A stretch of DNA of 64,000 nt from Victivallales bacterium. GTDB taxonomy: Bacteria; Verrucomicrobiota; Lentisphaeria; Oligosphaerales; Oligosphaeraceae. Position numbers and translations under genes: made by a program. How positions within the stretch are numbered: the stretch's first letter is position 1; every line of letters begins with the position of its first letter. The notes below the pieces were generated by a model that saw only the letters and a program-made list of their open reading frames with translations, had not been told where the DNA came from and made no database searches. This document shows positions 1 through 64,000 of the stretch, piece after piece. Location of the stretch: NCBI GenBank assembly GCA_017617415.1, contig JAFZWH010000065.1, forward strand, positions 1 through 64,000. The letters run 5' to 3'.

Positions 1-28
1 CTTTCGAGGCGAGAGGTGAATGTGTCTC

Positions 29-109
29 CCTCCAACCTCCAACCTCCATCCTCCAACCTCCGACCTCCGACCTCCAACCTCCAACCTCCAACCTCTAACC
101 TCTAACCTT
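29..109 (+). repeat. Heptamer tandem array upstream of rnpB
   Basis: Eleven consecutive copies of a 7-bp unit (CCTCCAA, with variants CCTCCAT, CCTCCGA and CCTCTAA) run from 29 to 105, ending six bases before the RNase P RNA begins. The period is exact although the unit drifts. Similar 7-bp arrays with different unit sequences precede several protein genes in this window. No promoter can be read with confidence inside it. Confidence 0.9.
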
Positions 110-114
110 GATTT

Positions 115-486
115 GAGCTGGTCCGGACGGCCGCTCCGGCGTTCTCCCCGGGGAGGAAAGTCCAGACACCACAGGGCAGGATGCCCGTCTGAAAGGGCGG
201 GTATCGCGGGGCAATCCCGCGGTCAGGATAGCGCCACAGAAAACATACCGCCTCGGCTTCGGTCGGGGTAAGGGTGAAATGGCGAGGCAAGAGCTCACCG
301 CGACGGCTGGCAACGGCCGTCGGCATGGCAAACCCCATCCGGTGCAAGACCAAATAGGGGACCAGGCGTCGCCCGCGCCGTCCAACCGCCTTCGGGTGGT
401 CAGTCCCGGGTATCGGTCGCGCAGATGAATGGTCGTCGCGCCCGCCTCGTGCGGGCGGCACAGAATCTGGCTTACAGGATCAGCTC
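115..486 (+). ncRNA. rnpB: RNase P RNA (bacterial class A)
   Basis: This is the catalytic RNA of RNase P, which matures the 5' ends of tRNAs. Conserved blocks appear in the right order: GAGGAAAGTCCAGAC near 154, ACAGAAAACATACCGC near 236, GGTAAGGGTGAAA near 267, GCAAACCCC near 328, AGATGAATGGTCGTC near 422 and ACAGAATCTGGCTTACAG near 460. The ends pair (GAGCTGGTCC with GGATCAGCTC), forming helix P1 and fixing the boundaries. A T7 run directly after the 3' arm probably completes a terminator. The length of about 372 nt is normal for class A. Confidence 0.97.
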
Positions 487-520
487 TTTTTTTCAATTTA
501 AAGTTTTAAAGGGTAAAGTC

Positions 521-555
521 TCGCGTCCCACGTCCCGCGTCTCACGCCTAACGGA
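521..555 (+). repeat. Short heptamer array upstream of ptsP
   Basis: Five consecutive 7-bp units are visible: TCTCGCG, TCCCACG, TCCCGCG, TCTCACG and CCTAACG. They lie about 45 bp before the ptsP start and are followed by a very AT-rich leader. The unit differs from the CCTCCAA array upstream of rnpB, but the period and pyrimidine bias are the same. Confidence 0.65.
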
Positions 556-599
556 ATAATCAAGTAATCCACTTATAACAAATATATTAGATATAATTT

Positions 600-2921
600 A
601 TGTGCGCCAAGCCGACCAGCCGATTAACCGTCGTATCCGAGTGCTGCAAATTGCTCAGCCAGGCAACGGACCCCACGAAGACCTTGCAGTTGGTGTGCAA
701 GATGCTGGCCGAGACTTTCTGTGCGCAATTCTGCGCAGTGACCTCCTTTGATCTGATTGAACAGCGTCTGGTCATCCGTGCCAGTCATGGCCTCTATGTG
801 GAGGAACTCCAAAGCATCAAGCCGGAACTATCGATGTCCCTTCTGGCTTTCCAGAAGCAACAGGTCATCAATCTGGCATTGGATCCCCGAAAGATTCCCC
901 CTGGACACTTCACCTGCGAGCAACTGGCCAAGCGGTGCCACAGCCTGCTGGCATTGCCGTTGGTCGCCCATGGCCACTCGGTTGGCATCCTCACCCTTGG
1001 GCGTTCCTCCCGTTTGACCTTCCCTCAGAATATTGTAAGCATCTGCAGCGTTCTGGCAACCCCGATTGCCTCCTTCCTCCAGAATGTCGAGTTGCTCAAG
1101 AAGGCCACGGTCAATCCCGCTCTCGAGAGGAAAAACGAAGTGCCCGTCCCCCCGAGCGCAGGACGCTTCTTCAGTGGCAAAGCAATCTCTCCAGGGGTGT
1201 GTTTGGGACGATGCCTCGTGTTGGCCAGTGACGACGCACTTCGCACCGTCACTCTCACCAAAACCCATGACATCGCCGCCGAGCGGACCCGGCTCCGCCA
1301 GGCCTACGAATTGGCGCGGCAGAGCCTCACCCAGACCCGCCCGGAGGTCGCCGAAGTCCTTGCCGAGGCCGACTTGTCCATCTTCGACATATATGAAATC
1401 CTTCTGGATGACCCGACCCTCCAAGAGCGAATCGAGAGCAAACTAGCCCAAGGCTACGAACTCAACTCTGCGCTCGCCCTCACCCTCCAGGAGGTCGAGG
1501 CGGACCTCAGCAACCTCTCTGATGAATATCTTCGAGAGCGCATTCACGACATCGAGGACGTTCTCCTGCGCCTCCTGAATGCCGCCAACAACCAGTCCAA
1601 GGATGCACATGCCACCAGCCTGACAACAGACAGTCCTATCGTGCTGGTCGCCCGCGAACTCTTCCCCTCGCAGTTGCTCGCCTCGCCCTTGAAGCACGTC
1701 TGCGGAATCGTCTGCGAAAGCGGTGGAGCCACCAGCCACGCGACCATCCTGGCGCGGGCGCTGCGCATCCCGATGCTCGTCGGACTCAAAGACATCCAAT
1801 CTATCATGCACCCCGGTGACCAACTTCTGGTGGACGGCACCACTGGCCTCTGCTTCCCCGAGCCATCGCAGGAACTCCTCAAGCAGTATAAGTCCACGCT
1901 GGAGAGGGCGACGGATCTGCGGGACATCACCACGACCGAAAAAGCCGCCCATCCCGCAGTGGGCGACACCCCCTGCACCTTGGATGGAACGCCCATCCAA
2001 CTCTGCGGTAACATCACCCTCTTCGCCGAAATGTCCGCCCTCCACGCCGCCGGCGTCCGCGAAGTCGGACTCTACCGCACCGAGTTCATGTTCATGATCC
2101 GCAACGCGATGCCAGACGAGGAGACGCAGTACCGCGTGATTTCACGCCTCGTCCAGGACGCCAAGGGTGCGCCCGTCTCCATTCGGACTCTCGACATCGG
2201 CGGTGACAAGCCTCTGCCATATATCAAATGGGATGACGAACTCAATCCTTCCCTGGGACTGCGCGGATTGCGATTCCTGCTTTCGAACCCGGACATCCTG
2301 CGCACTCAATTGCGGGCCATCCTCCGCGCCAGCGTGGACGCCGATGTCACCCTGACCTTCCCCATGGTCGCCGACTACACCGATTTGATGGATGCCAAGA
2401 ACGCCGTCGAAGATGCCAAGCGCTCTTTGCAACTCGACCAGGTACCCTACGGCAACCCGAAGATCGGGATGATGCTGGAACTGCCCTCCGCCGTGGTCTG
2501 CCTGAAGTCCCTGCTGCCGGAGGTGGACTCGGTGAGCATCGGCACCAACGACCTGGTGCAGTATCTCTTTGGCGTGGACCGTGGCAACAGCCATGTCACC
2601 CAGTGGTTCCGCCACAACCATCCGATTGTCTTCCGCCTGCTGGGGGAAATCTGCTCGACAGTCGCAAAATATCCCGACAAGACGGTCCAACTCTGCGGAG
2701 AACTCGCCGGATCACGCCTCTGCACGCCACTGCTATTGGGTGCCGGATTGCGAAAACTGTCTATGAATCCGTCGATTCTGCCCTCCATCCGCGAACGTAT
2801 CTGCGGCTTGAAGTTAAGCGACTGCGAGGAACTATATAAGAAGGCATGCACCAAGGACAGCGCCAAGGAAGTCTATGACCTCGCCAAGCAGTTCGTCGTC
2901 CAACGGAAGCGCGGACAATAA
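600..2921 (+). CDS. ptsP: Phosphoenolpyruvate-protein phosphotransferase with GAF domain (PtsP type)
   Basis: This is a 773-residue cytoplasmic enzyme that takes phosphate from phosphoenolpyruvate and passes it to an HPr-like protein. Residues 1-150 look like a GAF sensor domain. The enzyme I swivel begins near 189 (RFFSGKAISPG). The phospho-histidine motif GGATSHATILAR is near 374, and the PEP-binding barrel shows YRTEFMFM near 490 and the catalytic-cysteine motif LCGELAG near 698. A GAF domain ahead of enzyme I is the hallmark of the nitrogen-type PtsP. No HPr or EIIA gene is adjacent, so the partner must lie elsewhere. The ATG follows an AT-rich leader with no clear Shine-Dalgarno sequence. 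The call is secure; the nitrogen-regulatory role is inferred from family knowledge. Confidence 0.95.
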   Translation: MCAKPTSRLTVVSECCKLLSQATDPTKTLQLVCKMLAETFCAQFCAVTSFDLIEQRLVIRASHGLYVEELQSIKPELSMSLLAFQKQQVINLALDPRKIPPGHFTCEQLAKRCHSLLALPLVAHGHSVGILTLGRSSRLTFPQNIVSICSVLATPIASFLQNVELLKKATVNPALERKNEVPVPPSAGRFFSGKAISPGVCLGRCLVLASDDALRTVTLTKTHDIAAERTRLRQAYELARQSLTQTRPEVAEVLAEADLSIFDIYEILLDDPTLQERIESKLAQGYELNSALALTLQEVEADLSNLSDEYLRERIHDIEDVLLRLLNAANNQSKDAHATSLTTDSPIVLVARELFPSQLLASPLKHVCGIVCESGGATSHATILARALRIPMLVGLKDIQSIMHPGDQLLVDGTTGLCFPEPSQELLKQYKSTLERATDLRDITTTEKAAHPAVGDTPCTLDGTPIQLCGNITLFAEMSALHAAGVREVGLYRTEFMFMIRNAMPDEETQYRVISRLVQDAKGAPVSIRTLDIGGDKPLPYIKWDDELNPSLGLRGLRFLLSNPDILRTQLRAILRASVDADVTLTFPMVADYTDLMDAKNAVEDAKRSLQLDQVPYGNPKIGMMLELPSAVVCLKSLLPEVDSVSIGTNDLVQYLFGVDRGNSHVTQWFRHNHPIVFRLLGEICSTVAKYPDKTVQLCGELAGSRLCTPLLLGAGLRKLSMNPSILPSIRERICGLKLSDCEELYKKACTKDSAKEVYDLAKQFVVQRKRGQ

Positions 2922-2949
2922 GCCACCGTAGTATATTCGGATTATCCTA

Positions 2950-3804
2950 TTATTCCGGCTGCCAGCCGGGTTCGACCTGGACGCTTATTGCGCTTTTACC
3001 CTCTGGCGCATCTGGGTCGGCAATCATCACTGCACTCCATCCACGAATATATCCTGGTCTTTGGGGTGTCACGCCTAACGGACTTTGATATGTTATTGCC
3101 ATCGCTCGGCGCATCGCAATGTAAACTGCTGAATCGCAAGCATGCTCCCAGTCGGCAGCCATCGCCAGATGAGAAGCCTCGTTTTCGCGAAGAAACCGTA
3201 ACATCTGGTTGTAATTCAAGATATTCCTGCCCCGATAACACAATCGCTGTAGTCCTTCAACATTTCCATTGAGAAACATATCTTCGTTTTCGGCGACCTG
3301 ACTTATGGTTTCAAGCAATGTCTGACGTTCCTCCTCGGTCAACACGCTGAGGTCAAGCCGCGCCAGATATTCATCCCGCAGGCGTTTCTTCGCCGCCGCA
3401 AAACGTAAAAGATGCGCTAGCGACTTCTTCATCGCCTCGTACTCCTCTGGTTGCGTCTCGCGGAACTCCTCCAGACTCGGCTCTTCTGGCGGATAAAACA
3501 GGTCTCCGACTCTCTCCGACAACTTCTCCTGAGTTCCTTTCGCCTCGTTCAAACGACGCACTGCGGTCCTTACCTCCTCAAGTTTCTGGCGGAGTTCTCC
3601 AAGTTCCCGCCTGTCATTCTGTTCCTCGGCACTCTGCACAGGCACATTGGTTTGGACCGCCACTGCGGCCTCAAACTGAGCCTCTGACCGCATCGCCAGC
3701 ATCGCGAGCAATTGGCTGCGGCGATGTATTAGCCAGACCACGAGTATGACATCTACCGACAACATCATAACCAACACAGCGCATAGTGATTTCCGCCTAT
3801 TCAT
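2950..3804 (-). CDS. Membrane-anchored coiled-coil protein, unknown function
   Basis: I do not recognise this protein. The start MNRRKSLC is chosen because its ATG overlaps the stop of the upstream gene (ATGA at 3801-3804) and a GGAGGGAG ribosome site precedes it. A single hydrophobic segment (residues 5-27) looks like a signal anchor. It is followed by a Gln/Glu/Arg-rich heptad region (about 60-100) and a helical region with acidic and basic patches. Size and organisation resemble the upstream neighbour (TM, coiled coil, helical body), so the two may be ancient paralogues or partners. It is the last gene of a three-gene minus-strand operon. Confidence 0.8.
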   Translation of the reverse strand: MNRRKSLCAVLVMMLSVDVILVVWLIHRRSQLLAMLAMRSEAQFEAAVAVQTNVPVQSAEEQNDRRELGELRQKLEEVRTAVRRLNEAKGTQEKLSERVGDLFYPPEEPSLEEFRETQPEEYEAMKKSLAHLLRFAAAKKRLRDEYLARLDLSVLTEEERQTLLETISQVAENEDMFLNGNVEGLQRLCYRGRNILNYNQMLRFLRENEASHLAMAADWEHACDSAVYIAMRRAMAITYQSPLGVTPQRPGYIRGWSAVMIADPDAPEGKSAISVQVEPGWQPE

Positions 3805-4733
3805 GGGTGCTCCCTCCAATAGGACATCCATTCCTCCAATTGCCGCACCTCCTCATCCTCCTCGCCTGGAGCCAGTCCATAATCCAATGGCGGGCAATCC
3901 TGTTCCAGCATTTCACAAGCAAGGCGTTTCTGCAAGACCGGATTAAAAAAAGCAGTCGGTGTCATCGTAAACTCACGGGCCAACTTTTCAGAGAACTGGA
4001 TTGCCTGCATCACTTGTTTTTGCTCTTCCAGTCCCTTCACTTCCAATGACTTGACAAGGGCTTGATTAATTGTTTCTCCAAAACTTTTCATCCAACTATA
4101 GGCCTCGTTCAACTGCCGATAACGCTCATTTGCCTCCGCCTCCGACCAGACATTATCCAGAACTCCATCCACATACTCCTGATAGCGTGAGAAATATTCC
4201 TCGCGCCTTTGACGCTCCGACGGCTTCAATGGGAATACCCCCATATCTTCTTGCATTCTCAGTTCTTCAAGGTAATGTTGGATATGCTTGCGCTGGCGAA
4301 AATTCGCATAAATATCTCGCAATTCCTCTGCGAAGGCCGCATACGCCTCCGGATCCAGTTCTTCCAGTTCCGACATGCTAACTGCATTTTCTTCCAGCAG
4401 TTCTGCAAAGTTTCCCTTTAACTCCGTGACCTTCTGTTCCAGCCGCTCCCGTTCCGCTTCAGCCTCCGCCAATTCGGTTCGGAGTTCTTCCAGCTGCTCG
4501 GAAACCGAGACGGACGGCGCAACCATCGTGGAAGTTGGTGTCGGTACTCCACCGAGGCTCGGTGCCACTGTCGTGGGAGGTGACGATGACAAAACATCCG
4601 CTTCAGTCCCCTTTCCCTCTGCCAACATTGCCTCGAGATTCCGGCAATCCAGATGCAGATAGCACGTCACGCCGAGGAGCGCCACGACTACCACGATCAA
4701 AACTGCATTGATGTAGCCAACCCGCAAAGTCAT
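3801..4733 (-). CDS. Membrane-anchored coiled-coil protein, unknown function
   Basis: This 310-residue protein has an N-terminal membrane segment (residues 5-25, VGYINAVLIVVVVALLGVTC). A Ser/Thr/Pro-rich stretch follows (about 45-75), then a strong heptad coiled coil (about 75-120, VSEQLEELRTELAEAEAERE), then a charged helical domain rich in Glu, Tyr and Arg. I recognise no enzyme motif. It lies 19 bp downstream of the LolA-like gene and overlaps the next gene by 4 bp, so the three are almost certainly co-transcribed. The topology suggests an envelope or periplasmic scaffold, which is inference only. Confidence 0.8.
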   Translation of the reverse strand: MTLRVGYINAVLIVVVVALLGVTCYLHLDCRNLEAMLAEGKGTEADVLSSSPPTTVAPSLGGVPTPTSTMVAPSVSVSEQLEELRTELAEAEAERERLEQKVTELKGNFAELLEENAVSMSELEELDPEAYAAFAEELRDIYANFRQRKHIQHYLEELRMQEDMGVFPLKPSERQRREEYFSRYQEYVDGVLDNVWSEAEANERYRQLNEAYSWMKSFGETINQALVKSLEVKGLEEQKQVMQAIQFSEKLAREFTMTPTAFFNPVLQKRLACEMLEQDCPPLDYGLAPGEEDEEVRQLEEWMSYWREHP

Positions 4734-4752
4734 CGCTGATTTCTCCTAAACC

Positions 4753-5631
4753 TCATCTGCGTCGGAATTTCACCGCCAGACCGACCACCAAGACAACCAC
4801 CGCCAGACCGACCAGAATCACGGTCAGATGCCTCTTCATCCACGACTCCCGATTGGGCAATTCGACACCATAGATATCACCGATATCCTCCACACTCTTG
4901 GCGACCGGCACCTCGCCGTCCTTTGGCAATGTGAACAAGTCCAGCGAAGGTTCCTTGTAGGTGATCTTGCCCCAGTTGAGTTCAATCAGTTTCCGCCCGG
5001 AGGCATTGAACATCTGTGCCATCACGATGAAATTCCTCTGCTCATCGACCGTCAATTGCTTGACTGACGGAAATCTCGTCTGGAGTTGTTCCATCCTCGG
5101 TTCCATTTCGGCCTCGGACTTGTGATTGATGGCCGCCAAGTTGGCCACGGTCACTGGCGTGGTGATGGTAATCTGGAGATACTGCTTGTTGCCAATGGTG
5201 ACGTGCTTTTTCTGCACCGTGTATTCGGCCTGGATATCCCGAAGGATGGTCTCCCAGCCCCAGTCCCACGACAGAGTAGGCTCCTCTTCGTCCTTGAAAT
5301 TTCCGCCGATTTCGCTCTTCACGAACTTTCCGCCCATAAGAAGGAAATATCCTTCCTGCACTCGGTAACTGGTCAGAAAGCAGGAGCCTTCCTTGAAATA
5401 ATCGCGACGCTCCAGCATATTCCCCTCTCCGTCCGCCCGACGATATACAGTAATGCTCCAGGTTTTCGTTTTTACAGTGGCGCTGAACGCCTTGGTTCGG
5501 CTGCTCTCCACCAACTGGCGGATCCATTCGCCCTGCGGAAGCTTCTCCTGAGCAACCACCGAACAGGCAATTGCCAGACTACAAATCAATGCGGCACGCC
5601 AATGTAGCACGGGGGGGGGGTAATTAATCAT
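4753..5631 (-). CDS. Secreted protein with C-terminal membrane anchor, possibly LolA-like; C10 tract at its start
   Basis: This 292-residue exported protein has a signal sequence (about residues 10-27, ending SVVAQ), a beta-rich body and a C-terminal membrane helix (HLTVILVGLAVVVLVVGL) followed by KFRRR. That tail pattern would leave the body outside the inner membrane. The body (residues 45-230) loosely resembles LolA-type lipoprotein carriers, but I would not assign that function. Codons 4-7 contain a run of ten C (5611-5620 on the plus strand as G10), directly after ATG ATT AAT TA. Length changes there would put the reading frame on or off. A GTG immediately after the run is a possible alternative start. 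It leads the operon that continues to 2950. Confidence 0.75.
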   Translation of the reverse strand: MINYPPPVLHWRAALICSLAIACSVVAQEKLPQGEWIRQLVESSRTKAFSATVKTKTWSITVYRRADGEGNMLERRDYFKEGSCFLTSYRVQEGYFLLMGGKFVKSEIGGNFKDEEEPTLSWDWGWETILRDIQAEYTVQKKHVTIGNKQYLQITITTPVTVANLAAINHKSEAEMEPRMEQLQTRFPSVKQLTVDEQRNFIVMAQMFNASGRKLIELNWGKITYKEPSLDLFTLPKDGEVPVAKSVEDIGDIYGVELPNRESWMKRHLTVILVGLAVVVLVVGLAVKFRRR

Positions 5632-5678
5632 TTAACTAACTCTAATTCAAATTATTATGACTATAAAAAATCCGAAGC

Positions 5679-6707
5679 CTATTCCTTGGCCTTCTTGATG
5701 AGGGCCTTGAGGTCGGGTTCCATCGCCTCGAGTTTCTTGAGGAGGAGACGTTCACGGGCGAAGGCCTTGCGGTCCTGGGCGGGCGACCCCATCAGGACGG
5801 CGCCGGGCATCGCGTCCTTGGAGACGCCGGCCTGCGCCATCACGATGGCGCCGTCGCCGACGCGCAGATGTCCGACCACGCCGGCCTGCCCCGCCAGAAT
5901 CACGCCGTTGCCCAGTTGCGTGCTGCCTGCCACGCCGCACTGCGCGACCAGGATGCATCCGCGCCCGATTTCGACATTGTGGGCGACCTGAACCAGGTTG
6001 TCGATTTTGGTTCCCGCCTGAATCCAGGTCCGTCCGAAGCGCGCGCGGTCGATGGTGGAGTTCGCTCCGACCTCGACGTCGTCATCCAACTGGACGATGC
6101 CGACCTGCGGGATCTTCTCGTGTCCGGCGGCGCTGGACTTGTAGCCAAAGCCGTCCGAACCCACGACCACGCCGGCGTGGAGAATCACGCGGTTGCCCAA
6201 GATACAGCGTTCGCGGATGGTCACATTGGGATAGATGAGGCAATTCGCGCCGATATGCGCCTCTTGACCGACATAGACATTCGGCAGGATGACCGTGCCT
6301 TCGCCGATGGTCGCGCCCGCCTCGATGACCACATTCGCGCCGATGTGGCAGGACATCGGGATTTCCACCGAGGCGTCAATGACCGCGCGGGGATGCACGC
6401 CCGGCTTGTATTCCACAGGCGGAGGAGTGAAGGCCATCACGACCTTCGTGAAGGCGTCGGAGGGGTCGGCACAGACCACCCAGGCACGCCCGGCGGGCGG
6501 CTCGACGGTGTAGTTCTCCGGCACCAGCACCACTCCCGCGCGGGAGTTCGGGACCTGCTCGCGGTATTTGTCGTTGCCCAGAAAAGCCACATCCGCCTCG
6601 GTGGACTCCGCCAGGGAGGCCACGCCATGCAGCGCATGCGTGCAGGAACCCACGAGCCGTCCTTGAACCATCGCCGCAATCTCGTCCGCTGTCTTGGAAA
6701 TCAACAT
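5679..6707 (-). CDS. lpxD: UDP-3-O-(3-hydroxyacyl)glucosamine N-acyltransferase
   Basis: LpxD adds the second hydroxyacyl chain in lipid A synthesis, from acyl-ACP onto UDP-3-O-acyl-glucosamine, at the cytoplasmic side. An N-terminal uridine-binding domain (residues 1-95) is followed by hexapeptide repeats forming a left-handed beta helix (about 100-320; IEAGATIGEGTVILPNVYVG is typical). The expected catalytic histidine is in VAHNVEIG near residue 240. The 342-residue length is usual. The start MLISKTADE is preferred over an upstream ATG because homologues begin at this motif and a heptamer array ends just before it. skp lies upstream on the same strand, as in many Gram-negatives, separated by the hairpin repeats at 6721-6844. 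Confidence 0.95.
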   Translation of the reverse strand: MLISKTADEIAAMVQGRLVGSCTHALHGVASLAESTEADVAFLGNDKYREQVPNSRAGVVLVPENYTVEPPAGRAWVVCADPSDAFTKVVMAFTPPPVEYKPGVHPRAVIDASVEIPMSCHIGANVVIEAGATIGEGTVILPNVYVGQEAHIGANCLIYPNVTIRERCILGNRVILHAGVVVGSDGFGYKSSAAGHEKIPQVGIVQLDDDVEVGANSTIDRARFGRTWIQAGTKIDNLVQVAHNVEIGRGCILVAQCGVAGSTQLGNGVILAGQAGVVGHLRVGDGAIVMAQAGVSKDAMPGAVLMGSPAQDRKAFARERLLLKKLEAMEPDLKALIKKAKE

Positions 6708-6733
6708 AATATCAAAGGTTAGAGGTGAGAGGT
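6708..6733 (-). repeat. Heptamer array immediately upstream of lpxD
   Basis: Read on the minus strand, the bases before the lpxD ATG are CTGACCT, CTCACCT, CTAACCT, then TTGATATT and the start codon. This is the same degenerate pyrimidine-rich 7-bp periodicity seen before other genes here. No purine-rich Shine-Dalgarno sequence is present. Confidence 0.6.
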
Positions 6734-6880
6734 CAGAGTACTGCTGGCGCCTCGCCAGCAGAGAGGTCAAAGGTCAGAGTACTGCTGGAAGTAACGCCAG
6801 CAGAGAGGTCAGAGGTCAGAGTACTGCTGGCGCCTCGCCAGCAGAGAGGTCAGAGATGAGAGTCCTGCGTTTCGTCAGGT
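6721..6880 (+). repeat. Tandem 41-42-bp hairpin repeat between skp and lpxD
   Basis: Three full copies (6721-6761, 6762-6803, 6804-6844) and one degenerate partial copy begin AGAGGTCAGAGGTCAGAGTA and contain a hairpin such as CTGCTGGCG-CCT-CGCCAGCAG. The middle copy keeps the hairpin arms but changes the loop from CCT to GAAGTAA-like sequence, as expected if pairing is conserved. The AGAGGTC parts are themselves 7-bp repeats. The array lies in the probable skp-lpxD transcript and could act as an mRNA stabiliser or attenuator. Confidence 0.85.
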
Positions 6881-6904
6881 CTCTGGTCTCTGGTCCAGCA
6901 GAAC

Positions 6905-7549
6905 TCAGTTCTGCTGTGCGGCGGCCTCCTGGGCGGCACGCAGTTTGTTTCGCAGGTCGGTGAGTTTGGCGGTGGCCTCGGTCTTCTCGGCCTCATGACC
7001 GGCGTTCACCAACTTCACGATTGCGTCGGTAATTTCCTGCTCCTTCGGGTAGGAGATCACCATCGGCACCCGATTGAGCGACTTGCCGGAGACTTCCAGG
7101 ACCGTCGTATAGCCCCGCGCCTCGGCATATTTCCTGACCTGCTCAAGCAGTTCTTCCGCCAGTTTTTCCACAATCATTTGCTGGCGATTCTCAATCTCGC
7201 CCAGCCCTTCCTGACGATAGCGCATGACCTCATCCTGCTTCTGCTGAAGACGGTTCTCCAGCAACTGCGCCTTGGAACGGGCGTTCTCGCGAACCTCGTC
7301 GGAGAGCAGTTCATTTTCCGCATCCGCAACCACTTTCTGGTATTCGGAGAGACTGGTCTGGAACTCGTCCTTCAGCAGATTAAATCCATCGAGGTATTGC
7401 TTGCGCAGATTTTCGATGTTGATGTTCTCGTTCACGGTCTTGTAGTATTCGTTGAAGACCGTCTCCATGTTCACATAGGCAAAACGATCAGCAGCAATGG
7501 CCGCGACACAGGCACACAGCGCCAGAAAAACAGCGAGTTTCTTGAACAT
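6905..7549 (-). CDS. OmpH/Skp-family periplasmic chaperone
   Basis: Skp-type proteins hold unfolded outer-membrane proteins in the periplasm. The start MFKKLAVFLALCACVAAIAA is chosen because AAGGAG sits at good spacing upstream; it gives a 214-residue precursor with a clear signal peptide cleaved after about residue 20. The mature part opens with DRFAYVNMETVFNEYY, the typical OmpH opening (a strand, then helix). A long charged coiled coil (about 50-120) is followed by a C-terminal region returning to the core (YTTVLEVSGKSLNRVPMV). A C-terminal extension rich in Ala and Lys ends AAAQQN. lpxD follows on the same strand, the classical envelope-biogenesis pairing. Confidence 0.88.
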   Translation of the reverse strand: MFKKLAVFLALCACVAAIAADRFAYVNMETVFNEYYKTVNENINIENLRKQYLDGFNLLKDEFQTSLSEYQKVVADAENELLSDEVRENARSKAQLLENRLQQKQDEVMRYRQEGLGEIENRQQMIVEKLAEELLEQVRKYAEARGYTTVLEVSGKSLNRVPMVISYPKEQEITDAIVKLVNAGHEAEKTEATAKLTDLRNKLRAAQEAAAQQN

Positions 7550-7693
7550 TGTTATCTCCTTGGAAGTATTGAAAAAAGACTTTTGCATACTTTAATCCAT
7601 TCCCAGCGCTTTGTCGTTTCGTACAACGAAAAAGCGGAGTGGAGAGCCAATGCCCCCACCCCGCTGAATCAATGCCACCCAAAAAACTTCGGT

Positions 7694-9850
7694 TTACTTC
7701 AACAGCACGGGGCCGAGGGCGGCGCGGTTGTGGAAGGAGCCCTGGGTGACAAAGAGGTTGTAATGCGCCTCGCCCGGCTGGTCGGTGGTGCAGATGTTGA
7801 TTTCCAACGGCGCATCGAAGTTAAACTGCGCCAGCGGGAGCGCGGCCTCGACCGTCCACCCCTCGTCATCCTGGCTGGTAGCGGAATCATAGTTCTCCAT
7901 GTTCCAAGAGGAGTCCTGCCGCTTGCCATCGAAGATGTCGTTGAAGCGGTTGAAGACAATCTGGTAGTAGGTGGTGTGCCCACCGGCGGCGAGGAAAATC
8001 TCGACCTCGTCTTCCGCCCAGATGTCAGCATCGCGGACGTTGCGCTGCGTGCCATTCGGGGTGTTGTCAGGGAGGCGTACGGCGATGAAGAGGGTGTCGT
8101 GTGCGGCATCGGTGGCCAGATATGCGGTCGGGGCGCTCTTCATGGGCTTCCCTTCGATGTCCGTGAGTTTCAACGGCGTGGCGTTTTGCCAGATGGCATC
8201 GTCCAGCTTGCCGTCGAGAACAGGTGTCTCTCCTGAGAAGGCAGTGACATAGCCAGTCGGGACTTCAGGCAACGGCGGCAGGGGCTGGAGCGCATACCCA
8301 TCAGGCACTGCGCCAGAGGCGATGACCAGCAGGATGGCCTCGCCGTCCGAAAGATTCAACTTGAATTCATTGAAGTCCGCGCGGCGCCACTCGGACGAAC
8401 CGTCCGCCTTCGCGTAGGCAATCCTGGTCATGGGATTGTAGATGGCGTATGCCGCGTCGCTCATCGCGGAGCGTGGGCGCAGACCGAGGAACTGCGGTCT
8501 GCCGGTACGGTTGTTAAGAAGGAATGCAGCGGCGCCGGCGTCATTGCCCATTGCCTTCAGAACGGGGCTCTCAGACCAGGTCGGCACCCCGAAAGTCATC
8601 TCGCGACCGGCAAGCGTCATCTTCTCGCTGGTGGTATAATACGGCACAGGGCGGACAATCTTCGCCTCGCCAGGGAAGCCGGCGAAAACTGCGTCCATCG
8701 CCATCTTCTCTTGGAGTATAGGGGAGGTCTGGAGACCTGGTCCCAGCACGATGGTACGGAAGGCAAGAATCTCCTCGGGGGTGATGCCGGCTTCCAGGAA
8801 ATAGCGCTCCGCCTTGACGGCGAGGGGTTCCTCCGGCTTGCCGAAGTGATCCAGCCCGTTGAGCAGGATGTCGCCGTTGGCGTGGGGGCGCGTGCAGAAG
8901 AAGCTGGTCAGCACGTAGTCGCGCATGATTTCGTCACGGTCCACGCCGAGCAGGGCCTCAAGGAGCACAGCGAGCGAGCCGGTGCGGTCGGCGCCGGCGA
9001 TGCAGTGGAAGGCGATGGGGTAGTTCTCCGGCTTGGTGAAGACGCGGAAGTTCTGCGCCATGATGTCCATGCCGTGCTTGGTGAAAGTCGGGGCATAGCA
9101 GACGGTGGAGATGTTCACGTAATTGATGTCCTCGCCGAGCGGGGAGGAGGTCATGCGGGCGGTCTCGCCATGGGAGCGCAAATCCAGGTCGGTCTTGATT
9201 TTGAGTTCCTCGCGGATAATGCGCAGGCCCTCCTCGGTGAAGCGCGGCACTCCGGGGGTCTTGCCGCCATCGGAGGAGTTGTTGTTGAAGCCGGAGCAGC
9301 GGAAGATGAGCCCCTGAGGAATCAGCCGGCCTTCCAGGCCGCGGCGACCACCCAGGTCGCGGAAGTTGTCCACATTGGGCACATTGAGTACGCGAGGCGT
9401 GAGGGGAGCCACGGTGAAGGAGCGGGTTTCGCTCTCGATGGAAGTGCCGTCCTCGTTATTGACTGCCGCCACCTTCCAGTAGTAGGTCTTGCCGATCTCC
9501 AGGTTGCAGAGGTTGTAGCGGCTATGCGGGACCTGGATGACCTTCTCGTTGCGGAAATGCGAGTTTTCCGCGACGTGAAGTTCGTAGTGGATCTTGCCGC
9601 GTTCCCCGTTGAACGCCCATTGCATCGGAATGCCAGGCGCAAACGACTTGACCTCGTTGCACAGACGACTCGCCAGGCTGGCGTTCTTCAGCGCCGCACG
9701 CGCGGCATCCTCCGACATCAGCAAAAAGAGTTCCATCGAGGCGGCCAGCGGACTGACTACCTCCTCGTTGTTCGGGGCGACAGATTTGATGGTGTCCGCA
9801 AACACCGCCACGCTCAGCATGAGCGCCAGCAACCAAGTCAGTTTTTTCAT
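7694..9850 (-). CDS. Secreted tyrosine phosphatase-like protein with Fn3-like and CBM9-like domains
   Basis: This 718-residue exported protein has a signal peptide (residues 1-18, LLALMLSVAVFA). Residues 50-155 resemble a fibronectin type III-like fold (IGKTYYWKVAAVNNEDGTS). Residues 165-360 match the bacterial tyrosine/serine phosphatase family: NFRDLGGRRG near the start, and the active-site loop HCIAGADRTGS near 280 with the CX5R cysteine and arginine. From about 535 to the end is a CBM9/DOMON-like beta-sandwich (LDGKLDDAIWQNA, DEVEIFLAA). Phosphatase plus carbohydrate-binding modules in a secreted protein suggests a phosphosugar, phospholipid or phosphoprotein substrate outside the cytoplasm. 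The exact substrate is unknown. Confidence 0.85.
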   Translation of the reverse strand: MKKLTWLLALMLSVAVFADTIKSVAPNNEEVVSPLAASMELFLLMSEDAARAALKNASLASRLCNEVKSFAPGIPMQWAFNGERGKIHYELHVAENSHFRNEKVIQVPHSRYNLCNLEIGKTYYWKVAAVNNEDGTSIESETRSFTVAPLTPRVLNVPNVDNFRDLGGRRGLEGRLIPQGLIFRCSGFNNNSSDGGKTPGVPRFTEEGLRIIREELKIKTDLDLRSHGETARMTSSPLGEDINYVNISTVCYAPTFTKHGMDIMAQNFRVFTKPENYPIAFHCIAGADRTGSLAVLLEALLGVDRDEIMRDYVLTSFFCTRPHANGDILLNGLDHFGKPEEPLAVKAERYFLEAGITPEEILAFRTIVLGPGLQTSPILQEKMAMDAVFAGFPGEAKIVRPVPYYTTSEKMTLAGREMTFGVPTWSESPVLKAMGNDAGAAAFLLNNRTGRPQFLGLRPRSAMSDAAYAIYNPMTRIAYAKADGSSEWRRADFNEFKLNLSDGEAILLVIASGAVPDGYALQPLPPLPEVPTGYVTAFSGETPVLDGKLDDAIWQNATPLKLTDIEGKPMKSAPTAYLATDAAHDTLFIAVRLPDNTPNGTQRNVRDADIWAEDEVEIFLAAGGHTTYYQIVFNRFNDIFDGKRQDSSWNMENYDSATSQDDEGWTVEAALPLAQFNFDAPLEINICTTDQPGEAHYNLFVTQGSFHNRAALGPVLLK

Positions 9851-10288
9851 GGAGAATTTCCTTTATTAATGAATTAACTTATTAAAACAGAAGATGTTAT
9901 GTTATTTTTTAGCAATTTCCCAGTTAAGTGCATAGGCATCGGGCAGACCGCACCTCTCACCTTCCTGGCGGGACCTGAATCCTGAGACCTGAGTCCTAAA
10001 CTTTAACCTTTTACCTTTTGCTCTATTCCCCAAGAGGGTACCCAACTGCGTTCTTTTCCTTTCAGTTTTGTCTTTACCCGAAGGGTTGTCGCGTCCTTGC
10101 GGGCGCAGGGTTTGTTGTTGGCCTCCCCGCCAGCTGCGCGCCCGAAACGGGCGCTTGCAGGCGGTTAAGCATGGTCGCGCACTCCGTGCGCTCGCCGCAT
10201 CGCGGCTGAAAAGCCTTGATTAGGTACCCTGTTGGGAAACAAAGCCTTACCTTTTACCTTTAAACTCCTCTAACCTCTAACCTCTAAC
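9851..10288. other. Gene-free interval made of heptamer arrays and an inverted-repeat element
   Basis: This 438-bp interval holds no credible gene. Next to the phosphatase start is an AT-rich leader (9851-9920) with AAAGGAAATT-like purines on the minus strand. From 9973 to 10021 are seven degenerate heptamers (ACCTGAA, TCCTGAG, ACCTGAG, TCCTAAA, CTTTAAC, CTTTTAC, CTTTTGC). A 209-bp inverted-repeat element follows, then seven more heptamers (10245-10293) that run into the stop codon of the next gene. Confidence 0.7.
10028..10236. repeat. 209-bp element with imperfect terminal inverted repeats and internal hairpins
   Basis: The left end CCCAAGAGGGTACC (from 10028) and right end GGTACCCTGTTGGG (to 10236) are inverted repeats pairing over about 15 bp with one mismatch. 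Between them are several small GC hairpins: ACCCGAAGGGT near 10077, GCGTCCTTGCGGGCGC near 10090, GCGCCCGAAACGGGCGC-like near 10138, GCGCACTCCGTGCGC near 10177 and GCCGCATCGCGGC near 10195. No protein is encoded. It interrupts a heptamer array on both sides. It could be a MITE-like mobile element or a structured RNA; I recognise no known RNA family. Confidence 0.6.
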
Positions 10289-12319
10289 CTACTCCAAGAC
10301 AATTGCGGCAATGCCACGCGGCGAGATAGTCGGTACTGTTACTATAATCTCCTCCGCGTCTTTCGAGAAGCACGCCAGATCAATTGGCTCGCACTCCGGC
10401 GCAAGAAAGCGCACTGTCGTTCCACGGGGTTTGCGGATGGCAACCTGCAATCCCTCGGTCTTCTCCAGGAAGTCGTTGAGGAATACCGCCAGGGCGGTGC
10501 GTCCCTCGGCATCCACACGTGCCACCGTAGAAAATGGCTGCGCGGAGAGCATCTTGACGGGCAACGGCGCGGTCGCGGTCGCATCGATGGCCTCACGAAG
10601 CATCGCGATTCGCGCACCAGTGGCGTATTCCCAGAGCCCCACGCCGCCGACCACGAGGACAAATCCGCCGTAACGCGTGGGCACCCGTACCACGGCGGGC
10701 TTGCCCAGTCCGACGGGCTCCGCGTCCGCCTGAACCGAATTGAAATGTCGTCCAATTCGGCTGAAGACTTGAACGCCTGGAAGACTCTCGTCCTGAACAT
10801 CAATGGCCTGCATCGGGGTGTAATTCCAGCAGGTCATGCCATTCGGAAGCTCCTCCAGAATGCCCGCACCGGGTTCCATTGGATGCACTGGCGTCACCGC
10901 CCAGTCGGGAAGGCGCTCGTTGAGGCGTTCCAGCACCAGCGTATCCACCACCACGCGCCCGCCGAGCATCGCCTGAAGCTCCGCATCGGTATAGCCGCCA
11001 ATCTGACGCTCGGTTAGGACACCAATGCGCACGTCGGTCGCGCCATCCGGCGCGGTCACGGGGATGCCCATCCGCCAGAGTTGCGCGAGTTGGTTCCACA
11101 TTCCGTAGCACCGCCAGTCGTCGGTAGCGCGTCCGCAATTCGGCATGTTCGCCTGGCTTGGCCCGAGCAGCTGCGTGAGGCCGGCGTTCACGGTTCCGGG
11201 CAGCTGGTCGGCAAGCGCCTCGAAGAATGGCCGCCAGGCTGCACAGGCCGACGCGAAGTGCTCGTAGTTCTCCTGAGGTTCGGGGTTCTCGGGGTCCTGC
11301 CAATAGAAGGTCAAGGAGTTGCAGCCACAGCCCAGCATCAACGCGCACTCGGTCATCATCTGGCGCGCGGACTTAAGCTGGCCGGTGTGTGGATAATTCT
11401 CCGCTTCGTAGCAAATCTGTTCCATCTTCGGATACTGCACCGCACGGGCGCTCGCCACCAGACTCTCGAACGCCTTGCCCAGAAGATGTTTGATTTCGAC
11501 ATCCTCGGTATAATATCCACCGCCGGGACGGATGTTCACCCCGCAGCCGCGCGGACCGGACATCGCCTCGTAAACCGGCGAGTAGTCCAGCCCGTTGTAG
11601 GTATGGGTCTGCATCGTGGTCTGCCAGCCCAGCCGGCACTCCGGCAACACTTCGTCCACCGCTCGGCGGTATTCTTTCATCACCAGCGCGTTGTTATGGG
11701 CATGGAACTGGCACCACATGGCGCGTACCGGCTCGAAGTCGCCGGTCTGGTCATAGAGGTGGTGCGCCAGTTCCTCACGCGTCCAGTTCCCCCCGCAGTA
11801 TTGGTTGAAGAGCTTCAGGCAACGCGGGCAGAAGCATCCCTCCGGCTTGCAGACGCCCATGCGCAGGTCGTCGTCCACCCAGATGGAGGATGGCTTCATC
11901 GCGGCCAGCGTGGCCTTGGTGCGCTCGTAGGTATATTTCAGCACACTCGGCGAGGTCGGGCAGAGCAACCCCTCCATTGGCCTGCCCTGCGCATCCACCT
12001 GCCAATCTTCCTTGGTCAGCGTCGGCTCGGTCTCCGGTGAAAGTGGTCCGACGCAGTGCCCCAGCGTCGGACACCGCTGGAAACCCATCTGGATGCCAGC
12101 GGCCTCGCATTCCATGCGGAAGTCATCGTACTCGGCATTCAGCGCTGCCTCGGCCGACAGTGCCGGGAAGGCGGCGGGAGCCACCAGGTCCATCCAGAAT
12201 TCATCACAGGAGCCAGGGTATTTTTTGCAGGCGGCCAGCACCCTGCGCATGAACGGCAGGTGTGGGCCGTGAACTCCGCACATCTGGCGGAGGATTAGAA
12301 AGGGGTAGTCGTATTTCAT
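10289..12319 (-). CDS. Large TIM-barrel, glycoside-hydrolase-like protein of unknown specificity
   Basis: This 676-residue protein starts at MKYDYPFLIL, whose ATG overlaps the cca stop by 4 bp (ATGA at 12316-12319). There is no signal peptide. The layout looks like a clan GH-A-type barrel followed by beta domains. SIWVDDDLRMG (about 150-160) and a Cys-rich patch GCFCPRCLKLFNQYC precede barrel-like helices, and YEAENYPHTG near 310 offers an acidic residue at a plausible strand end. The C-terminal third (LPVKMLSAQPFSTVARVDAEG) resembles beta-galactosidase-type accessory domains. I cannot name the family or catalytic pair. It is last in the lpxB-walJ-cca operon, an odd partner for housekeeping genes. 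Confidence 0.7.
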   Translation of the reverse strand: MKYDYPFLILRQMCGVHGPHLPFMRRVLAACKKYPGSCDEFWMDLVAPAAFPALSAEAALNAEYDDFRMECEAAGIQMGFQRCPTLGHCVGPLSPETEPTLTKEDWQVDAQGRPMEGLLCPTSPSVLKYTYERTKATLAAMKPSSIWVDDDLRMGVCKPEGCFCPRCLKLFNQYCGGNWTREELAHHLYDQTGDFEPVRAMWCQFHAHNNALVMKEYRRAVDEVLPECRLGWQTTMQTHTYNGLDYSPVYEAMSGPRGCGVNIRPGGGYYTEDVEIKHLLGKAFESLVASARAVQYPKMEQICYEAENYPHTGQLKSARQMMTECALMLGCGCNSLTFYWQDPENPEPQENYEHFASACAAWRPFFEALADQLPGTVNAGLTQLLGPSQANMPNCGRATDDWRCYGMWNQLAQLWRMGIPVTAPDGATDVRIGVLTERQIGGYTDAELQAMLGGRVVVDTLVLERLNERLPDWAVTPVHPMEPGAGILEELPNGMTCWNYTPMQAIDVQDESLPGVQVFSRIGRHFNSVQADAEPVGLGKPAVVRVPTRYGGFVLVVGGVGLWEYATGARIAMLREAIDATATAPLPVKMLSAQPFSTVARVDAEGRTALAVFLNDFLEKTEGLQVAIRKPRGTTVRFLAPECEPIDLACFSKDAEEIIVTVPTISPRGIAAIVLE

Positions 12320-13764
12320 CTTAGCAACTCGGGATAATTGGCTTGAACAAAGTTCCGCAACCACACCAAGGCATCGGCGTGGTTGGCAAAAGGTTCCTCA
12401 AGTTCATGGTCTAAGGCACTTTGCAGGATTGGCTTGAAAGCAGGGCATGGCGCAATGCCCAGCGCGATGAGGTCGCGACCCTGTATGGTCGGCGTGGTTT
12501 GCGGAGGATGCGCCATCTCCTCCTCCCATTGGCTATGGAGCCACTCATGCAATTCCAGATTGCCGAAGGACGCCAGGCTGTCCAGCCGAACGAGTTCCAG
12601 CAGCAGCGGGAAACGCATGTCCTGGAGGCGTTTCCGGCGCGTGGCAATTCTCGCCTCGCGCATCGCAGTGAGGCCCATATGGTGCCGAACCAGATAGACG
12701 GCGGTCTCAATGACCTCGTTGGGCAGACGCAGTTTCCGCAACAGTTCCTCCACCATTTCGGCGCCCACGACATCATGCCCGTTGAAGCGCCACCGTCCGC
12801 CCTCAAATTTGCAGGTGGGTGGCTTGCCGACGTCGTGCAATAACGCCCCCCAGACCAGCGCGCGTAACTCCCCATCCGAGGCGCGCTGGAGTTCGCCTGC
12901 CGTATTGAAGCGTGGGGCGTCAGGCGCGGTGCTCTGGCACCTCAGCACCGTCGCATCCAAAAAGCCTTGTAACTTCAGCTGGTGATTCCAGACGTCGCCC
13001 TCTGGGTGGAACTGCGGCGGCTGTTCGACGCCATGGAAAGTGGCCAGCTCCGGCAGGATGCTCGCCAAGAGTCCCGCTCTATCCAGCAAATCCAGAGCGC
13101 ACTGGCTCTGTCCACATAGGAGCATCTTCTCCAATTCGCTGGCAATGCGCTCCACCGAAACCACGCTTTTCACCTGACCGGCGTAGGCCTGGACAGCACT
13201 CCAGGTTGCTGGCTCAATCGTGAAGCCCAGTGACGCCGCGAAGCGCACCGCACGAAGCACGCGCAGTTTGTCCTCCTCAAAACGCCGGGCGGGGTTGCCG
13301 ACCGCGCGAAGCACGCCGGTCTTCAGGTCAGCCACGCCACCCACGAAGTCGTGGACGACATTGGCAACCGGGTCGCCCAGCAGCGCATTGCAGGTGAAGT
13401 CCCGTCGTCGGACATCTTCGGCCATATCGACGAAGCGGATTGCATCCGGATGTCGGCCATCGGTGTAGGCGACATCCCCGCGGAACGTCGCCACCTCGTA
13501 GTTCTCTTGGTCTTCACCGACTACGGTGATGATTCCGAACTGCCTGCCAACCGCGTAGGTACGTGGGAAAATCGCCTCGACCTGCTCCGGCCGCGCGGAA
13601 GTCGCGATATCCCAGTCGTGCGGTGTGCGCCCCAAAAGCGTATCACGTACGCATCCGCCCGCGAAGACCGCCTGATAGCCATGCTCCTGGAGCACCTTCA
13701 CCATCTTCAGCGCCTCGGGCGGACTTTTAAAAATACAATGTATCTCTTTGTATTGCAGACACAT
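12316..13764 (-). CDS. cca: CCA tRNA nucleotidyltransferase / poly(A) polymerase family, with HD domain
   Basis: This 482-residue class II nucleotidyltransferase adds or repairs the CCA end of tRNAs. GGCVRDTLLGRTPHDWDIAT (residues 36-55) carries the nucleotide-binding GG and the metal-binding DxD. RRRDFTCNALLGD and the RFEEDKLRVLRAVRFAASLGF block (about 165-185) are family signatures. An HD phosphohydrolase-like motif LLHDVGKPPT lies near 305. Bacterial members with an HD domain include both CCA-adding enzymes and poly(A) polymerases, so the exact activity is uncertain. It is translationally tied to both neighbours: 3 bp after walJ and a 4-bp overlap with the gene downstream. Confidence 0.92.
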   Translation of the reverse strand: MCLQYKEIHCIFKSPPEALKMVKVLQEHGYQAVFAGGCVRDTLLGRTPHDWDIATSARPEQVEAIFPRTYAVGRQFGIITVVGEDQENYEVATFRGDVAYTDGRHPDAIRFVDMAEDVRRRDFTCNALLGDPVANVVHDFVGGVADLKTGVLRAVGNPARRFEEDKLRVLRAVRFAASLGFTIEPATWSAVQAYAGQVKSVVSVERIASELEKMLLCGQSQCALDLLDRAGLLASILPELATFHGVEQPPQFHPEGDVWNHQLKLQGFLDATVLRCQSTAPDAPRFNTAGELQRASDGELRALVWGALLHDVGKPPTCKFEGGRWRFNGHDVVGAEMVEELLRKLRLPNEVIETAVYLVRHHMGLTAMREARIATRRKRLQDMRFPLLLELVRLDSLASFGNLELHEWLHSQWEEEMAHPPQTTPTIQGRDLIALGIAPCPAFKPILQSALDHELEEPFANHADALVWLRNFVQANYPELLR

Positions 13765-13767
13765 ATA

Positions 13768-14547
13768 TCAACACCAAACAGTCGGGACTGGCGCATCGCG
13801 GCGACCATAGGTCAGAAAGACGTCATCCCGGGCGAGTTCATGCAGGGTCCCCCGCGCAGTCCGCTCGGCGATGTCGTAAGTGTTGCAGTCTCCGCTGATG
13901 TGCGCAAGAACGACATTGCGCGTGTTGCGCGTGACCACCGACGGCAGGAATTTTGCGGTGTCTGCGTTGGAGAGGTGCCCGATGGGACTCAGGATGCGCG
14001 ACTTCAGGTTCCACGGGCGGGAGCTGGCCGCCAGCATATTGAGATCGAAGTTGCTCTCCAGCACCAGGGTACTGCAGTCCCGCAGTTGAAAGTGCGTCAT
14101 CTGGGTGGTCACCCCCAGGTCGGTCGCCACGCCAATCTTGGCGGACTCCCGGGTAAAGACATAGCCTACCGTGTCCACCGCATCATGGGAGACTGGAAAC
14201 GCCCGGACATTGAAGCCGGAGAGCGGGAAGTCATTGCACGCCGCGATCATCGTCATCACGCCGAGGCTCCACTCATTGCGCAGCTTCTCGGCGCATTTCG
14301 CGGTGGCATAGACCGGCACGCCAAAGTGCTTGCTCGCCACCCGAAGCCCCTTGACGTGGTCGTTGTGCTCGTGCGTGACCAAAAACGCCTTGACCCACGA
14401 TTCCTCCAGCCCCTCCTCTTTCAGGCGACAGCGCAACATCCGCAGGCTGATACCGCAGTCAATCAGTATCGCCTGGTCGCCGCAATGAACTGCGATGCAG
14501 TTGCCGTTGCTTCCGCTGGCTAGGATGGTGACACCTATTTTCGACAT
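13768..14547 (-). CDS. MBL-fold metallohydrolase, WalJ/YycJ-like
   Basis: This 259-residue metallo-beta-lactamase-fold hydrolase starts at MSKIGVTILASGSNGNCIAV, the usual beginning of YycJ-type proteins. The zinc motif THEHNDHVKGL is near residue 56, and VSHDAVDTVGYVF and LAHISGDCNTYD supply further ligands. WalJ proteins are proposed to act in DNA replication or repair as exonuclease-like enzymes, but the substrate is not visible here. Its start overlaps the end of lpxB by 13 bp, so it is translationally coupled. An upstream in-frame ATG at 14607 would extend it well into lpxB and is less likely. Confidence 0.9.
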   Translation of the reverse strand: MSKIGVTILASGSNGNCIAVHCGDQAILIDCGISLRMLRCRLKEEGLEESWVKAFLVTHEHNDHVKGLRVASKHFGVPVYATAKCAEKLRNEWSLGVMTMIAACNDFPLSGFNVRAFPVSHDAVDTVGYVFTRESAKIGVATDLGVTTQMTHFQLRDCSTLVLESNFDLNMLAASSRPWNLKSRILSPIGHLSNADTAKFLPSVVTRNTRNVVLAHISGDCNTYDIAERTARGTLHELARDDVFLTYGRRDAPVPTVWC

Positions 14548-15692
14548 TCCTCTAATACTATATTTGCGACTTTCGGGGAAACCGGCTCGGCGGAGCCCAG
14601 CCGGCACGTGAAGTCATCCAGCAGTCGCATACATTCGTAGTGGCGAGACCCGCCGGGCAGAATCTTCGCCGTCGCGGAGGCCAGGTGCTCTGGCGTACAC
14701 TCGTCCTGCAAAAATTCCTCAAAAACAGTGGTTTCGCAGACTAAATTCGTGATGGAGATATATGGCAATTTCACCAACCGACGCGCCAGCCACCAGGTCA
14801 GCCGACCAAGCCGATAGGCGACCACGACAGGAAGTCCAAGCATCGCTGCCTCGACGGTGACAGTGCCACTGGCGGCGATGGCCGCGCTTGCCGCCAGCAT
14901 CCGCTCGCGAGTCTGACCGCAGCTCCACGAGAATTCCGGCGCGTCATCCGGCAAATCCAGTTTTGCCAGCAGTTCCTGCGCAATCTCCTGGATGGCAGGA
15001 CGTGGCATGGCGATTTCAAATCGCAAGGCTGCGTTCTGCCGATGCAATAGACACGCCGCCCGGACAAAATCGGGCAGGAGCCGCAGAATCTCCTGCCGAC
15101 GGCTCCCCGGCAACAGCAATACCAGATTGGTATCACGCCGGACTCCCAGTTCCTTCAGCGGATTGAGTTGCTCGAAGAGCGGATGGCCGACAAATTCTGC
15201 CTTAAGACTGGTTGGCGCGTAGCATTGAGGTTCAAAGGGAAAGATGCAGAGCATCCGGCGACAGAACTGCGCCAGTTTCCAGATGCGGTTGCGTTTCCAC
15301 GCCCAGACTTGCGGACTGACATACCAAACCACCCGTATGCCAAGCGCATGTAATTTCTTCGCCAGACGTAAGTTAAAACCTGGATAGTCAATCAGAACCA
15401 CGACCTCAGGGCGCTCTTCGGCCGCACGACGCACCAGTTGCCGAAACAACCGGAAGAACATCGGCAAATGCCGAAAGACCTCGACGAAGCCGACGATGCC
15501 CAATTCCGCAGAGTCGATATAGGTCTCCACTCCCGCCGCACGCATCTTCTCCGCGCCCATGCCCGCCAGCCGGATGTCCGGCTGCGCCGTTCGCAATGCC
15601 GTCGCCAGAGCCGCGCCGTAGGCGTCGCCGGAGGCCTCGCCGGCGACAATCCAGCAGGTCTGGGGCTTCGGCTGAGAGGTTTCGACGGTCAT
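14535..15692 (-). CDS. lpxB: Lipid-A-disaccharide synthase
   Basis: LpxB condenses UDP-diacylglucosamine with lipid X to form the tetra-acylated disaccharide of lipid A at the inner face of the membrane. The 385-residue protein shows the GT19 hallmarks: CWIVAGEASGDAYGAAL at residues 13-29, FVEVFRHLP near 70, VVLIDYPGFNLRLAKKL near 100, YVSPQVWAWKRNRI near 125 and LLPGSRRQEI near 193. Length is typical. It is the first gene of a four-gene overlapping operon (lpxB, walJ-like, cca, glycosidase-like). With lpxD at 5.7 kb it shows that the organism makes lipid A. Confidence 0.95.
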   Translation of the reverse strand: MTVETSQPKPQTCWIVAGEASGDAYGAALATALRTAQPDIRLAGMGAEKMRAAGVETYIDSAELGIVGFVEVFRHLPMFFRLFRQLVRRAAEERPEVVVLIDYPGFNLRLAKKLHALGIRVVWYVSPQVWAWKRNRIWKLAQFCRRMLCIFPFEPQCYAPTSLKAEFVGHPLFEQLNPLKELGVRRDTNLVLLLPGSRRQEILRLLPDFVRAACLLHRQNAALRFEIAMPRPAIQEIAQELLAKLDLPDDAPEFSWSCGQTRERMLAASAAIAASGTVTVEAAMLGLPVVVAYRLGRLTWWLARRLVKLPYISITNLVCETTVFEEFLQDECTPEHLASATAKILPGGSRHYECMRLLDDFTCRLGSAEPVSPKVANIVLEECRK

Positions 15693-15739
15693 TCTCGTTT
15701 CCCCAAAAACAAACAGGACATCGACTCTGCGGCCTCCAG

Positions 15740-16978
15740 TTATTTGATTGCCCCGAAGCGTCGATTGATACCGGGGGCCAGCAGGTAGGCGCGCAGAAGT
15801 CGGGAGACCGGCTCGGTGTCCACCAGAAAGGCGTCATGACCGGAGTCGCTCTCGATTTCCACATAGGTCACCGGCTTGCGTTCGGCGATGAAGGCGTTCA
15901 CGAACTCGCGGCAGGCGGAGGGCGGATAGAGCCAGTCGCTGGAGAAGGAGACCACCATCAGTTCCGCATGGAGGCGGGAGCACGCCTTGCGCAGGTCGCC
16001 GTCGCCCCACGCCGCCGCCGCGTCATAGTAGTCCATGGCACGGGTGATGTAGAGATAACTGTCCGCGTCGAAGCGCTCGACGAAGGTCTTGCTCTGGTGG
16101 TTGAGGTAACTCTCCACGGAGAACTCCGGCGAGAATCCCTGGTCGTCTTCCGCCGTGGCAAGTCGCTCACGTCCGAATTTGTAGTCCATGCCCTTGCCGG
16201 AGAGATAGGTGATATGGGCAAGCATTCGTGCGACGGCAAGGCCGTTTGCGGGGAAAACGCCGTCAGCCTGATAGTTCCCGCCGTCGAATTTCTCGTCGTG
16301 CATGATGGCATGACGAGCGACCGCGTTGAAGCCAAGCCCCTGCGCGGAGAGTTTCGGTCCGCAGGCCATGATGATGCATTTTCCCAGCATCCGCGGAAAG
16401 CGCAACGCCCATTCGAGCGCCTGCTGACCACCCAGGCTGCCACCCACCACCGCATAGAGGTGCTTCACGCCAAGACGGTCGATGAGCATCTTCTCCATCT
16501 TCACCCAGTCCGCGATTGTGACCATCGGGAAATGCAGCCCATAGGGTTTTCCCGTGCGTGGGTCAATGCTCGTCGGTCCAGTGGTGCCATAGCAACTGCC
16601 CAACACATTGGCACATACCACATAGAAGCGGTTGGTATCAATCGCCTTGCCCGGACCAATCACCGAATCCCACCACCCCGGATGCGTCAGACGCCACGCG
16701 CGGGCGGGGTCGTTCTTGGCCTGCGAATCCCACCCCGCCACATGAGCGTCACCTGACAATGCATGACAAATCAGGACAACGTTGTCGCCCGTCTCGGAGA
16801 GTTCCCCGTAAGTCTCGTACTCGACGACGACTTCGGGCAGCACGCCGCCCAACTCCAGTTGGAAAGGGTGCTCCGCATCCGTAAGAGTGATGTGCCGCGC
16901 AGTGGTCATCCCGACGCTCGTCAGGGAATCCGGCGGGTCGTATTTCTTATTGATTGATTGTTCCTTGGTCGTATCCAT
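15740..16978 (-). CDS. metX: Homoserine O-acetyltransferase
   Basis: MetX transfers acetyl from acetyl-CoA to homoserine, committing it to methionine synthesis. It is an alpha/beta hydrolase: the nucleophile elbow GGSLGGQQAL is near residue 176, the family motif GPTSIDPRTGKPYG near 140, and the catalytic Asp and His lie in FSSDWLYPP and DSGHDAFL toward the end. The start MDTTKEQS has a GAAAGG just upstream and gives 412 residues. A start at MTTARH (16909) would give a more typical 389. The longer reading frame upstream runs through the 30-bp repeats and is not real coding. Close homologues can be succinyltransferases, but the length and motifs favour MetX. Confidence 0.9.
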   Translation of the reverse strand: MDTTKEQSINKKYDPPDSLTSVGMTTARHITLTDAEHPFQLELGGVLPEVVVEYETYGELSETGDNVVLICHALSGDAHVAGWDSQAKNDPARAWRLTHPGWWDSVIGPGKAIDTNRFYVVCANVLGSCYGTTGPTSIDPRTGKPYGLHFPMVTIADWVKMEKMLIDRLGVKHLYAVVGGSLGGQQALEWALRFPRMLGKCIIMACGPKLSAQGLGFNAVARHAIMHDEKFDGGNYQADGVFPANGLAVARMLAHITYLSGKGMDYKFGRERLATAEDDQGFSPEFSVESYLNHQSKTFVERFDADSYLYITRAMDYYDAAAAWGDGDLRKACSRLHAELMVVSFSSDWLYPPSACREFVNAFIAERKPVTYVEIESDSGHDAFLVDTEPVSRLLRAYLLAPGINRRFGAIK

Positions 16979-16992
16979 CCTTTCTTTTCTCT

Positions 16993-17083
16993 CGCGCAAG
17001 ATGCGCGAGCGCAGAACCTTCCCGCGCAAGATGCGCGAGCGCAGAACCTTCCCGCGCAAGAATGCGCGAGCACAGAACCGCTC
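16993..17083. repeat. Three tandem 30-bp repeats with hairpin
   Basis: The unit CGCGCAAGATGCGCGAGCGC plus AGAACCTTCC repeats at 16993-17022, 17023-17052 and 17053 to about 17083; the last copy carries an insertion and a substitution. Each unit contains a CGCGCAAGATGCGCG hairpin. It sits between metX and the flavodiiron gene, both on the minus strand. A further palindrome, CTCGCACAGCGAG, follows at about 17090. The copies are directly adjacent with no spacers, so this is not a CRISPR array. Confidence 0.85.
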
Positions 17084-17109
17084 GCACAGCGAGCGAGAGC
17101 CGGGGCAGC

Positions 17110-18333
17110 CTAATCGATGCAGGTCTTCTGGTAGCCGCTGGCTGCGGCGAGTTCCAGCGCCTTCTCGGCGAGGGCGTGACCGGCCTGACGGCAGGTCGCC
17201 AGAACTTCGGGCGTCGGCTCGAATTTGGCGAGAACGGGCGGGTAGAAGCGCGTCCACTTCAATTCATCAATCTTGGCGTCAAGCAATTCGGGACCGCCTT
17301 TGCCCCATCCGTGAGAGCCGAAGGCGAAAGCCGCACGGCCCGGGAAATTGAGTCCCTGGATGTAGCAGAGACGCGCCGCCATCATGGGCATCATCTGCTG
17401 GTTGAGCGTAGAGGAGCCCAATGCGACCGCCGCCGTGTCCAGCATCTCGGTGGCAAGGGCATTCTCCGTGATGGCACGGGCGGGCATCACCTTGCAGGTC
17501 ACGCCAGGCACCTCAGCAATGCCCTCCATAATGGCATCCGCCATCGTGGCAGTACGGTGCCACATCGAGTCATAGAGCACCATGACCTTGGGCTGGACGC
17601 GCTGGTTCGCCCAGTTCTGATAGGCCCCAAGAATTGCGTCCAGGTTCTTGCGCCAAATCACGCCATGGCTCGGGCAAATCATCTTCAGCGGCACGCTGGC
17701 CAGTTGTGCAAGCACCGCCGCCACGCGTTTGCTGTAGGGGTTCACGATATTCGCGTAGTAACTCTTCGCCTCGAAAATCAGTGTCGAGAGCGGATTCTCG
17801 TCATCGAAGCGCAGGTTGGTGGCATAGTGCTGGCCGAAGGCGTCGTTGCAGAACAAAAACTGTTCTTCGACCAGATAGGTGGCCATGGAGTCCGGCCAGT
17901 GCACCAGCGGAATCTCGATGAATTTCAAGGTCTTGTCCGCCCCCAGCGCAAGCGTGTCGCCGGTCTTGACCAACTGGAATTTCCATGCCGAGGTATCGTA
18001 GTAGCCGGTCAGGAAATCCTGCGTCTTCTTGTTGCAGACCACCGTCGCCTGAGGGGCGGCCGCCACCAGCGCCGGCAATGCGCCGGAGTGGTCGGGTTCG
18101 GCGTGATTCACCACGATGTAGTCGATTTTCTCCAGCGAAGTCTGCTTCTGAAGATTTGCCAGCCAATCCGCCGCAAAGGGGGCCTTCACCCCATCGACTA
18201 CCGCAGTCTTTTCAAACTGAAGAAGATAGGAATTGTAAGTCGTGCCGCGATCCGTCTCGTAGCCATGAAAGTCCCGGACGGCCCAGTCGATGTGACCGAC
18301 CGCGTAGATGCCTGTGGCAATTGGAGTGAGCAT
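17110..18333 (-). CDS. Flavodiiron protein (FprA-type A flavoprotein)
   Basis: This 407-residue cytoplasmic protein is expected to reduce O2 to water, or NO to N2O, protecting an anaerobe. The N-terminal metallo-beta-lactamase domain carries the diiron motif HAEPDHSGALP near residue 78, with further ligands in the VNH/HW region and CPSHGVIWR near 225. The C-terminal flavodoxin domain begins near 252 (KVMVLYDSMWHRTATMADAI), binding FMN. The start MLTPIATG is preferred because GAAGGAG precedes it; longer versions read through the leader. The family strongly suggests a strict or near-strict anaerobic lifestyle. Confidence 0.93.
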   Translation of the reverse strand: MLTPIATGIYAVGHIDWAVRDFHGYETDRGTTYNSYLLQFEKTAVVDGVKAPFAADWLANLQKQTSLEKIDYIVVNHAEPDHSGALPALVAAAPQATVVCNKKTQDFLTGYYDTSAWKFQLVKTGDTLALGADKTLKFIEIPLVHWPDSMATYLVEEQFLFCNDAFGQHYATNLRFDDENPLSTLIFEAKSYYANIVNPYSKRVAAVLAQLASVPLKMICPSHGVIWRKNLDAILGAYQNWANQRVQPKVMVLYDSMWHRTATMADAIMEGIAEVPGVTCKVMPARAITENALATEMLDTAAVALGSSTLNQQMMPMMAARLCYIQGLNFPGRAAFAFGSHGWGKGGPELLDAKIDELKWTRFYPPVLAKFEPTPEVLATCRQAGHALAEKALELAAASGYQKTCID

Positions 18334-18464
18334 TGGGGTGATTTCTCCTTCGTTGGCTGAAATGTCATATCCTATAATATAGAGGGTGAAACCCAAACGG
18401 ACATCCCGGACACCTCTTTTCCTGATGACGCACAATCCATCTTTGATGCATTAAATTATGATAT

Positions 18465-18998
18465 ATGACCTTTTACCGTCTGTTGTCCATCCTACTGGCG
18501 TTGCTATGCCTGGGCTTCGCAGCCGTTTCTACGGTTCTCTGCATGAAGTACCCGAAACTGTCGAGCCAGTTACCTCGCCACCGTCTCGGCGGTCTGCTGC
18601 TGGGCATCGTGGTATTATGCTGGTGCGCCAAGGAGGGCACATCGATGCTTCCGGCAAATTACGCCACGCCTGTCTGGCTGCTGGTGCCGTTTGCAGTGGC
18701 GGCATGTTGGTATTTCCTGGATTTCCTCTTCGCCCGTGCGTTCGGAGGCTTCCTGGTACTGGTTGCCAACCACCTCATCCAGCACGCCTTCGCCTATTAC
18801 TGTGGAATTCGGCCGCTCTACTGCATCATCGCGATAGTATGGGGGCTTTGGGGGATGACTCTCATCGCCTGGCCATGGCTGTTGCGCGATTTTTGGGAGG
18901 CGGTGCCGAAACGCCCGCGAAGTCGCATTGCCATCTGGGCCTTCTGCATCCTGAGTGCATTGGCATTCGCCATCCTGCCTTTTTGCGGTCGAAGTTAA
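18465..18998 (+). CDS. Multi-pass membrane protein, unknown function
   Basis: This 177-residue hydrophobic protein has about five membrane helices (residues 5-27, 42-60, 68-95, 110-133, 150-172) and short basic loops (PRHRLGG, VPKRPRSR). I see no catalytic motif or recognised family. It begins divergently from the flavodiiron gene and ends 18 bp before the Na/Pi transporter gene on the same strand, so co-expression with that transporter is plausible. Confidence 0.75.
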   Translation: MTFYRLLSILLALLCLGFAAVSTVLCMKYPKLSSQLPRHRLGGLLLGIVVLCWCAKEGTSMLPANYATPVWLLVPFAVAACWYFLDFLFARAFGGFLVLVANHLIQHAFAYYCGIRPLYCIIAIVWGLWGMTLIAWPWLLRDFWEAVPKRPRSRIAIWAFCILSALAFAILPFCGRS

Positions 18999-19016
18999 CC
19001 CCGCGACAATTTGTAT

Positions 19017-21485
19017 ATGAAGAACGACTCGAATCCCGGCTTTCTCGCTCGTCTTTCCGGCAACATATCTGCCCTTTTCCGGGTCGCGCCAATTGCGGTT
19101 CTCGTCTTGCTTCTATTTGTTGGATGTTCAGAATCCGTCGAGAAATATCCTGAGGTCATCCAGTTGCACGGCGGCGGCTCTCAGAGCGGACCGAAGGGCG
19201 GCATGACCGAGCGCCCCGTAGAACTCCTGGTTCTGGGGCCGGAGCGCATGTCCTCCGGAAGCCGACGCCCTGTCCCTGGGGTGGAGGTCCGCATCACTCC
19301 GCGTCCGCGCAACGGCGAGGACGTTGCTGGCAAGGCACTGGAAGGCGAGACCGACGAGCAAGGGATTTTCCGTGCGTTTGTTCCTTATGGTGAAGAATTT
19401 GGCGATCGGTACTACACGGTCGTCTGCCCTGACTTCGAGAATGTCCGCCCAATCGAATTCCACGTCACCGCCGGTCTTCAGTTGCATGGCTCCGGTCAGG
19501 AGACAGTGGCGGGCAATGAGTTGCCCGAGCCGTTGCGAATTCAAGTGGACGACGAGAAGAAAGGCGTGCCGGTCTATTTCAAGATTGTCTCCGGTTCCCA
19601 CAAGGCGAAACTGACCAACGCGCAGACTATGACCGACAGCAACGGCATCGCCGCCACCCAGCTCATCACCGACCCCGATTACTCAGGGAAGTATGAGGTA
19701 ATCGCAGAAATCGGCGGGCAGGACAAGGTCATCCGCGGCGTCTATCTGACTGCGCTGGCACTCAACCGCTGGAAACTGGCCATTGCCATTCTGGGTGGGC
19801 TGGGCTTTTTCATCTATGGCATGACGTTGATGAGCCAGGGCCTTCAGATGCTGGCCGGCGCACGCCTCAAGAATATCCTCCAACTTTTCACCGGAAACCG
19901 CGTGAAGGCGATGCTGGCGGGCATGGGCGTGACCGCGCTAATCCAATCCTCCGGCGCGACCTCGGTGATGGTGGTGGGTTTCGTGAACGCGGGACTGCTA
20001 AGCCTAAAGCAAGGCCTGGGCGTCATTATGGGCAGTGCCATTGGTACCACTGTGACTGGCCAGATGGTCTCCTTCAAGTTGGAGGCACTGGCATTGCCGG
20101 CCGTGGTGCTCGGCGTGGCAATGATGCTCTTCGTCAAGAAAAGCTCCTATCGTGGCGTAGCACAGACCATTCTGGGATTCGGACTGCTCTTCTTCGGTAT
20201 GATGATGATGAGCGACACCTCCCATGTGGTAGGCGAGTTCCCGACCTTCCGAAATTTCTTCGCCCTCTTCGACTGCACACCCATCCCAGGACACATTGCC
20301 CCGCCATTGCTGCCGGTACTCGGCGCGATGCTGATCGGGCTGGTCGCCACCGTGGTCGTCCAGTCCAGTTCGGTGACCGTCTCCATCGCCATCGCCACTG
20401 CCGTAAGCGGACTGCTGAACTTCTGGACGGCCTTCGCGCTGGTGCTGGGCGCCAACATCGGCTCCACCCTGACCGGACTGCTGGCCTCCATCGGCACCAG
20501 CCGCACCGCCCGCCAGACCGCACTGGCCTCCGTGGTCTTCAAGGTTTTCGGAGTGCTGGCGATGCTTCTGCTGCTTTTCGTTCCCTGGAACGGCGTGCCT
20601 TGCTTCCTGCGATTGGTGGATATCCTCACCCCCGGTGACGTCTTCGCCGAGACGCCCCAGAACATCGGCCGCCACATCGCCAACGCGCACTCGCTCTTCA
20701 GCATCTTCTGTGTGATGCTTTTCCTGCCTTTCCTCTCCGCCTTGGCCTGGCTTGCCACCAAACTGGTTCCCGAACGTAAAGAGGCAGAATCCAACCAAAT
20801 TGTCAAACTCGAACCGCATCTGCTCAACTCGCCATCCGCCGCCATGGACCAGGTGCTCGTCGCGCTGCTGGATATGACGCGGTGCTCCATGGCCCTCACC
20901 GAGGGCGCCGTCCGCGCCTTCGTCAAACAAGACCATTCCACCGACGAGAAACTCCAGGAGCAGGAGGACGCCATCGACCGCGCCCAGCACGACATCATGG
21001 ACTACCTGGTGCAGTTATTGCGGCGCAACCTCACCGAGGCGCAGTCCGCCGTAATCCCGACCTTCATGCACTGCGTGAATGACGTCGAACGCATCGGCGA
21101 CCGCGCGATGAACGTGGTGAAGCTCATCGCGCGAGTGGACAACGCGGAGCAGAAGTTCTCCACTTCCTCCTTGCACGAGACCTTGGAAATCGGCGCGAAA
21201 CTCCAGGAGACTGGCGCGGCGCTCATCCAGGCCATCTCGCGCAATGACCAGGAACATATTGAAAAGGCGCTCAAGCACTGTGGCGAAATCAAGGCACTGA
21301 CCGCGCGCTTCGAGAGCAACCACGAGGCACGCCTCAACAGCCAGGATTGCAACTTGGAGAACGGCATGATTTACGTCGAGCTGCTCTCTAACCTTGAACG
21401 CATCGCCGCACACCTGGCCAACCTGGCGGAACGCGCACACCTGATGCTCAACCACCATGTGAAGTTCGACTCCGAGGCTGAGTAA
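19017..21485 (+). CDS. Na/Pi cotransporter (NptA-like) with N-terminal lipoprotein/Ig-like extension and PhoU-like tail
   Basis: This 822-residue protein should import phosphate with sodium. The core (about 245-590) has the two inverted signature repeats of the family: QSSGATSVMVVGF near 310 and VQSSSVTVSIAIAT near 448. The C-terminal 220 residues form a helical PhoU-like domain. The first 240 residues are unusual: a hydrophobic segment ends in a lipobox-like LFVGC (about residue 40), followed by beta-rich Ig/Big-like domains (PVPGVEVRITPRPR, VPVYFKIVSGSHKAKL). The start is ATG at 19017; an upstream in-frame TTG is unlikely. The extension could be an external sensing or anchoring module. Confidence 0.9.
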   Translation: MKNDSNPGFLARLSGNISALFRVAPIAVLVLLLFVGCSESVEKYPEVIQLHGGGSQSGPKGGMTERPVELLVLGPERMSSGSRRPVPGVEVRITPRPRNGEDVAGKALEGETDEQGIFRAFVPYGEEFGDRYYTVVCPDFENVRPIEFHVTAGLQLHGSGQETVAGNELPEPLRIQVDDEKKGVPVYFKIVSGSHKAKLTNAQTMTDSNGIAATQLITDPDYSGKYEVIAEIGGQDKVIRGVYLTALALNRWKLAIAILGGLGFFIYGMTLMSQGLQMLAGARLKNILQLFTGNRVKAMLAGMGVTALIQSSGATSVMVVGFVNAGLLSLKQGLGVIMGSAIGTTVTGQMVSFKLEALALPAVVLGVAMMLFVKKSSYRGVAQTILGFGLLFFGMMMMSDTSHVVGEFPTFRNFFALFDCTPIPGHIAPPLLPVLGAMLIGLVATVVVQSSSVTVSIAIATAVSGLLNFWTAFALVLGANIGSTLTGLLASIGTSRTARQTALASVVFKVFGVLAMLLLLFVPWNGVPCFLRLVDILTPGDVFAETPQNIGRHIANAHSLFSIFCVMLFLPFLSALAWLATKLVPERKEAESNQIVKLEPHLLNSPSAAMDQVLVALLDMTRCSMALTEGAVRAFVKQDHSTDEKLQEQEDAIDRAQHDIMDYLVQLLRRNLTEAQSAVIPTFMHCVNDVERIGDRAMNVVKLIARVDNAEQKFSTSSLHETLEIGAKLQETGAALIQAISRNDQEHIEKALKHCGEIKALTARFESNHEARLNSQDCNLENGMIYVELLSNLERIAAHLANLAERAHLMLNHHVKFDSEAE

Positions 21486-21517
21486 TAATTTATCTAATTG
21501 AAGTTTAGGAGATTAAA

Positions 21518-23167
21518 TTGACTTTTTCTTTGTTCCAATGGCTGCGCGGCCTGTTCCATCGGCCGACCACAGCCCCATCTGAAGCCTCCGAAGATTCTGC
21601 CAATCAGACAGTTGAATCATCGGAAACTGCGGCACGCAAACGCCGTAAACGGCGCCGTGCCAAGAAAGGCGCCATGCGTGAAACAGGCGCCGCTGTGAAT
21701 TCGCAGTCCAGCGTGCCGCCTCATCCTGTGCAAGACGACTATGTCGAAGGTGCCGGTGAAAAGTCCGCGCGTCAAATCCTCGACAAGAAGAAGGTCGGCG
21801 ACTGGCAGGCGCCGCCCTGCCCTCCGCCCGAAGAAGGCGTGCGCTTCTTCCAGGAGTTCCCGCTGGAGCGCGAGATTTTGCGTGCCGCATTGGACGACTT
21901 GGGCTTTGTGAAATGCACGCCCATCCAGGGACTTGCATTGCCCGTGGCGATGGAAGGCAAGGACCTGGCAGGTCGCGCTCAGACCGGCACCGGAAAGACC
22001 GCCGTCTTCCTGATGTCGATGCTCCATCAGTTCCTGAACTCCCCGGTAAAGCGCAAGCTCAACCAGCCCTTCGCGCTCGCGCTGGCACCCACCCGCGAAC
22101 TCGCCATCCAGATCGCCAAGGACGCGGAGAACCTCAGCGTCTATACCAGCCTGCGCACGGTGGCGGTCTTCGGCGGGATGGACTATGAGCGGCAGCGCCG
22201 ACTCCTCCAGGCGGGCTGCGACCTCATCGTCGCCACGCCCGGCCGGCTGATTGACTTCCTGCAAAAGCAGGTCATCGACACCTCGGAGCTCAAGGTACTG
22301 ATCATCGACGAGGCGGACCGGATGCTGGACATGGGCTTCATCCCCGATGTCAAGCGAATCATCTCGCGCCTACCATCCTGCGAGGAGCGCCAGACGATGC
22401 TCTTCAGCGCCACCCTCTCCCGCGACATCATGGAACTGGCCAGCCGCTGGATGCGCCCGGAGCCCGCCGTGCTGGAGGTTGAGCCGGAGAAGGTGGTCGC
22501 CGAAGGCGTGAACGAGACGGTCTATGCCTGCACGACGCAGGAGAAACTCGCCATCATGATCTACATCCTCAATCACGAGGACTGCCACCGCACGCTGATC
22601 TTCCGCAACCGCAAGCGCGATGTCGAGGAATTGACGGAAATCCTTCGAAACTACGGCGTGAAATGCGAGATGCTCTCGGGCGACGTGAACCAAAACCGCC
22701 GCCTGAACATCCTGGAGGACTTCCGCACCGGAAAGACCAAGGTCGTCGTCGCCACCGACGTCGCCGGCCGCGGCATCCAGGTGGACGACATCACCCACGT
22801 CTTCAACTACGACCTCCCCTACGAGGCAGAGGACTACGTCCACCGTGTCGGCCGCACCGCCCGCGCCGGCCACCAGGGCCGCGCCATCTCCTTCGCCAGC
22901 GAGGACAATGCCTTCGTGATTCCGGACATCGAGACCTACATCGGCCGCGATCTTCCCATCACCCAGCCCGACGACGAGATGCTTGTGCTCCCGCCGCCCG
23001 TAGCGCCTGTCCAGCACCGTGAGCAGCCGAACCGTCCGCGCGACTCCTTTGGTGGTCATCGTGAAGGCGGGCATTCTTCCTTCGGCGGCTCCTTTGGCGG
23101 CCATCGAGGCGGTTCTCCACGCCCCAACCGCCCGCGCACAGGCGGCGGATTCCGCGGAAAACGGTAG
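21518..23167 (+). CDS. DEAD-box ATP-dependent RNA helicase
   Basis: This 549-residue RNA helicase has all the expected motifs: Q motif GFVKCTPIQ near 130, Walker A AQTGTGKT near 153, PTRELAIQ, VATPGRL, DEAD near 264, SAT near 296, GRGIQVDDITHVFNYD and HRVGRTAR. The N-terminal 100 residues are charged (a Lys/Arg-rich patch RKRRKRRRAKKG) and the C-terminal tail is Gly/Arg-rich with FGG repeats, both typical RNA-binding extensions. Translation appears to begin at TTG, preceded by TTAGGAGATTAAA; no ATG lies near. Its role is probably ribosome assembly or cold-stress RNA remodelling. Confidence 0.93.
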   Translation: MTFSLFQWLRGLFHRPTTAPSEASEDSANQTVESSETAARKRRKRRRAKKGAMRETGAAVNSQSSVPPHPVQDDYVEGAGEKSARQILDKKKVGDWQAPPCPPPEEGVRFFQEFPLEREILRAALDDLGFVKCTPIQGLALPVAMEGKDLAGRAQTGTGKTAVFLMSMLHQFLNSPVKRKLNQPFALALAPTRELAIQIAKDAENLSVYTSLRTVAVFGGMDYERQRRLLQAGCDLIVATPGRLIDFLQKQVIDTSELKVLIIDEADRMLDMGFIPDVKRIISRLPSCEERQTMLFSATLSRDIMELASRWMRPEPAVLEVEPEKVVAEGVNETVYACTTQEKLAIMIYILNHEDCHRTLIFRNRKRDVEELTEILRNYGVKCEMLSGDVNQNRRLNILEDFRTGKTKVVVATDVAGRGIQVDDITHVFNYDLPYEAEDYVHRVGRTARAGHQGRAISFASEDNAFVIPDIETYIGRDLPITQPDDEMLVLPPPVAPVQHREQPNRPRDSFGGHREGGHSSFGGSFGGHRGGSPRPNRPRTGGGFRGKR

Positions 23168-23169
23168 GT

Positions 23170-23190
23170 TCCTCATTCCTCATTCCTCAT
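23170..23190 (+). repeat. Three heptamers upstream of the SpoU methylase start
   Basis: TCCTCAT is repeated three times exactly (23170-23176, 23177-23183, 23184-23190), followed by TCCCG and the ATG. The array overlaps no gene and lies in the 28-bp gap after the helicase stop. Confidence 0.65.
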
Positions 23191-23195
23191 TCCCG

Positions 23196-23702
23196 ATGCC
23201 AGAGCTTCGCCAAGGCGACCAACCCACTCCCCGCGAGACCACCACACTGCCGGTGGTCATCGTGCTGGACCGTCTGCGGAGCGCCTACAATACTGGAAAC
23301 ATCTTCCGGCTGGCGGATGCCGTGAGAGCACAGGCCATCTACGCCTGCGGTTATACCCCCTGTCCCCCACACGACCGCCTCGCCAAGACTGCCATGGGTT
23401 GCGACCAATTCGTCTCCTGCCGACACTTTGACGAAACCACGCAGGCCCTCGACGACCTTCGTAGGCAAGGCTACACCCTCTATGCCGTGGACACCGTCGT
23501 CGGCGCAAAGTGCTTCTGGGAGTGCCACTTCCGTTTCCCCTGCGCCTTCGTCTTTGGAAACGAGGCCCTTGGCATCTCCTCCGAGGCATTGGCTCGCTGT
23601 GACGACTATGTCCAGCTTCCCGCCGCCGGTCTCAAGAACTCCATCAATGTCGGGAATTGTGCCGCCGTCATTCTCTTCGAAGCACTGAGACAGTTTAAAT
23701 AA
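23196..23702 (+). CDS. SpoU/TrmH-family RNA 2'-O-methyltransferase
   Basis: This 168-residue SPOUT-class methyltransferase should use S-adenosylmethionine to methylate a ribose in tRNA or rRNA. Motifs include VLDRLRSAYNTGNIFRLADA (motif 1 with its conserved Arg and Asn), VFGNEALGIS (motif 2) and LPAAGLKNSINVGNCAAVIL (motif 3, part of the trefoil-knot AdoMet site). It lacks an N-terminal RNA-binding domain, like minimal TrmL/TrmH members. The start is the ATG following the heptamer array; the longer upstream frame overlaps the helicase C-terminus and is a shadow. The exact RNA target is unknown. Confidence 0.9.
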   Translation: MPELRQGDQPTPRETTTLPVVIVLDRLRSAYNTGNIFRLADAVRAQAIYACGYTPCPPHDRLAKTAMGCDQFVSCRHFDETTQALDDLRRQGYTLYAVDTVVGAKCFWECHFRFPCAFVFGNEALGISSEALARCDDYVQLPAAGLKNSINVGNCAAVILFEALRQFK

Positions 23703-23750
23703 ATCAAATTTAACTAATTACAAACAAATAAGTTATATTATTTATAAACA

Positions 23751-25799
23751 ATGTTGGACACCATCCTCATCCTATTTTTCTGGCTCTGCGCTGAAATCGC
23801 CGTGCGCATCCGTTACCGCGTAAAATTGGTGGGCTTGGATGAAATCATCAAGAAATACGGCCGCAAGGGCTTGCTCTTCTGTCCCAATCATCCAGCACTC
23901 ATCGACCCGCTCATCATGACCACGATGCTCTGGGGGCGCTTCCGCCCACGCGCACTGGTCATTGACAAGCAAATTAAGGAGCCACCCCTTAAATACATCT
24001 GGAAGCGCATTCGGCTGCTGCCGTTGCCGGACATCGGCGCGACGGGAATGCGGGGACATGATATGCTCAAGGAACAGATCGGCCGTTGCGTCGATGCGCT
24101 TAAAGCGGGCGACAACCTCCTTTTCTATCCCGCGGGGCGTATCTACCGCTCCAGCCGCGAGAGCCTCCGAGGCAATGGCGGATTGGCCGCCATCCTCCAG
24201 GAGTATCCCGATGCCAAACTCGTGCTCGTACGTACAACTGGTCTTTGGGGCAGCGACTTCGGACGCGCCAAAGGCTACCAGACGCCACTGGGCAAGACGA
24301 TGCTCGCCCATCTCAAGCACATCTTCTACAGCGGCATCTTCTTCATGCCACGCCGACATGTCACCATCGAGTTCTTCGACAAGCCCGCCGACCTCCCTGC
24401 GCCGGACGACAAGCGCGCGCTCAACCACTATCTGGAGGAATTCTACAACCAGGCGCAGCGCCAGAACACCTATGTGCGCTATACCTGGAAAGAGGAAATC
24501 CACGAACGGCTCCTCCCCGAGGCCGAATGGTACAATGTCCCCGAGGACACCACGCAAGTTCCAGACGAAATTCGCGCCAAGGTCAAGGGACGCCTCCACG
24601 AACTCACTGGCAAGCGTTTCATCCGGGACACGGACACGCTGGTGACCGACCTGGCGCTCTCCGATGAGCAAATCCAGTCCCTGTACATCTGGCTTCAGCG
24701 TGAGTTCCGCCATCCGATGCCCGCATTGCCCAAGTTGCGGACCGTCGCCAGTCTGATGATTGCGGCGGCGGGTATTCCGGGCGAGGAGCCCTTTGCACCG
24801 ATACCGCCGGCGTGGTTCCGCAAAGTCAAGAAGATGAAGACCTCCCATGCCAAGTCGCTCACCGTCGCCTTCCTTCACGCCGCACGGCGACACTCCGGAT
24901 TTCCAATGTGCGCCGACCAGGAGTCCGGAGTCTTCAATGGCCGCCGGATGATCCAGCAGGTCGTAAACCTCTATCCGACCATCAAACGTCTGCCTGGCAA
25001 GCACATCGCACTGATGCTCCCGCCCTCCGCAAAGGCCCTGCTGACCTACCTGGCGTGCGCCTTCGCCGGCAAAATCCCCGTGATGCTCAATTGGAGCCTC
25101 GGCAATGCCGGAATGAAGACCAGCCTGGCAAAAACCCATGTCCACCATATTCTTACCACGAAACAGTTCTCCGAGGCACTCAAGGCACAGGGCGTGGACT
25201 TCAGCGGAATCGTCCAAAAATTCGTGGACGTGGACAAGCTCATCGAAGAGTCCTCGCGCCTCCATCGCATCTGGGCGCGCATCGCCAGCCACTGCGATAA
25301 CCTCATCATCCGCTACCGGGCGCTGAAGGTCTCCGGCATCGCCGCCATCTACTTCGTGCCCGCGCCCGACAGTGGCGAACCACGGCAGGTTGTCCTCAAG
25401 CAACACTCCGTCATCCACGACATCCGAGACATCCTCGCCAAAGCCGCCGTCACCACCAATGGTTGTGTGCTTGCCATGCAACCGCTCTACCAGATCTCCG
25501 GCCTCCTGAACAACCTCTTCCTCCCGTGCATCTCCAACCTGCGTGTCGTATTCCACCCAAACCCCGATGACGCCACAATGCTCGCGCGCGTCGTCGCCGG
25601 CTACGCCGTGACCCACCTGGCCGGAGCGCCCGCCTATATCAACAGTATTTTAAAGGCTGGAACAAGCGACCAGCTTCATACCCTTCAGACCGTCGTCTGC
25701 AACGCTGAGACCTGTCCAACCTCCACCACCGACCTCCTCCACGAAAAGGTCCCATCCGCCAAGGCAATCGCCATCCCGACCGTCGGCATGGGCCAGTGA
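23751..25799 (+). CDS. PlsC-type acyltransferase fused to an incomplete AMP-dependent ligase domain
   Basis: Residues 1-260 are a lysophospholipid acyltransferase domain: NHPALIDP supplies the HX4D catalytic motif (about residue 46) and FYPAGRIYR the acceptor-binding motif. Residues 300-370 resemble an ACP-like or linker helix region. Residues 365-682 resemble the front half of an AMP-forming acyl ligase (LPPSAKALLTYLACAFAGKIPVMLN, ILTTKQFSEAL). The protein stops at AIAIPTVGMGQ, exactly where the conserved GYGxTE core motif would occur, so the adenylation domain lacks its C-terminal part. The arrangement is like Aas. Downstream DNA to 25928 offers no continuation in any frame. The acyltransferase is probably active; the ligase half probably is not. 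Confidence 0.85.
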   Translation: MLDTILILFFWLCAEIAVRIRYRVKLVGLDEIIKKYGRKGLLFCPNHPALIDPLIMTTMLWGRFRPRALVIDKQIKEPPLKYIWKRIRLLPLPDIGATGMRGHDMLKEQIGRCVDALKAGDNLLFYPAGRIYRSSRESLRGNGGLAAILQEYPDAKLVLVRTTGLWGSDFGRAKGYQTPLGKTMLAHLKHIFYSGIFFMPRRHVTIEFFDKPADLPAPDDKRALNHYLEEFYNQAQRQNTYVRYTWKEEIHERLLPEAEWYNVPEDTTQVPDEIRAKVKGRLHELTGKRFIRDTDTLVTDLALSDEQIQSLYIWLQREFRHPMPALPKLRTVASLMIAAAGIPGEEPFAPIPPAWFRKVKKMKTSHAKSLTVAFLHAARRHSGFPMCADQESGVFNGRRMIQQVVNLYPTIKRLPGKHIALMLPPSAKALLTYLACAFAGKIPVMLNWSLGNAGMKTSLAKTHVHHILTTKQFSEALKAQGVDFSGIVQKFVDVDKLIEESSRLHRIWARIASHCDNLIIRYRALKVSGIAAIYFVPAPDSGEPRQVVLKQHSVIHDIRDILAKAAVTTNGCVLAMQPLYQISGLLNNLFLPCISNLRVVFHPNPDDATMLARVVAGYAVTHLAGAPAYINSILKAGTSDQLHTLQTVVCNAETCPTSTTDLLHEKVPSAKAIAIPTVGMGQ

Positions 25800-25806
25800 C
25801 CCAGCA

Positions 25807-25842
25807 AGGCATGGCTCACTACCCCACGACTTTACCATGCCT
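25807..25842 (+). terminator. Hairpin after the acyltransferase gene
   Basis: AGGCATGG (25807-25814) pairs with CCATGCCT (25835-25842) around a 20-nt loop, a few bases after the stop codon. No T run follows, so intrinsic termination is doubtful; it may simply protect the mRNA 3' end. Confidence 0.35.
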
Positions 25843-25899
25843 CAGACGCGGCATTCAGCCTTCCTCCCATCTATCCAACCATCGCTCGCCCTTCAGATA

Positions 25900-25924
25900 A
25901 CTTTAAACTTTAAACTTTAAACTC
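25900..25924 (+). repeat. Three heptamers before the cupin gene
   Basis: ACTTTAA is repeated three times (25900-25920) followed by ACTC and, four bases on, the ATG. It has the same 7-bp period and the same position before a start codon as other arrays in the window. Confidence 0.6.
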
Positions 25925-25928
25925 AAAA

Positions 25929-27149
25929 ATGACCACGCAAGCTCAAATCCGCAGCACCTTCGCCAATGGCGAGGGCATCTTCCGGCTCGCCCCGAACTGG
26001 GTTCCACGCGCCTTCTGCATCCCCGGCCGCCGAATCAAACTCCATCCAGATGACTACTATGCGCTCGGTTCCGCCCGCGGCGGCATTGACGAACGCTGGT
26101 TAGGCTGCACCACGCCTGCCGACAACGGCCCCCTCACCGCCAAGAACGAAGGCATCAGCCATCTCGTCGCGGACGACGGCACGCTTATTCCGCTTACCGA
26201 GGCCGTGCAGGAACTCGGTGCCGAACTGCTGGGCGAGCGTATTTGGAATGAATTCCATTGCTGGCCCGTCTATTCCAAGTTCTTCGACAACCTCGGTCCC
26301 CTGCCACACCACATCCACCACCGCGACCAGCACGCCAAGCTCGTCGGTCAGCGTGGTAAGCCCGAATGCTACTACTTCCCGCCGCAGCTCAACAACCACG
26401 GTGGACACTTCCCCTTCACCTTCTTCGGATTGGAACCTGGAACCACCAAAGAACAGGTCAAAGAGTGCCTTATCAACTTCACCAAAGGTGACAACAAGCT
26501 CACGAATCTCTCCAAGGCATATCGTCTCGAAGCCGGAACTGGCTGGGACGTCCCGCCGGGAGTCCTCCATGCGCCCGGCAGCCTCTGCACCTACGAGCCG
26601 CAGTTCGCCAGTGACGTCTATGCGATGTATCAAAGCCTCGTGGACGACCAGCTTATCTCCGAAGAACTCCTCTGGAAGGACTGCCCCAAGGAGAAGCGCG
26701 GTGACTTCGACTACCTCGTGGAGGTCATTGACTGGGAGCTGAACGTGGATCCCGACTTCGCAAAGCATCGCTTCATGCGACCCGTCTTCGCCGGCGATGA
26801 GGCAACGATGCGCGCAGCCGGCTACCTCGACCGCTGGGTCTGCTACAAATCCAGTTCCGTCTCTGCGAAGGAACTCACCATCCTCCCCGGCGCCAAAGTC
26901 ACCATCCAGGACGCCGCGGCCTACGGCCTCATCATGATGCAGGGCTTTGGACGCCTCAACGGCCGTCCCCTCGAAACCCCGGCGCTCATCCGCTACGGAC
27001 AGCTCACCAACGACGAATACTTCGTCTCCGAGGCAGCAGCGAAGAAAGGTGTCGTCATCGAGAACCTCTCCTCCACCGACCCGATTGTGATGCTCAAGCA
27101 CTTCGGTCCTGCCAACCCCGACTGGACCGCGCAGTTCGCCGCAAAATAA
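25929..27149 (+). CDS. Cupin-fold protein, possibly phosphomannose-isomerase-like
   Basis: This 406-residue cytoplasmic protein has metal-binding cupin features. PLPHHIHHRDQHAKL (about residues 119-133) provides several His ligands, and GWDVPPGVLHAPGSL (about 205-219) looks like the second cupin motif. FGLEPGTTKEQVKECLINF followed by the VPPG-LHAPG segment resembles class I mannose-6-phosphate isomerases, where a similar order is found. A second beta-rich region (about 275-400) may be a further degenerate cupin. An isomerase acting on a sugar or sugar phosphate is a reasonable guess, no more. It is monocistronic and convergent with the next gene. Confidence 0.75.
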   Translation: MTTQAQIRSTFANGEGIFRLAPNWVPRAFCIPGRRIKLHPDDYYALGSARGGIDERWLGCTTPADNGPLTAKNEGISHLVADDGTLIPLTEAVQELGAELLGERIWNEFHCWPVYSKFFDNLGPLPHHIHHRDQHAKLVGQRGKPECYYFPPQLNNHGGHFPFTFFGLEPGTTKEQVKECLINFTKGDNKLTNLSKAYRLEAGTGWDVPPGVLHAPGSLCTYEPQFASDVYAMYQSLVDDQLISEELLWKDCPKEKRGDFDYLVEVIDWELNVDPDFAKHRFMRPVFAGDEATMRAAGYLDRWVCYKSSSVSAKELTILPGAKVTIQDAAAYGLIMMQGFGRLNGRPLETPALIRYGQLTNDEYFVSEAAAKKGVVIENLSSTDPIVMLKHFGPANPDWTAQFAAK

Positions 27150-27174
27150 CAGGGTTCCCAGTGATATCCAAGCC

Positions 27175-27207
27175 GCGTCCCGCGCTCAATTCAATGGCGC
27201 GGGACGC
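27175..27207. terminator. Perfect 11-bp-stem hairpin between convergent genes
   Basis: GCGTCCCGCGC (27175-27185) and GCGCGGGACGC (27197-27207) are exact inverted repeats with an 11-nt loop. The hairpin lies 26 bp after the cupin stop and between convergent genes, where it could serve as a bidirectional terminator, but no long T run follows on either strand. Confidence 0.5.
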
Positions 27208-27350
27208 GCACCTGCCAAGTCGTTAATCCTCGTAGGACCGACCTCAGATGGCAGGAAGAAAACTACCTCGCAGGGAAAAGAATTTCTGGCTTTGCAACGC
27301 CCGACCCGCAGGTGAAATCCCCAAGATAACTAAACCAGACAGGGATATCT

Positions 27351-28016
27351 TCACCTCACCTGAAAGTCGTAGAAGCAGTTGACTCCCTCGCAGGCGGTAA
27401 TGCCGGCACGATAGGTTTTGGGAAGCGTGGGGAGCATGCAGCCGAAGGTCTGGCCGTCGCAGGAGACGGTCAATAGCGGGACTTTGGCGGTGAAAACAAC
27501 CTTGACCTCCAGTCGATATTTCTCCTGAGGGGCAAAGGGATGCTTGAGCCACGCCGCCAGCCGCCAGTAGGGCTTGCCGTCCCGAAACTCGTGGTGCCAG
27601 ACATTGATACCATCGGCATAAAGCACAATCTCCCAGTGCTCGCGATATTCCGCCATGTCGCCACAGGAGGGATTGGTCGTCAATTCCCCTGCCAGCACAA
27701 TGCTCGGCGCATAGCGCTCCGCAAAGGACATCGTGGCCGAGACGACCGCATCGCCCTCCAATGGTTCTTTCCGCACCATGCTCACATATGCCTCATGGCA
27801 ACTGACCAGCTGGTCGGCAGAAAGACCTACGGGAATGCGGTTTTCGATGTGGTCGGCGGTCTGTATCCATGCGCCCAATTCATCCCACCTCGGAGTCTTG
27901 ACTTGCAACCACTCCTCGCGCTTCCAGCCATCTGGCGTGAAGACACCAGTGTACTCCGTTGCGGAAAGCGTCAATAAAATTAATGATAATAGATTTATTA
28001 CAATTATTTTATTCAT
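27351..28016 (-). CDS. Secreted beta-rich protein, unknown function
   Basis: This 221-residue exported protein starts at MNKIIVINLLSLILLTLSAT, a clear signal peptide, right after the stop of the M28 peptidase gene. The longer in-frame upstream extension is the shadow of that gene. The mature part is rich in Trp and Tyr with likely beta strands (HWEIVLYADGINVWHHEF, YRLEVKVVFTAKVPLLTVSC, CMLPTLPKTYRAGITAC). The layout resembles concanavalin-like carbohydrate-binding sandwiches, although no signature is decisive. Co-transcription with the M28 peptidase suggests a joint role in handling extracellular material. Confidence 0.7.
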   Translation of the reverse strand: MNKIIVINLLSLILLTLSATEYTGVFTPDGWKREEWLQVKTPRWDELGAWIQTADHIENRIPVGLSADQLVSCHEAYVSMVRKEPLEGDAVVSATMSFAERYAPSIVLAGELTTNPSCGDMAEYREHWEIVLYADGINVWHHEFRDGKPYWRLAAWLKHPFAPQEKYRLEVKVVFTAKVPLLTVSCDGQTFGCMLPTLPKTYRAGITACEGVNCFYDFQVR

Positions 28017-28017
28017 A

Positions 28018-28944
28018 TTATAATCCACCCTGTTCATCCAACTCCAGTATGGCTGCCAGGACAACTTGCGCGGAAGCGCGGAGATTCTCCAGGTCCACGC
28101 GTTCCGGGATGTCTCCCCGCAGGTGGTACTGCGAGTCCGCATAAGGGAAAGAACCCTGGTTGACCACGGCACATCGGAACCCCGCATTGATATAACTCCC
28201 CTCGTCATCGGAGATGCCGCCGCTGGCGCCGACGAATGCCTCGATCGGGATTTGGTATTTGGCAACCAGCGAGACGACCAATTCGGCCAGGGGTTTTCCT
28301 TCCGGAGTGGAATAGACGCTCCACAGCGTCTTGCGCCCGGCGTCCTGGTCGGCGTCGCTCTTGCCACAGAAAGAATCGCTGTTAAGGACGGCGATGATGT
28401 CGTCGCCGCGGTTTTTGGCCTCCTGCGCCATCGCCATGGAATGCCAAGGAAAATGCTCCTCGTTGCAGAAGAGGAAGCGAATCGTGCGACGATGCGGAAT
28501 GGCAGCCAATATGCGAATGAGTTCGAGATTCACCACGGTGCCGGTCGCATTGTCCTGTGCGCCCGCGCTGTTAATCCAACTCTGAGAGTCCTTGTGGGCG
28601 ATCAGCTGGATGATTTCATCTGGATAGTCTGTGCCAGGGAGGGTGACCTCAATGCTACGAGCCTCGTAGCTGGGATCGGTCGTATAAGGAAACGAATACC
28701 ACCGGTGGATGTTCTTCTTCTCGTTGCACCGATAGGGACGAACGCGGTTCGGAATCCCCCGCGGGGAGGTCCCGATGGCACAAAGGCGTTCCAGCAGAAA
28801 GTCGTCCGTCTCGTCCAGCGAGTTCTTGGTATGCCAAGGAGCCGTGTAGCTGACCGTTCGGAAACTGAAGGGGTCGCGGCAGAGATAGAAGAGGTCATGT
28901 CGGAGATTCTCCAGGCTGACCATTTGAAGCATGTCGGCAATCAT
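28018..28944 (-). CDS. M28-family zinc peptidase
   Basis: This 308-residue protein looks like an M28 aminopeptidase-type enzyme. A metal-binding Asp is in INSAGAQDNATGTV (about 130), catalytic and bridging Glu residues in FLFCNEEHFPWHS (about 163-175), a further Asp in VLNSDSFCG, and the last His in DSQYHLRGD. There is no evident signal peptide, so it may be cytoplasmic or exported atypically. The ATG at 28944 is preferred over an upstream TTG. It lies 18 bp after rsmD and directly before the secreted protein gene. Related M28 proteins include glutaminyl cyclases, so the exact reaction is unsure. Confidence 0.83.
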   Translation of the reverse strand: MIADMLQMVSLENLRHDLFYLCRDPFSFRTVSYTAPWHTKNSLDETDDFLLERLCAIGTSPRGIPNRVRPYRCNEKKNIHRWYSFPYTTDPSYEARSIEVTLPGTDYPDEIIQLIAHKDSQSWINSAGAQDNATGTVVNLELIRILAAIPHRRTIRFLFCNEEHFPWHSMAMAQEAKNRGDDIIAVLNSDSFCGKSDADQDAGRKTLWSVYSTPEGKPLAELVVSLVAKYQIPIEAFVGASGGISDDEGSYINAGFRCAVVNQGSFPYADSQYHLRGDIPERVDLENLRASAQVVLAAILELDEQGGL

Positions 28945-28962
28945 CGTTATCGGCAATTCAAG

Positions 28963-29586
28963 TCAAACAAACTCTTCGCTGTCATCCTCTTTTGTAGAAA
29001 GAGCGAATTTTGCGTAAGAGACGGAGCGGATGCCAAAGGAGCGCTTGCGAAGGAGCCGCCAGGAAGAGCGAGGACTCCAGGGGAGGTCCAACACATCAGT
29101 GGCATGCTCCAAAGCCAAGATGGTTCGTTCATCCCAAAATTGCGCCAGACGCTCATCCAGCAGGAGTTCTCGTCCGCCGTATTCACCAACCGCAGGATGA
29201 TACGGCGGGTCCGCCAAGACAAATGTAAATTTAGCTGGAGAGAGCACTTCGGGCAACCGTGCGACATCCGCAACCAGCACCGTCGCCTCGCCGGGCACAC
29301 GCCCACGCGCCGTGATTGCCCGGCGCACCGCCACGAGATTCTCCCGGATGGTTTCTGAATGGCGGACATCACGCTCCACCATCACCACTCGGGACGCCCC
29401 GCGGGAAAGCGCCTCCAGCCCCAGCGCACCAGTGCCGGAGAAGAGATCCAGCACCTCCGCATTCGTAAAATCGCCCAAGGTCGAAAAAAGCGACTCCTTG
29501 ACGCGGTCCTCGGTCGGACGGATTTCCTCGCCGCCCGACGGCACCATCAGCCGGATTCCCCGTGCATCGCCAGAAATAATGCGCAT
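28963..29586 (-). CDS. rsmD: 16S rRNA (guanine(966)-N(2))-methyltransferase
   Basis: RsmD methylates G966 of 16S rRNA during 30S assembly. The 207-residue protein starts at MRIISGDARGIRLMVPSG, the standard RsmD beginning, and follows with IRPTEDRVKESLFSTLG, the AdoMet-binding loop VLDLFSGTGALGLEALSRGA and the catalytic motif FVLADPPYHP. The longer in-frame upstream extension is not typical of the family and overlaps the zinc-ribbon gene. It heads a minus-strand run into the M28 peptidase gene. Confidence 0.93.
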   Translation of the reverse strand: MRIISGDARGIRLMVPSGGEEIRPTEDRVKESLFSTLGDFTNAEVLDLFSGTGALGLEALSRGASRVVMVERDVRHSETIRENLVAVRRAITARGRVPGEATVLVADVARLPEVLSPAKFTFVLADPPYHPAVGEYGGRELLLDERLAQFWDERTILALEHATDVLDLPWSPRSSWRLLRKRSFGIRSVSYAKFALSTKEDDSEEFV

Positions 29587-29621
29587 ATTGTGGAAACTCC
29601 TTTTATATCTATCAGCTCTGG

Positions 29622-29900
29622 CTACTGTTTCAGATTCCTTGCACGTTGTCTGACGGTTTCGCGCACGCCAGTATAAGGCATTCGAAAATTGGCCGCCCGA
29701 GCGCCACAGAGCGGACAATGACGATTCGTCTGCTGACGTTCCAGCAAAAAGACATGCTCGCACTTCGGACAACGCAAAAGCCGTGACTTCGAGAGATCCC
29801 ACTGGTGATTGCCATACCAGAGCATATCCCACACGAGCACGCCAAAGCCAAACCCCAACAGGAGAATGGTACAGCACACCAGGCTACCTATTAACAACAT
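29622..29900 (-). CDS. Small membrane protein with a zinc ribbon
   Basis: This 92-residue protein has one hydrophobic segment (residues 2-27) followed by a Cys4 zinc ribbon: RCPKCEHVF (about 43-46) and HCPLCGARA (about 60-64). A basic tail ends RQRARNLKQ. The ribbon should face the cytoplasm. I cannot assign a function. It lies between rsmD and the tonB-like gene on the same strand, with an AT-rich leader. Confidence 0.75.
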   Translation of the reverse strand: MLLIGSLVCCTILLLGFGFGVLVWDMLWYGNHQWDLSKSRLLRCPKCEHVFLLERQQTNRHCPLCGARAANFRMPYTGVRETVRQRARNLKQ

Positions 29901-29932
29901 AACGAATTTATAACAAATGAGTTAAATTAAAT

Positions 29933-30922
29933 TTACCAGCAGCTCCAGTCCACTTGAACGGGATAATTGCCAGGCACTGCAGTAGTCATGGCGGCCCCAT
30001 GCTGACTCATCAGTCGTCGCAAGGCGCTGATGGCGGCTTGATCCAACACCGCGTCACCGCAACTACGCCGAAGCACCACACGGTTTACCGCAATTCGCGG
30101 CTCATCCTGTGTCATCCCCTGCAACGTCACCTGTGGAAGGGTGACTGCCGGCAAGACTTGAAGTTCGAGCAGCGTCCGTCCCCCGCTATTTTGGAAGACC
30201 TTGGCAAGTTTCGAGCGAGTTTCTGGACTTTTCCAATAGGCCAGTTCCTCGGATGTCAAGGCAGGTTCCTCGGCGGGGACAACCACCATTCCGTCTGCCA
30301 GCCGCCACACCGGGCGTTGTGCGCCGTCCCTCACCTGAAGGTGCGCTCCAACTTGCATCGTGGAAGGCACTTGCTGCCAAAACTGATGAATCTGCTCATT
30401 GACGATGCTCCGAGGGAATTGTGGTGCTATCCGCCTGAACAATTCGTCATATTGCGGCTGGCCAGCGGCCTTGGCAGATTGATACACGGGAAACGCGGCC
30501 GCAGCATAATGTGGCTCGAATTGGAGGAATTTCGAGAAGCCCGCATGGGTGTCAGGCAACAGGAACTGCCGGGGATCCTTAAAACGCAACCACTCATAGA
30601 GTGAAGACTTCGTATCCGAAGCCTCATCATATTCCGGCAACGAATAGATTTGCGACTCCGCAAATTCCAAGGAGACAGCGGATTGCGCATTGTTATTGCG
30701 ATAGAAAAAGGGAAGCAATAACAATACGCACAAAATTGGCAGAACAACAATCACCACCGCCGTTTTCAGCATCCGCCGCAGAACCTCGCCACGCCCGACA
30801 ACCATCTGCGGATCGGCTAAAAGCGGCTGCCATTGGGAAGCCTCAACGGCCATCGCCGGAACGCCGTCGCCATCTGAGGCGACAGGACTAGTCGGTGGTA
30901 TTGTCGATTTTCGGCGTGACAT
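29933..30922 (-). CDS. TonB-like energy transducer, C-terminal partner of ExbB/ExbD (tentative)
   Basis: The likely start MSRRKSTIPP overlaps the exbD end by 35 bp and gives 329 residues; MAVEASQWQP at 30853 is an alternative without overlap. A basic cytoplasmic N-terminus is followed by one membrane helix (VIVVLPILCVLLLLPFFY) and a long periplasmic part. The tail DQAAISALRRLMSQHG ... YPVQVDWSCW resembles the end domain of TonB proteins (an Ala-rich helix, then a strand). The Pro-rich spacer of classical TonB is weak. Its position right behind exbB and exbD supports a TonB or TolA-like role, stated as inference. Confidence 0.6.
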   Translation of the reverse strand: MSRRKSTIPPTSPVASDGDGVPAMAVEASQWQPLLADPQMVVGRGEVLRRMLKTAVVIVVLPILCVLLLLPFFYRNNNAQSAVSLEFAESQIYSLPEYDEASDTKSSLYEWLRFKDPRQFLLPDTHAGFSKFLQFEPHYAAAAFPVYQSAKAAGQPQYDELFRRIAPQFPRSIVNEQIHQFWQQVPSTMQVGAHLQVRDGAQRPVWRLADGMVVVPAEEPALTSEELAYWKSPETRSKLAKVFQNSGGRTLLELQVLPAVTLPQVTLQGMTQDEPRIAVNRVVLRRSCGDAVLDQAAISALRRLMSQHGAAMTTAVPGNYPVQVDWSCW

Positions 30923-31418
30923 TGACGGCGGGGCCCTCTGGCTGAGGCTGGGTGGCAAGATAGATGTCCAGACCAAGCTCACGGGCGCTCTGAGCCAGCT
31001 CCAGCCAGGTCTGCAAGGAGATGTTGCGGTCCGCACACACGACAATCAAATCCCGATGACGGCTTCCCATGACCTCCGCTTCCTCCTCCCCTGACGAATG
31101 ACCGCCGACATGGCTGCTCAATTCCTGGCGGAAGCTATTCCAATTGCTTGACTGGGAGGCGTCTGCCTGAGTTACAGTGAAACGCTTGCCATTGAAAAAG
31201 AACTCCGAATCCCCTGTGACGGTGACGATAAGCTTCTTGGCATGCGTGTGGTTGGTCACCTGGTCCATCTGCGGCAAATTCACCGTCGTCCCCGGCATCG
31301 ACACCTGGGTACTGCTGATGTAGAAAATCAGCAGCAAAACCAGAATCACCGACATCAGCCCCACTACGGCAGGGAAGTTGTTCGGCTCGTAGTTGATTTG
31401 GTTACGCCAGACAAACAC
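30888..31418 (-). CDS. exbD: ExbD/TolR-family biopolymer transport protein
   Basis: This 176-residue protein has a short cytoplasmic N-terminus (MFVWRNQINYEPNNFPAVVG), one membrane helix (LMSVILVLLLIFYISS) and a periplasmic domain with strands such as KKLIVTVTGDSEFFFNGKRF and DLIVVCADRNISLQTWLELA, the standard ExbD/TolR layout. A charged insertion (SSGEEEAEVMGSRH) enlarges the periplasmic domain. The conserved Asp usually found at the start of the ExbD helix is not obvious here. It works with ExbB (36 bp upstream) as a proton-driven motor energising outer-membrane transport or envelope constriction. Confidence 0.88.
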   Translation of the reverse strand: MFVWRNQINYEPNNFPAVVGLMSVILVLLLIFYISSTQVSMPGTTVNLPQMDQVTNHTHAKKLIVTVTGDSEFFFNGKRFTVTQADASQSSNWNSFRQELSSHVGGHSSGEEEAEVMGSRHRDLIVVCADRNISLQTWLELAQSARELGLDIYLATQPQPEGPAVNVTPKIDNTTD

Positions 31419-31454
31419 GGAGGGAATAAAGGAAGAAGAATGTGCCGGCGATGT

Positions 31455-32099
31455 TTACGCATTGCCCGGCGGCGGGTTATGCGTCAGGAAGAAGGTGATT
31501 TCGGCGGCACCCTTGCTCATTTCGTGGAGCTGACGATCCAGCATGCAGGAGAGGACGCCATGGAAGAGTTGGCAGACCAGCGACACCAGCAGCCCGAAGG
31601 CGGTGCATACCAGGTAAGACGATACACTCAGGCTGAGTTCCTTCGCGCCGGCGAACTCATTGCCGGAGATGGTCAGGAAGGCATTCACGAGTCCAAACAC
31701 CGTCCCCAACAACCCCAGCACCGATGAGCAATTTGCCAGCATTGCCAGCAAACGCAGTCCGAACTGAAGTCGCTGTTGCAGGATTTGCGCCATCTCCTCG
31801 ATGGCATAGCGGATGCCCGCCTCGCCATCCTGCCAGTGCTCAATGGCAGTACGGAAAATCTCCCCAACTGGACCGGAGCGCGCATCGCAGTTGGTAATCG
31901 CCTCCTTCACCATATGGTTGCGAAGTTGATTGGTCAAGCCCCGCAACAGCTCCAGGGTATCCACCTGGGCCCGACGATAATAGAGCACACGCTCGATAAA
32001 GATGAACAGCCCTGCCAGCAGAAAAAGCCCCAGCACAATCAGCAACGGCGCACTGCCTGGCGTGAATAGCAGTTTAGACAGGTCCTCAAAATTGGACAT
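31455..32099 (-). CDS. exbB: ExbB/TolQ/MotA-family proton channel protein
   Basis: This 214-residue inner-membrane protein has three helices: residues 16-35 (PLLIVLGLFLLAGLFIFIER), about 115-145 (LRLLAMLANCSSVLGLLGTVFGLVNAF) and about 160-185 (LSLSVSSYLVCTAFGLLVSL). Helix two shows the family signature LLGTVFGL, and the conserved cytoplasmic loop is between helices one and two. It forms the channel of an ExbB/ExbD motor with the next gene. The operon order exbB-exbD-tonB-like is standard. Confidence 0.92.
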   Translation of the reverse strand: MSNFEDLSKLLFTPGSAPLLIVLGLFLLAGLFIFIERVLYYRRAQVDTLELLRGLTNQLRNHMVKEAITNCDARSGPVGEIFRTAIEHWQDGEAGIRYAIEEMAQILQQRLQFGLRLLAMLANCSSVLGLLGTVFGLVNAFLTISGNEFAGAKELSLSVSSYLVCTAFGLLVSLVCQLFHGVLSCMLDRQLHEMSKGAAEITFFLTHNPPPGNA

Positions 32100-32123
32100 C
32101 TCGGACTCCAGTGGACAATGACG

Positions 32124-33788
32124 TCACTTGACTTTCGGTGCCTCGATCTCTTCGGCCCGCGGGATGAACCGATCCACGGGAACCTCCTCAAAGCGAGACA
32201 GGTTGTCCGCCAGTTTGGTGGTCATCTCGTTGGCGCGCAACATCCGCTCCACGGTGCCAAGCATCACTCGGCGCATCTCGTTGAAAGGCGGCATGCCACG
32301 GCGCAGCGCGGTATCGCCGATGAATTTCAAGTAATGGTCGTAGAGCTGTTTGGCGGTAAGCGTGAGCGCCTCATAGGACTTGTATTCGTCGGACTCCTCA
32401 TCCGTGGCGTAAGCCAGGTAATTGTAGGCCTGCAGGAGATAGCTCTGGATGCCCGCCTGTGCCTGCTGCTGGCTTGCCTCTCGCATGTCCTCGGCCAGTT
32501 CCTTGGTCACAAACTCCTCCAACTCCGCTTCCGGTGGGAAACGGATGGGATTGAATTCCTTGGCCCACTTGAACCAACGCGCGGCTTTCTTCTTATAACC
32601 GAAAATATAGAGGCGCACAACCGCGTCCACCAAAAAATTGGTATACGGACCGATGTTCTTATTGTCGGGATAATCCCGCAGTACTTGCCGATAATAGGCG
32701 TCCGCCGCATCGGCGACCGAGAAGTTCGGGGTCATCTGGAGGGTGCGGATATCGCCTTTCAGATAGAGCAATTTGCCAGTCTGGAAGGCCGCGTTGAGGG
32801 ACTGGAAGATCATGCGGTCGCAGGAAAGCCGCTTGAAGATCTGCGACTCCTCGAAGTACTCGCGACGGCCACGCTCCGCCCAGTAGATGGCATGGGCCTC
32901 CGGCAACCGCCAGTCCAAGTCGCCATACTTGTCATTGCACTCCATCATGATGACTGGATCCAGGCGGTATTTGTAGAGCATCCAGCGGTGGCGCATGCAC
33001 AGTTCGACCGTCTCGGTAATGCCCAGCTCGTCAAATGCCTCGCGCAGATTCACGCCATTGTAGTCTTCGGGAATCACAGCCTTCTCGCGGAAAAGCACCT
33101 CGAAGCGATTGAAGTCCAGGTTGTTGGCAGCAAGAATCTGGCGGAAGTCGTCAGCCTTGTCGTCCAGCGTGGCGTAGAGCTTGGTTTCATTGAGCGGGGC
33201 CTTGTCGAGTTTCTCCCACTCGGCGTTGTAGTCGGAGAAGAGACGAATCATCTCCTGGGCGAACTGGGTGCGGTAGTAACGGTTGGCGTCATCCATGTCC
33301 TTGCCCATCTTGTGCTCGTAGATCCAGCCGAGCTGACGATAGAGTTCCGGGTCGCCCGGATTGTACTCCATCGCCTCATCGCGAATCAGCTCGATGCCGC
33401 GTTTGACCCAGCGCCAGCGGTCCTCGAAATTCGTGAAGGTCACCGAGATATTGTAGGCCATGTTCCAGCCAAGGAAGGCATGGGCACCGGTGTAGCGGGG
33501 CTGCAATTTCACAATCCAGTCCGCCAGCTGAACCATCTCGTAGTACTTCCCCTCGTCCTGCTTCTTGTTCACGCGAAGCCACAGGAAGTCTGCCAGCAGT
33601 CCGCGGAAGCCGCCCAACGCCACGCTGGAGAAGGCCACCATCGGCGGAGCATTCTCCAGCGGCTTGGTGTCCGTAAGGTGATATTCCGCGCGGACGGCGT
33701 TCATGCGCCCTTGCAACAACGAAAGTGCGCACAGCAGGACAACCATGACGCCGAGGATAATAAGAATACGTGAGAAATTGCTTTTCAT
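32124..33788 (-). CDS. Large membrane-anchored helical (TPR-like) protein, unknown function
   Basis: This 554-residue protein has an N-terminal signal anchor (residues 8-27, ILIILGVMVVLLCALSLLQG) and a helical, TPR-like external part rich in aromatic and charged residues (LADFLWLRVNKKQDEGKYYEM, YNPGDPELYRQLGWIYEHKMG). Repeats of the form YRQLGWIYE and ADAYYRQVLRDYPDN support a TPR or Sel1-like solenoid. I cannot name a function. It lies between the ABC-2 permease and the exbB operon on the same strand, which suggests an envelope role. Confidence 0.8.
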   Translation of the reverse strand: MKSNFSRILIILGVMVVLLCALSLLQGRMNAVRAEYHLTDTKPLENAPPMVAFSSVALGGFRGLLADFLWLRVNKKQDEGKYYEMVQLADWIVKLQPRYTGAHAFLGWNMAYNISVTFTNFEDRWRWVKRGIELIRDEAMEYNPGDPELYRQLGWIYEHKMGKDMDDANRYYRTQFAQEMIRLFSDYNAEWEKLDKAPLNETKLYATLDDKADDFRQILAANNLDFNRFEVLFREKAVIPEDYNGVNLREAFDELGITETVELCMRHRWMLYKYRLDPVIMMECNDKYGDLDWRLPEAHAIYWAERGRREYFEESQIFKRLSCDRMIFQSLNAAFQTGKLLYLKGDIRTLQMTPNFSVADAADAYYRQVLRDYPDNKNIGPYTNFLVDAVVRLYIFGYKKKAARWFKWAKEFNPIRFPPEAELEEFVTKELAEDMREASQQQAQAGIQSYLLQAYNYLAYATDEESDEYKSYEALTLTAKQLYDHYLKFIGDTALRRGMPPFNEMRRVMLGTVERMLRANEMTTKLADNLSRFEEVPVDRFIPRAEEIEAPKVK

Positions 33789-33842
33789 TGTGGTTCCCGG
33801 ATTAAAGAAATGGGGGAATGGATTCCTTCATGAACAAGGGCG

Positions 33843-35453
33843 CTATGCCTTGCGGACGACCAGCCCAAGTTCACGGCGGTTGAGGATGAAGATACCCACG
33901 CCGGCCAGGATGCCGGTGCGCAGGATCAAAACGCGAATGAATGTCCAGATGATGTCGCCCGTCTCCACCAGCCGGCCGTTGGCAAGGTCGCTGGTGCAGT
34001 CCAGCTCATCCAAAGTGACCACGCACCACTGCACCCCCTGCGCGACGTAGTGCAACACACGCTCCGCAAGGTTTTTATACATATAGGAGCCATCAGGATT
34101 CTTCAGCGGTGCTTCCACGGCAGCGGTGGCGGAAAGCCCAATGACCAAGTAGGAGATGGCCACGAAGACCGCAACCGGCGTTGAGAAGATGGCTCCGACA
34201 GTGCAGCCCAGCCCGGCCATGAAGGCCAGCTGAATAATCGCCATCAACATCGTACGCACAAAATTGCTGAAAAATCCCGTGACTTTCGAGAGCAGGACCG
34301 GTCCATCCGCCACCTGGAAGATGGCAGTGTAGTTTTCCTTCAGCTTGTTGTAAGCGAGCTTGCTCTCGTCATCCGATGGCACGCTTGCGGCATCGGGCAG
34401 GTAGAGATCCCCGAAGTTATGGAAGTGCAGCACGACGCGGTTGCGGGCATCGTCATTGACCACCATGCTGGACAGGATGGGGATATCCAAGGTGGTGAAC
34501 TCCGTTTCCCCCCGTTCCATGGTAGTGAGTTCCTGCCAAGTTCCACCTGGCATCATGAATGGTTGCGGAACAACCATTTGCTTGCCATCAACAACCTCCA
34601 GCCGCCCTTGCATGGTGGAATACCATACCACTGCATTCTCCGCAGATGCCGATGTCAGGGCCTGGCCATTTTCGTCCTTGAAGACCTGGAATCCCCAGTC
34701 CACGGGAATCTGCTTCTGGTCGGTGTCGGTGATGTCTCCGGTATAAAGCCGGAAGCGCAGATAGAGCACCGGATCATTTTTGCCCAAACGCACGTTCTCA
34801 TATGCCCAGGAGTGGTTTTTACCCGGTTCAATGGAGACATTTTTCATAATCTCCTGAACGAGTTCAGCCTGAATCATTTTCTTGACTACCTTCGGATTGT
34901 CCTCTGGATTGACCGTGCCATTCTTGACTCGCTTCTCATATTCGCGCTGAATATCGTCATAGAGGGCGACCGGAGTGGGGCGGAAGGAACGCCGCCCGAC
35001 CAGCGTTTCCTGGCGCAGCTTCTCCATATCCTGCTCGGTGAAGAGTCCGGAGCGCTGGGCGGCGCCCAGACGATAGAGGGTCAAAGCATAGATGATGAAC
35101 ATCGAGATGACCAGCAGGACTGCGTGCATCAGGAAGACACCCACCGTCTTGCCAGCCCAGACCACCCAGCGCCGGCAGGGCTTGGTGGTGACCAGGTGGA
35201 TCTGGTAGCCTTCAATTTCCGTGGCCAGCTGGGAACACCCCAGCCACAGCGTCGAGGCCGAAATCAGCGCTATGACCAAATTCAGCGAGTAGGTCAGCGA
35301 AACCTGCACCAATCCAGATGCGGTATTGTCCCCCTTGATGGTCAGCGGCAAGCCGATGACGCAAAGCAGAATCAAGACAAAGAGGACGTGGAAGACCTTG
35401 GAGCGCATCGCGGACCTGATGGTCTGCTTGAAGATAGCCAGGAAGGATTTCAC
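33843..35453 (-). CDS. ABC-2-type transporter permease
   Basis: This 536-residue protein has about six membrane helices, two near the N-terminus (FHVLFVLILLCVIGLPLTI; LNLVIALISASTLWLGCSQL), one near 115-140, and three at the C-terminus. A large soluble domain (about 150-370) lies between. Phrases such as ATEIEGYQIHLVTTKPCRRW are typical of ABC-2 permeases of the gliding/NosY type. No ATPase gene is adjacent in the window, so the partner must lie elsewhere. The start is uncertain: GTG at 35453 (VKSFLAIFKQT) fits family N-termini, whereas the upstream TTG adds a non-conserved leader. Confidence 0.82.
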   Translation of the reverse strand: MKSFLAIFKQTIRSAMRSKVFHVLFVLILLCVIGLPLTIKGDNTASGLVQVSLTYSLNLVIALISASTLWLGCSQLATEIEGYQIHLVTTKPCRRWVVWAGKTVGVFLMHAVLLVISMFIIYALTLYRLGAAQRSGLFTEQDMEKLRQETLVGRRSFRPTPVALYDDIQREYEKRVKNGTVNPEDNPKVVKKMIQAELVQEIMKNVSIEPGKNHSWAYENVRLGKNDPVLYLRFRLYTGDITDTDQKQIPVDWGFQVFKDENGQALTSASAENAVVWYSTMQGRLEVVDGKQMVVPQPFMMPGGTWQELTTMERGETEFTTLDIPILSSMVVNDDARNRVVLHFHNFGDLYLPDAASVPSDDESKLAYNKLKENYTAIFQVADGPVLLSKVTGFFSNFVRTMLMAIIQLAFMAGLGCTVGAIFSTPVAVFVAISYLVIGLSATAAVEAPLKNPDGSYMYKNLAERVLHYVAQGVQWCVVTLDELDCTSDLANGRLVETGDIIWTFIRVLILRTGILAGVGIFILNRRELGLVVRKA

Positions 35454-35524
35454 GGTGATTGGATGAGTAAAATGGTGAATGATGATGAAATCGACATTTC
35501 TCCGCAATCAGCGGGCACGAACCG

Positions 35525-36091
35525 CTATCGCCGCAGCTGCATCCCTTCTGCCAGGGAGCCCGCGACCGCGCCAAGGCCGGTCGAACGGAGAATTTCCAAT
35601 GAAAAGTCCAATGCGGCGCCAGGTCCACAGGCAGTCAGAATGTTTCCGCATTTCTGAATGAATTTGCCCGTATAGCAGCCATTCCGGATATGGCGTTCAA
35701 ACCCCGGATAGCAAGTGTATTCCACCCCCGCAAGCAACCCCGCCGCATCCAGTACGATAGGCGCGGCGCAGATAGCGCAGACGGTCCCGCCAGCGCCATG
35801 GACCTTCCGCACGAAATCCAACACAGTTGCCGAGGCAGCAAGATTGGTTGCGCCCGGCATCCCGCCCGGAAGATATACCAGCTGGCACTCTGCCGCAGAA
35901 AGTTCCTCGGCGCGGTTGTCGCACTGCATTCGCACACCATGTGCGCTGGAGACCAGCAACGACGCCTCCGCCGTGGGCTGCACTGCCGCCAGCGAAACCG
36001 TCAACCCCGCGCGTCGAAAGACATCCGCCGGCGCAAGAGCCTCGAGTTCCTCAAAGCCAGGAGCCAGGAAAATTACTGCTTGTCGTGTCAT
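35525..36091 (-). CDS. DJ-1/PfpI-family protein (YajL-like)
   Basis: This 188-residue cytoplasmic protein has the DJ-1 fold. The conserved Glu is in FLAPGFEELEALAPADVFRR near residue 16, the nucleophilic Cys in VCAICAAPIVLDAAG near 109, and a glycine-rich turn in YLPGGMPGATNLA. The length is typical. Family members act as chaperones, glyoxalases or deglycases; the precise reaction cannot be read from sequence. It is the first gene of the minus-strand run containing the permease, 71 bp upstream of it. Confidence 0.9.
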   Translation of the reverse strand: MTRQAVIFLAPGFEELEALAPADVFRRAGLTVSLAAVQPTAEASLLVSSAHGVRMQCDNRAEELSAAECQLVYLPGGMPGATNLAASATVLDFVRKVHGAGGTVCAICAAPIVLDAAGLLAGVEYTCYPGFERHIRNGCYTGKFIQKCGNILTACGPGAALDFSLEILRSTGLGAVAGSLAEGMQLRR

Positions 36092-36385
36092 TAAGGAAAA
36101 AAAAGCCGGGTTATATTTAGCCCGTTGACCAAATTAGAGCGACTTGGAGATTGCCTGGTTCCCAAACGGAATCAAAGTTCGCAATCGCGGTGATTTCGAA
36201 ATGGTCGCCCGAGGGAACCAGCCAAAACCACAGCCTCCCATACGTACAACGTCACTGTGGCAGACTCGTCAAAGAGTCATCACGGATTGCCGGAAAACCG
36301 TCTGGGATGGAAGTTTGGAAATTGCTTCAAGTGGTAAATATATCACTCTTTTTTAAAATGGGTGGTATGTTCAAGCAAATAAACG
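36092..36385 (+). promoter_or_regulatory. Possible structured leader upstream of thrC
   Basis: This 294-bp interval between divergent genes contains no ORF of interest but several inverted repeats on the thrC strand: CTGGTTCCC (about 36156-36164) with GGGAACCAG (about 36214-36222), ACCACAG with CTGTGGCAG-like sequence (about 36228-36262), GACTC-GTCAA-GAGTC (about 36264-36278), and ACGG/CCGT around 36284-36301. Together they suggest a folded 5' leader such as a riboswitch or attenuator. I do not recognise a known class, and no T-run terminator is evident. Confidence 0.35.
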
Positions 36386-37807
36386 ATGATGAAAAAAACT
36401 TTGGACGCATCCAAATACCTCAGCACCCGTGGCGGGATTGAGTCAGTGGATTTCTGCGATGCCGTAATGATGGGGCTTGCAACCGATGGCGGGCTCCTGG
36501 TCCCCGCCGCAATTCCCCAAGTGGACAGCACGACGCTGGATTCCTGGCGGAACCTCGGCTATCTCGATCTGGCCTTCGAAGTCATGCGTCCTTTCGTTGG
36601 CGACGCCCTGCCCCCAGCAACTCTCCGGCAGCTGCTCCGGGACAGCTATGCGACATTCGACACCCCGGACATTGTTCCAATCAAACCATTGGACGGCAAA
36701 GACCTGTATCTCGCCGAACTCTACCATGGCCCGACTCTGGCCTTCAAAGATGTCGCGCTACAATTCCTTGGCAACCTCTTTGCAGAGATTCTTCGCCAGC
36801 GTGGCGGCCGACTGAACATCTTGGGCGCCACCTCCGGCGACACCGGCTCCGCCGCCATTCACGGGGTACGCGGGAAAGCGGGCATCGAGATTTTCATCCT
36901 TTATCCCGAAGGGCGCGTAAGCCCATTGCAGGAACGCCAGATGGCTACGGTGCCGGACGCCAATGTCCACTGCATCGCCATCAAGGGCACCTTCGACGAC
37001 GGCCAGCGGGTCATGAAGCAAATTTTCAACGACCTGCCTTTCAAGCAGAAAAATCATCTTGGCGCAGTGAACTCCGTGAACTGGGCGCGAATTCTGGCGC
37101 AGGTGGTCTACTATTTCTGGGGAGCCTTCCGTGTCCAGGAGAAGAGTGGCTCGGAGGAAGCCATCCAGGTCGCCGTGCCCACGGGAAATTTCGGGGATAT
37201 CTTCGCCGGATATGTCGCCCAACGCATGGGCGCCCCTATCGCTCGGCTTCTGCTGGCCACCAACGAGAATGACATCCTTTCGCGCTTCTTCAACACTGGA
37301 GTCTACGCCAAAGGCGCCGTCCAGCCCACGCTCTCCCCCTCGATGGACATCCAGGTCGCCAGCAATTTCGAGCGCTATCTCTATTATCGTCTGGGCGAAA
37401 ATGCATTGCAAACCAAGACGCTGATGCAGGAATTCGAGCAGACCGGTTCCATCACCCTGCAAGGAACCGACCCGACCTTCGCGGCAGGCCGCGGAGACAC
37501 TTCCGCCACCCTGGGCACCATCAAGAAGTATTTTGAAAACCATGGGACGCTCCTTGACCCCCACGGTGCGGTCGGCGTCGCCGTCGCAGAGGCGAACCCG
37601 CTTCCTGGCTGCAAAACCCTCTGCCTGGAGACCGCACACCCCGGAAAATTCCCTGCCGCAGTTGGACAGGCGCTTGGCGACGGCACGCTTGCCCGCCACG
37701 ACTCCCTCGAAAAACTCAAGTGCCTCCCCCTGCGGAAGACGCTCCTGGAACCCACTGTGCCGGTCATTGAGTCATTCATCCTCCAAACCCTTGCCGACCG
37801 CCCATAG
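36386..37807 (+). CDS. thrC: Threonine synthase
   Basis: ThrC is the PLP enzyme converting O-phosphohomoserine to threonine. The 473-residue protein matches the long (yeast/E. coli-like) form. LYHGPTLAFKDVALQFLGN (about 113-131) holds the PLP-binding lysine in FKD. LGATSGDTGSAAIHGVRG binds phosphate, and VAVPTGNFGDIFAGYVAQRMG and TPSMDIQ-type SPSMDIQVASNFERYLYY are characteristic. The N-terminal KYLSTRGG is also typical. The ATG ATG start follows a short AT-rich stretch. The upstream leader may regulate it; a hairpin follows the stop. Confidence 0.95.
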   Translation: MMKKTLDASKYLSTRGGIESVDFCDAVMMGLATDGGLLVPAAIPQVDSTTLDSWRNLGYLDLAFEVMRPFVGDALPPATLRQLLRDSYATFDTPDIVPIKPLDGKDLYLAELYHGPTLAFKDVALQFLGNLFAEILRQRGGRLNILGATSGDTGSAAIHGVRGKAGIEIFILYPEGRVSPLQERQMATVPDANVHCIAIKGTFDDGQRVMKQIFNDLPFKQKNHLGAVNSVNWARILAQVVYYFWGAFRVQEKSGSEEAIQVAVPTGNFGDIFAGYVAQRMGAPIARLLLATNENDILSRFFNTGVYAKGAVQPTLSPSMDIQVASNFERYLYYRLGENALQTKTLMQEFEQTGSITLQGTDPTFAAGRGDTSATLGTIKKYFENHGTLLDPHGAVGVAVAEANPLPGCKTLCLETAHPGKFPAAVGQALGDGTLARHDSLEKLKCLPLRKTLLEPTVPVIESFILQTLADRP

Positions 37808-37834
37808 ACTCGCCCCTCTTCCCAGCCCCCTCTT

Positions 37835-37867
37835 CCCATCTGGGTTATAGTATTTTCCCCAGATGGG
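37835..37867 (+). terminator. Hairpin downstream of thrC
   Basis: CCCATCTGGG (37835-37844) and CCCAGATGGG (37858-37867) form a 10-bp perfect stem with a 13-nt loop. The sequence GGGTTATAG occurs after both arms, making a partial direct repeat. It lies 28 bp after the thrC stop, a suitable place for a terminator, though the tail (TTATAGAATTTATAG) is AT-rich rather than a pure T run. Confidence 0.5.
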
Positions 37868-38122
37868 TTATAGAATTTATAGAAAATCATAGAAATAATC
37901 GCTAAGTCACAAATTATCAAATTAGATAACGGGATAGTTATTTTTCAGGGCAAATGCCACAACTTTTGCTAATCGTACTTTAAATCCAGCAAAAAGACAT
38001 TATATTGAGTTAATTCGCTTTTTTTTCTTCATTCATTTCCCCATAAATCTGTTAAGGTATTTCACCATTCCCTTTAAGTCTTTTCAAAAACGAGCAACCA
38101 AAACAGTCAACGGTGCCCCACT
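37868..38122. other. AT-rich gene-free interval before the glycogen cluster
   Basis: About 250 bp of AT-rich DNA (TTTATAGAAAATCATAG, GTTAATTCGCTTTTTTTTC) separate thrC from the CBM48 protein gene. It presumably carries the promoter of the glycogen cluster, but no box can be assigned with confidence. No ORF, RNA gene or repeat is evident. Confidence 0.4.
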
Positions 38123-38539
38123 ATGACGAAAAAAACATCCAACATCGATCTTGAACGACTCAGCGACGCCGTCCGCAATCAACTCGACCCCACCCCCAAA
38201 CCGCGCGGTCGCAAACCGGGCAGCAAAAATCGCCCCAAAGGTCAACGCTATCATGGCTTTAAACTTGGCCAGCCTCGCGGTCACCGTGTGGTATTCACCT
38301 ACTGCGGAGTGCCCGGCCAGACCGTCTATGTCGCCGGAGATTTCAACAACTGGAATCCACTATCCAAACAACTCATTGACAAACAAGGAAATGGGACATA
38401 CTCTATACGTTGCCTCATCCTGCCCGGGCGCCACGAGTACAAGTTCGTCATCAATGGCGAATGGATTCTTGACCCCGCCAACCAGGAACATGCCTGCAAC
38501 GAACGAGGCGACTGGAACAATGTCTTGATTGTTGAATAA
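38123..38539 (+). CDS. Small AT-hook-like protein with a glycogen-binding (CBM48/AMPK-type) domain
   Basis: Residues 55-138 form an AMPK/isoamylase N-domain-type carbohydrate-binding module: VYVAGDFNNWNP and GRHEYKFVINGEWILDPAN are diagnostic. Residues 20-40 are highly basic (KPRGRKPGSKNRPKGQ) and contain an AT-hook-like PRGRKPG core, suggesting DNA or polyanion binding. There is no catalytic domain. It lies 16 bp before glgA and is surely co-transcribed with glgA and glgB. It may attach to glycogen as a scaffold or link glycogen state to regulation. Confidence 0.85.
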   Translation: MTKKTSNIDLERLSDAVRNQLDPTPKPRGRKPGSKNRPKGQRYHGFKLGQPRGHRVVFTYCGVPGQTVYVAGDFNNWNPLSKQLIDKQGNGTYSIRCLILPGRHEYKFVINGEWILDPANQEHACNERGDWNNVLIVE

Positions 38540-38555
38540 GTGACATTCTTTGTCT

Positions 38556-40232
38556 ATGTCTGTCTCTGAAAGTCCAAAATTGACACCTGTCAAGAGCGAC
38601 GAGGAACTGCTCGACACCGGCAGTTCTGTCCAAATTTTACGGTCCGAGGGCGAGTCTCGCTCCAACCAGCCGAAGATTCTGGTGGTTACTCCGGAGATCA
38701 CATACCTTCCCCAGAGTATTGTCAATAATGTTTACGGCACCAACCAGTATGATGATGTCTCCAACCAGCATCACGTCTCATACGCATCGAAGGCTGGCGG
38801 GCTGGCGGATGTCTCGGCATCATTGGTAGCCGCGCTCTATGACATGGGCGCGGATGTCCATGTGGCCTTGCCCTTCTATCGTCGGCTCTATCATATTGAT
38901 CCGGACAAGCTGGACCACTTCGAGCGGCGCCGTGTTCAACTGACCACTCGGATGCCCGAGGAACGAGTTCATTTCGCGAAGGACTACATTTTCAACTACC
39001 GCGAACGTGTCTATTCTGGGGATCCGAACCGCTCCGTTCATATCTCGCTGGCTTTCCAGCGTGAAATCATCAACCACACCATTCCTGAAATCCAGCCGGA
39101 TCTCATCCACTGCAATGACTGGATGACCGGTCTGGTTCCCGCCTTCGCGCGGCGGATGCACATCCCAAGCCTCTTCACGGTTCACAACATCCACACCCAG
39201 AAGACCACGATGGAACAGATCGAGAACGCCGGCATCGACGCGGCGTTCTTCTGGCGCAACCTCTACTTCGAGCGCACGCCATGGTCCTACGAGGAGAGCC
39301 GCTCGTCCAACCGCGTGGACTTCCTGACCAGCGGCATTTTCGCCAGCCACTTCATCAACACCGTTTCGCCGACCTTCCTGCGCGAAATCGTGGAAGGCAA
39401 CCACCCCTTCGTTCCCGAATACATCCGCAGCGAAATCGCCAATAAATACTACGCCGGCGTGGCCTTCGGCATCCTCAATGCGCCTGACCCGGAGGACAAT
39501 CCCGAAACTGCACCCGCGCTGGAATTTCATTACTCTATTCAGGACGCACCCGAGGCGCGGCGCCGCAACAAGGTCGCTTTCCAGCAAAAAGTCGGTCTCC
39601 AGGTCAACCCCGATGCACCGCTTTTCTTCTGGCCATCGCGACTCGACCCCGTTCAGAAGGGACCGCAGCTGCTCTCGGACATCCTATACAACACCATCCA
39701 TCGCTACTGGGACCAGCAAATACAATTCGCTTTCGTGGCCGATGGCCCCTACCAGCATGTCTTCCGCTCCATCGCCGACCAGCACCACTTCCATAATCTC
39801 ATCGCCGTGCTGGATTTCGACAAACGACTCTCGCAGCAGGGCTATGCGGCTTCCGATTTCGTGCTGATGCCCTCGCTCTACGAACCCTGCGGACTCCCTC
39901 AGATGATTGCACCCATCTACGGCAGCCTCCCCATCGTCCACGACACCGGTGGACTCCACGATACTGTGGAGCACCTGGATCTCCAGAATCATACTGGTAA
40001 CGGCTTTGTGTTCAAGTTCTTCGATGACGCAGGACTGCAGTGGGGCATTGACGAGGCGATGCGCTTCTACAACCTCCCGGCGGAAATCCGCAACGCCGAA
40101 ATCGCCCGCATCATGAAGCAATCCAAACAACGCTTCAACCATCGCCAGACCGCCCAGGCGTACATCGACCTCTACGAGAAAATGCTCAATCGCAAACTCG
40201 TGGACTGGGATGAGGATGGCAAGGAACACTAG
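38556..40232 (+). CDS. glgA: Glycogen/starch synthase (GT5)
   Basis: This 558-residue glycosyltransferase family 5 enzyme extends alpha-1,4-glucan from a nucleotide sugar. SKAGGLADVSASLVAALYDMGADV (near residue 72) carries the ADP-glucose-binding K-x-G-G-L motif. IHCNDWMTGLVPAF and FTVHNIHTQ are typical, and the GT-B C-domain motif is MPSLYEPCGLPQMIAPIYGSLPIV. The first 50 residues are a non-conserved Ser/Glu-rich extension. ATG at 38556 is preferred over an in-frame TTG two codons earlier. The N-domain insert (around YNYRERVYSG) is like that of some eukaryote-type synthases, so the donor could be ADP- or UDP-glucose. Confidence 0.92.
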   Translation: MSVSESPKLTPVKSDEELLDTGSSVQILRSEGESRSNQPKILVVTPEITYLPQSIVNNVYGTNQYDDVSNQHHVSYASKAGGLADVSASLVAALYDMGADVHVALPFYRRLYHIDPDKLDHFERRRVQLTTRMPEERVHFAKDYIFNYRERVYSGDPNRSVHISLAFQREIINHTIPEIQPDLIHCNDWMTGLVPAFARRMHIPSLFTVHNIHTQKTTMEQIENAGIDAAFFWRNLYFERTPWSYEESRSSNRVDFLTSGIFASHFINTVSPTFLREIVEGNHPFVPEYIRSEIANKYYAGVAFGILNAPDPEDNPETAPALEFHYSIQDAPEARRRNKVAFQQKVGLQVNPDAPLFFWPSRLDPVQKGPQLLSDILYNTIHRYWDQQIQFAFVADGPYQHVFRSIADQHHFHNLIAVLDFDKRLSQQGYAASDFVLMPSLYEPCGLPQMIAPIYGSLPIVHDTGGLHDTVEHLDLQNHTGNGFVFKFFDDAGLQWGIDEAMRFYNLPAEIRNAEIARIMKQSKQRFNHRQTAQAYIDLYEKMLNRKLVDWDEDGKEH

Positions 40233-40273
40233 AGGCTATAGATGTTCTTTAGGGTTCCAGGAACTCTGCCTTC

Positions 40274-42310
40274 ATGGCGCATTTGAACGACCAACCCCTG
40301 CCCAAGCTCTTCCAGGGAGACCCATATCTGGCGCCTTACTTGGAGAACTATCTCCAGCGGGAGACCTTTGTCGCCGACCGCCGGCAGGAATTATTGGGCA
40401 ACCACGCCAATCTACGCGAAGTCGCAGACTGGCATCTCTATTACGGTCTTCATCGCACGCAACGGGGCACTTGGCGTTTCCGTGAATGGCTCCCCTACGC
40501 CACCGCCGCCACACTGCTCGGCGAGTTCAACCACTGGACCACATCGCCATGGTTTGAACTCCATCCGTTAGGAAATGGCGACTGGGAAGTCGAAGTCCCG
40601 GAGCAGATGCTCGCCCATGGTCAGGCCTACCAGCTCTTCGTGGAATGGCCCGGCGGCAGCGGCTGGCGCCTGCCCAGCGCTGCCAACAGCATCGTCCGCG
40701 AACGCCGCCCCGACGGCTCATGTCTTTTCAATGCACGAGTCTGGGACCCCGTGACGCCATATCATTGGCAACACGATGATTTCACGCCGCCGTCGCTGCC
40801 GCTGATCTATGAGAGCCATATCGGCATTGCCCAGCAGGAGCCGCGCGTGGGAACCTACCGAGAGTTCCGGGAGAAAATCCTCCCGCGCATTGCCGACGAC
40901 GGCTATACTTGCGTGCAGTTCATGGCCATCGCACAGCACCCCTATTACGCCTCCTTCGGCTACCATGTCGCCAACTATTTTGCGCCCTGCGATTTATTTG
41001 GCACTCCGGACGATTTCAAGGCGCTGGTGGATGCCGCCCACGGCCGCGGCCTGCGCGTAATCATGGATCTGGTGCACTCCCATAGCGTCCGCAACGAGTT
41101 GGAAGGCCTAGCCAGACTCTCCGGACGTCTCGGACAGTTTTTCCATGACGACATACGTGGCAGCCACCCCGCCTGGGACTCCTACTGCTTTGACTACAGC
41201 AAGACTCAGGTCCTCCGGTTCCTCCTCTCTAATTGCCGATACTGGATCGAGGAGTTCCATGTCGATGGCTTCCGTTTCGATGGCGTCACCAGCATGCTCT
41301 ACTTCGACCACGGGCTCAATCACGCTTTCACCAGCTACGACCATTACTTCTCGCCCAATGTGGACTGGGACTCCGTAGCCTACCTCACCCTCGCCAATGA
41401 ACTATGCCACCAGTGCGCATACACGCCAGAGCACACCGCCTGGACCATCGCCGAAGACGTCTCCGGAATGCCAGGGCTCGGCATGCCCGTCGCGGACGGC
41501 GGGATGGGCTTCGACTACCGTCTCGCCATGGGCGTGACCGACTTCTGGTTCAAACTGCTCGACCAGCCCGATGAGGCGTGGGATCTGGGGACCCTCTGGC
41601 ATGAACTGACAAACCGGCGGCAGGAGGAAAAAACCATCTCCTACGTGGAATGCCACGACCAGGCCATCGTCGGCGGGCAGACTTTCCTTTTCCGCGCTGT
41701 CGGCAATGCGATGTATGACGCGATGGATCTGGCCAGCCAGAACCTCGCGGTGGAGCGCGGCGTCGCCCTCCACAAACTCGCACGACTCGCCACCATTGCC
41801 ACCGCCGGTGGCGGATATCTCAACTTCATCGGCAACGAGTTCGGGCACCCGGAATGGCTGGACCTCCCACGTGCCGGCAACCAATGGTCATACGACCACG
41901 CACGTCGGCGTTGGGATCTCTGCGATGATCCGACACTGCGCTTCCAGGCCCTCAATCGCTTCGACCACGAAATGCTCGCCCTCGTCCGCGAAAACCCGCA
42001 CTTCTTCGAGGAACCCGTCCGACTCGTGAAACTCCACCAGGACAACCATGTGCTCGCATTCTCCCGCGGCGATCTCCTCTTTGTTTTTAACTTCCATCCC
42101 ACCGTCTCCTTCGAGAATTATCCCATTCCCGCTCAGGCCACCGAATATCTCCTGCGGCTGGATACCGACGCCACACTTTTCAACGGCTTCGGTCGCGTTC
42201 AGCCCGACCAGCATTTCTACGCCCTGACCGACACCCCCGACGGGCCTGCTCACATCTCCCTCTACCTCCCCACCCGCGCCGCCCTGGTATTAAAATTTAT
42301 AACTGATTAA
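40274..42310 (+). CDS. glgB: 1,4-alpha-glucan branching enzyme (GH13, eukaryote-like subtype)
   Basis: This 678-residue GH13 enzyme makes alpha-1,6 branches in glycogen. A CBM48 domain at the N-terminus (about 60-150) contains ATLLGEFNHWTTSPW. Catalytic-domain motifs are YGYHV-like FGYHVANYFAP, MDLVHSHSVRN, DGFRFDGVTSMLYFDHG (nucleophile Asp), TIAEDVSGMPGLG (acid/base Glu) and SYVECHDQAIVGG, close to the GBE1-type subfamily rather than E. coli GlgB. FIGNEFGHPEWLDLP is also typical of that group. It lies 41 bp after glgA and completes a CBM48-glgA-glgB operon. Confidence 0.94.
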   Translation: MAHLNDQPLPKLFQGDPYLAPYLENYLQRETFVADRRQELLGNHANLREVADWHLYYGLHRTQRGTWRFREWLPYATAATLLGEFNHWTTSPWFELHPLGNGDWEVEVPEQMLAHGQAYQLFVEWPGGSGWRLPSAANSIVRERRPDGSCLFNARVWDPVTPYHWQHDDFTPPSLPLIYESHIGIAQQEPRVGTYREFREKILPRIADDGYTCVQFMAIAQHPYYASFGYHVANYFAPCDLFGTPDDFKALVDAAHGRGLRVIMDLVHSHSVRNELEGLARLSGRLGQFFHDDIRGSHPAWDSYCFDYSKTQVLRFLLSNCRYWIEEFHVDGFRFDGVTSMLYFDHGLNHAFTSYDHYFSPNVDWDSVAYLTLANELCHQCAYTPEHTAWTIAEDVSGMPGLGMPVADGGMGFDYRLAMGVTDFWFKLLDQPDEAWDLGTLWHELTNRRQEEKTISYVECHDQAIVGGQTFLFRAVGNAMYDAMDLASQNLAVERGVALHKLARLATIATAGGGYLNFIGNEFGHPEWLDLPRAGNQWSYDHARRRWDLCDDPTLRFQALNRFDHEMLALVRENPHFFEEPVRLVKLHQDNHVLAFSRGDLLFVFNFHPTVSFENYPIPAQATEYLLRLDTDATLFNGFGRVQPDQHFYALTDTPDGPAHISLYLPTRAALVLKFITD

Positions 42311-42470
42311 ATACAAATAAGTTATGAAACATTTTAACCCCCAGTTCCCAGTCTCGCCAACGAATACTTCATTCTGGTTCCGCTGGCGCAACCTCGCGAG
42401 GCACTACACCTGTTGGAGGCACGCAAGTTCTTCATCCTCCGCCTCATGGAAGCATAACCAGCAAGAAGCC

Positions 42471-43274
42471 ATGCCCACGCTGCCATCAAAGCGACAAATT
42501 ATTGGACTAATAGCAGTTCTGGCATTTATCTGCGCTGTAACCTGGTTCCTGGACCACCGCCAGCCTGCCCCCGAGCCGTTTTTCACCCGAACACCACCCA
42601 ATGATCCGATACCGCCCCGGCAGGAGTTCCTCACGGAACATCTGGCAACGCGCAAGGAACTGGTGGAACTACTGGAAACTGGTCTCGACGAGCAGGAGGC
42701 CGTTGCGCGCTTTGGTCACAACGAGCCGCTGGTGTTGCCGGACGGCGACCGCCTCTATATCTATAGTTACCCACCTGAGGTCATCAAGCAATTGTCTGGC
42801 CAGTCTCCGCAGAACTACAGCATCGGCGTTGTGCTTGTATTCAGTCAAGGCCGGCTGGTTTCGGCATATGAGGGACGCCAAATCACCCGAAACCGCTTTC
42901 TCGCTGGAGAGTCGTTGCTCCGCCAGCTCCGCCGCGGCGACTCGCCGGAGACAGTGGTCGCCGTGCTTGGCGAACCATTCGCGATGCGGCGCGAGGATGA
43001 CCAGACCGTCTTTATCTACAGCTACCGCCCGGACATCAGCGATGACTTTCCGCAAGAATACGATAATGCCGAACTCGACATCGCCTTCCAGGACGGATGT
43101 CTCGTGCGTTCCCAATACAGCTTCCGCTCGAAAGATGCTGACGCGGACACCGACGACAGCGGAAATCCCTCCATCTTCGCAACAGGCACGTTGCAGACCT
43201 GCCTGCTTCACCATGAAGATTCAGACGGCACCCCGCACTGGGAAGAGTCCTCGCCAACATTGCTGTTCAAATAG
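42471..43274 (+). CDS. Membrane-anchored protein with two BamE/SmpA-like repeats
   Basis: From ATG at 42471 the protein is 267 residues: MPTLPSKRQ, one membrane helix (IIGLIAVLAFICAVTWFL), then two similar domains. LLETGLDEQEAVARFGHNEP ... RLYIYSYPPEV ... VLVFSQGRLVSAYE is echoed by LLRQLRRGDSPETVVAVLGEP ... TVFIYSYRPD ... DIAFQDGCLVRSQY. The pattern (helix, G-x-P turn, strand YIYSY, strand, turn) matches small BamE/SmpA-type folds. An ATG at 42324 would add 49 unusual residues and sits inside an AT-rich leader, so it is less likely. Its function is probably envelope-related. Confidence 0.7.
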   Translation: MPTLPSKRQIIGLIAVLAFICAVTWFLDHRQPAPEPFFTRTPPNDPIPPRQEFLTEHLATRKELVELLETGLDEQEAVARFGHNEPLVLPDGDRLYIYSYPPEVIKQLSGQSPQNYSIGVVLVFSQGRLVSAYEGRQITRNRFLAGESLLRQLRRGDSPETVVAVLGEPFAMRREDDQTVFIYSYRPDISDDFPQEYDNAELDIAFQDGCLVRSQYSFRSKDADADTDDSGNPSIFATGTLQTCLLHHEDSDGTPHWEESSPTLLFK

Positions 43275-43278
43275 TAGA

Positions 43279-43306
43279 TTAACCCCTAACCTTTAACCGT
43301 TAACAT
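43279..43306 (+). repeat. Four heptamers before the PfkB kinase gene
   Basis: TTAACCC, CTAACCT, TTAACCG and TTAACAT run head to tail from 43279 to 43306, one base before the ATG at 43308. There is no purine-rich ribosome site between the array and the start. Confidence 0.6.
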
Positions 43307-43307
43307 C

Positions 43308-44309
43308 ATGGAGCGACGTGGCATCATCGGAGCCGGCAATTGGATTGTCGACCAAATCAAGCAAATGGACCGCTGGCCCGGAGAGGGTAACCTCGCCGAT
43401 ATCATCCACGAGGAGCCGGCGGCGGGCGGCGGCGGTCCCAACAATGTCTTGCATGACCTAGCCAAGATGGCTCCGGAAATCCCGCTCTACGCCGTCGGAC
43501 GCATCGGGGACGACCCGGCGGGGGAGTTCTTGCTCGGCGAAGCGCGGAAGGACCACATCGACTGCACGAAACTCACCGTTAGCCAGACCGCTCCCACCAG
43601 CTACACACTGGTGATGGCCGCCGACGGCAAGCGCACCTTCTTCCACTGCCGAGGCGCCAACAATGAACTCGCGCCCAGTGACTTTGAGGACATTCTCTTC
43701 CCCGCCAAAATCTTCTACTTGGGTTATCTGCTACTGCTCGGCGGGCTGGACGCCACCGACGCCGAATTCGGCACCCGCGGCGGTCGCGTGCTACGCCAGA
43801 TGCGCGATCGCGGCTACACCACGGTGCTGGACTTGGTCTCGCAGGCCCCCGAGGTCTTCCACCAGGCGGTCGTCGCCGCCATGCCCGGAACCGATGTGCT
43901 GGTAATCAATGAAATAGAAGCCGGAAACGCCTTCGGAGTCAATCTGCGCAAGACCGACGACTCCATTGACGCAGCACTCCTCTCCCAAGTAGGCGCGAAA
44001 TTCTTCGAGTTGGGACTCCATCAGGAACTGGTCATCCATTTCCCTGAAGGCGCCTACGCACGACTCGCGGACGGCACGGAGTGCCGCATCAACTCCTATC
44101 GCCCCCCGAAGGTCGTCGGCTCCGTCGGCGCAGGCGACGCCTTCTGCGCGGGAATCCTCTACGCGCTCCATGAGGGCGTTCCCCTGGAGGACTCGCTCCA
44201 TCTTGCCGCCGCCAATGCGATCTTCAATCTGATGGACGCCTCCGCCACTGGCGGCGCGGTCCCCATCGAGCGGGTCCGTGAATTCATGGCAACCCACGAC
44301 CCTGCTTGA
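43308..44309 (+). CDS. PfkB-family carbohydrate kinase
   Basis: This 333-residue ribokinase-like kinase phosphorylates a sugar or related compound with ATP. GGGGPNNVLHDLAKM near residue 43 is the N-terminal PfkB signature region. AVGRIGDDPAGEFLL follows, and VGSVGAGDAFCAGILYAL near 265 holds the catalytic Asp and anion hole. The substrate cannot be deduced. The neighbour downstream is a polyol dehydrogenase-like gene, so a ketose such as fructose is an inferred candidate. Confidence 0.9.
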   Translation: MERRGIIGAGNWIVDQIKQMDRWPGEGNLADIIHEEPAAGGGGPNNVLHDLAKMAPEIPLYAVGRIGDDPAGEFLLGEARKDHIDCTKLTVSQTAPTSYTLVMAADGKRTFFHCRGANNELAPSDFEDILFPAKIFYLGYLLLLGGLDATDAEFGTRGGRVLRQMRDRGYTTVLDLVSQAPEVFHQAVVAAMPGTDVLVINEIEAGNAFGVNLRKTDDSIDAALLSQVGAKFFELGLHQELVIHFPEGAYARLADGTECRINSYRPPKVVGSVGAGDAFCAGILYALHEGVPLEDSLHLAAANAIFNLMDASATGGAVPIERVREFMATHDPA

Positions 44310-44323
44310 CCATTCTGTCCCGG

Positions 44324-44351
44324 ACTCTAACCTCTAACCTCTAACCTTTTC
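44324..44351 (+). repeat. Heptamer array before the polyol dehydrogenase-like gene
   Basis: ACTCTAA, CCTCTAA, CCTCTAA and CCTTTTC lie head to tail and abut the ATG at 44352. The CCTCTAA unit is the same as in the array before rnpB, 44 kb away. Confidence 0.7.
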
Positions 44352-45188
44352 ATGTCAAAGACATTCATTGGCATTGGCGCCGGCCCCATCCAGACCGGCA
44401 TCTATGTGGCTGGCGCGGCAGACGGCGGCTTTGACCGCATTGTTCTGGCGGAAGTAGAACCCACACTGGTCGCCTCGTTGAAGAAACACCGCTCCATCAC
44501 GGTGAACACCGCCGAAGCGGACCGCATCACCACACGCACCTACGAGAACATCGAGGTCTATAACCCCAACGACCCCGCCGACCTCCCGCAGCTCATTGAC
44601 ATCGCGAAGGACGCATTGGTCTTCAACACCGCCCTCCCCGCCACCAAGTTCTACAAATTCTGCGCACCGTGGATGAAAGAGGCCTTCGCGAAGAATCCTG
44701 ATGGGCGGCGCTACATCTACACCTCCGAGAATTCCACGACAGCCGCCGCTGACCTCAAGACAGCCATGAGCGTGGAATATCCCGAAACCTACTACCTGGA
44801 CACGGTGATCGGCAAGATGAGCAAGGTCTTCGCCGCCGGTGAAAACGACCTGCCCACGCTTACGCCAGACTTCGCGAAGGGACACCTCGTGGAGGCGTTC
44901 AACACCATCTATACCTCCAGCGCGCCTGGCATCGAGGAGGTCGGCGTGAAAAATCTCTACGCCAAGCCCGACCTGGTGCCCTTCGAAGAGGCGAAGCTCT
45001 ATGGGCACAACGCCAACCACCTGCTGCTGGCGCTGATGGCCGCCGAACGTGGCTGCAACTACATGAGCGAGGCCGCCAACTTCCCCGACATCGTCGAATA
45101 CACCCTCCAGGCTCTCATCCAGGAGTCTGGTGCAGCACTCTGCAAAAAATACGCTGGAGTGGATGAGTACTTCGAGCCTGCCAACTGA
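44352..45188 (+). CDS. Mannitol-1-phosphate dehydrogenase-like polyol dehydrogenase, ended by an in-frame TGA
   Basis: This 278-residue reading frame begins MSKTFIGIGAGPIQTGIYV, a Rossmann nucleotide-binding loop, and later carries the polyol dehydrogenase C-domain motif KLYGHNANHLLLALMAAERG (about 216-235), which resembles the K-x4-N-x2-H signature. The frame stops at TGA (45186-45188), but the same frame continues at once with clear C-terminal family sequence to 45467. As it stands the product lacks the last 90 or so residues. It may act on a hexitol phosphate with NAD; it follows a sugar kinase, which fits polyol metabolism. Confidence 0.8.
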   Translation: MSKTFIGIGAGPIQTGIYVAGAADGGFDRIVLAEVEPTLVASLKKHRSITVNTAEADRITTRTYENIEVYNPNDPADLPQLIDIAKDALVFNTALPATKFYKFCAPWMKEAFAKNPDGRRYIYTSENSTTAAADLKTAMSVEYPETYYLDTVIGKMSKVFAAGENDLPTLTPDFAKGHLVEAFNTIYTSSAPGIEEVGVKNLYAKPDLVPFEEAKLYGHNANHLLLALMAAERGCNYMSEAANFPDIVEYTLQALIQESGAALCKKYAGVDEYFEPAN

Positions 45189-45467
45189 GAGACATGGGCA
45201 CGCGAGCTAGTCCGCCGGATGATCTCGCCGCTGCTCTCAGACGCCATTGCCCGCGTGGCGCGCGACCTCACCCGCAAGCTCGGCTGGGAGGACCGTCTCA
45301 TCGGCGCCATCCGACTCTGTCATTCCCAAGGCGTGAACTGCCCGAAACTACTCCACGGAGCGAAAATCGCCTTGCGCTTCAACGCAATCGACGCAATGCT
45401 CGAAGGAGACTGGAAGGACCGCGACGGTGCCGACGCCCTCGCCGACGCCCTCCGACAACAAATCTAA
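45189..45467 (+). pseudogene. C-terminal part of the polyol dehydrogenase, in frame after the TGA
   Basis: Reading on in the same frame gives 92 residues: ETWARELVRRMISPLLSDAI, then a stretch containing RVARD and RKLGWEDRLIGAIRLC, to a TAA at 45465-45467. RKL followed by DRLI is the characteristic C-terminal motif of mannitol-1-phosphate dehydrogenases, so this belongs to the gene upstream. Whether the gene is dead, decoded through the TGA, or the stop is a sequencing error cannot be told from this sequence. An independent restart at ATG 45219 would give an 82-residue fragment. Confidence 0.8.
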
Positions 45468-45845
45468 TTTGGAGAAGTACTTGATTTGATCCTGGCTACG
45501 TGATTTTAAAACAGATACAGGGCCATCACCACAGATTACGGGGCATGGCAGGCTGATATATTCTCTGGGCGAGAGGGATTACCCATCTCGCCCTTTTTAT
45601 TTCCATTTCTCCGAGGCCCTCTAAAGTTATCCAACGACTGATTTTCTGAGGTCAGGAGGGTGTTCCGAGGTGCGCTGTTACATGAGTAAAGCCAGCGCCC
45701 CTCTTTGAGCAGAAAAGCCATTGGAAAAATACGGTTTTGAAAAAAGCATATTTTTACTAAACCATGACATATTTTGGCGGGGTCCCTGAATAAAATATAT
45801 GCGACGACCATTTTCCCCACACACAACACCCCTAATGCGACTCCT
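45468..45845. other. Boundary interval between housekeeping block and accessory island
   Basis: About 380 bp without a credible gene. It contains a strong terminator (45567-45600) and then AT-rich DNA leading to the first island gene at 45846, which presumably includes its promoter. A minus-strand frame here crosses the terminator and is not believable. Confidence 0.5.
45567..45600 (+). terminator. Rho-independent terminator
   Basis: GGGCGAGAGGG (45567-45577) pairs with CCCATCTCGCCC (45582-45593) around a short ATTA-containing loop, followed by TTTTTATTT. It is placed to end the PfkB-polyol dehydrogenase transcript before the island begins. Confidence 0.85.
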
Positions 45846-46460
45846 ATGAAAAAAGTACCTACCGATTTAAATGAAATCCTGCAAAACGACGATCCGGTTC
45901 GTCAACTCTTCGCACGCCTTGTCGCCAATCCCCATGAGGAAATCACACCCGACGAATGGAGCCAACTCGTCGATTGCAAGGACGGCGACGAATGGCGCAA
46001 GCTCATCGCCGCCCGCCCCGAATCCGCCGAGCATTGCCCCTGGGTCGATTTTGACGTCTGCGAGTGGTGGCCCATCTTCAAATACCTTCCGCAGTATTTC
46101 GAGAAATGCCCTTGCGCCAGCGAGGTTCCTGCACGTGCCTGGGCATATCTTCTCTGCCAGCGCCCCGAGCTAGCACAGAAATTCAACGGCTGGAACGAAC
46201 TAACCGTCAAAGAATGGTCCAGCCTGATTAGACTTCAGCCAGCCCTTGCCGAATACTGTCCCTGCCTCCCGCAGGCGAAGGCACTCACCCCGCAAGATTT
46301 CGACGACGACTTCTTAACCTTCCCCACCGGTGACGACACCATTGATTTCCTTGCCGACACCGACTACCTCAGCTACTACTGCTCCTATGGTGATGTCCTC
46401 ATGGAACAACTCCAAAAGGAACTGGAAAAGGAAGCCCTGGGCACTGACAACGCGGAATGA
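45846..46460 (+). CDS. Trp/Pro/Cys repeat protein opening the TerY-P-like cluster
   Basis: This 204-residue protein has no signal or membrane segment. It is built of irregular repeats of about 25-30 residues with the pattern W-x2-L-(8)-P-x-x-A-x2-C or F-x-W, for example EEITPDEWSQLVDC, EWRKLIAARPESAEHCPW, WAYLLCQRPELAQKFNGW and EWSSLIRLQPALAEYCPC. Similar W/P/C repeats occur in proteins of unknown role from gut bacteria. The acidic C-terminus ends KEALGTDNAE. The ATG of the kinase gene overlaps its stop (ATGA at 46457-46460), so it is translationally coupled to the kinase and is probably its partner or target. Confidence 0.78.
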   Translation: MKKVPTDLNEILQNDDPVRQLFARLVANPHEEITPDEWSQLVDCKDGDEWRKLIAARPESAEHCPWVDFDVCEWWPIFKYLPQYFEKCPCASEVPARAWAYLLCQRPELAQKFNGWNELTVKEWSSLIRLQPALAEYCPCLPQAKALTPQDFDDDFLTFPTGDDTIDFLADTDYLSYYCSYGDVLMEQLQKELEKEALGTDNAE

Positions 46461-47623
46461 TTGCAGAATTGCTCAAACAGATTTTCGGCCACTTCCCGTT
46501 GCCATCCAGCAGCACGACAACGGCACCACGGCAATGCACCAGAGGCACAGCCACCTCAAACCGCCCAGGCACACACCGGAGAACCCCATCTCAGCCTGCC
46601 ACCGGCGCGGACTGGCAGAAGCTCTCTCAACCGAAAACATCACGGAATGTCTTCACCGTCTATGACCCCAGACAAACCCCGTTGCAACTCACTCCCGCAG
46701 ACGAAATCGCGCGCGGCGGCGAGGGCATAATCTACCGCATTCCCCAGTCGAGTTCGTACCTTCTGAAAGTCTGCAAGCCGGAGACAATCGCTGACCGCCA
46801 AAAACTCGCGCTCTTCCACCAGCGACTCGCTGCCATGTCCGCCATCGAAGAATGTCGAGAGGCAAAAAATCTGGCATGGCCACTGATGCCGGTAAGAGAC
46901 AGCCAGGGACGAACCATAGGTTTCGCAATGCAGAAATGTGCAGGACGTACATTTCGGGCCCTCTTCGCCCCTGTGCAGGTCCAACGTTTTTTCCCTGGCT
47001 GGAACCGTATCCAGGTCACGCAGGTCGCCCTCAACTTTCTGGATGCCATTCGGATGCTTGCCCGACACCAAGTTCTTGTCAACGACTTCAACCCTAGTAA
47101 TTTCCTCGTGGACAAGACCGGCACGGTGCGGTTTATCGACTGCGACAGTTTCCAGATTCCCATGCCTGGCAGACTGCCGTTGATGACCCGCACCTTCACC
47201 CCTGAGTTCTGCGCCCCAGAACTACTTCTCCATCCCGAAAACTTCAACCGCCCCCGCACCCCCGAGCAGGTACGATTCAGTCTCGCTGTGGTCATCTATA
47301 TGATTCTGATGAGCGGGCTGCACCCCTTTGCACGATGCGGAGGCGGAGACCCCACTGAAAACCTTAAGAGCGGCAAATGTCCGCTTGTCAAGGAAAGTGG
47401 AGTCAGGATGCCCGTCAGCTGGTACAAGTCTGTCAGCTGGCTTACGCCTTCCCTCAAAGACTGCTTCATCCGGATGTTCGTGGACGGCTTCGCACATCCG
47501 GGAAAACGCCCCCTCCTGAGTGAACTCCGTACAGAACTCGTGCACTTCCTCCAGGTAATGAAAACGAGCCGAACCGAAAACCAACGGGCAATTCTGCCCA
47601 CTACTGCAAGAAAAGGGAAATAA
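46457..47623 (+). CDS. Protein kinase-fold protein of the TerY-P triad
   Basis: This 388-residue protein has a non-conserved, Thr/Pro-rich start (1-75) followed by a protein-kinase fold. ARGGEGIIYRIPQSSSYLLKVC (about 85-106) is the Gly loop and the ATP-binding lysine. VNDFNPSNFLVDKTGTVRFIDCDSFQI (about 207-233) corresponds to the catalytic loop and metal site, with ND-FNPSN replacing HRD and DCD replacing DFG. Those variants are typical of the kinase partnered with TerY-type vWA proteins and PP2C phosphatases. The C-lobe ends near 360. The order kinase, vWA, phosphatase follows with tiny gaps. Confidence 0.85.
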   Translation: MIAELLKQIFGHFPLPSSSTTTAPRQCTRGTATSNRPGTHRRTPSQPATGADWQKLSQPKTSRNVFTVYDPRQTPLQLTPADEIARGGEGIIYRIPQSSSYLLKVCKPETIADRQKLALFHQRLAAMSAIEECREAKNLAWPLMPVRDSQGRTIGFAMQKCAGRTFRALFAPVQVQRFFPGWNRIQVTQVALNFLDAIRMLARHQVLVNDFNPSNFLVDKTGTVRFIDCDSFQIPMPGRLPLMTRTFTPEFCAPELLLHPENFNRPRTPEQVRFSLAVVIYMILMSGLHPFARCGGGDPTENLKSGKCPLVKESGVRMPVSWYKSVSWLTPSLKDCFIRMFVDGFAHPGKRPLLSELRTELVHFLQVMKTSRTENQRAILPTTARKGK

Positions 47624-47625
47624 CC

Positions 47626-48318
47626 ATGAACAACTACGCAGAAGAAAACACCCTAGATGTCACCAACCCCGCTCCCCGTTGCCCAGTCGTCCTGCTTCTT
47701 GACACCTCAGGGTCAATGAGTGGCAAACCCATCCAGGAACTCCGCGAGGGACTCCACCAGTTCCTTACGGAAACCAGCGACGACGAGACTGCCTCGATGA
47801 GCGTTGAACTCGAAATCATCACCTTCGGCGGAAGCGTGGACATTGCCACTCCATTCGCACCGGTCAGCAATGTCAGCGACGCCCCACCCACTCTGAACGC
47901 CACTGGTTCCACCCCGATGGGCGAGGCACTCAAATTTGCCGACCAGGAACTCAAGGCACGTCGGCGTCTCTACAAGAACAAAGGCATCTCTTCCTACAAG
48001 CCGTGGGTCATCCTCATGACTGACGGCGTACCCACCGACGACTGGGAAGGCCCTGCCCAATCAATGCGTGCCCTGGGCGAACAGCGCAAGCTCCAGTATA
48101 TCGGCATTGGCATCGGCGAAGAGGCAGACTTTGAAACTCTTCGCCAAGCTCTTCCGGAACACCCTGGTCCAGTGAAGCTCAAGGGACTCTGCTTCAAGGA
48201 ATTCTTCAGCTGGCTCACCGACTCCCTAAAGAGCGTTTCTGCCTCCTCTGTCGCCGAGCAGGACAATATCCGCCTCGGCAATGTGGACTCCTGGGCGGAC
48301 CTCTCCGGAACGAACTAA
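47626..48318 (+). CDS. TerY-like von Willebrand factor A protein
   Basis: This 230-residue cytoplasmic vWA protein has a complete MIDAS metal site: DTSGSMSGKPIQELREGL (about 27-44, DxSxS), the Thr in ATGSTPMGEALKFA (about 92-105) and the Asp in ILMTDGVPTDDW (about 128-140). It begins 2 bp after the kinase stop. TerY proteins work with a kinase and a PP2C phosphatase in the so-called TerY-P triad of tellurite-resistance-related stress systems. Phosphorylation of a vWA protein or of clients bound by it is the usual proposal, not shown here. Confidence 0.9.
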   Translation: MNNYAEENTLDVTNPAPRCPVVLLLDTSGSMSGKPIQELREGLHQFLTETSDDETASMSVELEIITFGGSVDIATPFAPVSNVSDAPPTLNATGSTPMGEALKFADQELKARRRLYKNKGISSYKPWVILMTDGVPTDDWEGPAQSMRALGEQRKLQYIGIGIGEEADFETLRQALPEHPGPVKLKGLCFKEFFSWLTDSLKSVSASSVAEQDNIRLGNVDSWADLSGTN

Positions 48319-48406
48319 ATCCCTGACATTTCAGAGAATCCGGATCTTCCAGGTTGCCCGGAACTTCCGGATTCTCCGATTTCCAGATTTACATTTTGCA
48401 TTTGAT

Positions 48407-49195
48407 ATGTTCGCCCACGCAGTCTCCATCCCCGGCAATGGACACATCCGCCGGGAACTCCCCTGTCAGGATGCCAGCGGAGTGTGGCTTTCACCCCGGC
48501 CATGCCTCATCGTTTGTGACGGGCGTGGCAGCGCAAGTCTCTCGCATTTGGGTGCACGCGCCGCTGTCCGCGCATTTCGTTCCCAGTGCGCGGTCATGGA
48601 GGCGCGTCTTGCCTGCATCCTCGACCGACCACACTGTGGTTCAAAGGATTGGCATCGTTTCTGTCAAATGATGATTCGCACCGTCTGTCAACAGAAGACC
48701 GAACTCGCTGAGGAACATCAATGTTCCGAACGCGAATTCGATTTCACCATCGCCTTCGCCATCCTCGGGGAACACCATATTGGTGTCTTCCAGGTCGGCG
48801 ATGGCGCCATCACTGTCCAACGTGACGGCCAATGTTCCGTCGTCTTTCCACCTGACAAAGGCGAATTCGACAACCAGACCTCGTTCCTCAAGACAGGAGA
48901 CGACAAAACTGGATTATTTCACGCAGACATCATAGAGACCAATGGCGTCACCGGAGTGGCCATTACCAGCGATGGTCCTGAACATCTGATGTTCGACCTC
49001 CAGACCATGACTCCAGGCCCCATCTTCGACCAACTCTTCGCGGATCTCTCGGGCGGCCAACTTACCCGGCAGGATATCCTCGACTACCTCACTGGCACCC
49101 GATGGACACGTGATCCGCGCGGCGCAGACGACCGGTCGCTTGCCATTCTTGCATTCCCCAGCCATGAGGAGGAGCCTCCCGATGGGCTGGTATGA
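48407..49195 (+). CDS. PP2C-type protein phosphatase of the TerY-P triad
   Basis: This 262-residue PP2C-like Ser/Thr phosphatase starts at MFAHAVSIPGNGHIRRELPC after an 88-bp gap that carries only shadow coding. Metal-binding motifs are CQDASGVWL (about 21-29), LIVCDGRGSASLSHLGARAA (about 36-55), VGDGAITV (about 136-143), ITSDGPEHLMFD (about 187-198) and the final GADDRSLAILAF (about 242). All key acidic residues appear present. Together with the kinase and vWA gene it forms the canonical triad; its role would be to reverse the kinase's action. Confidence 0.88.
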   Translation: MFAHAVSIPGNGHIRRELPCQDASGVWLSPRPCLIVCDGRGSASLSHLGARAAVRAFRSQCAVMEARLACILDRPHCGSKDWHRFCQMMIRTVCQQKTELAEEHQCSEREFDFTIAFAILGEHHIGVFQVGDGAITVQRDGQCSVVFPPDKGEFDNQTSFLKTGDDKTGLFHADIIETNGVTGVAITSDGPEHLMFDLQTMTPGPIFDQLFADLSGGQLTRQDILDYLTGTRWTRDPRGADDRSLAILAFPSHEEEPPDGLV

Positions 49196-49706
49196 CTACT
49201 TCCTCGAAAACGCCCTCGGCCTTCCCTGCGACCACCGACATGACTGCCCGCTGGAGAACGCACTGTCCGGAGACCGTTTCCGAGCCCTGCCTCCAGGCAC
49301 GCCGGTCTTCTGCCATTTCACCCTCAGCATCGCCGAACATACGGGCATCTGCGTGGGCAACCACATCGTCCATCTCAACGGCAATGGTAAGGTCCTATGC
49401 TCCAGTCCAGCGGAATTTCTCGCGAGGCTGGATGGTGCCAATCTGGCTACCAATATCTATTATGCGAGCACAGCGGAAAATACCCCGCTCGCTCTGCCGG
49501 CTATTGCCACCCGCGCCCGCCTGCAGGTCGGTCGTAACCTCGGCTATCACTTGCTAAGCGGCAACTGCCACGACTTCAGTATCGCATGTATCACCGGCAC
49601 CTCCACCCACCAGAACTGGCGGCTCCACGATGTGGAACGCGCCATCACCCGCGCCTTCCATACCCCAGACTGGCAATGGCGCTGCTGGCAAGGCTGGTCA
49701 TCGTAA
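49182..49706 (+). CDS. LRAT-like / NlpC-P60-fold cysteine protein
   Basis: This 174-residue protein starts at MGWYDYF, preceded by GAGGAGGAG, and overlaps the phosphatase end by 14 bp. FCHFTLSIAEHTGICVGNHIVHLNGNGKV (about 48-76) supplies a candidate catalytic His, and LGYHLLSGNCHDFSIACITG (about 127-146) the Cys in NCHDF, comparable to the NCEHF of LRAT proteins. Such permuted NlpC/P60 domains act as acyltransferases, phospholipases or proteases. As the last gene of the TerY-P operon it is a good candidate effector, perhaps acting on lipids. No membrane helix is obvious. Confidence 0.75.
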   Translation: MGWYDYFLENALGLPCDHRHDCPLENALSGDRFRALPPGTPVFCHFTLSIAEHTGICVGNHIVHLNGNGKVLCSSPAEFLARLDGANLATNIYYASTAENTPLALPAIATRARLQVGRNLGYHLLSGNCHDFSIACITGTSTHQNWRLHDVERAITRAFHTPDWQWRCWQGWSS

Positions 49707-49709
49707 TTC

Positions 49710-49949
49710 TTATTGAATAAACCCTGACGGCATCTTCCGCTTACGCCATTTGGCGCCGCACTTCGGGCACTTCTCCGGCAACTGCAAAACCGTAATTGGG
49801 TCATCGGGAGCCGGAGGCTCAATCTGGATGACTTCCCCCGATGTCACTTCGTAGTCCTGCGAGAAGCCGCATTTCGGGCATTCGCAGAGATAAAACTCCA
49901 CCGGGGGTTTCCTGCGCCCCCAAATATTGCCGGGTAATCCAATTGCCAT
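49710..49949 (-). CDS. Small two-ribbon zinc protein
   Basis: This 79-residue protein has two Cys pairs, CECPKCGFSQ (about 21-28) and KCPKCGAKWRKRK (about 60-70), separated by an acidic, Pro-rich loop. They form one rubredoxin-like or zinc-ribbon site. I recognise no function. It follows the WYL regulator on the same strand (gap 26 bp) and converges on the LRAT-like gene with a 3-bp gap. Confidence 0.7.
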   Translation of the reverse strand: MAIGLPGNIWGRRKPPVEFYLCECPKCGFSQDYEVTSGEVIQIEPPAPDDPITVLQLPEKCPKCGAKWRKRKMPSGFIQ

Positions 49950-49975
49950 TGTATTCTCCTGGTTCAGCCACCCGC

Positions 49976-50965
49976 CTATGAGTTACAGCGGGTGATTTCG
50001 CGCCCTGCCTCGGCGACTTTCTCGCGCAGTTCTTGCGGTTCCAGTACCTGGATACGACCTCCCTCGCCGAGTACCCATCGCATTACCTCGTGCTCCACTG
50101 TGGGATTCAGGGTCACGACCAGCGAACCGTCCGCCTGAGGTTCAAGTTTTGACTGGAATTTTATCTGCTGTTCATGGATGTAGAAGGCAATCGAGGCATC
50201 GCAGTGCAGTTTGATGCCCGAAACCTTTGGATAATTGAAGATGCCGTTCCGACGAGTCTCTTCCAGTAGCTTGCGGTCACTCTGGAACATCCGCAAAAGG
50301 GGAGCCACGCCCGTGATGCGTTGGCACGCAAATACACGTACCTCGCGCGTGCCCATCAAATAGCCCTTGGTGTACCAGTTTCCATTGTGGAAAACCAGGA
50401 GATGCGGCTCAAAGTCGTGTTCCGAGTTCTTCCCCTGCGGATCCTGGTACTTCAATTTCACACATTGACGCAACCGCCATGTGTCAAAAAGCGCCTGGAA
50501 GATCTCCGGCTTGATATGGGATTTCACGCCTGAGGCGGCGAGAATCGTCTCCATCATCGTGCGGTCAAAGAACTTTGATGAATTTACAGTCATCGTCTGT
50601 GTCAAGGCACGATCCATTTCGCCCTTCAGGGGTTCCGGCGCGAGTTCCTCGGCCAGCTGCACCCCCAGCATCGTCATGCTCACAAACTCGTCGTCAAAGA
50701 TTGGCGTGGCAAAGGACCACGAGTGGTTCGTCAGCACGTATGTCCGCTCGGACTCGTCATATTCGATAGGGGCATTGAGCGCTTGCTGAAGATGCTGGAT
50801 GTCGCGCGCCACTGTGCGCGCACTGCACCCCAACGGTGCTCCCGGCTCATGCTCGTGAGCGCGGAAATACTCGGCGAGGCTCTGGGTGTTGACTTGCTTG
50901 TTGCATTTAAGCTCCGAGACAATCTTGGCCAGCCGGAGATTCTGTTGAGATTTGGTGTATGGCAT
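49976..50965 (-). CDS. WYL-domain transcriptional regulator
   Basis: This 329-residue protein has an N-terminal winged helix-turn-helix (residues 10-75, ending SARTVARDIQHLQQALN) and a WYL-type ligand-sensing domain (about 150-320; LKYQDPQGKNSEHDFEPHLLVFHNGNWYTKGYL is characteristic, as is the VRVFACQRITGV strand). WYL regulators often repress defence systems and may sense nucleic acids or nucleotides. It is divergent from the GTPase operon at 51332, across an intergenic region in which it may bind. Confidence 0.88.
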   Translation of the reverse strand: MPYTKSQQNLRLAKIVSELKCNKQVNTQSLAEYFRAHEHEPGAPLGCSARTVARDIQHLQQALNAPIEYDESERTYVLTNHSWSFATPIFDDEFVSMTMLGVQLAEELAPEPLKGEMDRALTQTMTVNSSKFFDRTMMETILAASGVKSHIKPEIFQALFDTWRLRQCVKLKYQDPQGKNSEHDFEPHLLVFHNGNWYTKGYLMGTREVRVFACQRITGVAPLLRMFQSDRKLLEETRRNGIFNYPKVSGIKLHCDASIAFYIHEQQIKFQSKLEPQADGSLVVTLNPTVEHEVMRWVLGEGGRIQVLEPQELREKVAEAGREITRCNS

Positions 50966-51331
50966 TGCGGTTCTGTGCTTTTATGGAGACAAATGTAGTG
51001 TCTGCTAAACTCGCTGTATGATTCTACAGGCATTCTGGTGCGATTTTGCGCCTTTTCTCCCACGCATGGTACTACGCAAGGAAGCTATTGCACAAAACGA
51101 ATCCCGAACGACGCAAACGCATAAGATTTTTCGCAAACACTGCAGCTACATTGGCTGTAAATATATACGAGAAAGAACGACTGGTTTGTCATTGCCACAC
51201 GAAAAAAACAAAAGTACATGCACACAACCAGACTGAACCGTATCTATTTTATTGATTTCCAAGATACCCTGACACGATTTGGCAGACACCGAGGCATATA
51301 ATAATGGAAAAAACCACTACTTCATACTACC
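50966..51331. promoter_or_regulatory. Divergent intergenic region between the WYL regulator and the GTPase operon
   Basis: This 366-bp region should hold divergent promoters. One small inverted repeat, CTGTA-TGATTC-TACAG (51014-51029), lies 49 bp upstream of the regulator start and is a possible operator, but is short. Overlapping small frames here have no ribosome site or recognisable protein. AT content rises toward 51300 (AACGTATCTATTTTATTG). No RNA gene is seen. Confidence 0.4.
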
Positions 51332-51712
51332 ATGACCATCCCCACATCCGACCCAATCTACCACGAGATGCTCCTAGACATCAACTTCCGGCTTCGCCTT
51401 GTGGACGACCTTCTGGGTCCTGCCACCGACAGCCTCGTGGACGCCCTGACCCTGGAGGAGTTCGACGCCAAACGCCGAACCCTCGAACAACTCCACGCCT
51501 ATGCGCAAGCCCTGCAGCTCATCTACACCGACTTCCGTCATCTCATCGACGACTCCCAAGTGACCTTCCCTTCCGAACCCGTGCTTTGGCAATGGAACGA
51601 GCTCAATGGCGACGAAACGATCGCCACCACTCTTGAACGGCTCCAGGCCATTGCCGAAGGCCTTGGAGAGAAAGTAAACGCGGCCTTGGGGCACAAGGAG
51701 GCATCCGCATGA
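51332..51712 (+). CDS. Helical protein coupled to the island GTPase
   Basis: This 126-residue acidic, Leu-rich helical protein (LLDINFRLRLVDDLLGPATD, EFDAKRRTLEQLHAYAQALQ) has no signal, metal motif or recognised fold. Its stop overlaps the GTPase start (ATGA at 51709-51712). An adaptor or regulator of that GTPase is the simplest guess. Confidence 0.75.
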   Translation: MTIPTSDPIYHEMLLDINFRLRLVDDLLGPATDSLVDALTLEEFDAKRRTLEQLHAYAQALQLIYTDFRHLIDDSQVTFPSEPVLWQWNELNGDETIATTLERLQAIAEGLGEKVNAALGHKEASA

Positions 51713-53187
51713 ACCATCTCCGCTTCGGTGCTCTATTGATGATGAGAGGACGCCGCCTGGGTATCTACCTCTCGCACCGCGTAGTCCTCACCATCCCCAA
51801 ACCCGGTCCAATCCGGGCGGCGGCACTCAAGGACTTCCAGCCTGCGCAGGTTTTCGCCTGCCAAGGCATCGCCGTGCCCTTTTTCGAGGCGCTGGTCACC
51901 GCCACCACCACCCAGAAGCACTTCGCCAGTTCTCTTGAGATGGTCAAACACCTCCTCAGTCTTCCAGAGGAATTTTACCTCAACGATTTAATTGCATACC
52001 TGAAACGCCGCTACGGCGCAGAACTCGAGGAGTTCTCCATCCCCGTCCCCCAAAACCACCCAACTCCAAGCGAAAAGGAAACTATGGACACCAACGAGAT
52101 CATCGATGAATTCAACGCAAAGTACAACGAGGCCCGCACACAATACACTGGCAAACGCCCGAACATCCTGGTCTGTGGCTATACTGGCAGCGGCAAGTCC
52201 TCGCTGGCTAAAGCCATCCTTGGCGACGTGGTACCAGACCACGCCATCGGCGACGGACGCCCCCAGACCATGGGCTATGACTGCTACGAAAATGAACTAA
52301 TACGCATCTGGGACTCTCGCGGACTCGAAAACGGCCAGGCCGAAGAGGAGTTCACCGCCCAGACCCGCCAGTTTGTCCGCGAACGCCAGAGCGACCCAAA
52401 TGTGGACAACCATATCCACCTGGTTTGGTACACCATCCAGGGCTCCGGCGCACGCGTGACCGACTGCGACCTCAACCTCATCCGGAACATCTTCAACCCC
52501 GAACACGTCATCGTCGTGATCACCAAGGCTGACATCACTCGGTCCACTCAGCAGGAAACCATGCGAAACATCCTTCTGGAGGCCGGAGTGCCCGCCGAAC
52601 ACATCCTCTTTACCTCCGATGCCGACAGCGGTGCCACCGGCTGCCAGGCCCTCATGGAACTCTCGCACCGAATGCTCCCCGAAGCCTACCGCGATGCCTT
52701 CCTGGAGGCACAGCGCATCGACTTGGAGGCTCGCCGCCAGGCGATTCTGGCCAAACGTGGCAAGGCGAAGGCTATAGTCGCCACCGCAGTCACCGCTGCC
52801 GCCGGTGCGGGCGCCATCCCGATTCCACTCTCTGACGCTGCCGTCCTCATACCCATCCAAATCACGATGATCGCCAGTCTGGCCGGTCTCTACGGATTGC
52901 GCAAAGAGGCCGTCAAGCAGTCTGCCCTGCCCTTTGTGGCCAAGCTCGTAGGCGTCTTCGCCTCCTCCAGCCTCCTCAAACTCATACCCGGTCTGGGCAG
53001 CGCAGTGAACGCGGCAGTCGCCGCTACCCTCACTGGCGCGATGGGACGATTCGTTCGTGGCAATTTTGAAGAGACCGCACTGGCCAAACTCGAAGGACGC
53101 CCCACGCCAAATTTAGTTTTCGACGTGGAACTCTTCAAAAAGTTCTACTTGGAATACCAGCAAAGACAAAACCAAGACAAGGAGTAA
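51709..53187 (+). CDS. P-loop GTPase with C-terminal membrane-hairpin (DUF697-like) region
   Basis: This 492-residue protein has an N-terminal non-conserved domain (1-140) and a GTPase domain: G1 ILVCGYTGSGKSSLAKAI (about 150-167), G3-like IRIWDSRGLENG (about 198-209) and G4 VVITKADITR (about 263-272). A helical linker leads to hydrophobic segments (AGAGAIPIPLSDAAVLIPIQITMIASLAGLYG and ALPFVAKLVGVFASSSLLKLIPGLGSAVNAAVAATLTGA) that resemble DUF697/YcjF-type membrane-associated tails. An IRG-like or Era-like relative acting at the membrane is plausible. Two small partners are in the same operon. Confidence 0.85.
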   Translation: MNHLRFGALLMMRGRRLGIYLSHRVVLTIPKPGPIRAAALKDFQPAQVFACQGIAVPFFEALVTATTTQKHFASSLEMVKHLLSLPEEFYLNDLIAYLKRRYGAELEEFSIPVPQNHPTPSEKETMDTNEIIDEFNAKYNEARTQYTGKRPNILVCGYTGSGKSSLAKAILGDVVPDHAIGDGRPQTMGYDCYENELIRIWDSRGLENGQAEEEFTAQTRQFVRERQSDPNVDNHIHLVWYTIQGSGARVTDCDLNLIRNIFNPEHVIVVITKADITRSTQQETMRNILLEAGVPAEHILFTSDADSGATGCQALMELSHRMLPEAYRDAFLEAQRIDLEARRQAILAKRGKAKAIVATAVTAAAGAGAIPIPLSDAAVLIPIQITMIASLAGLYGLRKEAVKQSALPFVAKLVGVFASSSLLKLIPGLGSAVNAAVAATLTGAMGRFVRGNFEETALAKLEGRPTPNLVFDVELFKKFYLEYQQRQNQDKE

Positions 53188-53192
53188 CTGTT

Positions 53193-53552
53193 ATGAACGA
53201 CAAGATGGAAGAACTCAGGAAGTTGATCGAAACTCTCGAAGAAGATTCGCCACTGCGTGCCCAGCTTGAGGATGCATTGAAGGCAGAGGAATCGCGCCTC
53301 GAAGAACAAAGCAAGCAGACTGCCCAGCAGGAGGACGCCCAGCCGCAGGACAATGCGGAATCCACCGACAATGCGGAATCCGCCGAGAACGACGAATCGC
53401 ACCGACAAGTCGCCGACACCCTCGATGAACTCATCGACAAAATTGACGAGTTGATGAAAAACGACGAGTTCGTTTCTGGAGTGGCTGGCTTCATTCTCGG
53501 CGCCGCCACCGTCGGCTTGGGCGCACTCGCCATCCACGCCTGCAAAGATTGA
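53193..53552 (+). CDS. Small acidic coiled-coil protein with C-terminal hydrophobic segment
   Basis: This 119-residue protein is strongly acidic with a heptad start (MEELRKLIETLEEDSPLRAQ), a Gln/Asp/Asn/Ala-rich linker (QQEDAQPQDNAESTDNAESA), a second helix (LDELIDKIDELMKND) and a C-terminal Gly/Ala-rich hydrophobic segment (FVSGVAGFILGAATVGLGAL) that could insert in a membrane. AAGGAG precedes it. It lies 5 bp after the GTPase gene and is probably its partner or lid. Confidence 0.75.
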   Translation: MNDKMEELRKLIETLEEDSPLRAQLEDALKAEESRLEEQSKQTAQQEDAQPQDNAESTDNAESAENDESHRQVADTLDELIDKIDELMKNDEFVSGVAGFILGAATVGLGALAIHACKD

Positions 53553-53595
53553 CCTCCATCCAATTAGCCTTTTTCACCACTGAGAAGGACAACAC

Positions 53596-53640
53596 GAGCC
53601 AATTTCCAAGGTTGAACAAATCAATTTTGGAAATTGGCTC
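53596..53640 (+). promoter_or_regulatory. Perfect 14-bp inverted repeat upstream of the ECF sigma gene
   Basis: GAGCCAATTTCCAA (53596-53609) and TTGGAAATTGGCTC (53627-53640) are exact inverted repeats separated by 17 bp. The spot is 44 bp after the coiled-coil gene and 84 bp before the sigma factor gene. With no T run behind it, an operator or an mRNA hairpin is as likely as a terminator. Confidence 0.55.
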
Positions 53641-53723
53641 TATAGTATCACTCAAGTCCAGCCCTTCTTTCATTCCCTTGGGCGGCCGTAGAGACGACAG
53701 CCCGAAGGCCTCTTTTTTCCCCA

Positions 53724-54308
53724 ATGGCCTACACCACCCGACAATCAATGTTAAACGGCATGCGCCAGAACCAGGAAACTGCCTGGGAGGACTTCCGTAC
53801 CACCTACGCACCATTGATACGGCTGATTGCCCGGAAGAAAAATCTGACCGACCAGGAGACCGACGAACTTCTGCAAGATGTCTGCGTGACGATGGTCCAG
53901 CGGGATGCCATTGGCAAATACAACCCCGCGCAGGGGTGCTTCCGAACCTATCTGGGACGCATTATCAACAACTGCGCCGTCGATATCATCCGCAAACGTC
54001 CGGCGGCGCAATCGGTTTCCACACGGCATTTCAACAACGCTACCGACGCAGAGTCCGAAGTCGTGGAGGAGCTAACCCACGAATGGGAGGAGTTCCTCCT
54101 GGAGAAGGCACTGGCCGAAGTGCGGTCGCGATGCGACGACCTTACTTTCCTCGCCTTTGATTTCCATGTCCGCCAGCAGCGTCCGGCCAAGGAGGTCGCA
54201 GAGGCATTGGGCATTTCGGAGCAGAAAGTCTATCTCTCCAGCAGCCGCATCACTCAGCGACTGAAGGAGACTGTCGAACGCCTGCAAAAGGAGCTGGAGA
54301 AGCCGTGA
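53724..54308 (+). CDS. ECF-type sigma-70 factor
   Basis: This 194-residue RNA polymerase sigma factor has region 2 at about residues 20-90 (AWEDFRTTYAPLIRLIARKK, LLQDVCVTMVQRD, CFRTYLGRIINNCAVDIIRK) and region 4 at about 135-185 (LAFDFHVRQQRPAKEVAEAL, then GISEQKVYLSSSRITQRLKE). It has no anti-sigma domain. Its stop overlaps the start of the transmembrane kinase (GTGA at 54305-54308), so the pair is translationally coupled. Kinase-linked ECF factors are known to be activated by Ser/Thr phosphorylation, which is the likely mechanism here. Confidence 0.9.
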   Translation: MAYTTRQSMLNGMRQNQETAWEDFRTTYAPLIRLIARKKNLTDQETDELLQDVCVTMVQRDAIGKYNPAQGCFRTYLGRIINNCAVDIIRKRPAAQSVSTRHFNNATDAESEVVEELTHEWEEFLLEKALAEVRSRCDDLTFLAFDFHVRQQRPAKEVAEALGISEQKVYLSSSRITQRLKETVERLQKELEKP

Positions 54309-57085
54309 GGCCGCAGCCGGGGACATCTTTCGCGGGCTATGAAATCCTCGCCGAATGTGGCAAAGGCGCCTACGGGACGGTCTTCCTGGGCACCGATGCC
54401 CTCGGGCACCGCGTCGCCATCAAATATATGACCACCACCGAGGCCGGCGACTATGAAATGAAGGGCCTACGCAACTACATGGCGCTGGCCAATCGCCCGC
54501 CTGCACTCCTCCAAATCCATCACTGCGGTTTCGACGACGGACGGCTTTTCTATGTGATGGAGGCCGCCGACAACGCCGCCGACCTCCCCGGCAAGTACCT
54601 CCCCGACACCCTCGCCGAACGTCTCCGCAGATCCGCAAGAATCCCAGCCGCCGATGCACTCGCATTGGGCCATGCGCTTCTGGACGGACTTGAAGTCCTC
54701 CACAATGCGGGAATGCTCCACCGAGACATCAAGCCCGAGAACATCATCTTCGTGAATGGCGTGCCAAAACTCGCCGACCCGGGACTCACACGGGCCTTCA
54801 ACGAGACCATATCCATTGCAGGAACTCCCGGATATCTCGCGCCAGAACTCCTGAATGGTGCCAAAGCGTCGCCCGCCACCGACCTCTATGCGTTGGGAAA
54901 GGTCCTCTATCGCGCCGTGACAGGAAACTCTCCAGAACGCTATCCCGAACAGCCCACCGATGTCCCCATCGATGAACTCTACCAGGCCTGCCGTCCACTG
55001 ATGCGGCTGTGCAATTCCAATCCCGCACTACGATGCCAGACTTGCGCCGAGGCACGCCGCGCCATCCCACGGAAACTCCAAAAACATGGTGCCATCCGTA
55101 GGCTCCGCGACCGGCTGGTCCTCAACCCCGCTTTTCGGCGACATGCCTTCATTTGTACCATCCAAGTGCTGGCGGTTTTGATTCTCCTATTGACAATGCA
55201 CGCCGCAAGGAGAAATCGCCGCGCTGCGGAAAAACGCTGCGAGACCTCCGCACAACATCTTATGAATAAAGCAAATGAGATGCAACGCGAAAGGCTCCTT
55301 CACCAACTGGAAATGCTGGAACAAGAAGCCCCTGCGCTCGACCGACAATTGAAGATGCTGGACGAAGAACCAGTTCAGCCAAAATTGGACACTATAAGAC
55401 AACTCCTGACAGAAACTGACAATCCAACTGCGGGACATTTGCTCCATCAATGCCATCAAACTCTCGCGAAAATGTCCCTTAAGCATCTTCCAGTCTCCGA
55501 TGACAATATCCCGCCTGACTTCCAAAGCGCCGGCCAAGGCTGGGGCTATCTTGCCTCTCCGTTAGGCAGATTCCTACCACCTACGCAACGCCAACGCCTT
55601 GAAGAACATCTGAAACGCTTCTCGCTTGCATTCGTTGAATCCGATTCGCCACATCTGGGCAAGACCTTCAGCGATCTTAAACTCAAGGGCTTCGAGATGG
55701 CATTCATCCCGCCAGGCAGTTTCCATTCGCCCACCACAGGTTCCACACAAACCATCGAATACCCCTATTGGATGACCACCACCGAGGTCAGTGGTGAACT
55801 CTACCAGTACCTTACGCAGCAGCCGCTCCTGCGAACTTCGTCTGCGCAGGGTGCCGAATACCTCACCTGGAATGACATGCTCCTCTTCTGCCGGACTATT
55901 CAAGATCGCCTTGCTAAAGATCACCAACTTCCACCTGGCTACGCCATTCGACCGCCAACCGAGGCCGAATGGGAGTTCGTGGCCTTGGACGGGTGGTCCT
56001 CCACGCCACCGACCTCTCGCGAAATCCCCTCACACGAGTCTACGCCGACTACTGGCTCCGGTTCGCCCAATTCATTCGGTATCTATAACTTGGATGACAA
56101 TCTGGCCGAAGTGGCCATGCCCTACTCCGAAGTCCTGCCCAAATACGCAGGGGCTTTCGTTGCTCGCGGTGCTGACTACCGTTGTGACACCACGTCGGTT
56201 GCAAATCGCTTTGACTACCTCCCCGACCAGGGACACCGCTGGGGTGTCGGCCTCCGCCCTGTCCTCGCCCCCACACCGCCAGACTACTACACAACCCACT
56301 GGTATCGAGGTCCTGAAATTCGCATGGTTGCCATCGATGGCGCCATCTACGCGGGTTTCACCACCATCCAGGCAGTCCTTTCCTGGCAGAACGCTTGCCA
56401 ACTCGCCCTGGATTGCGGTGCGACCCTTCCTGGCATCGACGATCTCCCAAAGCTCCCGGAAATTTACCACGCCCTCGGCCTCGTCACGGACTACCCATGC
56501 CACCTTGCCATCCAATATCAGGACAATGCCTGGCGCGACCTCGAAAACGATGTCCGTTGTGAGGACCCACGGCTCAAGCCAGCCACCAGCCAACGTAACT
56601 GCCTCGACGCCTCCGCCAGCGGCCTGACTCCCATCGCTGCAACTATGGTCGCCCCCGTCGTCTTGCTGAAGTGGAATTCTCAAGATGCTTATGAACAACG
56701 TGGCAGGACCTTCCTGCAAAATGCGGCCATCAGCTGCTTTGAACTCGATGGACACCGCCTTGCCGTCTGCCGCGCTTCACTCCCCACCTACGCCATCCGG
56801 TCGTTCGCACAGTTCCTTGGAGTGAAACAGCCTACGCTTAACTACTCCACAGAGAACATCCGACAACTTCTTGCGCATTTCCCTGACGAGACAGCCTGCG
56901 CCCTCGGCCCCATTCCCTTCTATCACCATTGGGAACAGCCCGACGGCTCGTTTCTCGAGTTCCAAGCCCCGAAACCAGAATATACCCTGCTGACCTACCA
57001 CGCACGCATCCTCTGCGTTCTGGCCGCAAAGAACGGCCGTTTCGTCCAGACCGGTGATGTCTCCACTTTCCTCGTGGAATTGTGA
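54305..57085 (+). CDS. Transmembrane Ser/Thr kinase with formylglycine-generating-enzyme-like domains
   Basis: This 926-residue protein begins at GTG. An N-terminal Hanks-type kinase (residues 1-265) has GKGAYGTVFLGTDALGHRVAIKYM, LHRDIKPENIIFV near 139 and ADPGLTR, in which DFG has become DPG. A membrane helix follows (about 280-300), then a coiled coil (about 310-375). From about 460 comes an FGE/SUMF1-like domain (FEMAFIPPGSFH, YWMTTTEVSGELYQYL, RPPTEAEWEFVALDGW), and a second degenerate copy from about 670 (IRMVAIDGAIYAGFTTIQ). The external part probably senses a signal; the kinase then acts on the coupled sigma factor. FGE activity is unlikely to be the point. Confidence 0.87.
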   Translation: MRPQPGTSFAGYEILAECGKGAYGTVFLGTDALGHRVAIKYMTTTEAGDYEMKGLRNYMALANRPPALLQIHHCGFDDGRLFYVMEAADNAADLPGKYLPDTLAERLRRSARIPAADALALGHALLDGLEVLHNAGMLHRDIKPENIIFVNGVPKLADPGLTRAFNETISIAGTPGYLAPELLNGAKASPATDLYALGKVLYRAVTGNSPERYPEQPTDVPIDELYQACRPLMRLCNSNPALRCQTCAEARRAIPRKLQKHGAIRRLRDRLVLNPAFRRHAFICTIQVLAVLILLLTMHAARRNRRAAEKRCETSAQHLMNKANEMQRERLLHQLEMLEQEAPALDRQLKMLDEEPVQPKLDTIRQLLTETDNPTAGHLLHQCHQTLAKMSLKHLPVSDDNIPPDFQSAGQGWGYLASPLGRFLPPTQRQRLEEHLKRFSLAFVESDSPHLGKTFSDLKLKGFEMAFIPPGSFHSPTTGSTQTIEYPYWMTTTEVSGELYQYLTQQPLLRTSSAQGAEYLTWNDMLLFCRTIQDRLAKDHQLPPGYAIRPPTEAEWEFVALDGWSSTPPTSREIPSHESTPTTGSGSPNSFGIYNLDDNLAEVAMPYSEVLPKYAGAFVARGADYRCDTTSVANRFDYLPDQGHRWGVGLRPVLAPTPPDYYTTHWYRGPEIRMVAIDGAIYAGFTTIQAVLSWQNACQLALDCGATLPGIDDLPKLPEIYHALGLVTDYPCHLAIQYQDNAWRDLENDVRCEDPRLKPATSQRNCLDASASGLTPIAATMVAPVVLLKWNSQDAYEQRGRTFLQNAAISCFELDGHRLAVCRASLPTYAIRSFAQFLGVKQPTLNYSTENIRQLLAHFPDETACALGPIPFYHHWEQPDGSFLEFQAPKPEYTLLTYHARILCVLAAKNGRFVQTGDVSTFLVEL

Positions 57086-57597
57086 GATTGACCTGAATCC
57101 GTGAATTGTAAGTAGCTGTACTGACGGCGCCCCCGCCGACGGGCGGAGATATAGCGTCGGTGCCCCGCCGACGGAATACGATGTTGTGACGCCCCGTCAC
57201 CACTTTAACTTACCTACTCGGATAAATGGGACGATTGAGACCCTTAGGACGAATGGGGCAATGGCTTTCGATTATTTTGTCTCAACCGTCCCACCTGTCC
57301 CACCTGTCCCACCTGTCCCACCTGCCACAATTGTCCCAATTGTCCTAATTGTCCCAATTGTCCTAATTGTCCCACCTGCCACAAAATCTTTCGGGAATCA
57401 GCCTAGATAGATATAAATTCCAATTCCCCTCATTTTTATTGCATCATCTCTGATAGGTTTATTGATTTCTATCGTATATAGAATTATACAAACCAAAAAC
57501 AGCACCGTAGTTTCACCTCAAACGGGTTCCCCGATGGCTCATTCTGAATTTAGTGGGAATTTTGGTGTTCCGCCTTGTATGCAGGGAAATTGTTGCG
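57086..57597. other. Repeat-rich interval at the GC-to-AT transition
   Basis: About 510 bp without a gene. After the kinase stop come GC-rich inverted bits (GCGTCGGTGCCCCGCCGACGG near 57150), then a long inverted repeat: GGGACGATTGAGAC (57228-57241) with GTCTCAACCGTCCC (57279-57292), 13 of 14 pairing. A 9-bp tandem array overlaps its right arm. From 57410 the DNA is AT-rich. The frame encoding VPP and IVPIVL repeats is a by-product of the array. Confidence 0.6.
57279..57386 (+). repeat. Twelve-copy 9-bp tandem array
   Basis: Units run head to tail from 57279: GTCTCAACC, GTCCCACCT four times (57288-57323), GCCACAATT, GTCCCAATT, GTCCTAATT, GTCCCAATT, GTCCTAATT, GTCCCACCT and GCCACAAAA. Two alternating sub-types (ACCT and AATT endings) are clustered, suggesting stepwise duplication. 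The period is 9 bp, unlike the 7-bp arrays elsewhere in the window. Confidence 0.85.
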
Positions 57598-57810
57598 ATG
57601 TTTAAGTTTCACGAACTGGACCGCAAGGTCTGCCTGACTTGCCAATACTTCAAGGGCAAGCGCAAACTCGAATTCATCGGACGACAGCTCTTCATCGACT
57701 ACGAGAAGACCACTGGCGCCTGTAGGCTCTACCGCGACTTCCCCGTCATCATCAACGCCCCCGGCGATCGCTGCAGCTGGTGCCACTACAAACGCTGGGT
57801 AGAACTGTAA
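57598..57810 (+). CDS. Small Cys-rich (zinc-ribbon-like) protein
   Basis: This 70-residue protein starts at MFKFHELDRKVCLTCQYFKG. CLTCQYF (about 11-17), a Cys near 43 (GACRLY) and CSWCHYKRW (about 60-68) give a C-x2-C...C...C-x2-C set able to bind zinc. Upstream in-frame starts read AT-rich non-coding sequence. It is the first gene of the AT-richer module. Function unknown. Confidence 0.65.
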   Translation: MFKFHELDRKVCLTCQYFKGKRKLEFIGRQLFIDYEKTTGACRLYRDFPVIINAPGDRCSWCHYKRWVEL

Positions 57811-57867
57811 GGAAATTTGATTTTTGTTCGTTCAAATTGATCACATAAACCAAGGAGAACAACATCT

Positions 57868-58038
57868 ATGGGCAGTACCAGAGTAGAGTTCATCGTTTAC
57901 CGAAATGGAGTAAGAGTTTGCGAATCTGCTCGTGTGTTTTCAGGAGCGATAACAGAAAGTGCTGCGAAAAGCGAAATTGCCAGAACTTTTCGTGTCAGCA
58001 CCGCAGAAGTGACAATCAAGTCAATGCAAAACCGCTAG
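57868..58038 (+). CDS. 56-residue protein, unknown
   Basis: This short gene has a strong AAGGAG site upstream and encodes MGSTRVEFIVYRNGVRVCES, continuing to a TAG at 58036-58038. The N-terminal half looks like a beta hairpin (RVEFIVYRNGVRVCES) and the rest like a helix with TES-AAKSEIARTF. I recognise no family. Its spacing with the neighbours at 57810 and 58057 and its good ribosome site support it as real. Confidence 0.6.
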   Translation: MGSTRVEFIVYRNGVRVCESARVFSGAITESAAKSEIARTFRVSTAEVTIKSMQNR

Positions 58039-58056
58039 AATTGGAGGCAATAACAA

Positions 58057-58311
58057 ATGAGTTTTTTGAAGAAATTGGGTGCCGTAGCACTTGGAACTGC
58101 TTCTGCCGCAGGCTGGGTGGCTTCTGCCGCCATCAAGGCTGGTCTTGAAGCCGCAGGCGACAAGTTAGGAAACGGCAGCGCCACTTCAAGTTCAGGCAGG
58201 ACTTACACCCGGAGTGATTTTCAGAACTCGGCAAACCAGGCGAAAAAAGGCGAAGGTTTCTTTGAACAGGGCTTCAAGGCAGCCGGGAAACTTTGGAACG
58301 ATGAAGACTGA
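58057..58311 (+). CDS. Small Ala/Gly-rich protein, possibly membrane-active
   Basis: This 84-residue protein starts MSFLKKLGAVALGTASAAGW after TTGGAGGCAATAACA. The first 36 residues form an Ala-rich amphipathic or hydrophobic helix (VASAAIKAGLEAAGDKL). A Ser/Thr-rich linker and a Lys/Gly/Phe-rich helix (KKGEGFFEQGFKAAGKLWND) follow. Function unknown; it could bind membranes or be a small partner of the TerB-like protein further down. Confidence 0.65.
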   Translation: MSFLKKLGAVALGTASAAGWVASAAIKAGLEAAGDKLGNGSATSSSGRTYTRSDFQNSANQAKKGEGFFEQGFKAAGKLWNDED

Positions 58312-58406
58312 TAACTGCATAATCGTTCTTTGTATCGAAAAGTTATACCTTATTTGGAAAGGATTTGATTTTTCGGTTGTTGCCTGTTGCCATTTCTTCT
58401 AATTTA

Positions 58407-58517
58407 ATGAAAACAGTGTCAATAGTGTACGCACGATTTCATCACCTTTTCACGCTGGAGATTGACCAAGAGGATGTCAAGGACATTGCGGACATGAAAG
58501 TTTTCATTATGCATTAG
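58407..58517 (+). CDS. Possible 36-residue ORF
   Basis: ATG at 58407 opens a 36-codon frame, MKTVSIVYARFHHLFTLEID to a TAG. A strand-like start and acidic helix (DQEDVKDIADMKVF) look protein-like, but the upstream ribosome site is poor and the frame is short. Treat it as a weak candidate, possibly the remnant of a longer gene. No other feature occupies 58312-58567. Confidence 0.25.
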   Translation: MKTVSIVYARFHHLFTLEIDQEDVKDIADMKVFIMH

Positions 58518-58567
58518 GAGTAAAATTTAAGTGAGTTCAGTAACTTACATTTTCAAGGAGTTTTTCA

Positions 58568-59158
58568 ATGGAAAATAATTGTTCAGAAAAAACGTCCGAA
58601 CATACAAGCAATGCTGATTTGTGCGAGGATGCGCTTGACCGAAAACTAGAAAATCAATTGGAAGAACAAAGATCCTTGATTGACCGGATTGGTGACGTGT
58701 TTGCCAAGATGGTTAAAGGCATCTTTATTTTTGCCTTTTGGAAATTACCGAGCAAGCTCTGGGATCTTATCACTGATCTTGAGAAACTTAAGAAAGTGCT
58801 GAAATGGTTGAAAAGCATATTTCGCACGATTTTCTATATACTGCTTTGGATTGTAATCGTCTTTTTAGGGTGGTGGCTTTTCCTCAAAGAGAAGTTCATT
58901 CGTTTTTGGTTGGCAGTGCGTGACCTTCTCCAGCAGTTCTTCTTTCATACCTTGGAGTTTCTTAAAGCTAATGCAGGGTGGATATGGATGATTATTGCGC
59001 TAATGGGGTCTGCATACGGCTTGGCCTATGTAACTTTAAAGCACCATGCGAAGAAAAAGGGTAAGGAATTCAGAGGAGTTTTTGGTTGGCTACGTAGGAA
59101 AAAGAAAGATACATCTACGAATGAAATAAACATGAACAATAAAGAAAATCCATCATGA
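58568..59158 (+). CDS. Membrane protein with amphipathic lysine-rich tail
   Basis: This 196-residue protein has an acidic start (1-45), then hydrophobic or amphipathic segments: about 47-68 (VFAKMVKGIFIFAFWKLPSK), 90-112 (IFYILLWIVIVFLGWWLFL), 120-135 and 140-160 (GWIWMIIALMGSAYGLAYVTL). The C-terminal tail is Lys-rich (HHAKKKGKEFRG, RRKKKDTS). AAGGAG precedes the ATG. I recognise no family. It overlaps the next small gene by 4 bp. Confidence 0.75.
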   Translation: MENNCSEKTSEHTSNADLCEDALDRKLENQLEEQRSLIDRIGDVFAKMVKGIFIFAFWKLPSKLWDLITDLEKLKKVLKWLKSIFRTIFYILLWIVIVFLGWWLFLKEKFIRFWLAVRDLLQQFFFHTLEFLKANAGWIWMIIALMGSAYGLAYVTLKHHAKKKGKEFRGVFGWLRRKKKDTSTNEINMNNKENPS

Positions 59159-59326
59159 GCGTCGAATGTCCCAAATGTCATCAGCTTCGCGAGTTGGGTG
59201 TTGCGCTGTGGCAAGTGCCGCAAAGCCATGTGCAATTCCGCCCCCCACAAGCCAAAGGATTGCTATGGTGAAAAGCCAATCAACAAATTCGTGTCGCTTG
59301 TTAAGTTGAAGAATTTTTTACAATAG
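59155..59326 (+). pseudogene. Zinc-ribbon gene with an apparent frameshift
   Basis: The ATG at 59155 overlaps the previous stop (ATGA) and opens MSVECPKCHQLRELG, half a zinc ribbon, but this frame ends at 59271 after 38 residues. In the next frame, from about 59200, the sequence reads LRCGKCRKAMCNSAPHKPKD and goes on to a TAG at 59324-59326, supplying the missing CxxC half plus extra Cys. A single base change near 59195-59210 would restore one protein of about 56 residues. It may be a decayed gene, a sequencing error or programmed frameshifting. Confidence 0.6.
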
Positions 59327-59336
59327 GAGCTTTCAA

Positions 59337-59993
59337 ATGGGCTGGGGTAAGACATTAGCCGCTGGTATCGGCGGTTTTTTAATTGGCGGACCGCTTGGGG
59401 CAGCGGCAGCAGCAAGTGCAGTCGCTGCGTATGACAAGCACAAGGAAAATGAAGAGATACGAGAGTCAACAAACCGCGAAGCTGGTCGGAAAGAAGATTC
59501 ACATAAACAAATTAAGGAGTCGCATGATCGGCGTTTAAAAGCCCAAAAAGAACGTGAAGAAGCCGAAAAGAGCGAATTTTCCGCTTTGGAACAACAACAA
59601 AAGGATGACGCAAGGCGTGCATCAGAACGCGTTGCACAAGCTGCACTACAGCGTGACCAACTTATGATTGCCTGTTTGGCTGTAGGCATGGCGGCCGGAA
59701 CCGTTGACGGTGATCTTTCCGCAGATGAATCGGGAGAACTCCATGATTTGCTGAATAGTTTACGTGGCGACGAGGAATTTTCTCAAACTGTTCAAGCCAA
59801 GATAGAAGAATACGAGAAAAACCCACCAACTTTCATGAAAGCCAAAAAAGAAGTTGACAAAGTGCAAAATGCCGATTTGAGATTTTTCAGAAAACTGATT
59901 GTCTGCATTATACGCAGTGACAACGAGACTTCGCTTGAAGAGGTAGATTTTCTAGAAAAATGGGATCATTTTTATCCTGAAACTTGCAAATAA
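59337..59993 (+). CDS. Glycine-zipper/coiled-coil protein with C-terminal TerB-like domain
   Basis: This 218-residue protein has an N-terminal glycine-rich hydrophobic stretch (GWGKTLAAGIGGFLIGGPLG, AAAAASAVAAY), a charged Lys/Glu coiled coil (about 35-105), and a helical domain (about 110-215) resembling TerB/DjlA: QLMIACLAVGMAAGTVDGDLSADESGELHDLL contains the typical acidic cluster with DGDLSADE. TerB domains are associated with tellurite-resistance-type stress systems and membranes. This links the AT-rich module with the TerY-P cluster at 46-49 kb. The call rests on pattern alone. Confidence 0.7.
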   Translation: MGWGKTLAAGIGGFLIGGPLGAAAAASAVAAYDKHKENEEIRESTNREAGRKEDSHKQIKESHDRRLKAQKEREEAEKSEFSALEQQQKDDARRASERVAQAALQRDQLMIACLAVGMAAGTVDGDLSADESGELHDLLNSLRGDEEFSQTVQAKIEEYEKNPPTFMKAKKEVDKVQNADLRFFRKLIVCIIRSDNETSLEEVDFLEKWDHFYPETCK

Positions 59994-60017
59994 CTTACAC
60001 TAGAGGAGAATACATAA

Positions 60018-61712
60018 ATGCAATTAAAAGAGTTAATTACGCAATTGGCCGATAAATACGGGTACGATAACATTAGCCAGCGTTTGATCGCGTTGGCTAA
60101 TGCACCAACAATTCGCATTGGCTTCATAGGTGAATTTAGTGCTGGAAAGTCCAGTTTGATTAATTCCATCTTAGACATCCATTTGCCTACTAACATTGCT
60201 CCGACAACCAAGGCGATTTGCTTGATAGAACCTACTGTCGGTCTGGAAAGCAATCGTTACTTCAAAGAACGTGGAAATGTTCGCGAAACTACTGACTTTA
60301 CTGATTTTCGCAATATTCTTCGTGGCGAAAGTGACTACCAGGCAGCAGTAGTTCAAGTACCTCCATGTGAGGTGTTGCCTTCCGGTTGCATTTTTGTTGA
60401 CACTCCCGGTATTCACACGGCGACAGGCAGCGAAGCAGAACTGACAAAGGCTTACTTAAGCATGTTAGATGCGGCAGTTGTTTGCATTAACATTACAAAT
60501 GGTGTTATCAACAAGGATTTGTTGGATTTTCTATGTGATGCACAACTTTCACATCTACAACGTCATCTCGTTTTTGCCCTGACCTGGAGTGATCGCAAGT
60601 CTCCTGAAGAAGGCGAGATTGTCCGCAAGCATATTGTCCAACTCTTACAAAAAACTGTACAGGAAGGGCGGATGGACATGGATAACTTAGATGCTAAAGT
60701 TTTCACCATATCTGCACTAGAACAAGGCAATGCCGAGAAACTTTATAAGGTGCTGAAACACGCTGTTTTGGAAGACTTACCTGCTTTGCATGAGCAGCGT
60801 AAACAGCAAATGCTGAAGGGAATTGGCAAAGAACTGTTGGCAATGTTGCAAGAACGACTCAAAGTTTCGCAGTTTAACGATTCCGAGTTGGATAGCGAAC
60901 TGGAAAATACTCAAAAAGAAATTAAGGGGTTGCAAATTGAATTGCGCAAGCGCGAGGGGCAAATGGATACCTTACAGGAGAATGTGACCCAGAAAGTGCA
61001 GAACATTTTGTCCAATCATTTGTTCGGCATAGGAGCGGCAAGTTCTCCCGCAGAGCGAGTGCCCTTACTCGAAACAATGAATCAAGAAATAACACAAACC
61101 TTGCAAGCCGAAGCAAAGACTTACCTAGGAATAAATAACTTTAGTTCTGCTGGCATTGGAAACATCGGCCAAGAAATTGAGACGAAGATGCAATCCATTG
61201 AAGCGTTCCGCAATATGAGTGTAACAATTTCAACTGCAATAGCGACGGCTTGGTTAATTCCGGGTGGTGCAGTAGTGGGTAATCTTGCCCAAGCGGCAGG
61301 CGGTGCTGCTGTCCAAGGGGCTGCAAGCGCGGTATCCGGCGGGGCTACTGGTTCTACAGGCAAGCAGCAACAGACAGGTGCATTCGGGGCATTACTTGGT
61401 GGAATTGGGTCTGCCTTCAAAGCCATTAACCCATTTGAGCACATTGGGAATTTAGTTGCCATGAATGCCAAGAAGAATGCCTTGGAAAATATGGTAACCG
61501 AAAAAGCGGCTACAATTACCAATACATTCCTTTTGTCTTTGGAGACTCCATTCCAGAGTGAGGTTCTGCAGCCTTTGCAAGAACAGTTGGAAGAAAAACG
61601 TCGTCAACTTTCAAGCCTCCATGATAAAGGGCTTCAAGCAATCGAGGAGTTCCGTAAGCAGAAGTCACAAACAGAGCAAGAAGCAAAACAACTACAAGAA
61701 TTGCTGGTTTAA
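60018..61712 (+). CDS. Dynamin-family GTPase 1
   Basis: This 564-residue bacterial dynamin-like GTPase has G1 IGFIGEFSAGKSSLINSIL (about 35-53), a switch I Thr in NIAPTTKAICLIEP, G3 CIFVDTPGIHT (about 126-136) and G4 ALTWSDRKSP (about 187-196). A helical stalk (about 260-330 coiled coil) is followed by a Gly/Ala-rich hydrophobic segment (about 400-455, TAWLIPGGAVVGNLAQAAGGAAVQGAASAV) that could insert into a membrane, then a final coiled coil. It is the first of two adjacent dynamin-like genes, which in bacteria often work as heteromers. Confidence 0.9.
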   Translation: MQLKELITQLADKYGYDNISQRLIALANAPTIRIGFIGEFSAGKSSLINSILDIHLPTNIAPTTKAICLIEPTVGLESNRYFKERGNVRETTDFTDFRNILRGESDYQAAVVQVPPCEVLPSGCIFVDTPGIHTATGSEAELTKAYLSMLDAAVVCINITNGVINKDLLDFLCDAQLSHLQRHLVFALTWSDRKSPEEGEIVRKHIVQLLQKTVQEGRMDMDNLDAKVFTISALEQGNAEKLYKVLKHAVLEDLPALHEQRKQQMLKGIGKELLAMLQERLKVSQFNDSELDSELENTQKEIKGLQIELRKREGQMDTLQENVTQKVQNILSNHLFGIGAASSPAERVPLLETMNQEITQTLQAEAKTYLGINNFSSAGIGNIGQEIETKMQSIEAFRNMSVTISTAIATAWLIPGGAVVGNLAQAAGGAAVQGAASAVSGGATGSTGKQQQTGAFGALLGGIGSAFKAINPFEHIGNLVAMNAKKNALENMVTEKAATITNTFLLSLETPFQSEVLQPLQEQLEEKRRQLSSLHDKGLQAIEEFRKQKSQTEQEAKQLQELLV

Positions 61713-61733
61713 GCTTTCAACATTAATTCCCTT

Positions 61734-61774
61734 GCACTCTGCCATAAGATTATCATGGTTTTATGGGAGAGTGC
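61734..61774 (+). promoter_or_regulatory. Long hairpin between the two dynamin genes
   Basis: GCACTCTGCCATAA (61734-61747) pairs with TTATGGGAGAGTGC (61761-61774), 13 of 14 positions matching, with a 13-nt loop. It occupies half of the 82-bp gap between the dynamin genes. No T run follows directly, so it may be an internal stem setting the expression ratio of the two genes rather than a terminator. Confidence 0.5.
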
Positions 61775-61794
61775 ATAATCCCCTTTATAGAATT

Positions 61795-64000
61795 ATGACT
61801 ACTTCCAAGCTAAGTCCTTCTCTTGTCAAGTGCATCGATGGAATTCTAGACCAATATAAGGATTTATTGGGGGCGGATTTTATTCGCCGGACACGCAAGG
61901 GAATGGAACCATTCCTGCAACAAGAAAATACTGGGGGCTTGCGGGCTACTGATGAGTCCAATTTAAAGGTTGCTGTAGTTGGCGCGTTTAGTTGTGGCAA
62001 ATCAACTTTTATCAATTCCATTTTGGGAGATACAGTTGCGCCAGTGGAAATCACCCCGAAGACTCACGGTGTTACCAGTTTTATCTATGGTGAAAAAGAA
62101 ACCTATGATGCTGACGGAGTGAACATTAATCGGGAGAAATATCAGGAACAAGTTCAAGACGGCAATAATCAAGTTAAACACTTTATTGTCCATTATCCAT
62201 GCGAACGTCTCAAGTCATTAGAATTCATGGACTCTCCTGGTTTTGGTTCAGTTAGCGGCAAAGCTGAAGAAGTCGCGAAGAAAGATACTGCCCTTAGCGA
62301 AGAGGCCGTCAATCGTGCTGATGTGGTATTTTTCCTCACGAACATAACCGAAGGTGTGATACAAGGTGATGCCTTGGAACGTCTTGAAGGAATTTGCAAT
62401 CAGAAAGAAGGAATGGTGAATCCCCACCGCCGGATTTATGTCATTTTGACATGGGCTGATAAAAAAGCACCAACAGAACGCTTAAATGTTCAGCAGAGCA
62501 TTCAAAAACTATGTTCCGAACATAAATTGCCAATTGAGAGCGTATTGCTATATTCTTCTTTGTCATTAGAGAAATTCAAGTCTTCGCAGCAGCGTGAGTT
62601 CTTTGCTTCTGCGCGAGAAAACTTATTCCGCATTCTATTAGATTTGCAATCCTTCCGTGTGGAGTTGATGGCTTATCGCCAAGCGTTGCAGTCCAAATCG
62701 GAACAATTGAAGATACAGCATTTTTTGAACAATTTCCAGACGGGGTGTCGTCAAATCATGGCGACCCAAAAAGAAATTCAGACCCATGAAATTCAGCGAA
62801 ATAATCTAAGAAATTGGACTGGGTTCCGTGAAGAGGCTGCTGATTGCATTTATAAGGTTCTAATGGAAAAATTTGATGACAAACGATATTTAATGGGACA
62901 TGCCGAAGAAATGAAAGTATTTTCAGACAGCCGTGTAGAACTTTATTGTCATGAAGATGTAGTATCATTGACCGAAGAGGAGTTGTCATCGATTACAGAT
63001 AGTATAGTTGATATTGGCAAAAAGTATAATTATAAAATCACTACAACAGGCAATTCGCCATTTACGATTTTTTTCAGCAAAAAAACTGAGAAGAAAGAAT
63101 TACCATTATCTGGCAATGAAGAACCGTATAATCATCTTATGGATTATATGTTTACTCCTGACGGTGTAGAAGTATTTCCCACTGGTTCCTTACGAGACTT
63201 ATATCTAAGATTATGCGTCGAGATGATTCTTTCGGTTGGCGGCCCATGGATGTATGAAGGGGCTAAACCAGATGAATTTCTATATGAAAAACTGGATGAA
63301 CTTAAAGTCCTGCTTGATACTGAGGCTAAAGATGGTTTTGCTGGAATTATCGATAGCGAAATGAAGAGTGCCTTGACCAATGGTTTTTTGCAAAAATCCC
63401 TAGAACAGATGGAAAAGCAATTTACCTCTTTGAGTAAGGCATTAGATAAGATTAAAATCGAATCTGTTGATGATACTTTGGAGGACATGTCCTTAGAAGA
63501 ATTGGCTGCCAGCATTGGTGCAGAAATTACATGCCCAACGGCAGATGATTCATCAGCAAAAGACCAAGAAGTGGTAGATGATGGTTCGTTGCATGATGTG
63601 ATTGTCAACAAAGTTGGGCCGAGATCTCTGTGGGTTGCCAAGATAATTAATATGTTAAATAGGGAAAATTTGGAAGATATTTTAGAAGGCTTGGAGGCCC
63701 CCCCATTGACGTGTTTACAAAAAGTATCATTGCCGGAAGCTGTGCGGGCAAAAAGTGCTTTGGAAAAGGTAGGGTCAGATGTTACTTTAAAGCAAGTCAA
63801 GGCAGCAAGTCGCTCTGCTTTGTCTGATACGAAGAAATCACCTGCACAAAAAGACTCCACCGATGATAGAAAACCTAGTGAAGTCTCTGAAGCAGCATAT
63901 AACAGGGTGGTTGACGCTCATAGCGTTTTGGTTTCTGCTTTGGCAAATAATGCTCAGCAAAAAGCTGGTATATCACCCAAGATAAGTATATCAGAACAAA
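61795..64000 (+). CDS. Dynamin-family GTPase 2 (runs off the window end)
   Basis: A reading frame opens at ATG 61795 (MTTSKLSPSLVKCIDGILDQ) and continues without a stop to base 64000 (735 codons seen). The GTPase domain has G1 VAVVGAFSCGKSTFINSILG (about 62-81), a switch I Thr in VEITPKTHGVTSFIYG, G3 EFMDSPGFGSVSG (about 143-155) and G4 VILTWADKKAPTE (about 218-230, close to TWSD in the first dynamin). Long helical regions follow, and the last 150 residues seen are Ser/Lys/Asp-rich linker sequence. It is larger than the first dynamin and may carry a further C-terminal domain beyond the window. The pairing suggests a two-component membrane-remodelling GTPase. Confidence 0.88.
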   Translation, partial: MTTSKLSPSLVKCIDGILDQYKDLLGADFIRRTRKGMEPFLQQENTGGLRATDESNLKVAVVGAFSCGKSTFINSILGDTVAPVEITPKTHGVTSFIYGEKETYDADGVNINREKYQEQVQDGNNQVKHFIVHYPCERLKSLEFMDSPGFGSVSGKAEEVAKKDTALSEEAVNRADVVFFLTNITEGVIQGDALERLEGICNQKEGMVNPHRRIYVILTWADKKAPTERLNVQQSIQKLCSEHKLPIESVLLYSSLSLEKFKSSQQREFFASARENLFRILLDLQSFRVELMAYRQALQSKSEQLKIQHFLNNFQTGCRQIMATQKEIQTHEIQRNNLRNWTGFREEAADCIYKVLMEKFDDKRYLMGHAEEMKVFSDSRVELYCHEDVVSLTEEELSSITDSIVDIGKKYNYKITTTGNSPFTIFFSKKTEKKELPLSGNEEPYNHLMDYMFTPDGVEVFPTGSLRDLYLRLCVEMILSVGGPWMYEGAKPDEFLYEKLDELKVLLDTEAKDGFAGIIDSEMKSALTNGFLQKSLEQMEKQFTSLSKALDKIKIESVDDTLEDMSLEELAASIGAEITCPTADDSSAKDQEVVDDGSLHDVIVNKVGPRSLWVAKIINMLNRENLEDILEGLEAPPLTCLQKVSLPEAVRAKSALEKVGSDVTLKQVKAASRSALSDTKKSPAQKDSTDDRKPSEVSEAAYNRVVDAHSVLVSALANNAQQKAGISPKISISEQ

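What the first reader, a model, noticed from the sequence alone, without database searches (positions are those of the whole stretch)
60018..64000. Two adjacent, unlike dynamin-like GTPases in an AT-rich insertion
Both have intact G1, G3 and G4 motifs but differ in length and tail: the first has a Gly/Ala hydrophobic segment, the second a long linker region. A 13-of-14-bp hairpin lies between them. Bacterial dynamin pairs can form heteromers that remodel membranes, and some bacterial dynamins protect against phage. Base composition unlike that of the first 57 kb suggests recent transfer.
Basis: partly seen in the sequence, partly recalled or inferred. Interest (0 to 1): 0.65.

Follow-up and report, generated by a model that had tools for sequence, protein, structure and literature searches.

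The report
Three dynamins with ribosome-stalk arms
The two dynamin-like genes are the first two of three in one operon of a ruminant-gut bacterium, and the second and third carry repeated copies of a domain normally found on the ribosome's stalk protein; this combination was found in only one other searched genome and points to a membrane-acting, probably protective machine whose parts dock through these arms.

Summary
Two dynamin-family GTPases lie at 60018-61712 and 61795-65469, and a third (DynC, 65472 to the contig end) follows directly. The 'long linker' of the second protein is mostly four bL12 C-terminal-domain repeats followed by a probable PH-like domain; DynC begins with two more repeats. 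Pfam scores for the repeats are 82 and 68 bits against a cut-off of 26. L12-bearing dynamins were found in only two genomes, this one and a sister species (Victivallales, goat abomasum). Elsewhere in 198 genomes of the class, listed L12 matches are ordinary bL12-sized frames, except one poly-L12 protein. All twelve repeats have lost most of the basic translation-factor site (K65, R73, K84), so they look like L12-fold docking arms, not ribosome mimics. L12-free triple-dynamin cassettes occur on plasmids and in other Lentisphaeria, one with a patatin phospholipase fused. The operon sits beside a conserved kinase/vWA/PP2C/WYL/GTPase/sigma/kinase cluster. AT-rich composition is real here (GC3 0.34-0.42) but absent in the sister (0.63-0.68), where the operon lies elsewhere in the same cluster. 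Most likely: a regulated heteromeric membrane-remodelling, defence-type machine. G4 in the first two proteins is TWxD, not canonical.

The parts
60018..61712 (+). DynA, 564 aa dynamin-like GTPase with Gly/Ala-rich hydrophobic stretch (candidate membrane paddle)
   Evidence: Dynamin_N 65.4 bits; G1 res 38, DTPG res 128, TWSD res 189; hydrophobic peak res 402
61733..61775 (+). intergenic hairpin between DynA and DynB, 19 bp, no U-run
   Evidence: fold -25.7 kcal/mol, z -4.55; not seen in sister gap; no Rfam family
61795..64000 (+). DynB, 1224 aa, runs on to contig position 65469: G domain, stalk, four L12-CTD repeats, linker, PH-like/BnzA-N C-terminus
   Evidence: ATG at 61795 aligns with the sister start
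63577..63792 (+). first L12-CTD repeat of DynB (the other three at contig 64015-64230, 64252-64464, 64483-64695; DynC repeats at 65472-65684 and 65694-65903, all beyond the window)
   Evidence: Pfam PF00542, four stretches, 82.3 bits; own profile
59337..59993 (+). gene T, 218 aa, glycine-zipper N-terminus, directly upstream of DynA; conserved in the sister (70%)
   Evidence: no Pfam family over cut-off
57600..57810 (+). 70-aa Cys-rich protein (two CxxC), head of the operon in the sister; homologue upstream of a two-dynamin fusion in G016 (L108)
   Evidence: tblastn 81% to L013 8101-8322 and 34% to L108
58057..58311 (+). 84-aa ORF, not found in the sister operon
58568..59158 (+). 196-aa ORF with hydrophobic segments, not found in the sister operon
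54305..57085 (+). Ser/Thr kinase with weak FGE-like C-terminal match
   Evidence: Pfam Pkinase 106 bits; FGE-sulfatase below cut-off; 76% to sister
53724..54308 (+). sigma-70 family (region 2) factor, 194 aa
   Evidence: Pfam Sigma70_r2 36.6 bits; 79% to sister
53193..53552 (+). 119-aa protein with C-terminal hydrophobic stretch, adjacent to the GTPase
   Evidence: 53% to sister
51709..53187 (+). GTPase with weak EcsC/DUF697-like C-terminus
   Evidence: 75% to sister
49976..50965 (-). WYL-domain regulator; homologue also beside the triple-dynamin operon L087 (40%)
46457..49195 (+). kinase (46457), vWA (47626), PP2C (48281) triad
   Evidence: Pfam hits; 70-85% to sister, same order

Best explanation
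This is an accessory module of three dynamin-family GTPases (DynA, DynB, DynC) with two small partners (Cys-rich protein, gene T), placed beside and probably controlled by a kinase/vWA/PP2C/WYL/sigma signalling cluster. Shown: three G domains in a row, six L12-CTD-fold repeats in DynB and DynC, a BnzA-N-like C-terminus on DynB, conserved synteny in a sister species. Inferred: the three GTPases form one heteromeric complex; DynA contacts the membrane by its Gly/Ala stretch and DynB by its PH-like end; the L12-type repeats, on flexible linkers, are multivalent docking arms that bring DynB and DynC together or hold a client, and not translation-factor binders; when the signalling cluster reports phage or envelope damage, the complex assembles on the membrane and remodels, seals or breaks it.
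For: Three Dynamin_N hits in one operon. L12 repeats four plus two, also in the sister. Factor-binding positions replaced in all 12 repeats: K65 to hydrophobic or small residues, I69 to A/G, R73 to non-basic, K84 to L/M, K81 to E in 11; only K70 stays basic, against a published basic site in helices 4-5 (PMC6753160). G domains 88-93% identical between sisters, while L12 repeats are 33-50% and the C-terminal domain 39%, as for partner- or trigger-facing parts. C-terminal model with seven strands plus a C-terminal helix has PH domains as best PDB neighbours, weakly. Related triple-dynamin cassettes on three plasmids and in L087, where the first dynamin carries a patatin phospholipase and the last gene the BnzA-N domain. 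Kinase-dynamin fusion behind a sigma-like gene in L107 and kinase-BnzA-N fusion in G126 tie the signalling genes to the same domains. Patchy occurrence: 18 of 99 relatives have strong Dynamin_N matches at all.
Against: No functional data. The defence role rests on neighbours, mobility and patchiness. PADLOC matches are partial and weak except the BnzA N-terminus. The PH assignment is low confidence (pLDDT 68, best E 0.086). The DynA model failed (pLDDT 52), so no complex was modelled. The L12 version is known from two genomes only, and fast divergence could also mean relaxed constraint.
Confidence: 0.5

Rival explanations
1. Envelope maintenance or vesicle release, as proposed for LeoABC: the triple remodels membranes as part of normal physiology or stress, with no role against phages or plasmids.
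For: Bacterial dynamin pairs act on membranes (PMC6104087) and leoA/leoB loss lowers vesicle release (PMC4159319); sigma factor and kinase neighbours fit envelope stress control.
Against: Very patchy distribution, plasmid carriage and the patatin fusion fit an accessory or conflict role better.
Confidence: 0.25
2. The L12 repeats recruit translational GTPases or displace the ribosome stalk, so the dynamins couple membrane damage to translation shut-down.
For: The domain is the bL12 CTD, whose known job is binding GTPases (PMC6753160); repeats score well over the Pfam cut-off.
Against: The basic site in helices 4-5 is lost in all 12 repeats apart from K70; net charge there is -2 to +1 against +2 in the host bL12.
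Confidence: 0.08
3. The L12 repeats bind and stimulate the dynamin G domains themselves, a copy of the stalk principle with a changed surface.
For: In these genomes the remade repeats occur only on GTPases of this operon, and the changed residues are uniform across 12 repeats, as for one common new partner.
Against: No structure or binding data; L12-free triple cassettes exist without such arms.
Confidence: 0.14
4. The AT-rich stretch at the contig end is a mis-assembly or contaminant and the linkage to the upstream cluster is false.
For: Metagenome-assembled genome, abrupt GC change, short tandem repeats near 57278-57378, contig ends inside DynC.
Against: The sister assembly holds the same operon inside the same cluster, with the Cys-rich gene, T, A, B and C in the same order.
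Confidence: 0.03

Closest known systems
Bacterial dynamin-like pairs (Cj-DLP1/2, BDLP1, IniA/IniC, B. subtilis DynA)
   Same: Dynamin_N G domains, neighbouring genes, candidate membrane paddle; Cj-DLP2 docks onto DLP1 through an N-terminal helix on a flexible linker (PMC6104087)
   Different: Three full-length GTPases; TWxD G4 in two of them; L12-CTD repeats and a PH-like end, not reported for these
LeoABC
   Same: Tandem dynamin genes; weak PADLOC LeoA/LeoBC matches
   Different: In LeoABC, C and B are halves of one split dynamin (PMC4159319); here all three have complete G domains. NCBIfam LeoA/HP0731 score 14-22 bits against a cut-off of 325
L12-free triple-dynamin cassettes (plasmids NC_014749, NZ_CP148279, NZ_CP071327; L087; G047)
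   Same: Three dynamins in close sequence, one large DynC relative in each
   Different: No L12 repeats; dynamins A and B too diverged to pair off safely
bL12 ribosomal stalk protein
   Same: C-terminal domain fold, 19-36% identical to the sister's host bL12
   Different: No whole bL12, factor site mostly lost, repeats fused to dynamins
Bunzi (BnzA)
   Same: N-terminal roughly 95 residues of BnzA match the DynB C-terminus, 44.8 bits
   Different: The rest of BnzA was not matched; BnzB was not looked for separately
L12/ClpS insertions in vWA proteins of beta-propeller MoxR-vWA conflict systems (PMC7159879)
   Same: L12 domain inserted into a conflict-type protein
   Different: There in vWA proteins of Bacteroidetes; here in dynamins

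Membership tests
dynamin superfamily (bacterial DLP) | Dynamin_N profile above curated cut-off | tested here: met
   65.4, 58.1, 66.1 bits against 27
dynamin superfamily (bacterial DLP) | G1 P-loop and G3 DxxG | tested here: met
   all three proteins, both genomes
dynamin superfamily (bacterial DLP) | G4 [N/T]KxD | tested here: inconclusive
   canonical NKID in DynC; TWSD in DynA and TWAD in DynB (K replaced by W)
dynamin superfamily (bacterial DLP) | helical stalk with membrane-binding tip | tested here: inconclusive
   DynA model helical after residue 236 but mean pLDDT 52; hydrophobic stretch present
dynamin superfamily (bacterial DLP) | GTP-dependent membrane remodelling | not testable with these tools
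   needs biochemistry
LeoABC | one dynamin split into LeoC and LeoB next to LeoA | tested here: not met
   three complete G domains; definition from PMC4159319
LeoABC | NCBIfam LeoA/HP0731 family cut-off (325 bits) | tested here: not met
   14.3 and 21.9 bits for DynA and DynB
bL12 (ribosomal stalk) | CTD profile above cut-off | tested here: met
   82.3 and 68.3 bits against 25.9
bL12 (ribosomal stalk) | whole-protein L12 equivalog cut-off (84.4 bits) | tested here: not met
   64.1 and 56.8 bits
bL12 (ribosomal stalk) | basic factor-binding residues in helices 4-5 | tested here: not met
   lost in 12 of 12 repeats apart from K70
Bunzi | full BnzA | tested here: not met
   only profile positions 10-104 of 544 matched
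Bunzi | BnzB partner | not tested
   no BnzB hit among the five operon proteins scanned; other neighbours not scanned
TerY-P-like triad (own knowledge) | adjacent vWA, PP2C and kinase genes | tested here: met
   window 46457-49195, conserved in sister; specific TerY orthology not tested
PH domain (DynB C-terminus) | seven-strand barrel closed by C-terminal helix | tested here: inconclusive
   model topology fits, PDB hits are PH domains but E >= 0.086

The most novel reading that the evidence does not exclude
Dynamins have recruited the ribosome-stalk principle: arrays of L12-type domains on flexible arms gather and stimulate GTPases, here the dynamins themselves, giving a three-GTPase membrane machine built on a stalk-like scaffold, a mode of dynamin assembly I found no description of in the papers searched.
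Probability: 0.2. Interest if true: 0.8.

Novelty: new variant of a known kind. Interest (0 to 1): 0.55.

Why it matters
bL12 CTD is known for drawing GTPases to the ribosome. Finding six copies of its fold built into GTPases of an unrelated, membrane-acting family offers a direct test of whether the stalk principle (multivalent flexible capture of GTPases) has been reused elsewhere. Separately, triple-dynamin cassettes on plasmids of E. coli, Photobacterium and Calditerrivibrio gave only weak, partial PADLOC matches where scanned and can be assayed in laboratory strains.

Tried and rejected
Simple pair of dynamins: rejected, third gene found. Ribosome or translation mimicry by the L12 repeats: disfavoured, factor site mostly lost. 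Plain recent AT-rich insertion: incomplete, sister has it at host-like GC in the same cluster. LeoABC or Bunzi membership: not met. Gene T as TerB: resemblance by eye only; Pfam TerB did not match it and my profile of the L087 TerB-like proteins did not find it. Phage origin: no match for DynC in phage records, nor for A, B or C in viral contigs. Rfam: nothing but a sub-threshold hit on the tandem repeat. Promoter and terminator scans no better than shuffles. DynA structure failed at pLDDT 52, so no fold search was made with it. Literature searches for dynamin with L12 found none, but the library holds open-licence papers only. A genome search with DynB failed once on the server and was repeated with the alignment.
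Full report
What is there. The window is the first 64 kb of a 67.6-kb contig (G000:C147) of a draft genome in 176 contigs, 91% complete. A member of the same genus, G003, corresponds to a Victivallales bacterium from goat abomasum, so the host belongs to that group of Lentisphaeria. DynA is at 60018-61712, DynB at 61795-65469 and DynC from 65472 to the contig end (719 aa, cut; 871 aa in the sister). All three match Dynamin_N well over cut-off. G1 and G3 are intact in all; G4 is TWSD in DynA and TWAD in DynB, in both species, and canonical NKID in DynC.

The arms. Pfam places four Ribosomal_L12 (bL12 C-terminal domain) stretches in DynB (82.3 bits) and two in DynC (68.3 bits), cut-off 25.9; the sister has the same four and two. 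Several repeat positions are each other's best match between the species (DynB-1, DynB-2, DynC-1), so the array predates their split. In bL12 the C-terminal domain binds IF2, EF-Tu, EF-G and RF3 through a conserved basic site in helices 4 and 5 (PMC6753160). Residue numbers below are E. coli bL12 positions assigned by alignment to the sister's bL12 (numbering from own knowledge). In all 12 dynamin repeats K65 is hydrophobic or small, I69 is A or G, R73 is not basic and K84 is L or M; K70 stays K or R; net charge of helices 4-5 is -2 to +1 against +2 in the host bL12. The fold is kept, the factor surface is remade, in a uniform way.

How rare. With a profile of these repeats, the listed matches in 198 genomes of the class lie in frames of 168 codons or fewer, the size of bL12, apart from the dynamins of G000 and G003 and one protein of nine L12 repeats in G028. 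Genome searches with DynC or DynB over about 290-340 genomes of the phylum found no other such protein. L12-domain insertions have been reported in vWA proteins of Bacteroidetes conflict systems (PMC7159879); I found no report in dynamins, within an open-licence library.

The end of DynB. Its last 130 residues match the N-terminus of PADLOC BnzA (44.8 bits). A model of the sister's domain (pLDDT 68) has seven strands and a C-terminal helix, and its nearest solved structures are PH domains, weakly (E 0.086). In the sister a two-cluster 4Fe-4S ferredoxin domain sits between the L12 array and this end; the window's protein lacks it.

Relatives. Triple-dynamin cassettes without L12 occur in L087 (Lentisphaeria, roe deer cecum), in G047 and on plasmids of Calditerrivibrio, E. 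coli and Photobacterium; each has one large protein clearly closest to DynC. In L087 the first dynamin is fused to a patatin phospholipase, genes with a TerB domain or TerB-like sequence are interleaved, and the last gene carries the BnzA-N-like domain. The E. coli cassette is in 5 of 5,426 complete genomes, always on plasmids. In G048 (L107) a sigma-like gene (by inspection) precedes a Ser/Thr kinase-dynamin fusion and two more GTPases. In G126 a kinase-like region is fused to the BnzA-N-like domain. No relative of DynC was found in phage records, nor of any of the three in viral contigs.

Neighbourhood and transfer. Upstream lies a cluster kept in order in the sister: 228-aa protein, kinase, vWA, PP2C, WYL regulator, GTPase, small protein, sigma factor, kinase. 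Here the dynamin operon follows the last kinase; in the sister it sits between the small protein and the sigma factor, on the other strand. The operon is AT-rich here (GC3 about 0.34-0.42) and at host level in the sister (0.63-0.68). The Cys-rich gene at its head lies in host-like sequence here. Either the operon moved or it entered the same cluster twice; recent arrival of the AT-rich version in this genome is likely, but the link to the cluster is not an accident of this genome.

Mechanism. Shown: parts list, synteny, L12 surface change, uneven conservation (G domains 88-93%, L12 repeats 33-50%, C-terminal domain 39%). Inferred: one heteromeric GTPase complex; DynA inserting its Gly/Ala stretch, DynB binding membrane or a partner by the PH-like end; L12 arms as multivalent docking between DynB and DynC or to a client; control by the kinase/phosphatase/sigma cluster; function in protection against phage, plasmid or envelope damage. 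The docking idea follows the known Campylobacter pair, in which a flexible N-terminal element of one dynamin plugs into the other (PMC6104087).

Verdict. An ordinary dynamin pair it is not: it is a triple with L12-type arms, a new variant of bacterial dynamin operons. Function is unproven.

Noticed in passing
L079:3877-6135 (G028:C67, - strand): A 752-aa protein made of nine bL12 CTD repeats, several of canonical type, near vWA, HerA-like ATPase, Hsp70-like and WYL genes in the same family of bacteria.
   Followed up: partly
L087:680-4342: Patatin-like phospholipase fused to a dynamin, first gene of a triple-dynamin operon with TerB-like genes (roe deer cecum Lentisphaeria).
   Followed up: partly
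L107:1427-4159: Ser/Thr protein kinase-like region fused to a dynamin, behind a sigma-like gene and followed by two more GTPases.
   Followed up: partly
L013:11049-14741 (residues about 1026-1094): Two-cluster 4Fe-4S ferredoxin domain inserted in the sister's DynB between L12 repeats and the PH-like end; absent from the window's protein.
   Followed up: no
L163:3210-9983 (NZ_CP071327.1:22391-29164): Triple-dynamin cassette between TraU and TraN genes of a Photobacterium plasmid's conjugation region.
   Followed up: no
L139:9522-16235 (G003:C32): 2,237-aa protein of very many Sel1-like repeats with a BnzA-N-like domain near its N-terminus.
   Followed up: no
57278-57378: Short 9-bp tandem repeats (TGTCCCAAC) just before the AT-rich stretch begins.
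   Followed up: partly
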